Shown: positions 1 to 64,000 of the stretch, in pieces
Layout of the letters: every line of letters begins with the position of its first letter
How positions within the stretch are numbered: the stretch's first letter is position 1
Source: Amyelois transitella
Taxonomy: Eukaryota; Arthropoda; Insecta; Lepidoptera; Pyralidae
Direction: 5' to 3'
DNA: 64,000 nt
Assembly (NCBI RefSeq): GCF_032362555.1
Contig: NC_083517.1
Coordinates: forward strand, 2,252,001 to 2,316,000
Translations under genes and position numbers: made by a program
The notes under the pieces: model-generated
Seen by the model: the letters and a program-made list of their open reading frames with translations, nothing else
Databases searched by the model: none
What the model was told of the DNA's origin: nothing

Positions 1-183
1 ACTGAAAGGCTATGTTCAGATGTAATTAAGATTCAAATAGTGACAGGTTGCTAGCCCTTCGACTACAATAAGGATCCCAAGTTTATTATAAGCCTTAAAT
101 TAGTCGCCTTTTACGACATACATACATGGGAAGATATGGAGTGGTTCCATTCCATAGAAGTCCCGGAAACCACACGGCAAGAC
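1..183 (-). repeat. RTE-derived short repeat, 5' two thirds
   Basis: Reads antisense: AATAGTGACAGGTTGCTAGCC through CCGGAAACCACACGGC. The 3' tail side is outside the window. Confidence 0.7.
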
Positions 184-889
184 ACATAAATAGAATTTAC
201 GTCATTTTCTAATAGGTACTGGGATAATTTCAGCTCTAACTGGAAGTCCTAATGATGGAATTGAGATTCAGATAAAATAAAATAGTTCGCAATTTTTTTA
301 AATTTTCTGTCGAATTTGTTTTATACAGAAATGACTATGTTTTATAGAACTTTTGTGTGTTTAACTTTTGTGTATAATTTTTATTCGCATTGTGTTTTAT
401 GGCCAATACATCCATTCATACTACATCTTGATCAAACTTTTCTCTACTTTACCTATTTACAGTTGTACCCTCATTATGCCGTGAGAGTCCGCATTCTGAC
501 ATTTCTCATTCCAATATGGCGTCTTCAAGCTTCAAGCTCCAGCCCGCCAAAATGGAAAAGAGTCTTAAGACCATTGGCATAAATCATCTATGGAAAAACT
601 TGGAGGATTACCTCTTCGGAATCCAATAAATTGACGGTTGAATGTAACGAGTTTACTATTATCACGTGACCAGCTACAATCAGAAATGACGATATTATGC
701 GCATCAAATTCATAGAATATATTTCGTCGTCACGAAGTTTCGTCAGTTCTTTCATGTTCCTTGTCAGACAGAAAGACCTCGCTAGTTCGCCAACTGAAAA
801 ATTTAAGAATTAAGTAGATTATAAAGGGAGAAAGTGGAAAGATAAGACCTAAGACTAAGACTACCGACATCCAACACCAATTTTTACTC
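184..889. other. Spacer, nothing recognised
   Basis: AT-rich. The plus-strand 88-codon frame at 316-582 has low-complexity Phe/Tyr/His composition and no family resemblance. I looked here for the next exon of gene D and found none. Confidence 0.5.
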
Positions 890-1165
890 CCACTCTTTTA
901 CTGTACAAGCTGTCTATGGAATGCTCTCCCTGTCGATATTAGGAAAGCCCAGACTATTGATAGTTTCAAAAATCTCGTTAGGTCTCATTATCTTTCTACT
1001 CTATCCTAAGTACATGTTATTATTATGTATTTATCTTTTTTACGTGTATTTAGTGTATTTATGCGTATTTGTATGTATTTATTTGTATTATATATAGATA
1101 TATATTCTGTGTGCATTTGTGCTCTGCGCCAACGCCAATCATCTGTTTGGTTTCCTTTGTCATGC
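890..1165 (+). repeat. LINE-type 3' end repeat, uninterrupted copy
   Basis: Contains GTCTCATTATCTTTCTACTC and CGCCAACGCCAATCATCTG. The same sequence is split by the transposon at 23816-26264 and occurs inverted at 52972-53115. It therefore serves as an 'empty-site' relative for that insertion. Confidence 0.6.
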
Positions 1166-1250
1166 CATGTTCAGCTGAGTGACCTAATAATGTAATTGAG
1201 ATTCAGACAGTGACAGGTTGTTAGTCTATCGAATTAAAGAAGAATCCTAA

Positions 1251-1427
1251 CTTAACATACATACATACATAAAATCACGCCTCTTTCCCGGAGGGGTAGG
1301 CAGAGACTACCTCATTCCACTTGCCACGATCTCTGCATACTTCCTTCGCTTCATCCACATTCATAACTCTCTTCATGCAAGCGCGGCGGTTTCGGGTACT
1401 CTTGATTTGATGCTTTACCAGGACGTA
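1251..1427 (-). mobile_element. RTE 3'-end fragment
   Basis: Begins with CATA repeats and AAAATCACGCCTCTTTCCCG, the antisense of the RTE stop region and tail, and runs about 170 bp into coding sequence before diverging near ACTAACTAAC. Confidence 0.65.
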
Positions 1428-1634
1428 ACTAACTAACTAACTTAACTGCATATTAATAATGATCACAAAAAGAAATGATTACCAAATGTATCCGAAGACG
1501 ATCTGCCTGTAGAGTAGTAATATGAAAAACTTATGGTGAGGATTGAAAATGCTGTCACGGATAGCCTGCAACATAAAACAAATTGACGATCAAGAATAAT
1601 TAATAAAAAATTGAAATACAAATACTAGAAATAA

Positions 1635-1929
1635 CATGGTTCGGTCATGTGTTGAGGATGAATGAAAGCAGGTTGACTAAGCAGATATACAAGGAGAGTT
1701 TGGAGGGAAAGTTCGGAGTGGGAAGAACTAGACGAACGTATCTTGATCAAATTAAGGACGTCCTGGTAAAGGGTCAGGTCAAAAGTACCTACCCGAAACC
1801 GCCGAGCTTGCATGAAGAGAGTTATGAATGTGGATGAAGCGAAGGTAGTATGCAGAGACCGTGGCAAGTGGATAGAGGCAGTCTCTGCCTACCCCTCCGG
1901 GAAAGAGGCGTGAATTTTATGTATGTATG
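1635..1929 (+). mobile_element. 5'-truncated RTE fragment with 9-bp target duplication
   Basis: About 295 bp homologous to the C-terminal coding end of the RTE (GHV.RMNESRLTKQIYKES...GRTRRTYLDQIKDVLVKG) plus the TATG tail. TAGAAATAA flanks it at 1626-1634 and 1930-1938. It is more diverged than the 59601 copy and has frame breaks. Confidence 0.75.
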
Positions 1930-2062
1930 TAGAAATAATATGGGTTTTGAAGATAATGGTACATACTTTTTATAAGATATGAACTTTTATTATTATTGAA
2001 CGTTGAATTGTTTCTTATTAGTAATGATAAAAAAATTTACTAATGCTTTTTCATTAACTTAC

Positions 2063-5000
2063 ACGAATATGTAAAATCCCAATGAGTATTCCTCAGGTTT
2101 TCCAGTTTTACAGTACGCCACTTCGATTCTGGTGGTGTCATCCATGGGTGACAAATGGCTGATCTGCAGGAATGCCCTCGCAATCTTGGAGACTGAATGC
2201 GGCTCACACGCTGATGGTACACATAAACCCCATAAGGCTTTTGTCAAACTCCGTCTAAATTTTGTTCTTTTCTAAAACAAATACAGTGTGATAACTACTT
2301 TTATTACCCAAGTGTTTAATATAACAGAGAGAAATATTTTTATGTAAATCTTTAATTAATTTTCCTTTCAAGACGTAAGTATGGAAATTTAAAGAATAAG
2401 TAAGTATAAAAATTATAACACAATCTTTGGTACAGTGGACTACAGAGAAAGCCTAACGTATCCAATTTGGTATAAATTTTTATGAGGCCGTAGTCCACTA
2501 TCATAAATGAGGCAATAGGAGACTAAAAATATACCTTCTTTTGATATTTGTCTTGATAAACCTTCAACACCTTTACTTAATCTAAGCTTAGAAGCCTACA
2601 GCTTGGAATGCAAAGCAAACATTGAGAGAAGACAATGAAATATAAACGTACATATAAACATTCATATAGTCACGTCTATGCCACTTGCGGGTTAGACAGA
2701 GCTAACAGGTTTGAAAAGACTGAAAGGTCATGTTCAGCTGTACGTCTAAATGATGGAATTGAGATTGAAATAGTAACAGGTTGCTATCCCATCGGCTACA
2801 AAAGGAATCCCAAGTTCATAAACCTATCCCTTAATCGCCTTTTACGACATGGAGAAGAAAATATAGAGTGGTTCTTTTCTAAAGTGCACAAAACCACACG
2901 ACACTTAATAGAACGTGGTAAGATGGAATGCAAAACGCTTGCAGAAACATTTGACTCACATTAAGGTAAAGGTCGGCTGTAACATCAGGATCTCTAGAAT
3001 AACTTTCCTCGTCCAATTTCTCGGTGAGGGTTAAATTATTCACGCAGTATTTGAACTGTGGCATGTCTTCATTGACGTCCATCCTTTTGTCAGGGAACAG
3101 ACACTCGTCATAGTTTCCGATGTGAACACCTGCGCCATAGAGCTGCCCAATTGGCAGTTGTATTGAATCCAATACTGAAAGAGTTGTAGGAGACTAGAGT
3201 ACGCCCGCTTATTTCCCGCGGGAATTTCAGGAAACTCTTTCTTAGATGCCAAAGCCATGGTAACTATCTGCATGTAAAATATCAAGATAGGTTCAGTAGT
3301 TTCGCGCTGCATTGATCCGTCAGTTATCTTTTCGATTAATTTTTAAAATTAGATCGATGTAGGTAGGTAAATTCAATAAAATTCCATAAAGCCTAGCAAG
3401 TTCCTTTGGAAACTAGAAGACGAAATCTGTATCTGATGCCTGGGGGTTAAGGCGCGTGGTCTCAAGTACGGAATCCAGGATTGAGAAATGTTTACGATCA
3501 GGGGTGTGAAGGAAATTCACAATAAATCCTTTGCAGAAAAAAAAGCATAATCAGTGTTGAATTTACGTTGTCGCTTTTCACAACAGACCCAATTGGAGTG
3601 TCTCTTTTTTCAGACTGGAACCTAAAAGATTTATGATTATTGCAGTTATGACTTCATCAACAAATTTAGTTTTTCTGAGAACCTTTAACTGGCTTCTTTG
3701 CTAATTATGTATACTTAATGCTATTGATCTTCCTATTATACTCACTCCATACAGCCCATAATGTAAAATTCTTTGCGTGTGTCAGCGTCTTCATCATAGT
3801 ATTAAAACATGGAGTCTCGTCGCTGTTCCATTTTTGTGACTCAAGCGATTGTATAAGGATATCAATATTTGTGATATTGACGACCTCACGATCATTTTCA
3901 GTAACTGGATCTGTCTTAACTTGGCCTGTTTAAAATAAGAGTAATATTTTAAAATTGGCTCAACCTTTTTTAAAATGTTTATCTACATACTCCATGTTTA
4001 ATCTCAGGCCTTGAACTACCTCTATTCCAAATACATACATACATAAAATCACGCCTCTTTCCCGGAGGGGTAGGCAGAGACTACCTCTTTCCACTTGCCA
4101 CGATCTCTGCATACTTCTTTCGCTTCGTCCACATTCATAACTCTCTTCATACAAGCTCGGCGGTTTCGGGTACTTTTGACCTGACCCTTTACCAGGACGT
4201 CCTTAATTTGATCAAGATACGTTCGTCTAGGTCTTCCCACTCCGACCTTTCCCTCCACACTCTCCTTGTATATCTGCTTAGTCAACCTGCTTTCATTCAT
4301 CCTCTCCACATGACCGAACCATCTTAACATACCCTTTTCTATTCCTGTAACTACATCTTCTTTCACATCACAACATTCCCTTATCACGCTGTTCCTTATC
4401 CTGTCACTCAATTTCACACCCATCATACTCCTTAACGCTCTCATTTCCACTGCATTTATTCTGCTTTCATGCTTCTTTTGCCATACCCAACTTTCACTCC
4501 CATACATTAATGTCGGGACCAACACGCCCCTGTGCACAGCCAGTCGAGCCTTTTTGGATAGTTTCTGACTGCTCATAAAGGCATGCAAAGCTCCATTCAC
4601 CATGTTCCCCGCGTTCACTCTCCTTTCAATATCACTATCATACTTGCCATCTGATGTAAACTTTGATCCTAGATATACAAACTCTTTCACTTGCTCCACT
4701 TTTTCTCCTCCAATCAAAATATTACATGCTGTCATTTCTTTCTCCATTTCAAAAACCAGTGTTTTAGTTTTACTTACGTTCACTTTCATTCCTTTCTCTT
4801 TTAAAGCTTCATGCATACAGTTTACCATCTCCTGTAACTCCTCCGCTGATGACGCCAGTATAACCTGATCGTCGGCATAGAGCAGACATTTGACGAGTAA
4901 CTCATTCATCCTTAATCCACTTTTAGACTCTTTCAAATCTGTCAAACAGCTATCCATAAATAGGTTGAACAGCCACGGTGACGCAACACATCCTTGCCTA

Positions 5001-7817
5001 ACGCCTTTCTCAATCTTAAACCACTCAGTGTGCGCTCCGTTTATCCTGACACAAGCACTCGAATCCTCATATAAGGATTTCAGTGCTCGTATTAAGAGAC
5101 TGCTCACCCCATGCATAGAAAGTGCTGACCACAATTCATTCCTCTCAACTCTGTCATAGGCCTTTTCCAGATCTACGAATGTGCAATAGACTTTTTGACT
5201 CTTGGCCAAAAACTTTTCGGCTATGCACCGCAAGGAAAAGACCTGATCAGTACATCCCATTCCCTTTCGAAATCCCGCTTGAGCATCCCATATTTTTTCA
5301 TCAGTTTCATTCCTGACTCTATTAATCAATACCTTAGCATACAATTTGCCGACGACGCTAAGCAGGCTTATACCACGATAATTTTTGCAGTCCAGCTGTG
5401 ACCCTTTTCCTTTGTAAAGTGGCACGATAACAGCCTTACACCAATCTTTTGGTACTCGGCCGCTTCTCCAACACAAATTGAAAAGGCAGTACAACTGACT
5501 AGCTACTACGCCTTTTCCTGCTTTAAGCATCTCGACCGACACTCTATCACACCCAGCAGCCTTTCCCGCTTTCATACTCTTAAGTGCTTCCACAATTTCG
5601 AACATTTCAATTTCGCCTTCCATCTCATTCTCTTTTTCTTCGCTATAGCAGAAATCTTTCTTATTTCCTTCCTTTTTTCAAATAAACTTTCAAAATAGTC
5701 CTTCCATATCTTTAGTACACATTCTTCTCCTTTCACAACGCTACCATCCTGGCATCTGATCCTAGTCAGCTCTCTGGTTATAGTATTTCCTCGGGCTGAC
5801 CTTACGGATTCCCAGAATACTTTCAGATTTGACTGAAAGTCTTCTGATAGCCTTTTATCAAAATCCTCTTTATACTCTTCTTTCTTTCTAATCACAGTTT
5901 TCTTAACCAAATCTTTCATTTTCTTATATTCCTTACGTGCTTCATTCACATCTTCATCTATAACCTCTTGCATTCTTAAGTTAGCTTTTGCTGCTAACAA
6001 ATCCAGCCATGCTTTCTTCTTTAATCGCACAAGTTCTTGCACATCTTTACTCATCCACGCATTTTTGTGATTTTTTCCTTTCCTTCTTCTACTTACACCA
6101 CACACTTCAACAGCTACTTTCACAATTCTTTCTTTAAATTCCTTCCATCCATCTTCAATATCGCTCATTTCCTCTAAATCTTCAAATTCATCCTTCAGTC
6201 TATTAATATACTTCTTACCTACATCCATATCTTGCAAATTTTCTACTTTTACTCTTTCCAAAGCGCTGGTTTGCTCCCTTACCCTGTGCCGCCAGCGATT
6301 GAAGATACCCCTTATCCGGGATATCACCAGTAAATGGTCCGAGTCAATGCCAGCACCGCGATATGCACGGGTATCCAGCACTTTGTTCTTCAATCTTTCA
6401 TCTACAATCACAAAGTCTATCATACTTTTTAAAATACCTTCCACTCTTGTGTAGGTGTGGATCTCTTTATGTTGAAACATTGAGTTCGACACAAAAAGAT
6501 CCCACTCTAGACAAATTTCTAATACACTTCTTCCATTATCATTCACCTTTTCGTCACCAAACGCACCAAGCACCTTTTCATATCCATCACGCTTTACACC
6601 CACCCATCCATTAAAATCACCTAACATAATAATCTTCTCATTTGGCTTGGTAACTTTCAATACTTCTCTTACACTATTCCAGAACTCCTCGTTTTCGCTT
6701 TTTGCTGATGTTGTACCCCTCGAACCCACATCCCAAGGTGCATAAACACCTAGAACGAAGATCCGAGTGATTCCAACTTTCAGCCTAATCCATAGAAGAC
6801 GAGGGCTGACACACTCATACTCATTCACGCACTCAGCCATTCGTGCAGAAAGAATTAGACCGACCCCTTGACAGCCTCGGCTGGTACTGGAAATTCCAGA
6901 CCAATACGCCGTGTAAGGGCCGTGCTGCGTCGCGTCGCATCCTTTCCGCTTCGTTTCATTCACGCACAACACATCCAAACGTCTTTCATCCATCATCTGG
7001 CATACTTCCTCAATCTTATCCTTCATTCCTCCTCTTACATTCATCGTCGCAAAGCGGCTTTCAGCAGACCGCATACCGCTCCCGCCGGGAACGAGACGTG
7101 ATGGGGTGCGGACACCATCGCCGCCATCTAGGTGCTCTTTCAAAAAATTTGCATCCATGCGATTCCCACGAGACGCTAGGGAAAAATTTTGTCCGCCCCA
7201 GCAGAGCCCCGCATGCCAGGGTAAGGCTAGCCATTACCTGGGGGTCGCCCAACCCCATGGCGGAAGTGGCACGCTCGAGACTAGGCTCGCCCCTAGCCAT
7301 GCATCTATCGGCGCGGCAGACCTTAGATTGGCAGGGATTTACATTAAAGAGGAATCCCAAGTCTATCCCTTAGTCGGCTCTTACGACATCCGTGGGAAAG
7401 AGATGGAGTGGTCCTATTCTTTTGTAATGGTGCCGGGAACCACACGGCCTTCCAAATATCACATAATAAAAGGTAATCATAGAAATCTTTGACATTTAAG
7501 TAACCTATGTTTAAAATTTTACTTTTTAATAAACAAAGTGAAATAATAAGAAAAATCTCCTTGTATAAGTATTAACATACAACCATATAATCACGTCTAT
7601 ATCCCTTGCGGGTTAGACAGAGCCAATAGTCTCGAAAAGACCAATTGGCCACGTTCAGCTGTTTGGCTTGATGATAGAATTAAGTTTCAAATAGTCATAT
7701 GAGGCTAGCCTATTGCCTAAAATAAGGATCCCAAGTTTATAAGAACATTTTTTTTTTAATTTTAATGAACAACTTACCTATTGCAATTAGCACGAAAATT
7801 ATCCAAGCCAAATTCAT
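2063..7817 (-). CDS. Gene D: NRF-6-like membrane acyltransferase, 5' part (exons 1-4), continues beyond the left edge
   Basis: Not covered by one ORF; assembled from splice sites. Exons: 7778-7817 (starts MNLAWIIFVLIA, a signal peptide), 3746-3925, 2960-3174 and 2063-2271. All junctions are GT-AG and the phases agree; this part encodes about 214 aa. The second exon ends in NFTLWAVW and joins the third to give LWAVWILDSIQLP, then IGNYDEC and a Cys-rich stretch; the fourth has ALWGLCVPSACEP and ends in GFYIFV. This is the order of the NRF domain in C. elegans NRF-6/NDG-4-type proteins, and the last exon ends in the same phase as exon 3 of genes A and B. The acyltransferase exons were not found in 1-2062 and should lie to the left. 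The first intron is about 3.9 kb because it holds a full-length RTE. In this family the NRF domain is extracytoplasmic and a multi-pass acyltransferase follows; the substrate is unknown. Confidence 0.75.
2652..2905 (-). repeat. RTE-derived short repeat, full length
   Basis: Has the family landmarks in order: CACGTCTATG, GACAGAGC, GTAACAGGTTGCTA, CGCCTTTTACGACAT, AAAACCACACG. It ends close to the exon at 2960 of gene D. Confidence 0.75.
4034..7449 (-). mobile_element. Full-length RTE-like non-LTR retrotransposon in gene D intron 1
   Basis: The element runs from a 5' end at 7449 (reading GGCCGTGTGGTTCCCGG) to a 3' end of TATG-type repeats at 4034. A 9-bp direct repeat, TTCCAAATA, flanks it at 4025-4033 and 7450-7458, so this is a complete insertion of about 3.4 kb with both ends intact. 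A 5'UTR of about 290 bp precedes the ORF, and only about 15 bp separate the stop codon from the 3' tail, as usual for RTE. It sits in the first intron of gene D, in the same orientation as that gene. Confidence 0.85.
4049..7158 (-). pseudogene. RTE endonuclease-reverse transcriptase ORF, broken by one frameshift
   Basis: The 5' part (7158-5572, 528 aa) is an APE-type endonuclease with LCVNETK, MLGDFNGWVG, MIDFVIVD and IDSDHLLV. The 3' part (5623-4049, 524 aa) is a reverse transcriptase with FVDLEKAYD, KGVRQGCVASP and the catalytic YADD (about residues 249-252 of that part). It ends with the RTE-type C-terminus WFGHVERMNE...GRPRRTYLDQI. The frames meet at an A-run near 5629-5640: one more or two fewer A would join them into a single protein of about 1 kaa. 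The two overlapping ORFs therefore look like one gene with a slippage mutation. Domain order and the single ORF match the RTE clade. Confidence 0.85.
7574..7743 (-). repeat. RTE-derived short repeat, 3' part
   Basis: From ATAATCACGTCTATATCCC to AGGATCCCAAGTTTATAAG; the 5' end is missing. It adjoins exon 1 of gene D. Confidence 0.65.
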
Positions 7818-8149
7818 CTTCGCCGCAATTTTGTAACTAAATCAAAAGATTATCTACCATAATATCTAACTACCTTAACATAACTAAAGTAGTTAGGTAG
7901 AAATATTCAAATTGTTTTATACATGGCATACATAATATATTGCATATTAAAATGTATTGTGCTCTGAAGAATAGTTATATTGTTAGGGTCCGATGTTATC
8001 ACACATGAAACCTAGATTTCTTTTTTATATTCTTTTGAATAGTTCATTACAAACATACATAATTATAATTAATATGACTAACTAAGGGATGAAAAAATTA
8101 CCGACTTCATGAAAACAAAAGAAGCACGCTATTTTTCAACATCTTTCCA

Positions 8150-8212
8150 CTTACAGGCCAAAGATGTAGTCTTTACCTACACCTTTGGGAAAGAGGCGTG
8201 ATTTCATGTAGA
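8150..8212 (+). mobile_element. Short degraded RTE 3' end
   Basis: About 60 bp resembling the RTE end (CTTTGGGAAAGAGGCGTGAT). It is isolated in an otherwise featureless spacer. Confidence 0.4.
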
Positions 8213-8746
8213 TATCTATGGACCTTCCTAATTTCAACTTTTTATCGCGAACAGTTCCTAAAACATATCCGTGATATACGGACTAACATGATGAAACTAT
8301 AATATATTAAAAAGGAGTTCATCTATCAGTCTTTCAAGACCGCTGGTTCTGTCCACCCGCGAGGGATATACACGTGACCATATGAATGAATTAATGAAAG
8401 GAGTTCATCAATGATCTTGCGAACAACCGAAGCTATTCCGTTTGATCTGCGGCGGTTATCAGTCATTATCTTTTAAATAAATAGTTTAAGTGGTCAGCTT
8501 TGAGGTATGACTGACGAATCTTCCATAAATACCCGACACTCTCTTGACACTTATTCTACGACGTGGGGCATAGGTGTGCGCTAACCTTTAAGCGTGCGCG
8601 CATAAAAACCTTGGTTTATCACCTCTTCTTTGTAACTGGCCAAAAAAATAGGAGTGTCATGTTCTCGTCAATTATACATCGATGCTATATGTTGGAATGT
8701 CGAAACATTACGACAAATTACAACGATAGGTATTTTATGTGAGTTT

Positions 8747-8946
8747 TAATAAATATATAGGTATGGGACAAATTACGAAATATAATCTCAACGATACTAT
8801 ATTTTATAATAAATACTTATATAGATAAACATCTAAGACCCAGGCCAATCAGAAAAGTTCTTTTTCTCATCATGCCCTGGCCAGGATTCGAACCCAGGAC
8901 CTCCGATGTCACAGACAAGCGTACTACCTCTGCGCCACAGAGGCCG
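8747..8946 (-). repeat. tRNA-derived SINE
   Basis: The head (8946 leftwards) reads GGCCTCTGTGGCGCAGAGG...GGTTCGAATCC, with A- and B-box-like pol III promoter sequences. A body follows with GGCCTGGGTCTTAGATGTTT and a TTTATTATAAAATATAG segment. No proper tRNA cloverleaf, so not a tRNA gene. Confidence 0.7.
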
Positions 8947-9267
8947 TAAATATTTTGAACATACACGGTTTGTCGTGTTGTTCTCGTAATCACTTTAGAA
9001 TTAGCTTCTTTTCCCGTGATATCGCAAAACGCGACTAAGGGAAAAAGCACACTCATCTAGTACAAGCTATTGGCCTGGTCGTTAAGAAAAAACTATGCGC
9101 CAGTTCTACTCGTGCAGATTGTAAAAGTCAGTCTAGGTTTATGTTACGGCTATCCTATAAAGATATTAAAATTCAAAAATTTTTTTCATTATTATGGGAC
9201 ACTTCATATCACTAATTGTCATATCTTTTGGTTTCACAACATTGGTTGACGTCAAATAAATTACTTT

Positions 9268-9312
9268 AAACTAAGTTTACTGCCGCTTCCAAAGCGGCAG
9301 TAAACTTAGTTT
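9268..9312. repeat. Perfect 21-bp stem, 3-nt loop hairpin
   Basis: AAACTAAGTTTACTGCCGCTT (9268-9288), loop CCA, then its exact reverse complement (9292-9312). It could be an end-to-end pair of a small repeat or a structured RNA; nothing else supports an RNA gene. Confidence 0.6.
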
Positions 9313-9900
9313 GCTTTCTGATGAGGAAAGAATGTAGGTACATTTTTCTTAAAATAACGCCTGTGGATATCCGTCAGAGGTCTTCGGACAAGGCATTCCA
9401 GAGCCGGATAAGTTTTAGGGCAAAAGAGTTGACCAAGAACCTAAAGCGACATAACGGGGTAGACAGTTTGATAGTATTTCCCTAGCGAAGCTCGGTCATG
9501 CGTATCAGAAAGATATATTTAGATTAACAATAATAATGTGTTAGGCTGTCGTCCTCTCTACCGGGTGTCGTAAGACATGGTCGACAGCGAGAGGCCGTGG
9601 ACAGCAGTGTAGATCTTTGCGGAGAGTGTCATGCTCAGCAATGCGGCGGCGGAGGTGAGAGAGGACACGTCCGACCTCCCCAATCGCCGCTGGGGCACTG
9701 GGCGCAGGTGGCGGAAACGGGATTCAGCTGCATGGCGTAATAGTCCTGGGTTGTAGGCTTCTGCCAGGTGCTGTCTCCTAGCGGGTAGAATTGAAGGCCG
9801 ACGGGATGCTGGCCTCTCCGCGGAGAGCGGCCGAGCCGAGGCCACTAAAGCGGTAGGGGATGGCTCCGTGTGTTAGTGAGTTAAAGCCCCACATAACCCG
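9313..9900. repeat. GC-rich retroelement-like segment
   Basis: A roughly 590-bp stretch of clearly higher GC than its surroundings. It has phrases such as AAGGCATTCCAGAGCCGGA and GGCGCAGGTGGCGGAAACGG that look like decayed coding sequence of a non-LTR element. The frame is broken; the only longer ORF (9845-9558, minus) has no family resemblance I recognise. The class is uncertain. Confidence 0.35.
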
Positions 9901-10507
9901 TCCGGTTTCCACAAGGTCTTCCCACAAGTTAAAAAAAGGCTGTGGTCTCAACTCAATATCTCAACTGGATATTGCATTTCAATGAAATTAGGCGTTCTTG
10001 AATTATTTATACCATCTCTGAATCTCAATTTTCCAGCATTGTTACATTCGGCTAAATTTGTGTAAAATTCGGTTAAATTGGTGTATAGGATTTAAAACAT
10101 AATCAGGTTAAGATGTATTTATTTAATCTTATAACCCCATGTCAATCTTTCTTATGATATTTAGCACTACGATAGGAAATGTCATAGCTCCTCATAAATC
10201 GTCTGATGGGTATCCGGTGCGACTTTGCTTTTGCAGTACGGCAGGTAATAGAAATATATTTAAAAATGTCATATTATGCAAATAAACGAATTCCCAGCAA
10301 ATCATTTTTATGTAAATTAAAAAATTGCCAAGGCGGGTGTTCGTAGCTTATCCTGTAAAAAAGTCATCAAATCTCATATAAAGCCTAGGTCTACACTACA
10401 CCTTAAACAAAATATATTTTTATTGATATAAAATAGAGGTCAGATCTCATGTAGTGTCAAGATTCTTGATTTATGCGCCCTAATAGGTACGAGATTCCCA
10501 GCATCAA

Positions 10508-10700
10508 TAGAAAAAAGAGTGACCACTCGTTCTCTTTTCCATAGATATCATAAAAAGCGACTAGGGGATAGGCAACTTGTCACTATATGAATCTCAATTC
10601 TATCATTAAGCCAAATAGCTGAACGTGGCAAAACAATCTCTTCAAGAGTCAAGCTCAGTCTACCCCGCAAGGGATATAGACATGATTATATGTATGTTTG
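10508..10700 (+). repeat. RTE-derived short repeat with internal deletion
   Basis: Sense copy with ATAAAAAGCGACTAGGGATAGG, then directly CAACTTGTCACTAT; about 30 bp of the middle is missing. Tail TATATGTATGTTTG. Confidence 0.65.
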
Positions 10701-10877
10701 TTAAGGCCCGATCAGCTACTTAAAAAAGAAGCAATTTCTTTTTCTAGCAACTTTGCAACCTCTAACTCAACAAAGCTGGAGATGAAGTTCCCCAGACATA
10801 TCTCCAGCCTGATGGAAACTCTTTTCTTTACGGCGGTCCAGTTCGAATCAACGCTCCTGATACATGTCTGTAGGTTT

Positions 10878-11095
10878 TGACGGCCTCTGTGGCGCAGCGT
10901 GTGTAGTGCGCTTGTCTGTGATACCGGAGGTGCCGGGTTCGAATCCCGGTCAGGGCATGATAAGAAAAGAACTTTTTCTGATTGGCCTGGGTCTTGGATG
11001 TTTATCTATATAAGTATTTATTATAAAATATAGTATCGTTGAGTTAGCATCTCGTAACACAAGTCTCGAACTTATTTCGAAAATAAAACTTCTTC
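10878..11095 (+). repeat. tRNA-derived SINE
   Basis: Same family: GACGGCCTCTGTGGCGCAGC, GGTTCGAATCCCGG, then the ATTGGCCTGGGTCTTGG body. The 3' end diverges into an A-run at about 11107. Confidence 0.7.
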
Positions 11096-12308
11096 CACTT
11101 CGAAAGTAAAAAAAAAAAAAAAATGGTTGCGTGGGTCTGGTCACGATCCAATACGGGTGAGGTTCCCTTGCAAAGGTTCGTCGAGGGGAGGGTCAGACAG
11201 GAGTCGCTTCGTATAAGAAACTGACTTTGAGAGGTGAGAACGCAACCGCTTCCTAAGCTTATTAGCCTTTCCCTTAGTCGCCATTTATAACATCCACGGG
11301 AAAGATATGGAGTCATCCTATTCTAAATAGCCGGCAACCTTAAGTAGGCACATTATATTAATACATACATTTTATGAAGCGCAACTTATTTATTATTGTT
11401 TTACTTAGTTTTCAGTGGTTACCCAAAATTATTTATTCGGAATGAACCTACTAAGGTAAACAATATTGTAGTAACACCTATTTAAATAATAAATTTTTTT
11501 TCATTGAACGTGCTGAACGTTCGAATTTCTTTTCTATTCGAATCTCCACTGTTTGGCTCTGTCTACGCCGTAGTAGTAGTCGTTTTATAGGTATGTATAT
11601 ATAAATAATATAATAAACACACTGATATGATAACATCGCTTCGGAAGGTCGGCCTAATAAAGATAAACAGATAAATCTGACTGTTTTTAATATCATAACG
11701 CACACCGCATACACACAGCCACGATTCATTTTTATGGATTTGATAATGATAACATTCTGTCCAAAAAAAGTACAGTGCGTATATAATAATAGCCAGGGCT
11801 ATTCTGCGATGACGTAATGACCGCTGGAGCCAGTGGCCCACGGTACGGCCATTTAGTGTGACGTGTTATTTATGTGCCAGTAGTCGGATTAAAAACAAAA
11901 GGTTATTAGAGTGTTAACTGTTCCAGGTTCAAACGTCAATTGATGGCACGGATTTTTCGAGTGATACATTATGTGCCAGTAACGCAATTTAAAAAAGTTA
12001 AACTTGTTAGTTCAGTGTTGAGTGTTCCAGGTTTAAATATTGATGAAGTGTAATTTGATTTAAAGGGCAACACTCGTATTGTTTGAAGCTTATTTTTGTT
12101 TTGTATTTTGGTAGGTATTTGACGGTTAATTAATAAAATTAAGCACCAATAAGTTAGTACAACATTTAAAGAGTTACTTTAGTTTAATCTGAACCCCAAT
12201 AACACTACCCAACAAAATTGAAGTTAAGGAGAGCAACAGAGACCAGAGTATGATATTCTAGGTAAAACGACCACGCTTAATTCGAATCTGAGCTTAGAAT
12301 TTTGCCTA

Positions 12309-14373
12309 GACGTCAGGTTTTTTTTTTTTTTTTTTCTTTATTAATTGTACAATTTGTTACAGAAAAAATAAAAAACCGAGATATAAAATAGCAAGAAATC
12401 ATTGTAATTAATAAAAAATAAACACATAAAATTATTAATAATGTATATAATCTATTCTAAAGTTGTTTTTCCCTTTGAATGTGGAGATTTTCTTTTATAT
12501 TCGCAATCTGATTCTCTTGTAAGGAACCAACAGTAATCGCCCATCATTGCGGAGTCCCATCGACCCTGATATCTTTTTTCCATCGTAAGAATGTCTTGAT
12601 GAAATCTTTCACCCATCTCATCACTCACAGCTCCCAAATTTTCGGGGAAGAAACTTAGATGTGAGTGCAAAAAATGAATTTTCAGCGACATTCTACAGCC
12701 CATTTTTTGGTAGCTTTTCAGCAGATTTTCTATAAGTTCTTTATAGTTTTCTGCTTTTCTATTCCCTAAGAAGTTTGTGACCACATTTTGAAATGACTTC
12801 CAAGCTTGTAATTCGGTGTCATTTAACTTTTTCTCGAAGTCTTCATCTTTCATCAGTTTTCTTATTTGCGGACCCACAAAAATACCCTCTTTCAGTTTAG
12901 CGTCACTCAATTTAGGAAAAACGCTTTTTAAATATAGAAAAGCAGTACTTTCTTTGTTCAGAGCTTTTACAAAATTTTTTATTAGTCCCAACTTGATATG
13001 AAGAGGGGGCAGAAGAACATTTTTGGGATCAACAAGTGGCACAAATTTTATATTTTCTTTTCCTGGTTCAAAAGAATCTCTATTAGGCCATTCTTTGACA
13101 ATGTAATGCTTTTGAGTTGCTCTGCTGTCCCAGAGACAAAGGAAGCAACAAAATTTGGTAAAACCTCCCTGAAGACCCAGTAACAAAGCTATGACCTTTA
13201 AATCTCCACATAGCTGCCATTTATAACGATCATAGTTTATAGATCTAAGGATAAGGGACATATTTTCGTAAGTTTCCTTCATATTATAAGCGTAAGCTAC
13301 AGGAATCGATGGTTTTGTATTTCCGTTGTGCAACAAAACCGCCTTAAGACTCGATTTAGAGGAATCTATAAACAATCTCCACTCATTGGGCTGATGAGAA
13401 ATATTTAAATTTTCTATTAGTTTATCTGGATCTGTACAAAAGCAGACATTGTTTTCAGAAGTAAACAACGTAGACAAATGTTTGTTACGATCTCTAAACA
13501 CACTTATTTTTGTTTCTTTTGCTAATAAATTCCATTGTTGTAACCTGGAGCCCAAAAGTTCAGCGTTTTCTTTTGTAAGGTTAAGGTCTCGGGCTAAATC
13601 GTTAAGTTCAGCTTGATTTATCAAGTGGGGTTCATTAGTACTTATCACAAAATTTGGATCAAATGCTGAAGGTGCACTACTGATACAATCTGCACTAGTG
13701 GAAGCAATATCGAGTGGTGGAACCGGTATTGGAAATTCTTGGCCATGCGGAACAGGTCTTGTAGATGAAGAAGTATCAGGATAGACAATATTGATTTTCG
13801 TCTTCCTGGAATGTCCACTGGTCTTAGTTAAGCAAAAGTAGCAGTCCAAGCTGTGATCAGTAGGCTCACGCCACATCATTGGCATTGCAAACGGCATCGA
13901 AGAACGCTTGCCAGTCATCCATTTTCTCAGACTAGCAACACAAGTAATGCAGCAAATATGAGGAGCCCATTTTTTATTTTGGTGACCAATTGTAAAACCG
14001 AAATACGCTTCGTACATCACTTTAACATTCTCACTTACTGGTCTCCTTTGAGTTACGGGTGTAAAATTGCCACAAATGAAGCAAAACGTATCAGGGGAAT
14101 TCACACAACTTATTTTATCAGAATTTTCACTCATTTTAATAACAAATTTTAAATATAACCAAGTTATTACAGAAAATACGCAAAGCCAGTATTTGTTGTG
14201 TAGTAGTGTCATAAGAAAAATAAAGATACCCTCATTTTATACTTGTCTATCTATCATATCATATGAATTATAAAGATACCCTCAAATAAATAGTTGACTA
14301 TCATCTACATTTTTATCTTAGCCTGTATGCGGGTAAATTATAAAAAAATATATTTAAAAAAAAACCAGACGTC
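12309..14373 (-). mobile_element. TIR-bounded DNA transposon candidate carrying the 560-aa ORF
   Basis: The left end reads GACGTCAGGTTTTTTT and the right end, reverse-complemented, GACGTCTGGTTTTTTT: one mismatch in 16, continuing into T/A runs. Both ends are flanked by TA (12307-12308 and 14374-14375), or by CTAG if the whole palindrome is counted, so the target duplication is TA or CTAG. The only ORF fills most of the 2065 bp. An alternative reading, with ATTTTG on both sides as a 6-bp duplication, needs unequal TIR starts and is less tidy. Confidence 0.6.
12452..14134 (-). CDS. Intact 560-aa ORF of a multicopy transposon-like protein family (putative RNase-H-fold transposase)
   Basis: One uninterrupted frame. 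The start at MSENSDKISC is preferred over an ORF start 26 codons upstream, whose leader looks spurious. The N-terminus has Cys pairs (CFIC, CCITC, then CYFC) spaced like a zinc-binding DNA-recognition module. The centre has LFIDSSKSSLKAVLL (Asp257), CGDLKVIALLLG (Asp311) and FCCFLCLWD; near the C-terminus are FLHSHLSFFPENLG and SDEMGERFHQDI (Glu509). An Asp strand with a basic hairpin, a second Asp and a late Glu is the pattern of an RNase-H-like DDE nuclease; that assignment is inference. I recall closely similar uncharacterised proteins in many copies in arthropods and Hydra. It lies inside matching terminal inverted repeats at 12309 and 14373. No stop or frameshift is seen. Confidence 0.7.
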   Translation of the reverse strand: MSENSDKISCVNSPDTFCFICGNFTPVTQRRPVSENVKVMYEAYFGFTIGHQNKKWAPHICCITCVASLRKWMTGKRSSMPFAMPMMWREPTDHSLDCYFCLTKTSGHSRKTKINIVYPDTSSSTRPVPHGQEFPIPVPPLDIASTSADCISSAPSAFDPNFVISTNEPHLINQAELNDLARDLNLTKENAELLGSRLQQWNLLAKETKISVFRDRNKHLSTLFTSENNVCFCTDPDKLIENLNISHQPNEWRLFIDSSKSSLKAVLLHNGNTKPSIPVAYAYNMKETYENMSLILRSINYDRYKWQLCGDLKVIALLLGLQGGFTKFCCFLCLWDSRATQKHYIVKEWPNRDSFEPGKENIKFVPLVDPKNVLLPPLHIKLGLIKNFVKALNKESTAFLYLKSVFPKLSDAKLKEGIFVGPQIRKLMKDEDFEKKLNDTELQAWKSFQNVVTNFLGNRKAENYKELIENLLKSYQKMGCRMSLKIHFLHSHLSFFPENLGAVSDEMGERFHQDILTMEKRYQGRWDSAMMGDYCWFLTRESDCEYKRKSPHSKGKTTLE

Positions 14374-16841
14374 TAGACAGATTTTGGTAAGCATATTTGT
14401 AATCAGTAATGCTAGTGCTACATCGTGATATAGGTCAGTGTTCTGTTGCCCGAACCTTGTAGACTAGTGTAATTAGATAAACTTATTCACCTGATTTTTA
14501 TGTTATCTGTCTGTTTGCTTTTGTCTTCTCCGTAAGCAATAGAGACGTGATGATGCGCGTGTTATACTTATATTATTTTATGAATATATTCTACATATTT
14601 GCGATGTAAAATTAAGGCGTAGAAAATGTTTTGTTAATCAAAGGTTTTTGTTTGCTTAAACAATTATTAATTAATTTCGGCGTGATGGTCTACGAAAAAG
14701 ACTTTAAGGGAAATTTCAAATGCTCACGGCCTTGATTAGGCGTTGATAAGTCTATTATCAATTTTTCAAACTGATAGTTGAATTAAACATCATAATAACC
14801 TGAAGTTACATAAGCAAAAAAAGGATAGAGGGATAAAGACGTAATAATATGTATGTATGTGTAAAATGACATGAATGTAATTATTTTTTAAAAAGATACA
14901 AGGTATCACTTAATGAGGAAAAATTTTGTACGTAGTCACTTCCTATTTCTAACATTATACCTTAAAGAAATATGTCTGTCTGTTACGCGTTAACTGTTAT
15001 TAACCACCTCTTTTTGGAGGCAGGTCTTTTTTGTTATTAGATGATGCTATTAGACAGTTTAGATGTGACCTTGATTAAAGCAACAATTATAATTAAAGAT
15101 GGTACAGAAATGTTACCTCGTAATACAATAAGTAGTAGTAATATTGATTTGTCGTAGCGTAGCAGTTTATACGCGTAAAATTTAAAAAAAATCTCCTAGC
15201 CATTTTACGGCCAAGTTTCTTCCTCCTGGCTTTAGTCCAGGTTGAATACTCATCACTTTAGAGAGCAGCTCGGGGTATGCCTTCGGCCATGGATCCAGGA
15301 TTGGGTGAGTCAGGTTTCTAAACGAAACGACTCCCATCTGACCTCCGCGATCTTCTCGGGAGGGGACTTAACCTATATTGGATCGATCACGGCAACACAT
15401 CCAGTTGCCTGAATGTGCAGGTTTATTAATGATGTTTTCCCTCACCGTAGAGCATCGGTTAGTATTCAAACTAATGTCTAACTTTGGTACATGGTCGAGG
15501 TGGAATCTTATGCCATTAGTATGTTGTAATCCATTCCTTTTCTACTTATATTATAAATGCGAAAGTTAACTTAAGTAATATTATAAAATAAAAGAAAACT
15601 ACTGAATGGGATTTCATGAAATTTTGCACATAATAACATAGCTTAGACTTACAATAACATAATAAGTAATTTTAATAAAAATCCTGTTGCTCTGTTCACG
15701 TGGACGAAGTCGCGGGCAACAGCTATAGTTACCTAAAAAAAAAATTTGTGCCTTATCATAGTCGCTAGGAGGAAAAAAGTAACGCTAGTATCATTTAACT
15801 TGGTAGCTCTTTTTATGTAGTGTCATATCTGTAGTTTTATAATTTGTATTGTTCAGTTCAGTATAATGGTTCAGTCACCTCCATCCACGGTAATTGAGTT
15901 ACATATGTATGTAATGAGTTTTACATTCTAACAGACTTATGTTGATATATGACGTCACCAATTGCGGAACATAAGATTTGTTTTAACCTATTTGCTTTCT
16001 ACGATGTATCTATTTTTAGTATATCATCTAGCTAGTAACCTACTATAGATTTGCTGTTGTAGACTTCAAATCTCTGAGTATAATGTAAGTGATACTTCAT
16101 ATCTCTCTCTTATCTTTGCTTGTTCCCTTAAGTAGGAAAGAGGGGAGGAAAATGTCGAAAAGCGAACCTTGGGCCCGAAGGATGGCGGTGGGAGCTAGGT
16201 GATACGAGTACCCTCATTATTATCTTGCATAGTCCCAAACATGCCATAACTCTCTGGAGAGGAGTCCGATTTTTCGTTCCGTCCGAGATTTCGATTTTGA
16301 CCAAGACCCTGGATTGTACAACATGAATGGGTAAGACAGGTTTTTACAATCCCGCCTGACCTCCGTAGGGTAGATAATTACCCATAATGCATCACAGTTT
16401 CACATCATTACCTGAATAAGTTGTAGTTTTCTCATGCTGTTTTCTCTTATCGATTGTCGGCCAACAATTAAAATAATGTAAGTACTTCTTATTCCTAAAT
16501 TTAAGAGCTAACTCTTTTCGATGGAGTTAAGTGGAGCGTCCTCCATTAATTTTTTTTCTCTGCATTTTTTTTTGTTAGTAGTGATGATGCGTTTACTATT
16601 TATTTTACTCTTGGTCTTCGTCTTCCTTATATAAATACAAAACTCTGAAAAGAACTATTGTTACATAGCTTGGTAATTACAGAAATTGTGCATCAAGCAA
16701 GTACCTTAACCATTTCAATCACCGAAGCTCTCCAACTACATTCTCTTCTTTCTGCATCTTTTTCAATTGTAGTCTTTATTAATAAATTAAAAGCCTAAAA
16801 CTCGTAATTTGACTATTTCCAGATGAGGTGACATAACCCCA
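14374..16841. other. Spacer upstream of the carboxylesterase gene
   Basis: Contains repeat relics at 15219-15500, 15590-15735 and 16225-16400. The rest is plain AT-rich DNA; a 5'UTR exon and promoter of the esterase probably lie here but cannot be placed. Confidence 0.45.
15219..15500 (-). repeat. Interspersed repeat with GGATCGATC / CTTTAGTCC landmarks
   Basis: TTCCTCCTGGCTTTAGTCC, GATCCAGGATTGGGTGAGTC, CTCCCATCTGACCTCCG, ATTGGATCGATCACGG. It is the inverse of 26680-26995. Decayed relatives lie at 11125-11240, 16225-16400, 27385-27480, 52415-52515 and 62120-62245. Confidence 0.6.
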
Positions 16842-19350
16842 ATGGGTTGTAAGAAGTGGTTGGTTCTCTGGTCGCTGTGGGCTGCGCGGCTGGTGCGGCA
16901 GCCGACGGAGCCGCTGCAGGTCAGCGCTGGCTGGCTCCGAGGATCCATAGCAAATGACGGTTCCCATGAGGTCTACTATGGTATACCGTATGCGACCGTT
17001 CGGGGACGGTTTCAGGTTAGAATAGTTTCAGTTTGTGTTGCGGTATTGATTGTGTTCTTGTCACTGAAAGTAACAGGTCTCGCGGTTTGTGTGTGATTTA
17101 CTCTTTTCATGTATATTCGATGATTACGGGTACTCCTACCTTTTTTAAGACATTCGAAATTTGGTCCTAGACGATGACGAGCATGGCTACAGATCTATAG
17201 GTAATTTAACAAATTACGAGAGGCTTACTCTAAACTTTTTAAATTTAGAATAAAATACTGTTTCGGACGTCTGCTGAACGTGTTTTTCTTTCTTTTTTTT
17301 AGCTTTTTCTCCTCATGGCTGATGTTTTCCTATAGACTTCTCAGTATCCGCGTGGTTTTTGCTCAAGATATAATTTAAATGTCGTTGGATTTTCATGACC
17401 GATGTTCTTTTTCCAGGCACCGGGTCCTGAACCAGTGTGGGATGATGTATATGAAGCTATCAATGAGAATGTTCGTTGTCGCCAACGTAAGAACGAAAAA
17501 TCTGATGAAATGATAGGCGTTGACAATTGCCTTATAATCAATGTGTATAAACCACTGAATGTTGAAGATAAACCCTTAGCTGTCATGGTGTTCATACACG
17601 GTGGTGCATTCTTCCAAGGATCCGCATCACCTTTCATGTATGGTCCACAGTATTTAATAAAGAAGGGGGTTATTTTAGTAACCTTGACTTATAGGCTTAA
17701 CTTGCAAGGATTCCTCTGTTTGCGGACAAAAGAAGCCCCAGGTAATGCTGGAATGAAAGATCAAGTGGCTGCTTTGAGATGGATTCAACGAAATATTAAG
17801 GCGTTTGGAGGAGATCCCGATAATATTACGATATTCGGAGAGAGTGCTGGAGCGGCTTCGGTCTCATTCTTAGTACTTTCACCGATGGCAAAAGGTCTAT
17901 TCCACAAAGCTATAACGCAAAGTGGATCCGCAATTTCGTCTTGGGCCTACCAGTTCAAACCGGTATACATGGCAAGTTTGCTTGCAAAAACTATGGGTTA
18001 CGAGACCCAAGACCCACATAAACTGTACAATTTTTTCATGCAGAAATCGAATACAGAACTTATTATTCCTAGAGTACCAAGAAAAAAGGGTGACACGGTC
18101 ATATCTGAGATATTATACACGCCATGCGTTGAAGATATTATAGAGGGAGAGGAGCCATTTCTGACAGAAATACCTTACGAAATATTATCTAAAGGAAATT
18201 TTAATAAAGTTCCCATGATAACAGGCATCAATGATGCAGAAGGTATTTTGTTTGCGGCTTTAGAAAACGAAACTACTATAGCAGAAATAAACTTTGTTGC
18301 TAGCCTTCCAAAAGATTTGGTTTTTCCATCTGAAGAGGAGAAACGGAAATACGGTGAAAGATTAAAGAGTATATACCTAGGTGATGAAGAAATTACAGAG
18401 AAAACTGTCTCAGGATGGATAACACTTGGCGGTGATGAATATTTCACTTATCCTATTTTAGAAGAAACTAATCTTATAGCTAAAGCTAGTGACACACCTG
18501 TGTACAACTACTTATTTGCTTATGATGGAAGAAGAAATTTGGCCAAGTTATTTTACAACAAATTCAAAAACATCCGCGGGGCAAGCCATGCAGACGAGCT
18601 GTTCTACATATTTTCATCTCATTGGATAGGATCTCTGATGGAGAATAAGATGATTGATACAATGACAACATTATGGACCAATTTTGCTAAATATGGGTAA
18701 GTTCTTTGATTTTTATAAAAAAAAATATATAAATTGTTTAATAACCACTAAACAATTTACATTTTTTTTATATAAAAATCTTCGATCTGTTTAATTTTAA
18801 AATTCAAAGAATAAATGGCGATTTAAAACCGATATAGACATGATTAAATTATTACCGAAATAATTAAATTTAATCAACTGTTCCCTATTAGATAAAATTA
18901 AAGAGATAGGTGCCTATATAAGTACTTATATGATAAAATATTTGATTAGTTATATCCATTACTATAATTTTTACCTTGTAATGTCATCATACAATATACA
19001 TATAAACTGTCATATATTTACTTTAAATCTCTCTATGTTTTCCCTAAATGTAAGAGCTTGTGTAAAGATTAAAAAAAAAATGTGCCTAGCTCCTAAAAGA
19101 TTTATTAGAGCAGGTATGCCGTACGCTATTTAAAATTAATATAATAATTATTTTTAAGAAAATTAATTTGGTTTCCAGGGACCCAACACCAGAAAACACC
19201 GATCCCCCAGTGAGATGGCCGCGCGTGAACCCCGCGGATCCACAAACACTGGTCATCAACACCACACTCTCAATACGACCAATGTGGGGAAGCGAGGCAT
19301 TGCAGTTTTGGCGGGAAATGTACTCTAAATATCGTAGGAAAGAACGATGA
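16842..19350 (+). CDS. Carboxylesterase (COE family, alpha/beta hydrolase), complete, three exons, 541 aa
   Basis: Exons: 16842-17015, 17417-18696 and 19179-19350, with GT-AG introns and an in-frame total of 1626 nt. The junction between exons 1 and 2 reads RGRFQ/APGPEPVW, the usual esterase sequence at that site. Catalytic features are all present: oxyanion-hole HGGAF (about residues 119-123), nucleophile elbow GESAG (Ser201), the acid in NDAEG (Glu333) and His449 in GASHADELFY. Length 541 aa is normal for insect carboxyl/choline esterases. These enzymes hydrolyse carboxylic esters, including lipids, pheromones, juvenile hormone or xenobiotics; the sequence does not say which. The N-terminus, MGCKKWLVLWSLWAARLV, is hydrophobic and may be a weak signal or anchor. 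An AG at 16821-16822 with an in-frame stop just after it suggests an upstream 5'UTR exon. The gene converges on gene A, with 737 bp between the stop codons. Confidence 0.9.
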
Positions 19351-19956
19351 GATTATTAGGCCAATATGATTAATTAATTATACTATTTAGTTTTAATTTC
19401 ATTGTCAGAGACATCAGCCATCTTTGTTTTCGAAATACCCGGAATGAAACGGAACACCCATTCGAAACACCCATGACTATGTTTATCGGAGATTATTGAT
19501 AAAATTGTAAATGTGAAAGTGTGTTTGTTCGCCGTCTTTCACCTCAAAACCTGACAAACTGACTGAACCGATCCCCAGGAAATTTTGCATTCATAAAAAA
19601 AATGCTTACATAACGCGTGGAGGTTGTGAAAAGTACCGAGAAGGACATAGGGTTCATTCAGACATGTTGTAGGTATAAATATTTATGCAATAAAAATTCT
19701 TGATCTTATAATTAGTCTAGCAACTCTAACGCACCTTTGTATGAAAACCGCAGACAAACAGGAAAAATTTTTTATAGTGAAAAAATAACTAACACAGTTT
19801 GGAGTAAAGGCGGATTTATTATATAAAAAAATCATAATTTATTCTTACTTAAATAATATAATTATTATTAATCATTTCTGAATAATGTGTACAATACACA
19901 GACCATAGATAATTATATCACGTTAATGTAATTCAAAAGCAATATCAAATTATCAA

Positions 19957-20077
19957 GACACTTTATAAATTATCGATTTTGATAGCAGAAGAAGTATGCA
20001 GGGATCGTGCCAAGTGGATAGATATACTCTCTGCCTACCCCTCCGGAAAGGAGGCGTGATCTACCTACGTATCTATG
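19957..20077 (+). mobile_element. RTE 3' fragment inserted at the end of gene A
   Basis: Positions from about 19985 match the RTE end (GAAGTATGCAGGGATCGTG, then GGAGGCGTGAT). The 14-bp sequence TATCAAATTATCAA occurs on both sides (19943-19956 and 20078-20091) as a target duplication; the right copy contains the gene A stop codon. The first 28 bp of the insert are not RTE and may be filler. Confidence 0.6.
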
Positions 20078-20087
20078 TATCAAATTA

Positions 20088-23000
20088 TCAACTATCATTT
20101 TTTGTGTTAATTTTATCATCTATCCTTGCTGTACCATTTTTTTCAGGATGTTCAATAACCGGTTTTTGTTTCTTGATGCCTGAAATAAAAATAAATAAAT
20201 TAAAAGACATGTTGTGAAAAAGAAAATTTATGTTCTGAAAAAATAAATCTAAGACTGACAGTCTTGAATGCGACGAATTTAGCGCCGTCTACAAAAGAAT
20301 AAGAGATTTTCGCAAATCCCACGGAAATATAGTTTTTGGCGAGACGAAAGGTACTATGTCCTTTTCCGGACTCCTAATTATATATACGTGATATTTCAAA
20401 AAGATTAATTCAGTAGATAACTCGTGAAGAGGTAACACATAAATAAACTTATTTTTGCATTAAGTTTTTACTTTTGCTTTTTAGTTGGAATTATACTTAC
20501 CATTAACAAACAAACAAACTTACTTTCGCAATTATGATATGCATACATACATATGGTCACGTCTATATCCCTTGCGGGGTAGACAGAGCCAACAGTCTTG
20601 AAAAGACTGAATGGCCACGTTCAGCTATTTGGCTTAATGATAGAATTGAGATATAAATAGTGACAGGTCGCTAGCCCATCGCCTAAAAAAAGAATTATAC
20701 ATGATTTTCCTTAATTATTTTAAGGCATGTACAATATGTGTTATAAATTTCCTGTTATGTTATGTTATTTATGAGCAAGGAAGCATATACAATAATTAGG
20801 ATAATTGCGTCTTTTATAAATATAACTTATATTTTTTCTATCACTCGTTTATCTCGTACTATAAAGATTGACCCCTAAGCGCCAGCTCTCCAAACGTCCG
20901 ATTGAATACGTGCTTCACTTAAAATACTGGACGATTTCGTACAAAATTCCTGTGTATCGACTATCGTGTTTTGCACCGAACATTTATAAATATCTTTCAA
21001 TTTATTTTTCAACGTCTGCGATACTTTTTCATGAATTGGGATATTTTGTAGATACGTGTGGTGAGTAGTTGTTACATTTTTACCTCCGACCAAAAAGGAT
21101 TGTTACAAGTTTGACGTGTCAGTCCATATATAGCTCATTGCTTTACATATATACATACATACATATAGTCACGTCCATATCCCATGCGGGGTAGACAGAG
21201 CCAACAGTCTTGAAGACTAAATGGCCACATTCAGCTATTTGGCTTAATGATAGAATTGAGATTCAAATAGTGACAGGTTGCTAGCCCATCGCCTAAAAAA
21301 ATAATGCCAAGTTTGTAAGCCTATCCCTTAGTCGCTTTTTACGACATCCATAGGAAAGAGATAGAGTGATAGGGAACCACACGGGTATAATATGAGTTGG
21401 GATTATACGTACCATCACCTAACATCAACTTGAATAGCACAGAAAACGGGGCATCTATCAGCAGGCAGGCAACGAACGACACAATGAATGTGAACGCTAT
21501 GTACGCTAATGATTTGAAGGCCTGAAATAAAGAAATTAATAGAATATAATAGAATAGATTTATTTTCAAAATTGGATACAAGGTATCACTTATTGACATC
21601 ATCATCACATCACTTAAATCTAATCATAACTACTACCGCTTCCAAAGCGCATGTGTAGAAGAAGCGGCGGAACAAACTACACTGCAACATTTCATTCCCT
21701 TTGCAGGGGAATCTAAACCATCACGGTTATACTTTCAGTTGTCTGAATATGCTAATTTCCTCACGACGTTTTCCTGCGCCATGACAGTATCGGTACGCAA
21801 TCAAACTAATGTACAAACCAGAAAAGAGATATCGGTACATTGTCGAGCTAAGATTAGAACCTATGTCTTGATGCGCGAATTCACAATCCACAGAGTTATG
21901 TGCACGCACGCAAAAATCTTTTGATTATATACATACATATAGTCACGTCTATATCCCTTGCGGGGAAGACAGAGCCAACAGTCTTGAAAGACTTAAAGGC
22001 CACGTGCAAATGTACGGCTTGTTAATGTAATTGAGATTCAAATAATGACAGGTTGCTAGCCCATAGCCTTCAAGAAGTATCTCAAGTTTATTAGCCCTTA
22101 GTTGCCTTTTACGAAATACATCGTTATATACGCTTAGGCATTTGATAATTGACTATTCTTTAAAAAAAAAAACAAAGCGTCTGTCACTTACATAAGCGGG
22201 AACTGAGAAAAACACGGGTGCTACTAGAGTAGAATTGATGGTGAACTGGAATGGGTAGTGAAGTAGAAACATCGCGTAAGACAGACGAGCCGGCAGCTTC
22301 CACACGTCTAAACTCAAAAACCAATTGATTGGACCTGCAAACAATTTGATAGGAGAAACATAAAATAAATAAAAGCAAAATTTAAGAAGTAACATTGGTG
22401 ATCAAATTGAAAACATTTCTCAAAGAAAAAGTATTAAGGGGTGTCAAGACGAAGTGAGCACAATATTGGAGAAATTAGTTTCAACGGTTTTTTACACATA
22501 ATATATAAGATATAATATATATAGTTGTAAATGGCTAACTCTCTATTATTTTTAGTGACAAAAAAGAATACCTATAGTTGTCCGCTCCCGAATCTTTTTT
22601 GATTTTATACATATACATACATACATATGGTCACGTCTATATCCCTTGCGGGGCAGACAGAGCCAACAGTCTTGAAAATACTGAATGGCCACGTTCAGCT
22701 ATTTTTCTTAATGACAGAATTGAGATTCAAATAGTGACAGGTTGCTAGCCCATCGCCTAAAAAATAATCCCAAGTTTGTAAGCCTATACCTTAGTCGCCT
22801 TTTACGACATCCATTGGAAAGAGATGGTGTGGTCCTATTCTTTTTTTGTATTAGTGCCGGGAACCACACATTTTATAAGCTTTGTAAAAGACAATTAATT
22901 GTACGTAAAAGTTTCCAGCAACCAAATAGACATTAAAGTAGATTGTTTTTGTATAATTACCTGCATAACCATGCACACATGCTAGAATGATCCATCCCAA

Positions 23001-26000
23001 TGCTACAGCCCACGCAGATCTGCCGTAAGAGTTCTTGATGACATCCAAAACCAAATTATCCCATGTCGACTGCTTGATTTGGTATACCGAGTACGTGATG
23101 AGACCAAACAGGGTGAATGTGCAAGCCCAGAGAAGCAAGACTAAAGCCTTAAAAAGGAAAAGATGGTTTGAATTAGGTATTGAGAAATTTATATGCCAAT
23201 GATAACGGGGGAAAATTTAATTAAAGATGATGTTCCATCTATGAAAAATTTTATGAAAACGTAAATAAAATTACAATACATGCTGTTGTATGTACGATAG
23301 GGTAGGATCTACATCCATTGGAAATCATAAGAATATATCCAGCTGTAGCTTTTATAGTAAAGGCGTAAACAACAGACAAGACTTTTGTATTATTATTTTC
23401 CTCTTAAATTTTAATTTTAGAAAGAAATTAAGAAAATAAAGTACGAAAACCTTACGGTGCATGAATATTTGTTTATCATCATCATAAAGTTTCCACCGAG
23501 ATGCATACTTGTGAAGTAAATTATACTCACAATATGTAGTTTTGGTTTTTGCTCTTTCCATATTGAAAGTATGTTTCCGAATATCATACCGACGAAAAAC
23601 GGAGCGGCTCGTGTGAAAGAATTGAAATAGAAGTTGGCCATGTAGTCTTGTAACTTGTGTGAAGGGTAGCTGAAAGATTATAAGTATTTTAATAAAATGT
23701 GCCTTAAAAATATATACTTAAAATCTTTAACCACACCTTATGGAATGCTCTCTGACTATTGATAGTTTCAAAAATCTCGTTAAGTCTCATTATCTTTCTA
23801 CATACATCTAGTATACATATCGAGGGGTGAAAGGCTATTTGGTTTAAGCGACATTTTTGCAACTTTACAGGAGACCTATTTAAAGTTCCAATTTTAGGGA
23901 AAAAATTCATAACAAAAAATCTTCTTGAGCTATTTTAATGGGGTAAACTTAATTGAAATTCAATTAAATCAATTGAGTTATTGATGCTATTACCAAATAA
24001 AACGGACCTTTAATCGCAAAGATAAATGTCGCTTAATACAAATGGCCCTAAGCTCTTATTTTTCAGAGTATGGAAGAAAGATTTAAGTGACTATGCAGTT
24101 AATTTTCAGAGTGAGCCAAAAAGCATGAAGTGATATAGCCCAAAATTAATAGTACCCAGCCATTTATCTTAAGTGCCAATCAAGTTCAAAATGACTGACC
24201 ATCTAATTAACTTATGTGCCATATAATAATGAAAATATAATGTTTGATGTTACATTTTTTTAAGTCTAATACTTTCAATGGCTATTGAAACAACCCGCAT
24301 GAATTTCAATCAATGTACATTTCAGATGCTTACGTTGAATAAATAAAAAATACACACAACACAATATTATTTAAAGTATTTACTTAGAATAATAACAAAG
24401 TACAACAGTCTCTATGTGGGAACAATGATATTTATTCACTTTTTAGTCTTAAACAACGACGATATGTTTTGTGTAGCCGTCATGTAAAGTCAATCTCAAA
24501 GTAGGAATATCAACTATAATTAGTTATTTATTCGGTCTTACGTGAGATTGGTCTTCCATAAACCTTACCTACTAAAACAACTAAAAAAAGTTCTAAAGTC
24601 TCCAAAATCATAATCTATTTTTTTTAATAAAAACTCAAACTAATCATTCTAATCAACAAATAAAGTTTTATTGACAAAAAAATTATATTCAATAAAGTTT
24701 TTTTTTTGTAGAATTTATATTTTTTTGTTATTGTATTAATTACTAGCTGTGCCTGCGACTTCGTCCGCTTGGAATAGTTATTTTGGGCATGATTGAAGCC
24801 CTAATGAAAAGAAGGAATAATTTTCCTCGTTTTTTTCACAAATTTCATTATTTCTTTGCTCCTTATAGTAGCAGTGTGATGTTATATAGCCTAAAGCCTT
24901 CCTCGATAAATGGTCTATTCAACACAAAAATAATTTTTCAATTCGAATTAGTAATTCCTGAGATTAGCGCGTTCAAACAAATAAACAAACAAACTCTTCT
25001 GCTTTATAATATTAGTATAGACACAGGCATTGCTTGATAATAATTACAATACAATAAAAAATCACGCATTTACTTATTTCTTCAACTGTATCCTCTATGT
25101 CCGTATCCAGTAGAACATCCTTGGAATGGCAGGTTTAAGAATTCCTTATGAAATATCTTGGGTATAACCCCAGTGTCTCACAATTTCTTTAGATCCAAGT
25201 ATTTGGCTTTGGTAATCGGTAAACTGGAATTATATCTACGACTGACAACTTTAGGTTTCGCAATAATTTGTATTACTTCTTCCGAAGCATTATCTTCCAT
25301 TGGAAATTTTACTTTCATCTGATTCAGGTGAGATTTCTGAAATGTTGCTGTGTGGATTTTGCTTATTTTACCAATAAGGTTACCCTTGAAATACTTTTCA
25401 GACATAGCACTCGTGTCAGGTTTTCCACAATATAAGGTGCCGGTTCTTTTCTCGCTAGCTGGCTTATTGTAGCCCATTGCGAAGGGGTCCAGTAATGTTT
25501 CTTACGGATTGCTCGATTGTAGATAAAGCTGTCTACTGGCATCTCCGCATGGCCAGGGAGAAGCATACTGAAATCAGTGACTTGTTCATGATAAGAGGTA
25601 CGTCCTAATGTTGTTACTATAGATTCGGTCGCGTCGCTATCACCAATTACGGCAGACGTATCCTTTTTCGAATTGCTGAATCAATGTTTCATACTAACAT
25701 GTATTGAGTGAAAAACCGATTCGTATTTATATTAACACTGTAAAAATGATTCACATTACATCACTTCATTTTATTGTCCGTATTAAGCGACATACATTTA
25801 AAAAATAATAAGACGATTTTTTGGTTTAAGTAGCACCACGTGTGAAAAGTAGATGCCGCTGAAAGAGCTAAAGCGACATTCCATGTCGTATTTCGGTGAC
25901 GGACAAGTGGTTTAAGCGACATTACACCATATAATTGATGAAAGTCAAAATGATTGAAAAAAGGTTTAACTGTTATTGAATTATTTATCTGAGAAAGGTT

Positions 26001-29000
26001 AATTGGTTTATGTCTCGGTTCTTTTAATCATAGTATGGTTCAACCACATAACTAAAAAAAAAATGCAAAATGTATGTCGGATGAGACATTGCTATTTTGG
26101 TAACCTCCTAAAAATAGTATTGTATCAAACGCCAAAAAAGTCTTCTGTTTTTAATGAATCCTGCATCAACCGACGGAGAAAAATTAGCTGATTCCGAATA
26201 TGTATATAACTCAATATCAGCCTAGATGTCGCTTAAACCAAATAGCCTTTCACCCCTCGATATGTAATTATTATGTATTTGTATTATAATAAGTTTGAGC
26301 ATTTATTTATTTTTCTCGGCGTCAACGCCAATCTTCTGTTTGGTTTCGTTCCACCCAAAGGTTTACAATAAGAGATTGCATTAGCGATAAGTCCGTCTCT
26401 GTACCATCTCTGTCTTTTTTGTGCTGTATTGTATGTTTTATTCTTATGATACAATAAACAGTTTATCGATCTATGCTCTTTCGTACATCTTGAATTTGCC
26501 ACGATCCCTGTACACTTTTTTTGGTCCATCCACATTCATAACTCTCTGCATTGCTCGTCAGTTTAGAGTACCCTTGACCGAACCTTTGGCCAGGACGTTC
26601 CTTCATCCTTCTTGTATTATCCCTGTTTCTTCTTCACTGAGATCTGTCCATTAGCACGATTGAGGGGTGCCCATTTTGGCTCACGGTAACAAATCCAGTT
26701 GCCACAATATGAAAGTTACTATTGCTATGAAGTATAATAATTATTTTGTGCGGGTGTGTGTTACGGTGAGAGGAAACATCGTGAGGAAACATGCATATAC
26801 AAGCAACTGGGTGTGTAACCATGATCGATCCAATACGGGTTAGGTTTACCTGCAAACGTTGCGGAGGTCAGATGGGAGTCGCTTCGTGTAAAAACCTGAT
26901 ACACCCAATCCAGGATCTATGGTCAAAGGCATACCCCGGGCTCCTCTCCAGAGTGGCGAGGATGCAGCCGGGACTAAAGCCAGGGGGAAGAAGATAATAT
27001 TTATTTTGTGCTATAACTGCTACTAACCTTGTAGCAACGTTATACCCTGGAAATTCTTTATACGCATTATAATATGTTGTCGTTCCATAAATAATAGCTA
27101 AAGAAGCAACGAGAGCTATCCACGCTGTCTTCCTGCTTTTGCTGAGAACCCAGAACAGGACCAGTGGAGACACGATGTGGAGGTGGACGTCTATAGCCAC
27201 GTACCAGGAGTGAGATATACACTGAAAATACAAATTAACTCATTTTATACTCGCGTTAGGTAAACTTAACTTCCTAACGGTCAGTCCGCAAAAAGCACTC
27301 ATTTATCACTATTACCTGAGTTATGAACTTAATTTAGTTAAAGGGTTAACAGATTTTCTTAAGGCATGGGAAGAATCTGTACTTTCGGGATCCAATACGG
27401 ATAAGGTTAACTTGCGATGGATGCTGAGGTCAGATGGGAGTCGCTTCACGTAAAACCATGATTTACGCAATTCAGAACTACAGGCGTAGGTGGCAAGGAA
27501 CGCGCGACGCTGTTTTTATCGTCCTCGTGCGAATAATTGTCGTTGTTTCGCTTTTTATTTTGACGTGAAACGGGACAGCGATAGTTTACGCGCGATAAAA
27601 ACGGCGTTCCGCGTGTCATGCTATACGGGAGCAGGTAAAAGAATATAAAGATATATAAGTGATATCTATTTTTACCGAATTACCCAGTGAATAGGAAATA
27701 AACCTTGGGTTTTCTTAAACTGAAATCTAAGGTTAAATTTTGGAACGTACACTGTAATAGTATATTATTAGTATTTATTTTGCAACGGAATTTTTTCAGT
27801 ACATTAAAAAAGCTAATCTTAAATCTATACATACATTTTTAAGAGCTATCAGCCTTTTATCTATCGGAGGAGTTGGAGGATATTTGAAATATATACATAT
27901 CATGATAATTGGCATGACGACAAATTTTTTCCGTCATGCCAATTTATTAGTACCTAATTTGTTTATTAATTTGATTTCACAACAATTAAAACATTGGTGA
28001 AATAATCGCAATAATAAACAAAAAACTGACTGAGATATAACGAAGTGCATAACACAATATTTGGGCGAGTCCAAAACGGCTTTTACAAAACGCTACCTAC
28101 TTAAGCGTGACGTCACAATTGGGTATTCTGTTTGCATTATGAACCTTATTTATTTGGCAGCTACCATAAATATGGCTTAGACATGATGTCCTAATAAAAG
28201 TTGTTCCATTTTTTTTATTCATAGTATTTTAAAATAATTAAGAATTCTTAAAATGGACTTTCCCAGCGTATTTTGAAATTGCAGTGCTGTTGATAATGCA
28301 TCAATATTATAAGCATTACTTGATTCAATAATCAGGAACAGCTTTTATCAACGATAGACTGCATGACCATGCAATTTTGGATAAGTCTTCATTCGTGACA
28401 GTCAATATCAAAATCAGGAGTTGGTTCCATTGAATAGATCTCTTCAAAGGTTAACAGCATAAACGTGCAATTTTTAGCATGCGTTCATCTTTGACTGTTA
28501 TGCGGCAAGGCGGCTAATTAAATAAGTTTATTCAATTTACAAATAACTAGCTGTGCCCGCGTGGAATAGTTATTTTGGGCATCAGTAAACCCTTTAAGGA
28601 CGAATAATTTTCCCCGATTTTTTTACATTCTCCATTATTTCTTCGCTCCCTAATAGTTGCAGCGTGATGTTATATAACCTAAAGCCTTCCTCGATAAATG
28701 GTCTATTCAACACAAAAAGAATTTTTCAATTCGAACCAGTAGTTCCTGAGATACACGCGTTCAAACAAACAAACAAACTCTTCTTAATATTAATGTAGAT
28801 AATATAAATCTATACCAACCATGGTCGTTGGCGCAGCGTAATTCTGTACATGTAACAACGTGGCCCACCAATGGTCTCTGCACCGTCTTACGTGGTTGGC
28901 CACATTGGTCCAGTACGGCCCATCAAAGATTATGTTCAATAAAGACGCCTGCAGGAGAACGGTTAGCCCCAGAAGAGGAAAAAGTCGGAGCAGACGGTTC

Positions 29001-32000
29001 AGGTAAAACAAATGCAGGTTCTTTAGCAGTTTACCTGAAAAAAAGGAGAATTGGTTAACAATGTCGTGCCGTGTGGTTCCCGGCACCAATAAAAAATTAT
29101 AGTACCATATCATCTCATTCCAATGGATGTCGTAAAACGCAATTAAGGGATAGGCTTATAATCTTGGGATTTTTCTTTTAGGCACTTGTCACTCTTGTCA
29201 CTATTTGAATTTCAATTCTATCAGTATTTTTAGGACTGTTGGCTCTGTCTAACCCGCAAGGGATATATACCTGATTATATTTATGTATGTATGATAAATA
29301 ATGTTGGTCGTTACCAAGTTGAAGCACACTCCTACTTTACTTAAAATGTGTTGATAGTAATGAAAAGTATGAAATGCAGCCGTCAAGGAGCATATTATGT
29401 GCAATAACCGATTGTCAGTAATTTAAGATGATGATGATATGAAATTCCTATGAAATCTTTATTCTAAAGATGTGATGTGTAAATCAACAATTCTACATCT
29501 TTGGCCAGTTTTCAAATAAACCAGGGCCGGATTATTAAAATAAATAGGTACTAACTTTCGCTTGCTGCATATAAACTCGTACAATACACACAACAACAAT
29601 ACAACAATACTATATTAAATTATCAAAGTATAGATTCAAGACTTAATCAGAGAAAGTATTTTTTTTCATTATGCTCTGGCCGGGTTTCGAACCCGGGACC
29701 TCCGGTGTCACTAATAGGTACTTTTCAATATTCCTAACTTGCTATGTGCTCTTTTATCATGTATCTAAAAGAGAAGAAAGATAAAATACACACATTGTCA
29801 ATTATAGTATTAGTTCAGATGGTTTTCCTTACCTCCTGTGAGTTTTCCAACAGTAGTATAAACAAGGAGAAGTCCAGTGATCATGAAGAATGTATCCACG
29901 GTATATGGCGCTACCGTGATCCAGAGGGCGTTGGCTGACGTCAACCACTGCAAATGTGAAACGTTTTCTCAGAAACATATTGTTTAATCATTCCTAATAA
30001 AGGTTAGAATATCATCTTAACTTGGTATACCAAGTCAAGACTAGGAATGTGAAAAAAAAATCGATTATGGAAAAAATCGATTAAAAATCGATTCTTTTAA
30101 AAGAAAAATCGATTTTTATACATGATTTTTTTTTAATTAATAATCGATTAAAAATCGATTTTTATAATCATACAATAAATGCACTCCAACATTACGTTTT
30201 TGTCTTCTGGCTTGGAGCCCGGAACGCGAACTGCCAAAGAATACTATCATAGCTCCATAATATTACATCAACGCCATCTGTGCATTCCTTCTGTGCTCTT
30301 AAAACAGTTTAGATGATTAATTTAATCAAACATTCTCTAGATGGATTTAGTCGATGAACAGTATTTTACCGACATTCGGTTGATATTTTATTCATTATTC
30401 GTTGCTGAAACTTCATTTTTCAAACTTGATTGTTAAAAACTTTAATTTGTGTTGATTTTATAAGAACTTTCTGTTTCTGTTGTTTATTTTTAATGCATAA
30501 ATCTATTAATATAATGTAAATGGCGTTTATTTTGACATAAATTGAAAAATTAGGAAAAAATCTATCAATATAATAAAATCGATTATTTTCTTAAGAAAAA
30601 TCGATTATTTGTTAATCGATTTTTCATACTTAAAAAATAAATCGATTATATAAAAATCGATTTTTTATCATCAATGTCACATCCCTAGTCAAGACATATA
30701 CCAAGTCAAGATGATATTCTAAACTTTATGAGGTAGACAGACTTTAAAGCTAGGTTCAGTTGGATGACGTAATGATGGGATCGAGATTCAACCCCCGAAG
30801 TAGGGTTGCCAGGTCGTCGAACCTAATAGCCGGACAGACCAGCCAGTTTGGCCGGACATTTGGCTAAAAAAGCCGGACACCCTATATTATCGGTAGTCGA
30901 CTCTCGTCGCCTGCGCTCGGCCACGCTCGGCGGCGCGGCGGCGGCTCTCGCTTGTTTGCGAAATGTGAAAAGCCTAACAAAAGCCGGACAAGACGGAAAC
31001 CGTTTATTTTGGCCGGACATGCGATCAATAAGCCTAACTATGTCCGGCTATATCCGGACGCCTGGCAACGCTACCCCGAAGAATGGCACACGCGAAGCCG
31101 TTTTAATTGTGCGACGATATATCGCCATCTTGTTTCACGTCACATAGCAATTTCTTCCATGCAATGTAGAACAATTACTTTAATAGTTCCCTTTGTTAAT
31201 CAAAATCATTATTTGTAATGTAATTAATCGTAAGCTCTGATAACAGCAGAACAAATTTAAATATATTTCTAGCCGTTTTTTGACATCATAAAAAGCGGAA
31301 CGGCGATAGTTTTTCGCGTGATAAAAACGGCGTCGCGCTTGCCATATAAGGGCTGAGTGACAGTTGACAGCTACTGGCCTAAAAATCATGCGCATGTTTG
31401 TAAGTCTTGTCTTCGTGTGACTTTTACAATAGATTTTTTGTATGTATTTGTTTTGTACACGTTTTTAGGTTTAATTTTATTGTTCTCTTTAGCGCTGTGA
31501 TAGTGTGGTTGGTAGAGGTAAAATTCGAACCCTGGTCTGATTTTTATTGAAAAATTAATACTTTCCACTAATCCACACAAATAATAAAGAGAAAAGATTT
31601 GTTTTAGAGAGTAACGAGAGTTGCGAGAGTAACTTAGAATAGGTCTTGATATTTTGTATATAAATATATTTATAGGTGATATTTACCTAATCTTTGCGGT
31701 TCTAAACAAGTTTCGAATTTACTTTTGCGTGACTAACACTAAATTAAAAAGCATAGATAAATATTTTTTTTTTACCTGAAGGCCATCCAACATGTTGATG
31801 ACAAAATTTTCAGTGATGAACGTGTGCCCGACGATTACCCAAAGCATGGCCAGGGTTCGGATTCCATCTAAACATTGTAAGCTATTCGGGTTTGGCGAGA
31901 ACGTTGTGAGTCTTTGACCATTTGTGTAAATTGAGAATGATCTATAAAGTGTATTTGCATTTTTTGGATCTGAAAATAAAAATAATTGGTTATTCATTTA

Positions 32001-35000
32001 TCTGTTGTGGGTACAATTTGTGATGAAAATCCTTTCTGATCTGAAAAGGGTAAAATAATAAACCTACCTTTGTCACTGTTTAAATAAAATAAGAAAACAA
32101 AAATTTGTATATTATTTTATGCTGCTTTATGTTAAATAATCAATGTTTGTATTATTTTTTATTAAGAACTGACTATTCGTGAACTGGAATCTTGCGAATA
32201 CATTCAGTCAGAAAAGTATCGGGAATGGATTATTTATTTATGGTTCCAAATTCAAATTTTTGTTTTTTTTGTTGTTGTTAGATTGGCAGAACTGTTTTCC
32301 ATTTTGGCGCGGAGTTTGAGTTGCATCTGTTGTTTACATTAAATACAGTGCTATTTTTAGTTATATCATATCTAGTGTGTATTGCTAATTTCATAATGGA
32401 TAAAAACATCGAACAAAGAGTTTGTCTTAAATTTTGCATTGCCAATGGAATATCGTGTTCGGAGTCACTGAAAATGTTACAGAAGGCTTACGGTGAATCG
32501 ATTTTATCAAAAACTCGTGCTTATGAGTGGTACAAAGCGTTCAAAAGCGGTCGAGATGTGATGGAAGATTTGCCTCGCTCTGGTAGGCCATCAACGTCTG
32601 CAACTGAAGTTAACATCGCAAAAGTGAAGGAAATAGTGACTGAAAATCCTCATTCAACTTTGAGAGAGATAGCCACCGAACTTTCTGTATCTCACGAGTC
32701 GATCCGTACCATTTTAACTAATAATTTGGGTATGAAACATGTTGCCGCTCGGCTAGTCCCAAAAGACCTGAATTTTTTTCAAAAACTCAATCGCATGAGA
32801 GTCGCTGAGGACATGCTAGAACGAGTCAATTCCGACCCAACATTCATGAAACGCATTGTTACTGGTGACGAGACGTGGGTTTACGAGTTTGACATGCAAA
32901 CTAGTCAACAAGCTTCGGAGTGGCGCCTTCCAACTGAACCGAAACCGAAAAAACCACGCCAAAGTCGTTCAAAAGTCAAAGTCATGTTGACTGTTTTCTT
33001 TGACTATCGCGGTGTTGTGCACTCGGAATTCTTGCCGGAAGGTCAAACGGTAAATAAGGAATATTATTTGAGTGTTATGCGGCGTTTAAGAGAGCAAATC
33101 CGACGAAAAAGGCCAGATTTGTGGAAAGAAAATTCTTGGATTTTGCACCATGATAATGCACCTTCGCACAAGGCCATCATTGTGAACGAATTTTTAACCA
33201 AACACTCAACAAATACCATCGAGCAACCACCATATTCACCAGATATGGCTCCAGCCGACTTTTTTCTTTTTCCTAAACTCAAATTACCACTTCGTGGCAC
33301 CCGTTTTCAATCGGTAGAAGACATAAAAGAGAATTCGCGGCGAGAACTGACCCCAATTCCGGAAACGGCGTTTAAAAAATGTTTTGATGATTGGATTATT
33401 CGTTGGCGTAAGTGTATCGTTTCTAAAGGAGCATATTTTGAAGGTGATAAAATAAATTTGGATGAATAACAAACAGTTTGTGTATTATTGATCTTTTCCT
33501 GCTACTTTCTTGACAGAGTAGTACTTGATTTTTTTAATAATTTGAATTTTGTGAATATTTCTAAGGCGACTTAACCGATTTTAATTAGTCACGAACTTAA
33601 AAATTGTGTTCAAAAAGATATTACCAGAAACAGCAGACTTGCCTAATCACGGTTGAGTTTTTAAATCAATTCTTGAAAACATTACATTGATCAATTTAAA
33701 GTCATTGTGACACGTCAAAAAACGGCTAAAAATATATTTGTGCAATGTATTCTACTGTTATCAGAGTTTACGATTGCACAAATGATGATTTTGAGTAACA
33801 AAGATAATTATTAAAGCGATTGATCTACATTGCATGGAAGATATTGCTTTAGCACAGATCCGAATGTATGGGAAATCAATATATTTACTACACTAAATTT
33901 AAATTTCTTTCTTTTTCGAAAATACATTCAATTTAATCTCATAAAATTGGCATTTTTATATAAAAATGTTAATACATCTTACCTTGCTTCTGAATAAAAG
34001 TGTGATTCAGATCGTAACATGTGCTCAAAAGGGTGAGAAGACCTATAAAAGATAATAACACCCTGAAAACAGAAAATAAATATACATATAGTCACACAGT
34101 CTATATCTCTTGCGGGATAGACAGAGCCAACAGTTTTGAAAAGATCGAAAGGAAACGTTCAGCTGTATGATTTATGATGGCACTGAGATTGTGAGATGAA
34201 TTTATATTTGAATTTGAATTTTTTGAATTTTGAATTTATCATACATACATATGATCACGTCTAGCGGGGTAGACAGAGCCACCAGTCTTGAAAAGACTGA
34301 TTGGCCACTCTCAGCTGTTTGGCTTAGTGATAGAATTGAGATTCAAATAGTGACAGGTTGCTAGCCCATCGCCTAAAAGAGGAATCTCAAGTTTATAAGC
34401 CTATCCCCTAGTCGCCTTTTACGACATCCGTGGGAAAGAGATTGAGTGGTCTTATTCTTTTTTGTAATGGTGCCGGGAACCACACGGCACTATATACTTA
34501 TATATACTTATCATATATACTTAAAAAGCGCTTTCTGTGAAAATGAAAATTTATTTAATTTATCCTTTTATTTTAATTAATTTATTGTTGAACACCGATT
34601 ATATGACTAGACGTTATGACATCTAATACCTTAGCGAAATTTCATCGAATCCAACATATTGTTTTTGAAATGAGAGCAAAACGTATGTTGTAAAATAAAT
34701 TTTGCTATGCAGCCGACTCTTAAGAAATAGAAGTCTGTCAAGTAGTTTTTTAAACACAGTCGGAAACCTTTTATTCACATTCAAAAATATCTTTTATTTC
34801 TTCACAATCAACACTGAAACTTAAAGTAAAGTAAGTACATGATTATGTAAAACAATTTTTGAGACTGTGAGAGACTGGCATCTGAACTAAGCAGAGCTTA
34901 TCCCAGTTCACCAGCCTCTCCACACGAGGTTTTATATGACGGCAATTTCCCGTTCCTAACGTCCACATGTATCGTAGCCAACTCTCTGTCAAAGTTATAA

Positions 35001-37342
35001 AAAAAAAATGTCTTACACAGCAACGTAATCTGCAGGACTCCAGGGTTTGTCATTAGGAAGGCGGCAGAATTCTTCCTCAAACTGGAACCCTATTGACGTG
35101 AGGTTGAACAAAGCAGATGTCATGGCCTGTTCTACTGAACACGGTCTGGGAATACAAACAGCTAGACGAAATGTTCGGCTTGAGGTAGCCGGTCTGAAAA
35201 CAAGCCATTAAACCCTATAAATCATAATTAATCTAGAAGATGTCTGGTTAAAATGCGCGATGCTCATAAAGGCACAGGTTCCAATACTACCTTGGTCATG
35301 TACCAATGACTATTTTGGTGTGTACATTAGTTTGTTTACTAACTTATATTCTTCCGGTGAGTGAAAAAATCGTGAGGAAACCTGTATATTTTGACAACTG
35401 GATGTGTAACCATGATCGATCCAACATACATACATATGGTCACGTCTATATCCCTTGCGGGGTAGACAGAGCCAACAGTCTTGAAAAGACTGATCGGCCA
35501 CGTTCAGCTATTTGGCTTGATGATAGAATTGAGATTCAAACAGTGACAGGTTGCTAGCCCATTGCCTAAAAATGAATCCCAAGTTTGTAAGCATATCCCT
35601 TAGTCGCCTTTTACGACATCCATGGGAAAGAGAAGGAGTGGTCCTATTCTTTTTTGTATTGGTGCCGGGAACCACACGGCACATAAACATAAATAGTAAA
35701 TACATAATATACCTATACCTATTATAATGTATATTGCTATTTCGACTATTAATGGTTCGTGTATAGACTATAGATAACATTGTTTTAGGGAAATTTGATA
35801 AGACTTTACATAGAAATCCCATCGAAGACTTGAACATTCATACATAAATTTTGACGGCTTCTGTGGCTCAGCGGTAGTACGCTTGTCTGTGACACCGGAG
35901 GTCCCGGGTTCGACTCCCGGTCAAGCCATGATGAGAAAAGAACTTTCTCTGATTGTCCTGGGTCTTGGATGTTTATCTATATAAGTATTTATTATAAAAT
36001 ATAGTATCGTTGAGTTAGTATCTCGTAACACAAGTCTCGAACTTACTTCGAGGCTAACTCAATCAGTGTAATTTGTCCCGTATATATTTATATTTATTTA
36101 TTTATAAATAAAGTCACGTCTATATCACTTGTGGGGTACACAGAGCCAACAGCCTTGATAAGACTGAAGGCCATGCGCAGCTGTATGGACGTTGTATTGA
36201 CGTTGAAAATGCTGCAGTGAAGTTTGTAACGCCACATTCTACATTTGGACTTTGGAAGCGGTTATAACGTTTAACGTCACCAAGATTACCCTGAATCCTA
36301 CTTCGGAAATAAATTGATTTAATTTCGATAAGGCGTCAGTGTTACCTGCATATTTCAAGTCTCCGTGTGGTTTCCGGCACTTTAGAAAGGATATCGTAAA
36401 ATAATAAATTTGCACCCGTGCGAAGCCGGGGCGGGTCGCTAGTAAGTAATAAAATATAAGAAATATTTACGTTTCATCAGATTCTCCATTCAAAGAGTTG
36501 ATAATTTGCCAAGTGGTATTAAATGCACCCTTTATTTTTTCCATTTCTCTTGATATCAGATCATCTTCATAATTTAGTTGTGTCGATCCAATGATTCCGG
36601 GGACTTCAAAATTTTGATTTAAAGGTACTCTTATCATACAATACTTTCCTTTTATTTCCAAATCATTTCTTGTTTCGTCTATGGCAAGACATTGGTGATA
36701 ATTACCGAGATCAACCGAATTACCCACCAAAATGCCTCTGGGTAATCTTATTCCAGCATCTGAAACTGTTTTCACATTTATTATTATAAGTTACATATAA
36801 TATATGTTGTGTTATACATATCATGTTATGTAGTCAGGTTTATTTAAAATCATGTTTTCAATAAATTATAACTTATATTTAAACTATAAATTTAACTTAA
36901 ATAAATCTAAGTAAAACATGAAAGAAAATATATAGAAATAATTCTGGCTTAGTTTGAATTTTGGCCACGTTAATATAAATAATATATGTATAATATTAGT
37001 AATTATAATATAATTAATATTAATTAGTTTTATATTTTTATATAATAAAACTAACACGTCCCGAGATCTAAGTCATTTGTCCTTATAATCAATATTATAC
37101 ATATGTATTTGTCTGCATCAGTAAAAAGTTTATATAAGACAGTGATACTTACATCTGAGATTGAGCAGTAAATCAGATCTTAAATATTTAATATGTTGAT
37201 CACAGAGTTCTGGATCTAAAACGTTTTCGTACAGATCTTGATCAAAAACTGTATTCGGCTTCCTAAAATCAATACGCGCATTCGCAGTATTGATTACTAC
37301 AGAAATTATACAAGATACAATTAACACTATATTTTTAATCAT
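20088..37342 (-). CDS. Gene A: NRF-6-like (nose resistant to fluoxetine) membrane acyltransferase, complete, 13 exons, 707 aa
   Basis: Exons 5'-3': 37153-37342, 36471-36759, 35017-35193, 33983-34062, 31776-31969, 29833-29947, 28820-29034, 27028-27221, 23531-23669, 22961-23147, 22192-22334, 21413-21521, 20088-20179. The total is 2124 nt, an exact multiple of three, with GT-AG junctions. The protein starts with a signal peptide (MIKNIVLIVSCIISVV), followed by the NRF domain with conserved Cys (NYHQC, GKYC, AVCIPRPC, EEFCRLP). The acyltransferase-3 region follows with about ten hydrophobic helices and the conserved His in LWVIVGHTFITEN (exon 5), then HSWYVAIDVHLH, RAAPFFVGM, ALGWIILACVHGY and SYAMFLLHYPF. 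The C-terminal tail is short and polar. Related proteins (C. elegans NRF-6, fly Drop-dead-like proteins) act in epithelia and lipid or drug transport; the reaction here is not known. The introns hold mariner, hAT-like and other transposons. The stop codon lies about 10 bp from an RTE fragment. Confidence 0.85.
20541..20693 (-). repeat. RTE-derived short repeat, 3' half
   Basis: CATACATACATATGGTCACG to CCCATCGCCTAAAAA; no 5' end. It lies in the last intron of gene A. Confidence 0.7.
21147..21388 (-). repeat. RTE-derived short repeat
   Basis: Complete at the 3' (CATA) end; the 5' end is shortened to GGGAACCACACGG. It ends about 25 bp from exon 12 of gene A. Confidence 0.75.
21931..22125 (-). 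repeat. RTE-derived short repeat, 5'-truncated
   Basis: From ACATACATATAGTCACG to TTGCCTTTTACGAAATAC; more diverged than its neighbours. Confidence 0.65.
22611..22870 (-). repeat. RTE-derived short repeat, full length
   Basis: CATACATACATACATATGG through GTGCCGGGAACCACAC. It lies between exons 10 and 11 of gene A. Confidence 0.8.
24744..25021 (+). repeat. Retroposed repeat of the GTGCCCGCGACTTCGTCCGCG family
   Basis: Starts CTAGCTGTGCCTGCGACTTC and ends TTTATAATATTAGTATAGAC. The middle has GTGATGTTATATAGCCTAAAG and TCCTCGATAAATGGTC. It looks like a LINE 3' end or SINE; no ORF. It is nested inside the 2.45-kb TIR element. Confidence 0.7.
25100..25650 (-). pseudogene. C-terminal remnant of a multicopy transposase-like protein
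   Basis: Two overlapping frames (25566-25363 and 25477-25100) together give LLPGHAEMPVDSFIYN, YWTPSQWATISQLAR, then KAKYLDLKKLWDTGVIPKIFHKEF. The order 'GHS/A-x-MPxD', 'P-x-QW', and a final 'DLKKL...IPxxxHxF' is one I recall at the end of a widespread insect repeat protein, possibly of the DUF7869 type. The N-terminal and catalytic parts are missing and at least one frameshift is present, so the element cannot mobilise itself. Confidence 0.45.
26265..26460 (+). repeat. Right half of a LINE-type repeat split by the TIR transposon
   Basis: Continues the sequence interrupted at 23815: ATTATTATGTATTTG, then GGCGTCAACGCCAATCTTC and CACCCAAAGGTTTACAATA. Confidence 0.55.
26495..26612 (-). mobile_element. 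Degraded RTE 3' fragment
   Basis: Antisense match to the RTE C-terminal coding region (GCCACGATCCCTG, TCCACATTCATAACTCTC, GGCCAGGACGT). Several indels; inside a gene A intron. Confidence 0.5.
26680..26995 (+). repeat. Interspersed repeat with GGATCGATC / CTTTAGTCC landmarks, sense copy
   Basis: CCATGATCGATCCAATACGG, TCAGATGGGAGTCGCTTCG, GACTAAAGCCAGGGGGAAG. It ends about 30 bp from exon 8 of gene A. Class unknown; no ORF. Confidence 0.6.
27490..27625. repeat. Fold-back MITE-like repeat
   Basis: The ends are imperfect inverses: GGAACGCGCGACGCTGTTTTT against, inverted, CGGAACGCCGTTTTTATCG. A related core (TTTTTATxxTGACGT, AACGGGACAG or GGAACGGCGATAGTTT) recurs near 31265-31360, 53925-53990 and 62600-62640. 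No ORF. Confidence 0.45.
28549..28800 (+). repeat. Retroposed repeat, same family as 24744
   Basis: CTAGCTGTGCCCGCGTGGAA to CTTAATATTAATGTAGAT; the ACTTCGTCCGCG part is deleted. Confidence 0.7.
29064..29292 (+). repeat. RTE-derived short repeat
   Basis: GTGCCGTGTGGTTCCCGGCA to TTATGTATGTATG; a stretch around the CTATCAG...GACTGTTGG region is shortened. It starts about 30 bp upstream of exon 7 of gene A. Confidence 0.75.
29664..29712 (-). repeat. tRNA-derived SINE fragment
   Basis: Only the B-box region remains (CTGGCCGGGTTTCGAACCC, GGACCTCCGGTGTCAC). Confidence 0.55.
30008..30720. repeat. 25-bp palindrome arms around the hAT-like insertion
   Basis: AGAATATCATCTTAACTTGG (30007 on) is the near-exact inverse of the sequence ending CAAGATGATATTCT at about 30720. 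The 30042-30687 element has landed inside this pre-existing palindrome. Confidence 0.6.
30042..30687. mobile_element. hAT-like non-autonomous element (646 bp) rich in ATCGATT hairpins
   Basis: The ends are TAGGAATGTGA and, inverted, TAGGGATGTGA. An 8-bp target duplication, GTCAAGAC, lies at 30034-30041 and 30688-30695. Both subterminal zones repeat AAAAATCGATT in both orientations, so the ends can fold on themselves. The centre has no ORF. An 8-bp duplication with TAGGG-type ends fits hAT. Confidence 0.75.
30801..31073. mobile_element. hAT-like MITE (273 bp) with GGCCGGACA subterminal repeats
   Basis: Ends TAGGGTTGCCAGG and, inverted, TAGCGTTGCCAGG, flanked by the 8-bp duplication CCCCGAAG (30793-30800, 31074-31081). 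GCCGGACA occurs several times near both ends. The middle is GC-rich, unlike the surrounding intron. The 99-codon ORF crossing it is incidental. Confidence 0.75.
31154..31284 (+). repeat. About 130-bp repeat, left member of an inverted pair
   Basis: Runs from CTTCCATGCAATGTAGA to GCCGTTTTTTGAC. A second copy in the opposite orientation lies at 33714-33840. Identity is clearly high but with indels. The two enclose exon 5 of gene A and the mariner. Confidence 0.65.
32201..33521 (+). mobile_element. Mariner transposon in gene A intron 4
   Basis: About 1.3 kb, the usual mariner size. The imperfect TIRs are CATTCAGTCAGAAAAGTATC at the left and, reverse-complemented, CTACTCTGTCAAGAAAGTAG at the right. 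TA flanks both ends (32199-32200, 33522-33523), the mariner target duplication. The TIRs match at roughly three quarters of positions. It lies between exons 4 and 5 of gene A, on the opposite strand. Confidence 0.85.
32396..33469 (+). CDS. Mariner transposase, intact ORF, 357 aa
   Basis: The start is set at MDKNIEQRVCLKF, the conserved mariner N-terminus; the ORF opens 25 codons earlier, but that leader lies in the 5'UTR. The N-terminal half has two helix-turn-helix regions (HPS-like SCSESLKML and TLREIATELSVSHESIRTIL). The WVxHxL-type linker region is diverged (GMKHVAARLVPKDL). Catalytic residues are Asp158 (TGDETWVYEFD), Asp253 (LHHDNAPSH) and Asp288 (YSPDMAPADFF), spaced D34D as in mariner. 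No stop or frameshift, so it could be active or recently active. Which mariner subfamily it belongs to is not resolved. Confidence 0.92.
   Translation: MDKNIEQRVCLKFCIANGISCSESLKMLQKAYGESILSKTRAYEWYKAFKSGRDVMEDLPRSGRPSTSATEVNIAKVKEIVTENPHSTLREIATELSVSHESIRTILTNNLGMKHVAARLVPKDLNFFQKLNRMRVAEDMLERVNSDPTFMKRIVTGDETWVYEFDMQTSQQASEWRLPTEPKPKKPRQSRSKVKVMLTVFFDYRGVVHSEFLPEGQTVNKEYYLSVMRRLREQIRRKRPDLWKENSWILHHDNAPSHKAIIVNEFLTKHSTNTIEQPPYSPDMAPADFFLFPKLKLPLRGTRFQSVEDIKENSRRELTPIPETAFKKCFDDWIIRWRKCIVSKGAYFEGDKINLDE
33714..33840 (-). repeat. About 130-bp repeat, right member of an inverted pair
   Basis: Reads GTCAAAAAACGGCTAAAAAT to CATTGCATGGAAG, the reverse complement of 31154-31284 with scattered differences. 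Confidence 0.65.
34238..34489 (-). repeat. RTE-derived short repeat, full length
   Basis: The copy most like the 5' end of the full-length RTE: CGACATCCGTGGGAAAGAGA and TTTTGTAATGGTGCCGGG are shared with 7380-7440. A shorter relic of the family lies at 34080-34195. Confidence 0.8.
35425..35680 (-). repeat. RTE-derived short repeat, full length
   Basis: CATACATACATATGGTCACG to GGGAACCACACGGC. It appears inserted in another repeat, since the preceding CCATGATCGATCCAA belongs to the 15219/26680 family. Confidence 0.8.
35852..36107 (+). repeat. tRNA-derived SINE, near full length
   Basis: Head GACGGCTTCTGTGGCTCAGC with GGGTTCGACTCCCGG, the family body, and a TATATTTATTTATT tail. It lies between exons 2 and 3 of gene A. 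Confidence 0.75.
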
Positions 37343-37438
37343 TGTGTTTTAATTTAGTGTAACAAAGCACGATTGCAATGAATTAATGCTGTAATTTATA
37401 TGAAATTTAGCTAAAATAGGATCCCATTGTAAATCAAT

Positions 37439-37460
37439 GCTTATCTAATCTTATCTGATC
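37439..37460 (-). promoter_or_regulatory. Paired GATA motifs upstream of gene A
   Basis: On the minus strand: AGATAAGATTAGATAAGC, two AGATAAG-type sites about 100 bp before the ATG. A TATA-like CATATAAATT lies at about 37395-37405. Confidence 0.45.
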
Positions 37461-37527
37461 CGATCAGAAATAACTAGCAAAAGTATCCTTTTTTATTGCA
37501 AGGTTAGCTTTTATAGTAATCTACGTA

Positions 37528-37788
37528 CATACATATGTATAATCACGTCTGTATCCCTTGCGTGGTAGACAGAGCCAAATGTTTCGAAAAAACTGATTGG
37601 CCACGTTCAGTTGTTTGGCTTAATGATAGAATTGAGATTCATATAGTGACGGGTTGCTAGCGTATCGCCTAAATGAAGAATCCCAAGTTTATTATCCTAT
37701 TCTTTAGTCCCCTTTTACGACATCCACGAGAAAGAGATGGAGTGGTCCTAATCATTTTTCTTTGAGTACAGGAAACCACACTCTACTG
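37528..37788 (-). repeat. RTE-derived short repeat, full length
   Basis: ACATACATATGTATAATCACG to AGGAAACCACAC. It lies about 190 bp upstream of the gene A start codon, just beyond the GATA motifs. Confidence 0.75.
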
Positions 37789-38199
37789 CATGTAATAAGG
37801 AGTTTTATGTAATAAAGACATATTAATAATAAATTTCCATCAACTTGTCAGCTGAATGTGGCTTTTCAGTCGTTTCAAGACTGTTGGCTCTATCAACCCC
37901 GCAGAGGATATAGACTGATAGGTTATGATCAGCATTATGACTTAGTAATGAAATTAAGATTCATATAAATTCAGAAAAAATGTAGTGTATAACAGCTGCT
38001 TTCTTCCCGCGCAGTTTGTAAAAGTTAATAAAGGGCAAAACTAATAAATTTGACATTTGCAATACTCGAATCTCAAAACAAAATACCTATGTATATCATT
38101 CATCGTTTCATACATTTATATGACTGTAATAAAATAAATTTTCTTCGACGTGTGGAAGTTGATCTAAGAAATAAGAACGGACTTGAATCTTACATGCAT

Positions 38200-38237
38200 A
38201 CGTCACGTCACGTCACGTAGGTACGTACGTACGTAAG
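38200..38237. repeat. Short ACGTC / ACGT tandem repeat
   Basis: CGTCA repeats pass into GTAC repeats at the tail of an RTE-derived short repeat, in place of the usual CATA tail. Confidence 0.7.
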
Positions 38238-38480
38238 TCACGTCTATATTCCTTGCGGGGTAGGCGTAGTCAACGGTCTTAAAAAAAACTATTGACCACG
38301 TTAGCTATATGACCAAGCTGTATCGCTAAATAATTAAATTAAGTTTCAAATAATGACAGGTTGCTAGCTCATCGCCTAAAATAAAGAATCTTAAGTTTAT
38401 TAGCGTATCCCTCAGTCGCCTTTAACTACATTCATAGGAAAGATATGGATCCTATTCCGAAGTGCCGGGAACTACACGGC
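38206..38480 (-). repeat. RTE-derived short repeat with ACGT-type tail
   Basis: Family landmarks from AAGTCACGTCTATATTCC to GGGAACTACACGGC; the tail is made of GTAC units instead of CATA. Confidence 0.75.
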
Positions 38481-39005
38481 AACAAAGCGCTTCAATCTTA
38501 CATGTAATAAAACAAGATTTTCCATTGATAAAACCTAAATAATCCTTTTGCCAGACAATGTCTCAGACAAGGATTTATTTATGGTTATCGCTGGCTATAT
38601 GCTGACCTATTGTAGTATTAATTCCACAAAGTCCACACAATGACGCAATTGATAAAACATAATTGATATTGTACAGACGCGCACGTGTTAACAGAACTTG
38701 GAGGATTTAATCGAACTGAAAGGCAATAATTATTCCCAGAGATCGGAATTGGTAGATTGATTTTATGTACTTACATCATGAATTACCATAGAAAGCATAA
38801 CATGGATAAGCCTCTTTTCCGGGATTCCATTTCAGTACTTACACTTGTCCGCGGGTAACATAGGACTACAATTTACGTGAACGAAGTCGGGGGAAAACAT
38901 CTACCACTAATATATTCTTCATCCCAGGCATGTCCATATTAATATATACCTACGTTTCAGTTCATTGACCCCAATTCAATCTACCTATTCTGATCTCTGA
39001 TTATT

Positions 39006-39147
39006 ACATACATACATAAAATCACGCCTCTTTCCCGGAGGGGTAGGCAGAGACAACCTTTTTTCACTTGCCACGATCTCTGCATACTTCCTTCGCTTCA
39101 TCCACACTCATTACTGTCTTCATGCAAGCTCGGCGGTATCGGGTATA
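39006..39147 (-). mobile_element. RTE 3'-end fragment
   Basis: Starts with CATA repeats followed by the antisense RTE stop region and about 100 bp of C-terminal coding sequence, ending near CGGCGGTATCGGGTA. Lies between genes A and B. Confidence 0.65.
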
Positions 39148-39335
39148 ATAATTATTCTCAGACAAAATTATACTCGTAGCACGTACAAAAACACTCATCG
39201 ATCTGTTATAGTACCATAATTTGTCACTTGGGTATGTCTCATCCTAAAAATTAGTTTATATATATATAGTGTTCGTTAGCTCTTTATAGGTTTTCCACTG
39301 AATAGATTTTTTTTTAAAATAACACAAATATTCAT

Positions 39336-39591
39336 TCATTCATATAGTCACGTCTATATCCCTTGCGGGGTAGACAGAGCCGACAGTCTTGAAGAGACCT
39401 ATAGGCCACGTTTAGCTGTTTTGCTTTATGTTTGAATTGAGATTCAAATAGTGACAGCTTGCTTGCCCATCGCCTGAAATAAGAATCCCAAATTTAGAAG
39501 CAAATCCCAAAAGTCGCCTCTTACGACATCCATGGGGAATGACATGAAATGGTCCTATTCTTTTTTATATTGGTGCCGAGAACCACACGGC
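39336..39591 (-). repeat. RTE-derived short repeat, full length
   Basis: ATAGTCACGTCTATATCCC to GAGAACCACACGGC; the tail is ATTC-type. Confidence 0.8.
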
Positions 39592-39850
39592 AATGCAGGA
39601 ACACAACAATAACACAAATATTCATAATTAAAAGTCCGGTTTCCGGTTTTTTTTTGGTGACGCTAAATTCCTTGATTTTTGAAAGTGGTGTAAATTTCAT
39701 CGCATTTTGTAGATGTCGCTAATTTTAACGCGAGCGAAGCCGCAGTTTATTCTGCAGAATAAACTTTACTGATTTTAAACTTTTGCGTTGCATTGTACTA
39801 ATGCGAGCGGCTCGCTTAAATTACGTTACGTGCGCATTTAATACCTGTAT

Positions 39851-40140
39851 CTATACTAATATTATAAAGCTGAAGAGTTTGTTTGTTTGTTTTAATCTCA
39901 GGAACTACTGGTTCGAATTTAAAAATTATTTTTGTGTTGAATGGACCATTTGTCGAGGAAGAAAAAGCCTAAAGCCTTCCTGGATAAATGGCTGCGCACT
40001 ATTGCATCGTATAAAACGCGCACTGCTCCGAGATTTGTGAATAATGGAGAATATGAAAAAAAAATCGGGGAACATTATTCATCCTTCAAAGATGCCCAAA
40101 ATATCTATTCCACGCGGACGAAGTCGCGGGCACAGCTAGT
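39851..40140 (-). repeat. Retroposed repeat, same family as 24744
   Basis: Inverted copy, CTATACTAATATTATAAAGC to GAAGTCGCGGGCACAGCTAG. The centre, around CTGCGCACTATTGCATCG, is diverged. Confidence 0.7.
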
Positions 40141-40587
40141 TATTTATAAATTGAATAAACTTATTGAATTAGCCGTCTTGCCGCATTGTCACCTTCCTAC
40201 CAGAAATTTCGGTAGCAGCAATGAAAGTTGAATCATAATTTGATAATTCAATATCGACAATAGGAGTGACTAATTGATAATTAACTATATTAAACCGGTA
40301 TTATCGTTACGTCATACAGCTGAAAGTGGCTTTTCAGTCTATCCGAGACTGTGGGCTCTGTCTACCCCATGAGGGAAGACGTGACTACATGTATGTAAAT
40401 CAACTAGTAGCTACATTTCCATTTTTTGTTTGTAAGAAGGTTTCTTCATTAACGGTGTAACAGAACTGCTTCTTAACTCGGCTATTTGCAGACTGTATGT
40501 ATAATATAAATAACTTTTGTAAAAAGAGAACCGCCTCCAATAGATATCCAATTTTTTAAGACGATAAAATTTATAGTGTCTTCTCCA

Positions 40588-40820
40588 GTGCCGTGTGGTT
40601 CCAGGCACCAATAAAAAAAAAAAATAGGAGCACTACCGTTTCCATGGATGTTGTAAAAGGTGACTAAGAGATAGGCTTATAAACTTGGGACTATTCTTAT
40701 AGGCGATGGGCTAGCAACTTGTCACTCTTTGAATCTCAACTCCATCATTAAGCTTAACAGCTGAATGTGTCAGTCGTTCAAAACTTCTCTGTCTACCCCG
40801 CTATAGCCGTGATTATTTCA
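40588..40820 (+). repeat. RTE-derived short repeat
   Basis: GTGCCGTGTGGTTCCAGGCA through CTGTCTACCCCGC, with a degraded tail. A second, partial sense copy lies at 40300-40398. Confidence 0.75.
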
Positions 40821-41035
40821 ATAAATGATAAAATTTCTAAGATTTTCTAAGTATCAAACATTTTCCTGAAAACCATACATAAGAAACAACAGGTCAAACA
40901 GAGAAACACCTTTTTTTTGAAGGCGGTTAAAAATGGCAGATTGAAGTTCAAAATACACTGTCAAAAAAATTAAGGTAAGAAATATATTTTTTATTATCTA
41001 TAATTTCGTAGCTAACATATTTATGCTGTCAATAA

Positions 41036-44000
41036 TCATGATTTATATCTTCGTCTCCTGGCACCGTCTTCGGTCTGCAACACGTCACTAGTTCCTATAA
41101 CATTGTTATTCGGATCCGAAACTTCCGGATTGTGTTTTTTGCCACCTGAAATGGATTATTTATCAGATAAATTGATAATAAGCTTAAGATTAAAGGAATA
41201 CTAGTTTCACGTCGCGAAAGATAAATATAGAATGCCATAGATTGGACAAAGTGGAGTGAAGAATGTTGGGAAGTTTTTCAGTTTTCAGATTTTTTGGTGT
41301 TTTTAAATGGTATTTACGTTTTCACAACTTTTTGTGGTTATTCTGAAGTCCATCGAGCACAGCTCGGTCATCCAGGTACTAAGTAATAATATGATTGTGA
41401 GTTACTTTTAAGTATTTCACAAATTATGATATTATTTGGTAAGTTTAAGTTGAAAAGTATATATTACACAGATATGTATGTATATGGACATTTGGAAAGG
41501 TTTTTTAGTCAGTCATGAAATATTTTTGATAATTTTCGTTTATTTAATGCTCTTGGTATAAAAAGTGAGATGAAAAATGGGAGAGAGAGAAAAAATAAGG
41601 AAAACACATACCGTCACCCAATAAAAGTTTAAATAAGACAGAAAAAGGGGCGTCTATAGTTAAACAGGCGATAAAGGATACGATGTATGTTAACGCAGCA
41701 TACGCCAGGAATTTGAAGGTCTGTAACAAACGATTAATTTATTTTATATTTTTGAAAAGATTACAGCTAAAACCACAAGTGCATACAGTTAAAAATTTTA
41801 ATAGCAAAAACAAAAGTCGTAAATATAAAAAAAAAAAACAAAAATTAACAATTGTCAATCTACTCTAAAAGAAAATTTGCTTGCTAGATGCGTTCTTTAA
41901 GTAATAAATAGTGGAATTAAACAAATCCATATCTAAATCGTGCTCAACATCATTATTCATTTTGGTATACTTTACATTTTACACATACTAGATTAGAAAG
42001 TAAGATGTGAAAATATTTGCCTGCAACCTATTTAAAAAATATATTCCAATCCCTTGGTCGGCTTATACCTACGACTTGCGCTGATAAAACAACGGTATGA
42101 CAAACACAAATTTGGCTCTCAAACTTTTTTAACATTCCAAATATTATTCGATTTTATCACTAACTAGCTGTGCCAGCGACTTCGTCCGCGTGGAATAATT
42201 TTCCCCGTTTTTTTTCACATTTTCCATTATTTCTTTGCTCCTTATAGTTGCAGCGTGATGTTATATAGCCTAAAGCCTTCCTCGATAACGCAAAAAGAAT
42301 TTTTCAAATCGAACCAGTATTTCCTGAGATTAGCGCGTTCAAACAAACAAAAACTCTTCAGCTTTATAATATTAGTATAGATAAATTCATTTGACTTATG
42401 TCAAAAGTAACTTACATAAGCCGAAGGGCAGAAATATGATGGGGTCAGTGCTGTGGAGTTTATTGCATGTTGCAACGGATAATGGAACAAGTACATAGCG
42501 TAAGATAAACGAGACGGCAGCTTCCAGATATCCAGGCACAGAAACCAGTTGATCGGCCCTGAAAATAATATTAATAAACTAGCTGTGCCCGCGATTTCGT
42601 CCGCGTGGAATAGTTATTTTGGCCATCATTGAAGCCCTCAAGTATTAATAACTTTCCCCGTTTATTTTACATTTTCCATTATTTCTTCGCTCCTTATAGT
42701 TGCAGCGTGATGTGATATAGCCTAAAGCCTTCCTCGATAAATGGTCTATTCAACACAAAAATAATTTTTCAATTTGAACCAGTAGTTCCTGAGATGAGCG
42801 CATTCAAACAAACAAACAAACTCTTCACCTCTTTAGCTAAATGCGAAAGTGCGGTGTGGTTCCCGGCACCAATACAAAAAGGAATAGTATCACTCCACAT
42901 CTTTCCCATGGATGTCGTAAAAGGCGACTGCGGGATAGGCTTACAAACTTGGGATTCTTTTTTAGGCGATGGGTTAGCAATCTGTCACTATTTGAATCTC
43001 AATTCTATCATTAAGCCAAATAGCAGAACGTGGCCATTTAGTCTTTTCAAGACTGTTAGCTCTGTCTACCCCGCAAGGGATTTCGACGTGATCATATATA
43101 TGTATGTATAAATGCGAAATTAACTTTGTCTGTTACACTTTCGCACCTAAACCGCTCAACCGGCATTGATAAAAGTGGAGAGATAGAGTAGACTCTGAGG
43201 AAGAGTCTACTTTTTATAGCGAAAAAAGAACCCACGCGGACGAAGTCGCGGGTGAAAGAAAAGAAAAAGTAAGAATATTATTTGATAAAATTTCGTCCAC
43301 CCATTGTACCTTCCATACAGATTGTGTTTTGTACAATAAAGTTTCTTTATATAAAAATAAAGTATATAAGTGCCGTGTGGTTCCCGGTACCAATTAATAA
43401 AAGAATAGGACCATCTCGTTCCTATGGATGTCGTAAAAGGCGACTAAGGGATACGCTTATAAACTTGGGATTCCTCTTTTAGGCGATGGGCTAGCAACCT
43501 GTCACTATTTAAATGTCAATTCTATCATTTAAGCCAAATAGCTAAACGTGGCCTGTCAGTCTTTTCACGACTGTTGGCTCTGTCTGCTCCGTAAGAGATG
43601 TAGACGTGACTATATGTAGGTATGTATGTATATAAAAAGAAGTTTACCTCCGTAACCATGAACACAGGCGAAAATGATCCATCCTAAAGCTACAGCCCAA
43701 ACAGATTTGCCATACGTGTTCAAAATAACGTCCACAACAGAATTATTCCATGTTGGCCGCATTACTTCATACACTGAGTATATGAGCAGCCCGAAGAGCG
43801 TCAAAGAACAGGCCCATAGAAGCAATACAACACCCTGTAAATAAATAGAGGATGTTGCAGCAGCTAACAAAAATATAGGCCATTTTACTATTACCATATA
43901 CATTATTTGGTGATTATTGTAGTTTATTATATACTAGCGACCCGCCTCGGCTCGCACGGGTGCAAAATTATAAATGTTATTATACATAAAAATCTTCCTC

Positions 44001-47000
44001 TTGAATCACTCTACCTGTTACAAAAAACCGCATCAAAATCCGTTGCGTAATTTTAAAGATTTAAGCATACAGACAAACAGACTAAAATAGCGACTTTGTT
44101 TTATACTATGTAGTGATATTATATTAAAAAAATAAAACATTATTTGGTGATTAAAAAGTGTTAGAAATAAGTACATTTATATTGGCAACACTGAAGTCTA
44201 TGATTGACTATTTCTAAGTTATTGTTTGTCTTTGGTCTTTCCCTTCTCTTCCCAAGACGCAACATGGCGTAATGTGCTCTTACTTTATTTTGTAGTAGGT
44301 AACAGTAAAATAATAAAGAATGTAAGGAACTACGACTTTTATTCAGAAAATATAACAAAAAGAATAAAAAAAATTTATTACTCCATCTCCTTTCTTCGGA
44401 TGCCAGTTTCCACAAATCATGTGTTTTCATTGTAGCTATAATAACAAATAAAAAAATGACAACATTAAGGGGTAAAAAAATGTGTTTTTTTTTTCTTATA
44501 TTTTTGCTCAATTTGAAACGTTCAAGATAAAATAAAGGTACGTTACGTGTGCGTTTAATACCTGTAGTATTAAAAAAAATATATTTGTTAGGTATACTCG
44601 TATACGTACTTGAATTAAGAATTTACTTACGTAGTGTATTTTAGGCCTGCGCCCCTTGTAAATATTAAGTATGTATCCGAACACCATACCGACGAAAAAT
44701 GGACCAGCTCTGGTGAATGTGTTGAAATAATAATTCTCCATGTAGTCTAATCGGGGCCGGCTGAAACATATTATGGGCGAATTAGAGGAATTACTTCATA
44801 GATGTGTTTTTGTATACAAAAGGAGGCTACTACAAAAGCCGTTGCCGTGTGGTATCTCAGTCTTTTCTCTTCTCTTCTCTTCAGACTTCTCTTCTTCTCG
44901 CACCAATTGAAAAAAAAATAGGGCCGTTCCCATGGATGTCATAAAATGCGACTAAGGGATACGCTTATAAACTTAGGATTCCTCTTTTAGGCTTATAAAA
45001 TAGGCATTAGCATAGGCTTATAAAATTGGGATTTGTCCATTAAGCGATGGGTTAGCATCCTGTCACTATTTGAATCCCAATTCTATCATTAAGCTAAATA
45101 GCTAAACGTGGCCTATCAGTCTTTACAAGACTGTTGGCTTTTTCTACCCCGCAAGTGATACAGACGTTTCAATTTCAAATATTGTTTGATTTTACTATTA
45201 AATCGATTATCCGAATTTTCGATTATCCGAATAATCATTGGTTTTAATTGATTCGGATAATCGGGATTCTACTGTACTCATTTCACAGTTAGGTATCTAC
45301 TCTTATAGAACATACATATGGTCACGTCCATATCCCATGCGGGGTAGACAGAGCCAACGGTCTTGAAGACTAAATGGCCACGTTCAGCTTTTTGGCTTAA
45401 TGATAGAATTGAGATTCAAATAGTGACAGGTTGCTAGCCCATCGCCTAAAAGAAGAATCCCAAGCTTATAAGCCTATCCCTTAGTCACCTATCTAGTTTT
45501 ATTAAGTTCATATTGGATGAAGATAAACTGACAATAATACATTCGTAAAAAGTTCAATTACAAACACATCTGAGGGGTTAGTGCGAGTTTTACTCGGTCA
45601 AACGCGCCGAGCAAGTAAACGCGAGTTTGTATGGAGTTGCATTGATGCCACCATGTTTCCACTAGATGGCGCTGATTAAATCACATACAGATTCGCGTTT
45701 AATCTATACTAATATTATAAAGCTGAAAGTTTGTTTGTTTGAACGCGCTAATCTCGAGAACTACTGGTTCGAATTGAAAAATTCTTTTTGAATAGAACAT
45801 TTATCGCGGAAGGCTTTAGGCTATATAACATCACGCTGCAACTTTTAGAAGCAAAGAAATAATGGTAAATGCAAAAAAAAGGGGGAAAATGATTCATCCT
45901 TGAGGGCTTCAATGGTGCCTAAAATAATTATTCCACGCGGACTAAGTCGCGGTCACAGCTACTTATTACTAACCTGGTCACAATGAAATGTCCAGTGAAA
46001 TCTTTATAAGCATTATAATACGTGGTTGTCCCGTAAAGGACGATCAAGGTGGCTGCCAGAACGATCCACGCTGTCTTCCTGCTTTTGCTTAGAACCCAGA
46101 ACAGGACTAATGGAGACACGATGTGGAGCTGTACGTCTATAGCCACGTACCAGGAGTGGACGACACACTGTAACATACAAACACACAATCACATTCTTAT
46201 CCCTTACAGGGTAGACAAAGCTAACACAAAGACAATTTTGAAGGTAGGTACTAAAAATCTTTTTCGGCGGTATACATACACACATACTACGTTTTTATCC
46301 CTTGCGGGGTAGACAGAGCCGAAAGTCTTGAAATGGCCGAAAGGCCAGGTGTATGGCTTTAAAATTGTATTGAGATTCAAATAATGACAGGTTGCTAGCT
46401 AAGTGATTTGTTTCTTTCATAACTATGTACTTACTATTTTCTTGTTACTGTGTTAATTTCTATGCAATAAAGATACGGCAATTTGACGACTTTGACGGCC
46501 TCTGTGGCGCAGCGGCAGTACGCTTGTCTGTGACACCGGAGGTCACGGGTTCGAATCCCGGCCAGGGCATGTTGATAAAAGAACTTTTTCTGATTGGCCT
46601 GGGTCTTGGATGTTTAACTATATAAGTATTTATTATAATATATAGTATCGTTGAGTTAGTATCACGTAACATAAGTCTCGAACTTACTTCGAGGCTAACT
46701 CAATCTGTGTAATTTGTCCCGTATATATTTATTTATTATATTACGAACAAACAAACAAAGATTATATAACACACCATATTCGAAGGTGTAGCATAATTTT
46801 GGATATGCAATAGCGTCGTCCACCAAAACTCCTTGCAGCTGTGCATATAGTCGGCCATAGTGTTCCAATATGGTCCATCGAATATCCTGTTCAATAGGGA
46901 AACATCGAGAAGAATCGCCAAAGCCAAAAGTGGGAACAGACGAACTAATCGATTCAGGTAGAACAGGTGTAAGTTTTGCAGCAAACGCTCTGAAACGAAA

Positions 47001-50000
47001 GAGGTACGCAGATATAAATTCACGTCTATATCTCTTTGCCGTGTGATTCCCGGCACCAACATAAAAGAATAGGATCACTCCATCTCGTTCCCATAGATGT
47101 CGTTAAAGGCGAATAAGGGAAAGGCTTATAAACTTGGGATTCTTCTTTTAGGCAATAGGTTAGCAACCTGTCATTATTTGAATCTCAATTCTATCATTAA
47201 GCCAAACAGCTGAACGTGGCCTATCAGCTTTTTGAGGACTGTTGACTCTGTCTACCCCAGAAGGAATATAGACTTGATTATATGTATGTACGTATGTATT
47301 TATGAAGCTTAGTTAAGAGTCAAATTACATACATATAGTCACGTCTATATCCCTTGCAGGACAGACAGAGTCCACAGTCTTGAAACGAATGACAGGCCAC
47401 ACTCATTTAAGAGTCGAGTACGTTAAGAAATCATTATACTTACTGCCTGTAAGTTTCCCAACAGTAGTATAAACTAATAGAAGTCCGGTCATCATGAAGA
47501 ATGTATCTACGGTGTACGGCGCGGATGTCAGCCACAAAGCCTTGGCAGATAACGCATACTGAAAACATAACAATTTGGAGTATTTATGTTAAACAATGAA
47601 ATAATGGTGGTTTAAAAATACTTAGAGCCGTGTGGTTCCCGGCACGAATCCAAAAAAGCATAGGATCACTCCATTTATTTCCCGTGGTCTCCATTTATGT
47701 CGTAAAAGGAGACTAAGGGATAAGATAAGAGCGAATAAAGGTAGACAGAGCCAGCAGTATTAAAAGAATAAAAGGCCCACATTCAGCTGTATGGCTTAAC
47801 GATGTAATTGAGATTTTTAATAGTGACTGATTGCTAGCCTATCGCCTGTAAGAGGAATCCCAAGTTTATAAGCCTATCTCTTAGTCGTCTTTAACGACAT
47901 TCATGGGATAGATATGGAGTGGTTCTTTTTTTAAACCAGAAACCACACAATACAAAAAAACATATCTTACCTCATAAAAATCTAAAACATTTATTATGAA
48001 GTTTTCAGTAATGAATGTGTGTCCTATGACCACCCAGAGCATAGCTATAGACCTTATCCCGTCTAGACACGGCAAGCTGTTAGGATGAGACGCAAAACTG
48101 GTCAGTCTTTTGCCATTTGTATATAAAGAGAATGACCTCAATAGTACATTAGCTTGCTTCGGATCTGAAAAGAAAACCAAAATAAGTAAAGAAAGCCATT
48201 ATTATGAAACCGAAAATTTCCAGACAATTGCATATGTAATGCATCGCAACAACAATAAATCAGAATATTTTTCATCTTTATCAACATCACACCGAAATGG
48301 CTCACAAATAACATGTTTTAATGTTTAAATTTAAATGTAAATTTTCATTATATTTCAAATAATCTATTGCAGGGTGTAGAATAAGAAATTATTTCGATAC
48401 TAGCGACCCGCCCCGGCTTCGCAAGGGTGCAAAATTATAAATGTTATTAGGTATACATAAAAACCTTCCTCTTGAATCACTCTACCTGTTACAAAAAACC
48501 GCTTCAAATTCCGTTGCGTAATTTTAAAGATTTAAGCATACAGACAAACAGACTAAAATAGCGACTTTGTTTTATACTATGTAGTGATACATTTATCCCC
48601 GATTTATTTAAATTTCTTATATTATAACATTTTCATAAGACATTATTAAGAAACAATTTAGATCCTCACCAGCAGCTAAGTGGGACTAAAGCTACCGATT
48701 ATCAGGCCTGCAGATAAAGAAACCTTCACCATTCGTACCGTGTCCAGAAGAACTGTCTTCTGCATCTGTCCCTTGATCCAGTCATCTAGCAAAAGCCTCT
48801 TTGAATGATGGCGAGACTTCGCTATCAGGCCATTCGCTGACACAACTATCGGGACTATGATCGTGAAAATTACATCCCACAAGGCGGTTACCTTGTGCCG
48901 TGTGGTTCCCGGCACCAATACAAAAAAGAATAGGACCACTCCATCTCTTTCCCATGGATATCGTAAAAGGCGACTAAGGGATAGGCTAGGGATTCTTTTT
49001 GAGGCGATGGGCTAGCAACCTGTCACTATTTGAATCTCAATTATATCATTAAGCCAAATAGCTGAACGTGGCCATTCAGTCTTTTCAAGACTGTTGGCTC
49101 TGTCTACCCCGCAAGGGATATAGACGTGACCATATGTATGTATGTAAATACGACGACATCAAGTTTGTTAGCAATAACGCTCTTGGCCAAAATGATGGAC
49201 CGATCCCAATAGACCCCGTTATGACCATTTTCAAGAATAGACGTTGTGTTGTTTAATTATAGTATTGTATAAAAGTTGTAGTTCTCTATTAATTATTTTA
49301 CTTGCTGGTATGTTAATAAATAAATAAATTAATTACAACCTCAAAGCCAGGAGGCTACTTAGGGTATGCCTGTGCAATGATATACCATTAATCCTATTAT
49401 TATGTAATCAGATAAAAATGTTTATTAGATAAAAGTATTCTTATTTATCAAATCTAATTCTGTGGTGTATCTGAAGACGTATACCTTTGATAATAGAAAC
49501 AAATAAGTAGTGAAGGTTAAATGCTTTACCTAGACATATATTTTATCATAACTGATTTTAAACTATCGCGTTGCATTCTACTCGTACTAGGTATTTATCA
49601 ATAATGCACGTATTAAACGTGCGCAACGTACCTTCATTTTATGTCACAACTAGCGACCCGCCCCGGCTTCGCACGGATGCACAGCCGATACTAAATATAT
49701 CTCTATTAGAACTAACTAAAGGACCGCCCGCAAAGCGGCTAACTAAGTCTCCGGCAAAAGTGTCACTTCTGCCCTGTTGTTTTAGGATACATAACAAAAT
49801 TATTATAGAGCTTCTCTATAAGCAATATTTGATGTTGCAGAGACTACCTCTTTCCATTTGCCACGATCTCTGCACACTGCCTTCGCTTTATCCACATTCA
49901 TAACTCTCTTCATGCAAGCTCAGCGGTTTTGGGTGCTCTTCATTCATTATTATATACCTATATGTAACTGACGCCCACTTCGCAACGGGCCGTGCAGCAG

Positions 50001-53000
50001 AAATCGTAATATTTTAATTTCACCACAACTTCAAAACCAAACGTCCAATTTTAATCATTCAAAGACCAAATATTATCTACATAAACTGTACTTATTGATG
50101 AAATTATTTATTTTGATAAGGATTAATAGCATCAGTAAAAAAACGCGTTTAAATGTAGACCAAAAAAATTCAAGATTTATTAATAAAAATGTGGTTGTTG
50201 TGCCTCACTCTACATAGATAGGTATAGTGTGTCGCGGACTTTTTTTGTAGATATTTATAAGATCTACAATTAATTAAAACATTTTATGGTTCTATCTTTT
50301 GTAGTTTAGGCAGCGTACGCAAAATAAGTAACTTTTTGGTTGATTTTTTTCAGTTTGTGTCCGAAAAATCCAAATATATTACGGAACCCTATTTTTTTCC
50401 AAAATTAAATATAGTCTATGTTACTCGTGGATAATGTAGCTTTCGAATGGTGAAAGATATTTTAAAATCGGTACAGTAGTTTTTGAGCCTATTCATTACA
50501 ACCAAACAAACAAAGTTTTCCTCATTATAATATTAGTGTAGATAATCTTCGGAATTGTTGTATTTTATCCGTTATGTGGGTAATTTTTATGTAGTATAAT
50601 AGAAAAATAATAAGTAATCAAGTACTCAATCAATATAATGACTACCATAAGAAACTCTTGGGTTACTGAATGACTAACAGACAATGAAAAGCTTAACTGT
50701 AACCTAACTTGACTGGAAGAGATCCCATCATGGGATAAGTCCGCCATTGCAAGTGATTTGTTTCTTTTATATCTATGTTCTTACTATTTTCTTGTTACTG
50801 TGTAAATTTCTATGCAATAAAGACATTACAAACAAACAAACAAACTTAAACTTGTAGTTGAACTTAATATGGCATGTTTGTGCCTTAAAAAATGAATGAA
50901 ATATTCCGAAATTACCACGGGGAAGGAAATAAAGTAGATTTTTATATGTATATGTACTGCGGGCGGAGTTTCGGTCATAATGTAACTCGTTAATTTTAAA
51001 CCAGATAGGTAAGTGGTACTGCTCATTGTTTTTTTTTGCAAATTGATTAAGTTCCAACGGTTTATGTGGACTTTCCGTTTGACAAAAAAGTGAATTATTC
51101 AAAGAACTATTATATCAGGATTAGCAAGGTCGGTTATAGGTATTCCCATCCCAAAAGGTTATATATCTATTGATTAGAAGTTAAGACATCAATAGCTAGT
51201 TTTATGATAAAATATTATAAGATTTAGATATGAGTGATATCACGGATTTAAATAAAGTACACATAAGTACAAAGAGTTAGAAATATCAAAGATTAGGCTG
51301 AGACTTCATCCTGCGTGGAAGCACTTTTCATCGGAATTTCCTCGATTTATTTGCCGTCCGATTCTTGTTTTAAAGTGCGTCGTTGCTCGAATCGGTAATA
51401 ATATCTATAAACTATACAGCTAAGTATGGCCTTTCTTTTCCAGACTGTTGGCTCTGTCTATCCCGCCAGAGATATAGACGTGATTATATGTATGTACCTC
51501 GATTTTATCAAGTAAATTCATGATAAGCTTTTACTTCGAAATTGTGTGTCATATATTCATTCGTCATTTTAATTGGCGATTATGCATTCATCAACAGTCA
51601 AATTTGATCTTATCTACTTCTACAGAAAAGAACATATACAGTACAGTCATCTGCAGAGGAAATTTACCCTTCTGTGGTTTTGGCTTGTGTGTTCGATTAA
51701 ATTATTATTATTATTTTTTTTAAAAAGTAAATATTTTGTGGATTTTATAATTTATAAAGTTAAGCGTGTTCATGATTTACCATGTCCTTAAATATGTAAT
51801 AAGATTCGACAGACTGAATACGTACAATATGAACTCTGTAGGGTATAAAATTGAAACGGCAAGCGGTTTTGAATATTAACAGGAGATACTTGTTTCTCTG
51901 CCGTTGACTGTACATTCCTACTACATACATAGAAACATATTATCACGTGTATTGAAAAGACTGATTTGCCACGTTAAGCTGTTTGGCTTAATGATAGAAT
52001 TGAGATTCAAAGAGTGACAGGTTGCTAGCCCATCGTCTAAATGAAGAATCTTAAGTTTATAAGCCTTAGTCCCCTTTTACGACATTCAAGGAAAAGAAAT
52101 GGATGGTCCTTTTCTTCTTTCTGTTGTTGTCGTGAACCACACAGCATTCATACTATTTCACGGATAATAAGACTTAAAACTTAATTATAAATATTATTTA
52201 TTGAAGTTGTTATCGAAGCTTACCTTGCTTTTGGATAAATGTATGATTCACATCGTAACTTGTGCTCAGTAATGTAAGAAGACCTATGAAAGATAATATA
52301 GACCTGAAAAGAAATTATATTTAATAATCACTAGGTATTAAAATAATAACGTTTTAATTCTTTATTTAATGTTCTTATAATATTTTTACTTCACTTGTGC
52401 ACACATTGTATGATATGGCAGAGGTCAGACGGGAGTCGCTTTATGTAAAAACCAAACATACTCTTCACTGGATCATGATCAAAAGGTGACCAAAATCCGT
52501 GCTCCTCTCCGAGAGATAGGGATATAACTAGGATTCAGGCAATCTGTCACTATTTGAATCTCAATTCCATCATGAAGCCATACAGCTGAACGTGGGAACT
52601 TTCAGTCTTTTCGAGACTATTGGCTCTGTTCATAAATATATAGACGTGACTATATATACGTTTGTATGAAGGAAGAAAAAAAAAACAAAATTCTTACACA
52701 GCCACATAATCCCCAGCAGACCAAGGCTTGTCACCTGGTAGTCGACAGAAGTCTTCCTCAAACTGGAACCCTATTGACGTGAGGTTGAACAAAGCAGATG
52801 TCATGGCCTGTTCTACTGAACACGGTCTGGGAATACAAACAGCTAGACGAAATGCTCTGCCTGAAAGAGGGTTATCTGGGGCTAATGACCTGGAAGGGAA
52901 ATAAGTTCATGAATAATAGACTTGTTGTAATTCTATTAGTGAACAAACTTAAAAAATAAGATAGATAGACAAATGAAACTCTTTATTGCACCATAAGAGT

Positions 53001-56000
53001 AAAACATACAAAACAGCACAAATTAAACAGATAGAGATATTACAAAGGCGGGCTTACTAATGCAATCTCTTCCAGTCAACCTTTGGGTGGAAGGAAACCA
53101 AACAGGAGATTGGCGTTGGCGTAGAGCAAGATAAATAAATGTTAAAACATAATAAAATGCACACAGAATATATATCTATATATAATACATATACAATGAG
53201 GTGGTTAGTTTACCATTAATGGCAACACAGAAATATAGGATTTGTATATTTAATGACTGTACTAACGTATATATATATATGTATATATGACTGGCAACCT
53301 GTCAGTAGAAGTATGAATCGTGGCCTAATCATTCTCTCTTTTCAAGACTGTTGGCTTTGTGTACCCCGCAAGGGATATTGACTTGATTATATGTATGTAT
53401 GTATGATTGTATGTATGATTGTATGTAATGACTATACTGATGGTATTCTATCTTGAAACTTTAAGTACCTATTTAGCATCAAACCAAATTTGTGAGACTT
53501 AAAAAAAAACCATGGCGCTTTGCCTTGCTCGCTCGAGATAAATTTCGAAAGAGCGAACGAGCTATTAATTTTTTATTTTATAACTGATAAATATTACTCA
53601 AGAAATCATCGTTACTTGATAATGTGATATGACTATTATATTACAATATAATCAAAGTACTACTTATAATATGTACCGGCTTATTGATTTGCGGATCACA
53701 GATCAATTCAATTTGTAGAAATGTTTCAGTAAACCTTAATTTGATAAAAGAGAGATTATATATATTTTTTTCCAGTAATAAGTAGGTATTTATCCTTGTT
53801 CTTTATGAATAATTTTGCATTTTCATTATCTATTTGAGGGTTTTGTTGTGTCAATTATGTTATTTCTTGTAGCAAGGTTTCTCTGCAAATGTTGCGTAGG
53901 TCAGACGGGAGGCGCGTGAAACATCGCTGTTTCGCTTTTTATTATGACGTGGAACGGGACAGAAATAGTTTATCGTGCCATGCTAGATCCGCTGTGCAGC
54001 GTAATGTTACAGCGCGGATATTCTGCAGATCTCTTGCAGTTAAGTAACTAAAGTCTTCTGACTGAGTTTATAATTTTCTTGGTAATTTTTCACGTGATAA
54101 CATATAACCTGACAGGGGATCGTCCCAAGCCGGGACAGGTGGTACAGAGATAATGAGCATATCCACAGCCGTATAGGCTGTCAATATAAACAAAAGGTGC
54201 AAGTAAATACCTAATCGTTCGCTATACCAGTATTTTACCAAATTGGGAATATCTCAAAAAAATAACTGATTTTGTTGCCCCATTATCTTAAAAATTCTAT
54301 TGACAGATCACTATACACCTTTTAAATTTTATTAAAATCAGACCAGCAGTTCGACAGTTGTCAAATTACTAACTTACATACATACATACAACAAATTGAT
54401 TTTGCCCCAAGTCGATTGGTTGACGTCACTATAAAATAAATATTTACCTTTCGTTAAAGTCATTATCTAAAAAGTTGGCCGCGCGCAGTATTTCATAGAT
54501 CTTATGGGTCTCCTTAAATTTTTGTTCCAGTTCGGTCTTATTGTTCATCTTTGTGGAAGGCCTTATCATTTCAAAAATGTCTAAATTCTGATTAAACGGT
54601 ACTCGTATCATGCAGTACTTTCCTTTTATTTCTAAATCTCCTCTCGTTTCGTCGATTCTCAGACATTGGTGATAGTTTCCAAGATCTACTCCGTTGCCCA
54701 TTAAAACACCTCGGGGTAATCTTAATCCCGCATCTATGACTGCAATAAATGTAAGTATTTGAATCTCAATTCCGTCATCAAGCCTTAAACCTAGCTGAAC
54801 GTGGCCTTTCATTCTTTCAAGACTATTAATCGGAAAGAAAAGAGTTAACAAATCTCTATAATTTAATAATTCCTTTTCTTACTGTCCTCCATACATTTCT
54901 TCATAGTAATTTTATTAAGTGTATGTCTAACCCCTCTTTGTAAGTACACACATATTAATAATATTTATATTTATGTTAGTTTATTACAACAAATATATTT
55001 TTATATGTACGTCTTTTATTAATAGTTAACTATTATTCTAAATATTATTCTTCCTAATCGCACCAAAGAGAATTTCTCTTTAATGATATGTTCTTGTGGT
55101 TGCCTGGAAGAGACTTCATAAGCTATTTTTGTTATAATTCATGTGGATTTCTCTATTTATCTAATCTCGAAAATACTAATAAATAAGGCCACGTTCAGCT
55201 CGAAGGCTAGTGGTGGATTATTAGGGAAGTTGAGTATCTATTGTAATATTTGTAAATTAAATAAGAAAGATGTTTGTTTGTCATTTCTCATTTGATTGAT
55301 CTAGTCTTACTGTTGTCAAAATTAAATATATGTTTTCATTCCCTGCACAACTACTAAATATTATAATTTGTTCATTAATATTTTGTATTCCATTAAATAT
55401 TTTAAACTAGCTTGCTCCGGCAGGAATTACCAGCCTATGAAGTCTCTTCTATTTGTCTACCAAATTTCATCACAATCTGTTCAGAAGTTTTTTAATTTAT
55501 TCGTCTTTAAAATCTTTTATCTTATTATTAGTGTGTGTGATGCATACAATCATAACATCATTCCTTGCAGGGTAGACAGTGTCAACAGACTCAACAAGAC
55601 TGAAACATCACATTGAGCTACATGGCTTAGTGATGAAATTGTGTATTGGATGCGTTTAAATATTTAAATTGTATTGGTGATGATTCTTTAAGCTGAGGAA
55701 AGCAAAATTACACTATCTCAGATCAATCGGATCCTATATACTCGTAATTTTTTACCTCAACAACTTATAATTGTTGAGGTAAAAACAATATAATTGGTTA
55801 AATGTTTAATTCTCTATAAAAATACTTACATTCCAAGTTCAATAATAAATCAGATTGCAAATATTCAACCTGACGATCACACTCTTCATCATCCAACACA
55901 TCTTCATAAAGCGCTTGATCAAAAACTGTATTCGGATTTTTAAAATCTAAGCGACAATTAACACCACTTATAAATACAAAAACAACATTAAAAACTAGAA

Positions 56001-56007
56001 ATTTCAT
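41036..56007 (-). CDS. Gene B: NRF-6-like membrane acyltransferase, complete, 13 exons, 712 aa
   Basis: Exons 5'-3': 55830-56007, 54448-54739, 52698-52889, 52224-52303, 47971-48164, 47444-47558, 46775-46989, 45974-46167, 44631-44760, 43648-43834, 42416-42558, 41612-41720, 41036-41145. The total is 2139 nt, in frame throughout. It starts with a signal peptide (MKFLVFNVVFVFISGVNC), then the NRF domain (LPRGVLMGNGVDLGNYHQC). The acyltransferase-3 helices follow, with the conserved His in LWVVIGHTFITEN and HSWYVAIDVQLH. The tail is unlike gene A's and ends in an Arg-rich GARRRRYKS. Exons 4-8 and 10-12 have exactly the same lengths as in gene A, so the two are tandem duplicates. Part of exon 3 is identical to gene A at the DNA level. 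A TTTATT (AATAAA on the minus strand) lies about 45 bp past the stop codon. Confidence 0.85.
42171..42382 (+). repeat. Retroposed repeat, same family as 24744
   Basis: CTAGCTGTGCCAGCGACTTCG to TTATAATATTAGTATAGAT with two internal deletions; ends about 30 bp from exon 11 of gene B. Confidence 0.7.
42579..42831 (+). repeat. Retroposed repeat, same family as 24744
   Basis: CTAGCTGTGCCCGCGATTTCG to ACAAACTCTTCACC; the other side of exon 11 of gene B from the 42171 copy. Confidence 0.7.
42854..43110 (+). repeat. RTE-derived short repeat, full length
   Basis: GTGTGGTTCCCGGCACC to ATATATATGTATGTATA. It abuts the 42579-42831 repeat in a gene B intron. Confidence 0.8.
43371..43630 (+). repeat. RTE-derived short repeat, full length
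   Basis: GTGCCGTGTGGTTCCCGGTA to GTATGTATGTATATA. It ends about 20 bp from exon 10 of gene B. Confidence 0.8.
43934..44118 (+). repeat. Repeat of the CTAGCGACCCGCCCCGGC family
   Basis: CTAGCGACCCGCCTCGGC to TTTATACTATGTAGTGATA; almost the same sequence as 48400-48589. Confidence 0.65.
44842..45166 (+). repeat. RTE-derived short repeat, rearranged
   Basis: Begins GTTGCCGTGTGG, then a TTCTC tandem block (44866-44915) in place of the normal sequence, with part of the middle duplicated (two GCTTATAAA/ATTGGGATT units). It ends CTACCCCGCAAGTGATACAG. Confidence 0.7.
45198..45275 (-). mobile_element. Possible pogo/Tigger-type terminal fragment
   Basis: Reads inverted as TACAGTAGAATCCCGATTATC followed by repeated ATTCGGATAATCG. 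This resembles the ends of Tigger-like elements; no partner end is seen nearby. Confidence 0.35.
45309..45490 (-). repeat. RTE-derived short repeat, 5'-truncated
   Basis: AACATACATATGGTCACGTC to CTATCCCTTAGTCACC. Close to the copy at 21147. Confidence 0.75.
45702..45963 (-). repeat. Retroposed repeat, same family as 24744
   Basis: Inverted copy ending about 10 bp from exon 8 of gene B. Confidence 0.7.
46493..46740 (+). repeat. tRNA-derived SINE, near full length
   Basis: Head with GTGGCGCAGCGGCAGTACG and GGTTCGAATCCCGG, the body through TTACTTCGAGGCTAACTC, and the tail TATATTTATTTATT. It ends just downstream of exon 7 of gene B. Confidence 0.75.
47035..47300 (+). repeat. RTE-derived short repeat, full length
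   Basis: TTGCCGTGTGATTCCCGGCA to ATGTATGTACGTATGTAT, in the intron upstream of exon 7 of gene B. Fragments of the family also lie at 47325-47400, 47627-47720 and 47740-47950. Confidence 0.8.
48400..48589 (+). repeat. Repeat of the CTAGCGACCCGCCCCGGC family
   Basis: Includes CTTGAATCACTCTACCTG and ACAGACAAACAGACTAAAAT. A further partial copy lies at about 61195-61285, and an inverted end at 36404-36442. Confidence 0.65.
48896..49144 (+). repeat. RTE-derived short repeat, full length
   Basis: GTGCCGTGTGGTTCCCGGCA to CATATGTATGTATGT; a good consensus copy, missing only AAACTTG-type bases in the middle. Confidence 0.8.
49649..50544 (+). repeat. Long copy of a CTAGCGACCCGCCCCGGC-type retroelement 3' region
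   Basis: About 900 bp, beginning CTAGCGACCCGCCCCGGC and ending TATAATATTAGTGTAGAT, with an RTE fragment inside (49843-49947). No intact ORF. Confidence 0.5.
49843..49947 (-). mobile_element. RTE 3' fragment without its tail
   Basis: Antisense RTE sequence (CTACCTCTTTCC, CACGATCTCTGC, CTCTCTTCATGCAAGCTC) lying inside a longer repeat of the GCGACCCGCCCCGGC family (49649-50544), so it may be nested in it. Confidence 0.5.
51925..52145 (-). repeat. RTE-derived short repeat, internally deleted
   Basis: CATACATAGAAACATATTATC to GTGAACCACACAGC; the GACAGAGCC segment is missing. It lies just upstream of exon 4 of gene B. Confidence 0.7.
52972..53160 (-). repeat. LINE-type 3' end repeat, inverted copy
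   Basis: Inverse of the 890-1165 family, from AGATAGACAAATGAAACTCTTTATTG through CCTTTGGGTGGAAGG to GGCGTTGGCG. It lies in a gene B intron. Confidence 0.55.
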
Positions 56008-56106
56008 TTTTCTGTTAGTTTTACTTAAACACCGATCGTATGTCAGATCACTAAAGTATTTTGTATGATCGTTTCAAATTATTGTATTTGATTTTTATTA
56101 ATTATT

Positions 56107-56120
56107 AATCTTATCTAATC
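56107..56120 (-). promoter_or_regulatory. GATA motif upstream of gene B
   Basis: On the minus strand: GATTAGATAAGATT, about 100 bp before the ATG, the same relative place and core sequence as in gene A. Confidence 0.45.
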
Positions 56121-56303
56121 GTACCTATTGTTGTTTATTCCTACATCACGTTAGTGAGTAAAATTGTGATAAAATAAATAATCATAATATTAACTCAACT
56201 TTATAGAATTTAATCGAAATTCTATGTTATATTCATATTAATTCTTTATAATCACGCCAGTGGAATTGGCAGCTTGTTTAATAACAATACCTTATATATA
56301 ATA

Positions 56304-56566
56304 CTAGCTGTGCCCGTGACTTCGTCGGCGTGGAATAGTTATTTTGGGCATCATTGAAGCCCTCAAGGATGAATAATTTTCTCCGTTTTTTCACATTTTC
56401 TATTATACATATTTCTATTGCAGCGTGATGTTATATAGCCTAAAGCCTTCCTCGATAAATAGTCCATTCAACACAAAAATAATGTTTTAATTCGAACCAG
56501 TAGTTTCTGAGATTAGCGCGTTCAAACAAACAAACTCTTCAGCTTTATAATATTAGTATAGATAAG
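56304..56566 (+). repeat. Retroposed repeat, same family as 24744
   Basis: CTAGCTGTGCCCGTGACTTCG to TATAATATTAGTATAGAT; upstream of gene B. Confidence 0.7.
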
Positions 56567-58264
56567 GATCATATATAATCTTGTTAAATAATCTAGCCGT
56601 TTGCCGCGAACTTAAGATCTGTCGTACACTTACATTTTTATAAAATTGTTAATATCTCAAAAATTCCTGAACCGATTTAAATGCTATATGAACCAAAAAA
56701 TTCTATTGACAGATACTACAGACATTATAAATTTCATCAGAAACAGACTAACGGTTCGAAAGTTAAAACGTTACCAACATAAATGTATTTTAACCTCAAC
56801 TTGATTGGTAGAACAAATTCGTTCGTGCATTTAGACTTTTAGTTTCATAAAATATTTTGTATATATAGAAATTTTTCATATAGACATTTTTGCTTACAGC
56901 TTCTCAAGCGATGAGAAATGACACTGTCTGGTGGGTAAATTCGGTTTGCGTTAGGTAATTTATTTCCACGCCACGCCTTATCTCAGGCTAAACGAATTTT
57001 GTTTGAAAATTCTCTTGTTCTATCGCCTATCAACTCGGTTGTATCCTCACCTTTTTGGACGTCTCTCACTCGGTGTCCACATGTGATAAAAATTTTGAAG
57101 TAGATTAGTCTGATTTAGATTTTTGCATGAAGCGATTCCTGCCTAAACTCCAAAACTTTGTCAACCATGATCTGATCTTTCTGCAATCTATAAGATTGAA
57201 GAATCATGGTTATTTACATTCAGTTACCTAATTCTACGTAATAGTCTCATATCAATACAGGATTTTTGTGTCTGACTTCGAAAGATGTGCGACGACGAAG
57301 ATGTATAGCGGGCAAAATGGAAAAAGGGATGTACAATGCGCTTTTTTTAAATTTCTTCTTTAAAAAATGGAGTACAAAAATTTAACGGACTTAAAAAAAT
57401 GAATGGACACGCGATAACATATTCTGTTGATACTTATCTAACCTTACTAGTTTATTGCATTGCACGTGCGCGTATTAAGTCATAATTATTAATAAGAACT
57501 TGTTAATAACTTTATCATCTTATCAAACGTTACATTTAAAGTTGTGTCTTCCGTAGCAATAATCTGATAAAATTATTATCGAGGGTTTTTTCTTGTGGAA
57601 ATTATTAAATTACCCCTTCAGGCTTCCCAGAAATCATTTTATTTTTTTCATTAAGTTCGTGTCGCGTTGCTCCGGCGAATAAGGTAAGGTGTTTTTCGGA
57701 AGACGTTGTAACTACTTCGTAAATCACATAGTTTGTTCATACATCTAAACACTCGTCTTTCCTAGAAGGGAAGGAGTCGGAATAAGAAGAAAGAATAAGA
57801 AAAGAATAAGAAAGGAGTTTGAATCTCTCAAACCTCAGCGTAAAGTAAGCAGGTAACTTATATTATGCCGACAAGCTAAAAACCGATAATTTTAAGACGC
57901 AATAATGCGGTCATTGATTCTTGCTGCTTTATTTTACTATTGCGTATCTAACACTGAAATCCGGGTAGCTATCTAATTAACCCTGTTTAATTATTTAATT
58001 ATAATTGCAAAAATCAATCACTCTATTGAATTATTCATAATGCAATACAGTTACCATCTTGTCTCGTACATTCCTTCGTATACTGTACTAGGAGACGGGC
58101 ATAATATTGCCTTTCAAGTGAAATAATAAGACAATATAACTTGGTTATTAATCTACGTTACCTCCTTAGTTAAATTTCGCCAATAACCTTATTCCCAATT
58201 AATGATACGTTCAGATAATTTTCATAATTGTAATCTGTATCAAATAGGGGCCGGAAAATGCGTC
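56567..58264. other. Spacer between genes B and C, nothing recognised
   Basis: About 1.7 kb of AT-rich sequence without convincing ORFs, TIRs or tandem repeats. Confidence 0.5.
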
Positions 58265-58268
58265 GAAA

Positions 58269-58532
58269 TACATACATACATACATATGGTCACGTCTATA
58301 TCCCTTGCGGGGTAGACAGAGCCAACAGTCTTGAAAAGACTGAATGGCCACGTTCAGCTATTTGGCTTAACGATAGAATTGAGATTCAACTAGTGACAGG
58401 TTGCCAGCCCATCGCCTAAAAAAGAATCCCAAGTTTGTAAGCCTATCCCTTAGTCGCCTTTTACGACATCCATGGGAAAGAGATGGAGTGGTCCTATTCT
58501 TTTTTGTATTGGTGCCGGGAGCCACACGGCAC
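58269..58532 (-). repeat. RTE-derived short repeat, full length
   Basis: CATACATACATACATATGGTC to GGGAGCCACACGGC. One of the least diverged copies; lies between genes B and C. Confidence 0.85.
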
Positions 58533-58917
58533 ATGCGGCAATGCGTCGAAATGGTTTCAGTAAATTATGGTACTTGGTTCGCGATCTACTTGGCGGGGGC
58601 ACTGCCGTGCCGCCAGATTAAACTCTTCCATTACTGAATGACTGACTCATTGACTGACAGACAACATCAAAAGTAAAAGCATTTTTAGTGGACTTTAGTT
58701 TATTTTATTTCAGTCTCGTTTCCACTTTTCGTCACTGTTACATAAAATAATGATTAACATATTTCTTATCATTTATGATATCTTAATATAAATGATAAGA
58801 AAGATGATGCTAAATCTTATTACATTCATGATATTCCTGAAAGATTAATGGTGATTACTTACAGATATGGCTTAATTACCTATATTAAAACTAATTCTCC
58901 TATTCCTTTTTTTAATT

Positions 58918-60750
58918 TTAAAAAGCTGTTTTCAGTTCTTGATTTGGTCTGAAATCGACATCAGTTTTACCATTTTCCAACTGATCAGTTGCCACCTTGA
59001 GTTGCGGGGATCCTTTAGCGCCTATAAAGAAAATAAGATTTTTTCATAAATGTTATAAAAGGGTATTTTCTAATTTATAGTACTTTAAATTGCGATCTTT
59101 TTTCAATGGAGTATTTCATAAGTTATCTGAATAATTAATTGGGGAATTATATTTAAGGGTAGCCCTAAAAACTGGTTCTTCTTGCTAATTAAAATTTACT
59201 CAGAGTTTACTATTTATTTCTCTGTTCTATTGACTCGTGTCCCGTTGACAATAAATCCTTTTAAATGCTTATCTGGAAGAAATCCTTGAAGCTTAAGTCT
59301 GCTTCAACACCTTAATAAATTTGTTGGAAAACTAACCACCTCCTAATAACATCTTGATGAGGGTCGAGCACGGCGAGTCCACAAACAAGGTGATGAGGAA
59401 CGCCGACATCACCGCCAAACTGAAGTCTGTTGTGAATCTGTGAATCTGTAAATGGATTAAGTCTTAGTATCAGATGGTAAATAAAAAAAAGGGACAAATT
59501 TCACTGATTGAGTCGCCTCGAAGTAAGTTCGAGACTTGTGTTACGAGATACTAACTCAACGATACTATATTTTATAATAAATACATATATAGATAAACAT
59601 GGTTTAAGATTGAGAAAGATTGAGAAAGGTGTTAGGCAGGGATGTGTTGCGTCACCGTGGCTGTTCAACCTATTTATGGATAGTTGTTTGACAGATTTGA
59701 AAGAGTCTGAAAGTGGATTAAGGATAAATGATTTACTCGTCAAATGTCTGCTCTATGCCGACGATCAGGTTATACTGGCGTCATCAGCGGAGGAGTTACA
59801 GGAGATGGTAAACTGTATGCATGAAGCTTTAAAAGAGAAAGGAATGAAAGTGAACGTAAGTAAAACTAAAACACTGGTTTTTGAAATGGAGAAAGAAATG
59901 ACAGCATGTAATATTTTGATTGGAGGAGAAAAAGTTGAGCAAGTGAAAGAGTTTGTATATCTAGGATCAAAGTTTACATCAGATGGCAAGTGTGATAGTG
60001 ATATTGAAAGGAGAGTGAACGCGGGGAACATGGTGAATGGAGCTTTGCATGCCTTTATGAGCAGTCAGAAACTATCCAAAAAGGCTCGACTGGCTGTGCA
60101 CAGGGGCGTGTTGGTCCCGACATTAATGTATGGGAGTGAAAGTTGGGTATGGCAAAAGAAGCACGAAAGCAGAATAAATGCAGTGGAAATGAGAGCGTTA
60201 AGGAGTATGTTGGGTGTGAAATTGAGTGACCGGATAAGGAACAGCGTGATAAGGGAATGTTGTGATGTGAAAGAAGATGTAGTTACAGGAATAGAAAAGG
60301 GTATGTTGAGATGGTTCGGTCATGTGGAGAGGATGAATGAAAACAGGTTGACTAAGCAGATATACAAGGAGAGTGTGGAGGGAAAGGTCGGGGTGGGAAG
60401 ACCTAGACGAACATATCTTGATCAAATTAAGGACGTCCTGGTGAAGGGTCAGGTCAAAAGTGCCCGAAACCGCCGAGCTTGCATGAAGAGAGTTATGAAT
60501 GTGGATGAAGCAAAGGAAGTATGCAGGGATCGTGGCAAGTGGAAAGAGGTAGTCTCTGCCTACCCCTCCGGGAAAGAGGCGTGAGTTTATGTATGTATGT
60601 ATGTATAGATAAACATCCAAGACCCAGGCCAATTAGAAAAAGTTCTTTTCTCATCATGCCCTGGCTTTGATCCGAACCCGGGACCTCCGGTGTCACAGAC
60701 AAGCGTACTACCGTTGCGCCACAGAGGCCGTCAAAAATGTAAAATATAAC

Positions 60751-60802
<52 letters not shown>

Positions 60803-63800
60803 GTATAACGAAAGTAAAAAATTGATGGGAAGACATCTTTCTTCTTTGTTACCCTCCATAGCTTTGTTTTGGGCCCCTGGGTTCGCCTTTTGAATCTGTT
60901 TTAAGACAGTTAACTGGCATAATGCTGGGTTGGCATTTAGCCATTATGGCAAGAAGAGCGCACGGAGGGGTTTTAGTGGGTAGGCTGGTTCATTAGGTGC
61001 CAGAAGTCTCACACTCTCCCGGGTGAAGTCCCAGGGGTTGTCCGTAGAAAGGATTTTCTGTCTGGGCTCAACGGATAGGACAGTTTCAGTTCAAGATCAA
61101 TAAGTAGCCTTACTGAAAATTGCTTAGAAAATCAGAAGATGCTAAAGAAAAAGGTTCCTGTTATACTTGAATACTACACCGATAACATATGGGAATTTAT
61201 ATCTTGAATCACTTCTATCTATAAAAAAAAACTGCATCAAAAGACGCGGGAAGCGACTTTGGTTTATATATATATAGTGAAATGTAAACCTTACTTACCG
61301 AGAATTCAACAGAGAAATAAATAGGTGCAAGGGCAGTTCCATTGAACACGAACATCAGTGGAAAGTGAACGATGTACATTGCGTAGGAGAGACGACCGAG
61401 AAGTTTCCACATGGGAAGGCACAGTATCCAATTGACTGGACCTGAAATGTTCACGTTGTTAATAGATAGTGAAATGACGAAAATGATGGTCTTACTACAC
61501 TTACTCTACACGCGGGAAAAACTTATTAACAAACATATAGTCACGTCTATATCCTATGCGAAGTAAACAGAGCCAACAGTATTGAAAAGGCTGATAAGCC
61601 ACGTTCAGCTGTTTGGCTTAATGACAGAATTGAGATTTAAATAGTGACGGGTTGCTAGCCCATCGCCTATAAGAAGCATCGCAAGCTTACAAGCCTTACC
61701 CTTAGTCGTCATTTTCAAAAATATTATTTAGCAAAGGGCGATATTAATCTTACCTCCATAACCTTTAGAGCAAGCGAACACAATCCATCCAACTGCCAGG
61801 GCCCAGACGGGTCTCATGAACGAGTTGATAAAGTTATCTGCCAACTGGTTGTCCCAGTCCGATTGCATCAGAGGTTGATGGGTGCACACTACTGCAATGA
61901 TGATACCTATAGCCAAGACCCATAAGACTGCAGTTTGTACCTGAAATTTAAGAGTAGCATCATCTACGGTATCATTCCTTGCTCTTAAGAAATAGTAGTC
62001 CACTATCAATTCCATCATAAAGCTGAGCGTGGGCTTTCAGTATTTACAAGACTTTTGGCTCTGTCTGCCCCGCTGGGTATGTGGATGTGACAATTGGTAT
62101 GTATTTCATTTACCATATTGTGTGGGGTAAGGTTTACCTGCAAAGGTTGCGGATGTCAGATGGGAGTAGCTTCGTGTAAAATCTGACTCACCCAATCCAG
62201 GACCCATAGGACCCATCCGGGGACTAAAGCCAGGAGGAAGAAGGAATATAAGGTACATTTAAAAAAAAATTAAATGTTCACATTATGGCTTCGTGATTTT
62301 TTAATTTTAAGAAAACTTACAAACCTTTGACATGCTTAATTTTTTCCCCCTGTACATGTGGAGCATGTATCCATAAATCATGCCCACGAAGAATGGAGAG
62401 CTTCTTGTTAATGTATTCACGTAGTAGTAATGGACGTAATACGTTCGGTCGTCTGGTCGACTAAAAATTAAGATATAAATTATATTGATCCGTTGATAAT
62501 GAAATTGCCGTGTGGTTTCCGGGACCCATATATTTCATGGGATGTCATAAAAGGTGATTAAGAGAAAGGCTAACTAACTTGGGATACTTGACAGCTAAAA
62601 GTAGTGATAGTTTTTCGCGCGATAAAAACTGCATCGGCATTGAGGCAGGTTACTTCTTATAAAACGACAATTTTTTTTTCGGAAACTTTAATACTTGATG
62701 GTTTAAAAATTAAAAAATATGATGTACAAATTCTGCAGCTTTATAAAATCAATGAATAAGAGTACTTACGAGAAACTCATACTAACGGAGGGGAAATCCA
62801 TTATAAAGTTGTACACGGTAGCTCCAATCAAAGACATCAGAAGGCCAGTGATTAAAGTTAACCAGGCAGCCCGCTTTCTGCCGCTTACAATCCAGAAAAG
62901 AAAGATTGGGGAGATCAGGAACATCTGGAAGTCTATAGCCAGGTACCACGAGTGAGGTAAACACTGAAAATAATAAGCCACGTATAAAATGGAATAATAT
63001 AGTCTTGCACAAAGTTATTTTGACGAATCCATTAGGCGATGTGTTAGCAACCTGTCAAAGTCTCCGAATCTCGGCTTCACTATTTGGCCGTTTGGCTAAT
63101 CGTGTTGGAGTCGGTGACAATTGTTTCACAAAATAATTTTGGTACTAACTAAAAGCAGATTAATGAACTCTTTTCTCTAAGAACATTAAAAAAAAAACAG
63201 CCATAAAACGATCGAACAATCGGTATCATGATATTGACAAAAATAGCATGGCAAAAGAGCCATGGTAATTCTAACAAAGTAAACCTCAAGTCTATATATA
63301 TGTATGTATGTTAAACTCAAGACACACCATTTGCGAAGGGTTGTAATAATTCTGTATATACAGCAGCGTGGACCACCAGTTTGCTCGGCAGAATCTTGTG
63401 TGTTCCGCGACTGTTTCCCAGCGGGGACCGTCAGTCATGCGGTTGAAGATTGAGGCCTGCAGCAGAATGACTGCTGCCAACACGGGGAACAGACGGAACA
63501 GGCGGTTCAGGTAGAATAAGTGGACGTTCTTGATGAATTTCGCTGAAATGAGTAAAACCAACTGAAAGAAAGAGATATGAATACGGAAATGTGTTTTTGT
63601 GACTCTTCACGCTGATACTGGCTTCAATAACATTGTTTCTCTGAGTCGACATGATTGAAGGAGAATTTAACATGCTTTATCTAAGTATTTTGATTGCTTT
63701 TGTATTTTGAGTTAAATCATATAAATTAATAATATAGCGTTAATTCGCACGGGCTAAGCTGCGGGGAACGGCTAGTCATAAATAAAGCTAATAAAATATT

Positions 63801-64000
63801 ATTGTGCCCAAATTCCATATTACGAAATTAAACTAAAAATGTTCTACAATGAAACCACATATATGTAGCTTGTTGCTAAGTGATATGACAATATATGACT
63901 CAGCGCTAACTTTTAAGAAAAAAGCTAAACATAATTAATCGGCTTACTTCTAGTAACCTTTCCGGCTGTAGAATAGACCACAAGGACACCACTGATCATG
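58918..64000 (-). CDS. Gene C: NRF-6-like membrane acyltransferase, 3' part (last eight exons), 5' end outside the window
   Basis: Exons 5'-3': 63948-64000 (cut by the window edge), 63328-63542, 62770-62963, 62325-62460, 61754-61940, 61299-61441, 59337-59445, 58918-59021. Lengths 215, 194, 187, 143 and 109 equal those of genes A and B. Recognisable parts are HLFYLNRLFRLFPVLA, CLPHSWYLAIDFQM, RSSPFFVGMIYGYM, ALAVGWIVFACSKGYGG and RLSYAMYIVHFPLMF, all typical of the multi-pass acyltransferase-3 domain. The tail is polar and ends in QELKTAF. To keep frame, the exon ending at 62325 must use a GTTTGT donor rather than the GTAAGT four bases further on. The 59445-61299 intron contains a SINE split by an RTE copy. 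The NRF domain exons should lie to the right of the window. Confidence 0.8.
59480..60731 (-). repeat. tRNA-derived SINE split by the RTE insertion
   Basis: The SINE 3' part (59480-59600) and its head (60604-60731, ending ...CAGAGGCCGT) are separated by the 59601-60603 RTE copy. Head boxes are recognisable though the B-box carries changes. A TA microsatellite follows the head. Confidence 0.75.
59601..60603 (+). mobile_element. 5'-truncated RTE copy nested in a tRNA-derived SINE
   Basis: It carries the 3' third of the same RTE as at 4034-7449: from KGVRQGC through YADD to the C-terminus SGKEA, ending at 60584, followed by a TATG tail. A 13-bp direct repeat (TATAGATAAACAT) flanks it at 59588-59600 and 60604-60616, which is SINE sequence. 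The coding frame is open and very close to the full-length copy. Near its 5' end an 11-bp stretch (ATTGAGAAAG-type) is duplicated. The insertion lies in a gene C intron, antisense to the gene. Confidence 0.85.
60750..60800. repeat. (TA)n microsatellite
   Basis: About 50 bp of nearly pure TA next to the SINE head; a likely length-variable site. Confidence 0.9.
61535..61715 (-). repeat. RTE-derived short repeat, 5'-truncated
   Basis: ATATAGTCACGTCTATATCC to CCCTTAGTCGTCATTTT, in a gene C intron. Smaller fragments are at 1160-1245, 11250-11330, 36110-36200, 37840-37920, 46274-46400, 51420-51496, 52540-52665, 53290-53410, 54752-54830, 55545-55640, 62020-62105 and 62505-62580. Confidence 0.7.

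Follow-up and report, generated by a model that had tools for sequence, protein, structure and literature searches.

Chapaev3 transposons are cut-and-paste DNA elements of animals that belong to the CMC (CACTA-Mirage-Chapaev) group. They have been found in insects, a bracovirus, fishes, lampreys, reptiles and mammals, and their transfer from one animal species to another has been reported (PMC4079192). As the available text of that account describes them, Chapaev elements have CAC and GTG at their termini, and the Chapaev3 elements insert between A and T, duplicate a TWA target and encode a DDE transposase with C(2)C, LH and H(4)H motifs. The silkworm element Garfield is 2289 bp long and encodes a 556-aa protein; Garfield and Merrow have two exons, and most other Chapaev3 elements have a single one (PMC4079192). 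A zinc finger named 'Chapa' has been described at the N-terminus of Chapaev3 proteins (PMC4411706).

Chapaev, Transib and RAG1 share motifs and have been placed in one large group (PMC12730594). RAG signals have spacers of 12 and 23, and the accessible part of one account states that outside V(D)J recombination such asymmetry is known only from some Transib families (PMC8355894). ProtoRAG, with 27 and 31, prefers asymmetric ends, and most Transib ends are symmetric (PMC8289069, available text).

Here we analyse a transposon lying in a 64-kb stretch of Amyelois transitella DNA (the window). Judged by structure and motifs, the interval 12203 to 14469 is in all likelihood a Chapaev3-type DNA transposon that moves by cut and paste, is intact and has been mobile recently. 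A preliminary description of the locus placed the ends about 100 bases too far inward. What makes the element worth following for specialists is the asymmetry of its ends, rather than the family to which it belongs.

Extent of the transposon and its copies in the genome

We searched the 327-Mb assembly (33 contigs) with the element of the preliminary description as query. The search yielded at least 22 near-identical copies, one of them in two pieces, which make up family 1, and a second set of loci with about 65% DNA identity to the query; only the best candidates were scored, so the counts are lower bounds. The ends were scored in 21 of the 22 family 1 copies, including that of the window. 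The remaining copy, L029 (contig C11), was left out because an insert splits it and its ends are unmatched. This 5.4-kb insert (1204 to 6586), with a 5-bp overlap at the junction, has frames that look LINE-like by eye.

Aligned to the window, the common sequence of the copies reaches about 12200 on one side and about 14470 on the other, and then breaks off. To the base, the element runs from CACTACCCAACA at 12203 to ...TAGACTAGTG at 14469, and the main features are as follows.

12203 to 14469, minus strand (the strand of the gene): whole transposon of family 1, 2267 bp, CACTACCC...CTAGTG; the common sequence of the copies stops here and the flanks differ outside
12200 to 12202, no strand: target duplication, left copy, TAA, with A before it; matching 3-bp duplications in 19 of the 21 scored copies
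14470 to 14472, no strand: target duplication, right copy, TAA, with T after it; the same 19 copies
12452 to 14134, minus strand: transposase gene, 560 aa, stop codon included; defined by its frame and by alignment to relatives

The matching duplications read TTA in ten copies, TAA in eight and TAT in one, so that all but the last (18/19) are TWA. When left and right flanks were paired at random, a mean of 9.2 copies matched, and 19 was reached in none of 100,000 trials. An A precedes the duplication in 19 of the 21 copies and a T comes after it in 19. CAC begins 20 of the 21 elements and GTG ends all of them. The two copies without a matching duplication are L014, in which the first bases are altered (GAT instead of CAC), and L018, which has TAA and TTA at its two sides.

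All these copies are very alike: pairwise substitution among the 21 averages 0.14% and does not exceed 0.44%, and a full-length, stop-free frame is kept in 17 of the 22. By the likeness of its copies, family 1 has moved recently, and it may still be active.

The loci of the second set form family 2, whose protein has 58% amino acid identity to that of family 1. Seventeen loci were read and 15 scored with both ends; L036 and L040, each with one end interrupted or displaced, were left out. The unit runs from CACTGGTCAACA to TGTTGACCAGTG and measures 2093 bp in 14 copies and 2095 bp in one. Every scored copy has a matching 3-bp duplication (TTA 7, TAA 2, CTA 2, ATA 1, TTT 1, TCA 1, TAT 1), preceded by A in 14 of 15 and followed by T in 15 of 15; nine of the duplications are TWA and six are not. 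Random pairing gave a mean of 4.1 matches and reached 15 in none of 10,000 trials. Matches of 4 bp were seen in none of the 21 family 1 copies and none of the 15 family 2 copies. A TA target like that of Tc1/mariner elements was considered for both families and is rejected by their 3-bp duplications.

Do unoccupied sites tell the same story? Joined flanks of 35 copies (20 of family 1, 15 of family 2) were compared with the collected DNA, and three gave spanning matches. Two of these, both from family 2, are clear: L043 has a paralogous empty site in L026 (97% over 106 bp), and L044 sits in an abundant repeat, an unoccupied copy of which, in L011, shows a single CTA. For family 1, the collected DNA held only a weak, gapped match, of L022 to L014.

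A protein search of the genome, in which the best 75 of 177 candidates were scored, reached down to 38% identity. The related families have 47-58% protein identity to family 1, CAC...GTG ends and mostly 3-bp duplications. L047 and L049, of 2052 bp and 2031 bp, have CACAGG at their ends and TAA repeats beside them; here the matching repeat helped to pick the ends, and the same end sequences were later recovered in other copies. Among single copies outside families 1 and 2, six of eight have matching 3-bp repeats, which are absent in C19 and in L048, the ends of the latter having been chosen by likeness to C24 and not by rank. Counting related ends once (L048 with C24; L047 with two C32 copies and C4; L049 with C19) leaves five end families: families 1 and 2 and those of L047, L049 and C24.

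The window holds several other features.

4049 to 7158, minus strand: frames of a non-LTR retrotransposon, with reverse transcriptase and endonuclease (Pfam)
59676 to 60584, plus strand: fragment that, by eye, is a near-copy of the final part of the reverse transcriptase frame
32396 to 33469, plus strand: intact mariner-type transposase frame of 357 aa (Transposase_1, HTH_48)
17402 to 18700, plus strand: 432-aa stretch of a carboxylesterase gene (COesterase, E 6e-109); the transposon is about 3 kb away
35424 to 35681, 58269 to 58531 and 22613 to 22869: examples of a repeat of about 260 bp that matches the window at more than 20 places and the collected loci at further ones; L044 is inserted in a copy of it

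The transposase and the classification of the element

The open frame of 560 aa noted in the preliminary description stands. It lies on the minus strand and probably begins at the ATG at 14134, since the first methionine of the relatives aligns there; the first in-frame ATG lies upstream at 14212 and would extend the protein to 586 aa (frame 12452 to 14212). In all four full-length families D257, D311, C330-x2-C333, L378-H379, H487-x4-H492 and E509 are invariant. The residues singled out beforehand (Asp257, Asp311, the Cys insert and Glu509) are all among them. The N-terminal Cys pairs (18/21, 62/65, 98/101) are conserved, and their position would fit a Chapa finger. Frame, copies and residues together bear out the initial idea of a single-ORF DNA transposon with terminal inverted repeats and DDE-type residues.

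Sequence databases add little. The transposase has no significant match in Pfam, NCBIfam, PHROG or the PDB sequences, where neither RAG1 nor any other chain was matched. The Pfam model zf-AD weakly matches three of four family members (best E 0.0028); in the window protein the N-terminal Cys region, residues 18-73, is weakly zf-AD-like and falls below the cut-off. A relationship between zf-AD and the Chapa finger is conceivable. AlphaFold, run from the single sequence, gave a model too poor (mean pLDDT 35.8) to speak for or against an RNase-H core. Pattern-based scans, which can miss distant relatives, found no relatives in viral and prokaryote contigs, and a motif search of the literature returned no related match.

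We call the transposon Chapaev3-type because it combines CAC and GTG ends, a TWA target between A and T, the DDE, C(2)C, LH and H(4)H residues and one ORF of about 550 aa. As far as the available text of PMC4079192 describes them, Garfield, Merrow and Conan have in common with it the CAC...GTG ends, the 3-bp TWA duplication flanked by A and T, and the DDE transposase with the three further motifs; Garfield and Merrow differ in having two exons where the window transposon has one frame. Compared in this way with the named Chapaev3 elements, by published features, the transposon is very probably of this known animal type and not a new kind. The earlier view that it belongs to no named superfamily is very probably wrong, since the outer ends, the target and the motif set have all been published for Chapaev3 (PMC4079192, available text).

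Could the transposon instead come from a different lineage within this large group, such as EnSpm/CACTA, Mirage or an unnamed animal lineage? The ends of family 1 do read CACTA. EnSpm/CACTA elements share with the window transposon the CAC...GTG ends, the 3-bp duplication and membership of the large CMC group (PMC12730594, accessible part), and a comparison with Chapaev3 by features leaves room for such a reading. However, the relatives of the window family do not keep to CACTA: CAC...GTG termini are found in all five end families, and their starts vary between CACTA, CACTG and CACAG. The weak zf-AD match is the only one to any Pfam model; Transposase_21 had no match in the window protein at E up to 10, a search that may overlook a very remote relative. 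The target and the motif set, moreover, are those reported for Chapaev3 in the available text of PMC4079192. We therefore consider another lineage very unlikely.

Transib, ProtoRAG and RAG1 resemble the transposon in their CAC termini, in a DDE transposase with a C2...H2 zinc site and in bipartite ends, as described in the accessible parts of four accounts (PMC8355894, PMC8289069, PMC7204232, PMC4411706). Transib and ProtoRAG differ in the duplication, given there as 5 bp, against 3 bp in the window transposon and family 2.

Layout of the two ends

Comparison of the two ends of each family picks out three blocks. One end, the long end, has its inner blocks deeper than the other, the short end. 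In the window copy the blocks are placed as follows.

12203 to 12214, plus strand: block 1 of the long end (gene's 3' side), CACTACCCAACA, which runs into an ACAAAA stretch
12233 to 12240, plus strand: block 2 of the long end, GCAACAGA, from base 31
12306 to 12323, plus strand: block 3 of the long end, CTAGACGTCAGGTTTTTT, base 104; left inverted repeat of the preliminary description
14359 to 14376, minus strand: block 3 of the short end, CTAGACGTCTGGTTTTTT, base 94; right inverted repeat of the preliminary description
14442 to 14449, minus strand: block 2 of the short end, GCAACAGA, from base 21
14458 to 14469, minus strand: block 1 of the short end (gene's 5' side), CACTAGTCTACA

The terminal 9-12 bp make up block 1. 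In block 2 the two ends share a match of 7-9 bp that is peculiar to each family and begins at base 17-21 of one end and base 26-31 of the other. Block 3, at a depth of about 94-114 bp, often consists of a palindrome with T's after it, CTAGACGTC in family 1 (bases 104 and 94) and CTACGTGTAGTTTT in L049 (bases 96 and 106).

It was the block 3 pair of family 1 that had been proposed as the ends of the element: GACGTCAGGTTTTTT at 12309 and GACGTCTGGTTTTTT, inverted, at 14373. Part of this holds. The pair GACGTC[A/T]GGTTTTTT is real, inverted and near-identical, with TA (within CTAG) outside both repeats. At up to three mismatches TAGACGTCWGGTTTTTT has only two matches in the window, both exact, where 0.48 were expected; two were reached in 8 of 100 shuffles. 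The repeats are not, however, the ends of the element: flank comparison, suggested at the outset as a check, shows that the 21 scored copies all have common DNA beyond them for about 100 bp on each side, up to the CAC...GTG ends. Nor do TA or CTAG represent the target duplication, which is found instead, as 3 bp, at those outer ends.

The preliminary model can be stated in a stronger form, in which a separate, TA-duplicating transposon bounded by the GACGTC repeats (12309 to 14373) is perhaps nested in a small CACTA-type element. The near-perfect pair with TA or CTAG outside would fit it. Yet the outer left 110 bp, used as query, has 22 matches in the genome and all belong to the copies, so the outer left DNA is never seen without the gene, and the nested arrangement is ruled out. 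GACGTCWGGTTTTTT has 44 genome matches, 43 within the 22 copies and one alone; no free pair of such ends, and no mobile unit bounded by the inner repeats, was found in the genome. Common outer DNA and confinement of the pattern to the copies rule out the repeats as element ends. In L028 the inner right repeat is missing and the outer right DNA is still common with the other copies. Family 2 (one copy tested), L047 and L049 encode related proteins and have CAC ends, and GACGTC is absent from all three. Since L049 has a different palindrome at nearly equal depth, the GACGTC pair belongs to the end layout as one of its blocks. We give the model of a separate inner transposon almost no credence.

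The GACGTC palindromes with their T-runs, about 95-107 bp in, are thus the innermost of the three end blocks, and probably sites for accessory protein binding. Inner subterminal sites away from the ends, some of them palindromic, are bound by accessory domains in Hermes (a hAT element) and piggyBat. The transposases and duplications of those elements are unrelated to those of the window transposon.

A shift of 9-10 bp between the two ends is present in all five end families of the genome. Blocks 2 and 3 are shifted together in four of them; family 2 has a shift of 10 in block 2, and its block 3 is seen at the long end only. Among 81 shifts tried for each family, the best were +10, +10, -9, -10 and -9 (families 1, 2, L047, L049 and C24). 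At shifts 9-11, a range fixed after seeing the data, the run scores add up to 45; in 1000 Markov-resampled sets the mean was 2.2 and the highest value 11. Taken singly, the families had their observed scores reached in 0, 5, 0, 0 and 0 of 1000 resamplings in the same order, which makes family 2 the weakest case. Other copies have shifts of 8, 10 and 11 (L047 group), 10 (C19) and 9-10 (L048). In the L047 group (L047 and L050-L055, which include the two C32 copies and C4) an A/T run in the long-end spacer varies in length, and the shift therefore ranges from 8 to 11 bp.

The long end is not tied to one side of the gene: it lies at the 3' side in families 1 and 2 and at the 5' side in the other three. 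The motif [A/G]CAAAA occupies bases 10-15 of all five long ends and of none of the five short ends, whichever side the gene is on. Between groups, ends of like type align better than ends of like side in four of six family pairs and tie in two, with means of 7.7 and 3.7, respectively.

Pairing of the ends and the 12/23 rule

How might such ends be used? The N-terminal zinc-finger part of a single transposase (its 'Chapa' region) would bind the two ends, the DDE core would excise the element, and insertion would follow at an AT-rich site with a 3-bp stagger. In the synapse, one long end would be paired with one short end. Such long-short pairing is probable, we infer, because the 9-10 bp difference is present in all five end families while the long end may lie on either side of the gene.

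The offsets of block 2, counted after the first seven bases, are 13/23 in family 1, 12/22 in family 2, 13/23 in C24, 9/18 in L047 and 10/20 in L049; the start of block 2 is set by the match found, which affects these spacer counts. They recall the 12/23 spacers of RAG. As in the RAG signals and some Transib families, as far as the cited texts describe them, the two ends differ by about one turn. The second block here differs from that of RAG signals in having no fixed nonamer and in varying between families. The available text of PMC4079192 does not mention end asymmetry for Chapaev3, and we found no report of it for Chapaev in the open-licence literature.

We tentatively propose that Chapaev3-type transposons obey a 12/23-like rule, in which one long and one short end stand one helical turn apart and only long-short pairs are cut efficiently; this is possible, though we would not call it probable. 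Alternatively, the one-turn asymmetry may have been inherited from one ancestor, or serve gene expression at one side, and have no role in end pairing. The asymmetry is seen in five end families of one genome and one protein family, and in only two arrangements, with the long end 3' in families 1 and 2 and 5' in the other three. Because there are only two, a single switch would explain them, and with one genome and one switch sufficing, common descent is a fair alternative. Against it, a family's two ends have few matching runs outside the blocks and the shift is nevertheless kept at 9-10 bp, and [A/G]CAAAA marks the long ends irrespective of gene side. We judge the chances of an explanation without a role in pairing to be about even.

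The window transposon is a young, probably functional Chapaev3-type element with further families beside it in the genome. Its end layout bears on the origin of the 12/23 rule in antibody-gene recombination: a one-turn asymmetry kept across five families would make that origin testable in a simple, one-protein system. If Chapaev3-type transposons do follow such a rule, the rule would extend beyond RAG and Transib and might predate them, or it would have more than one origin.
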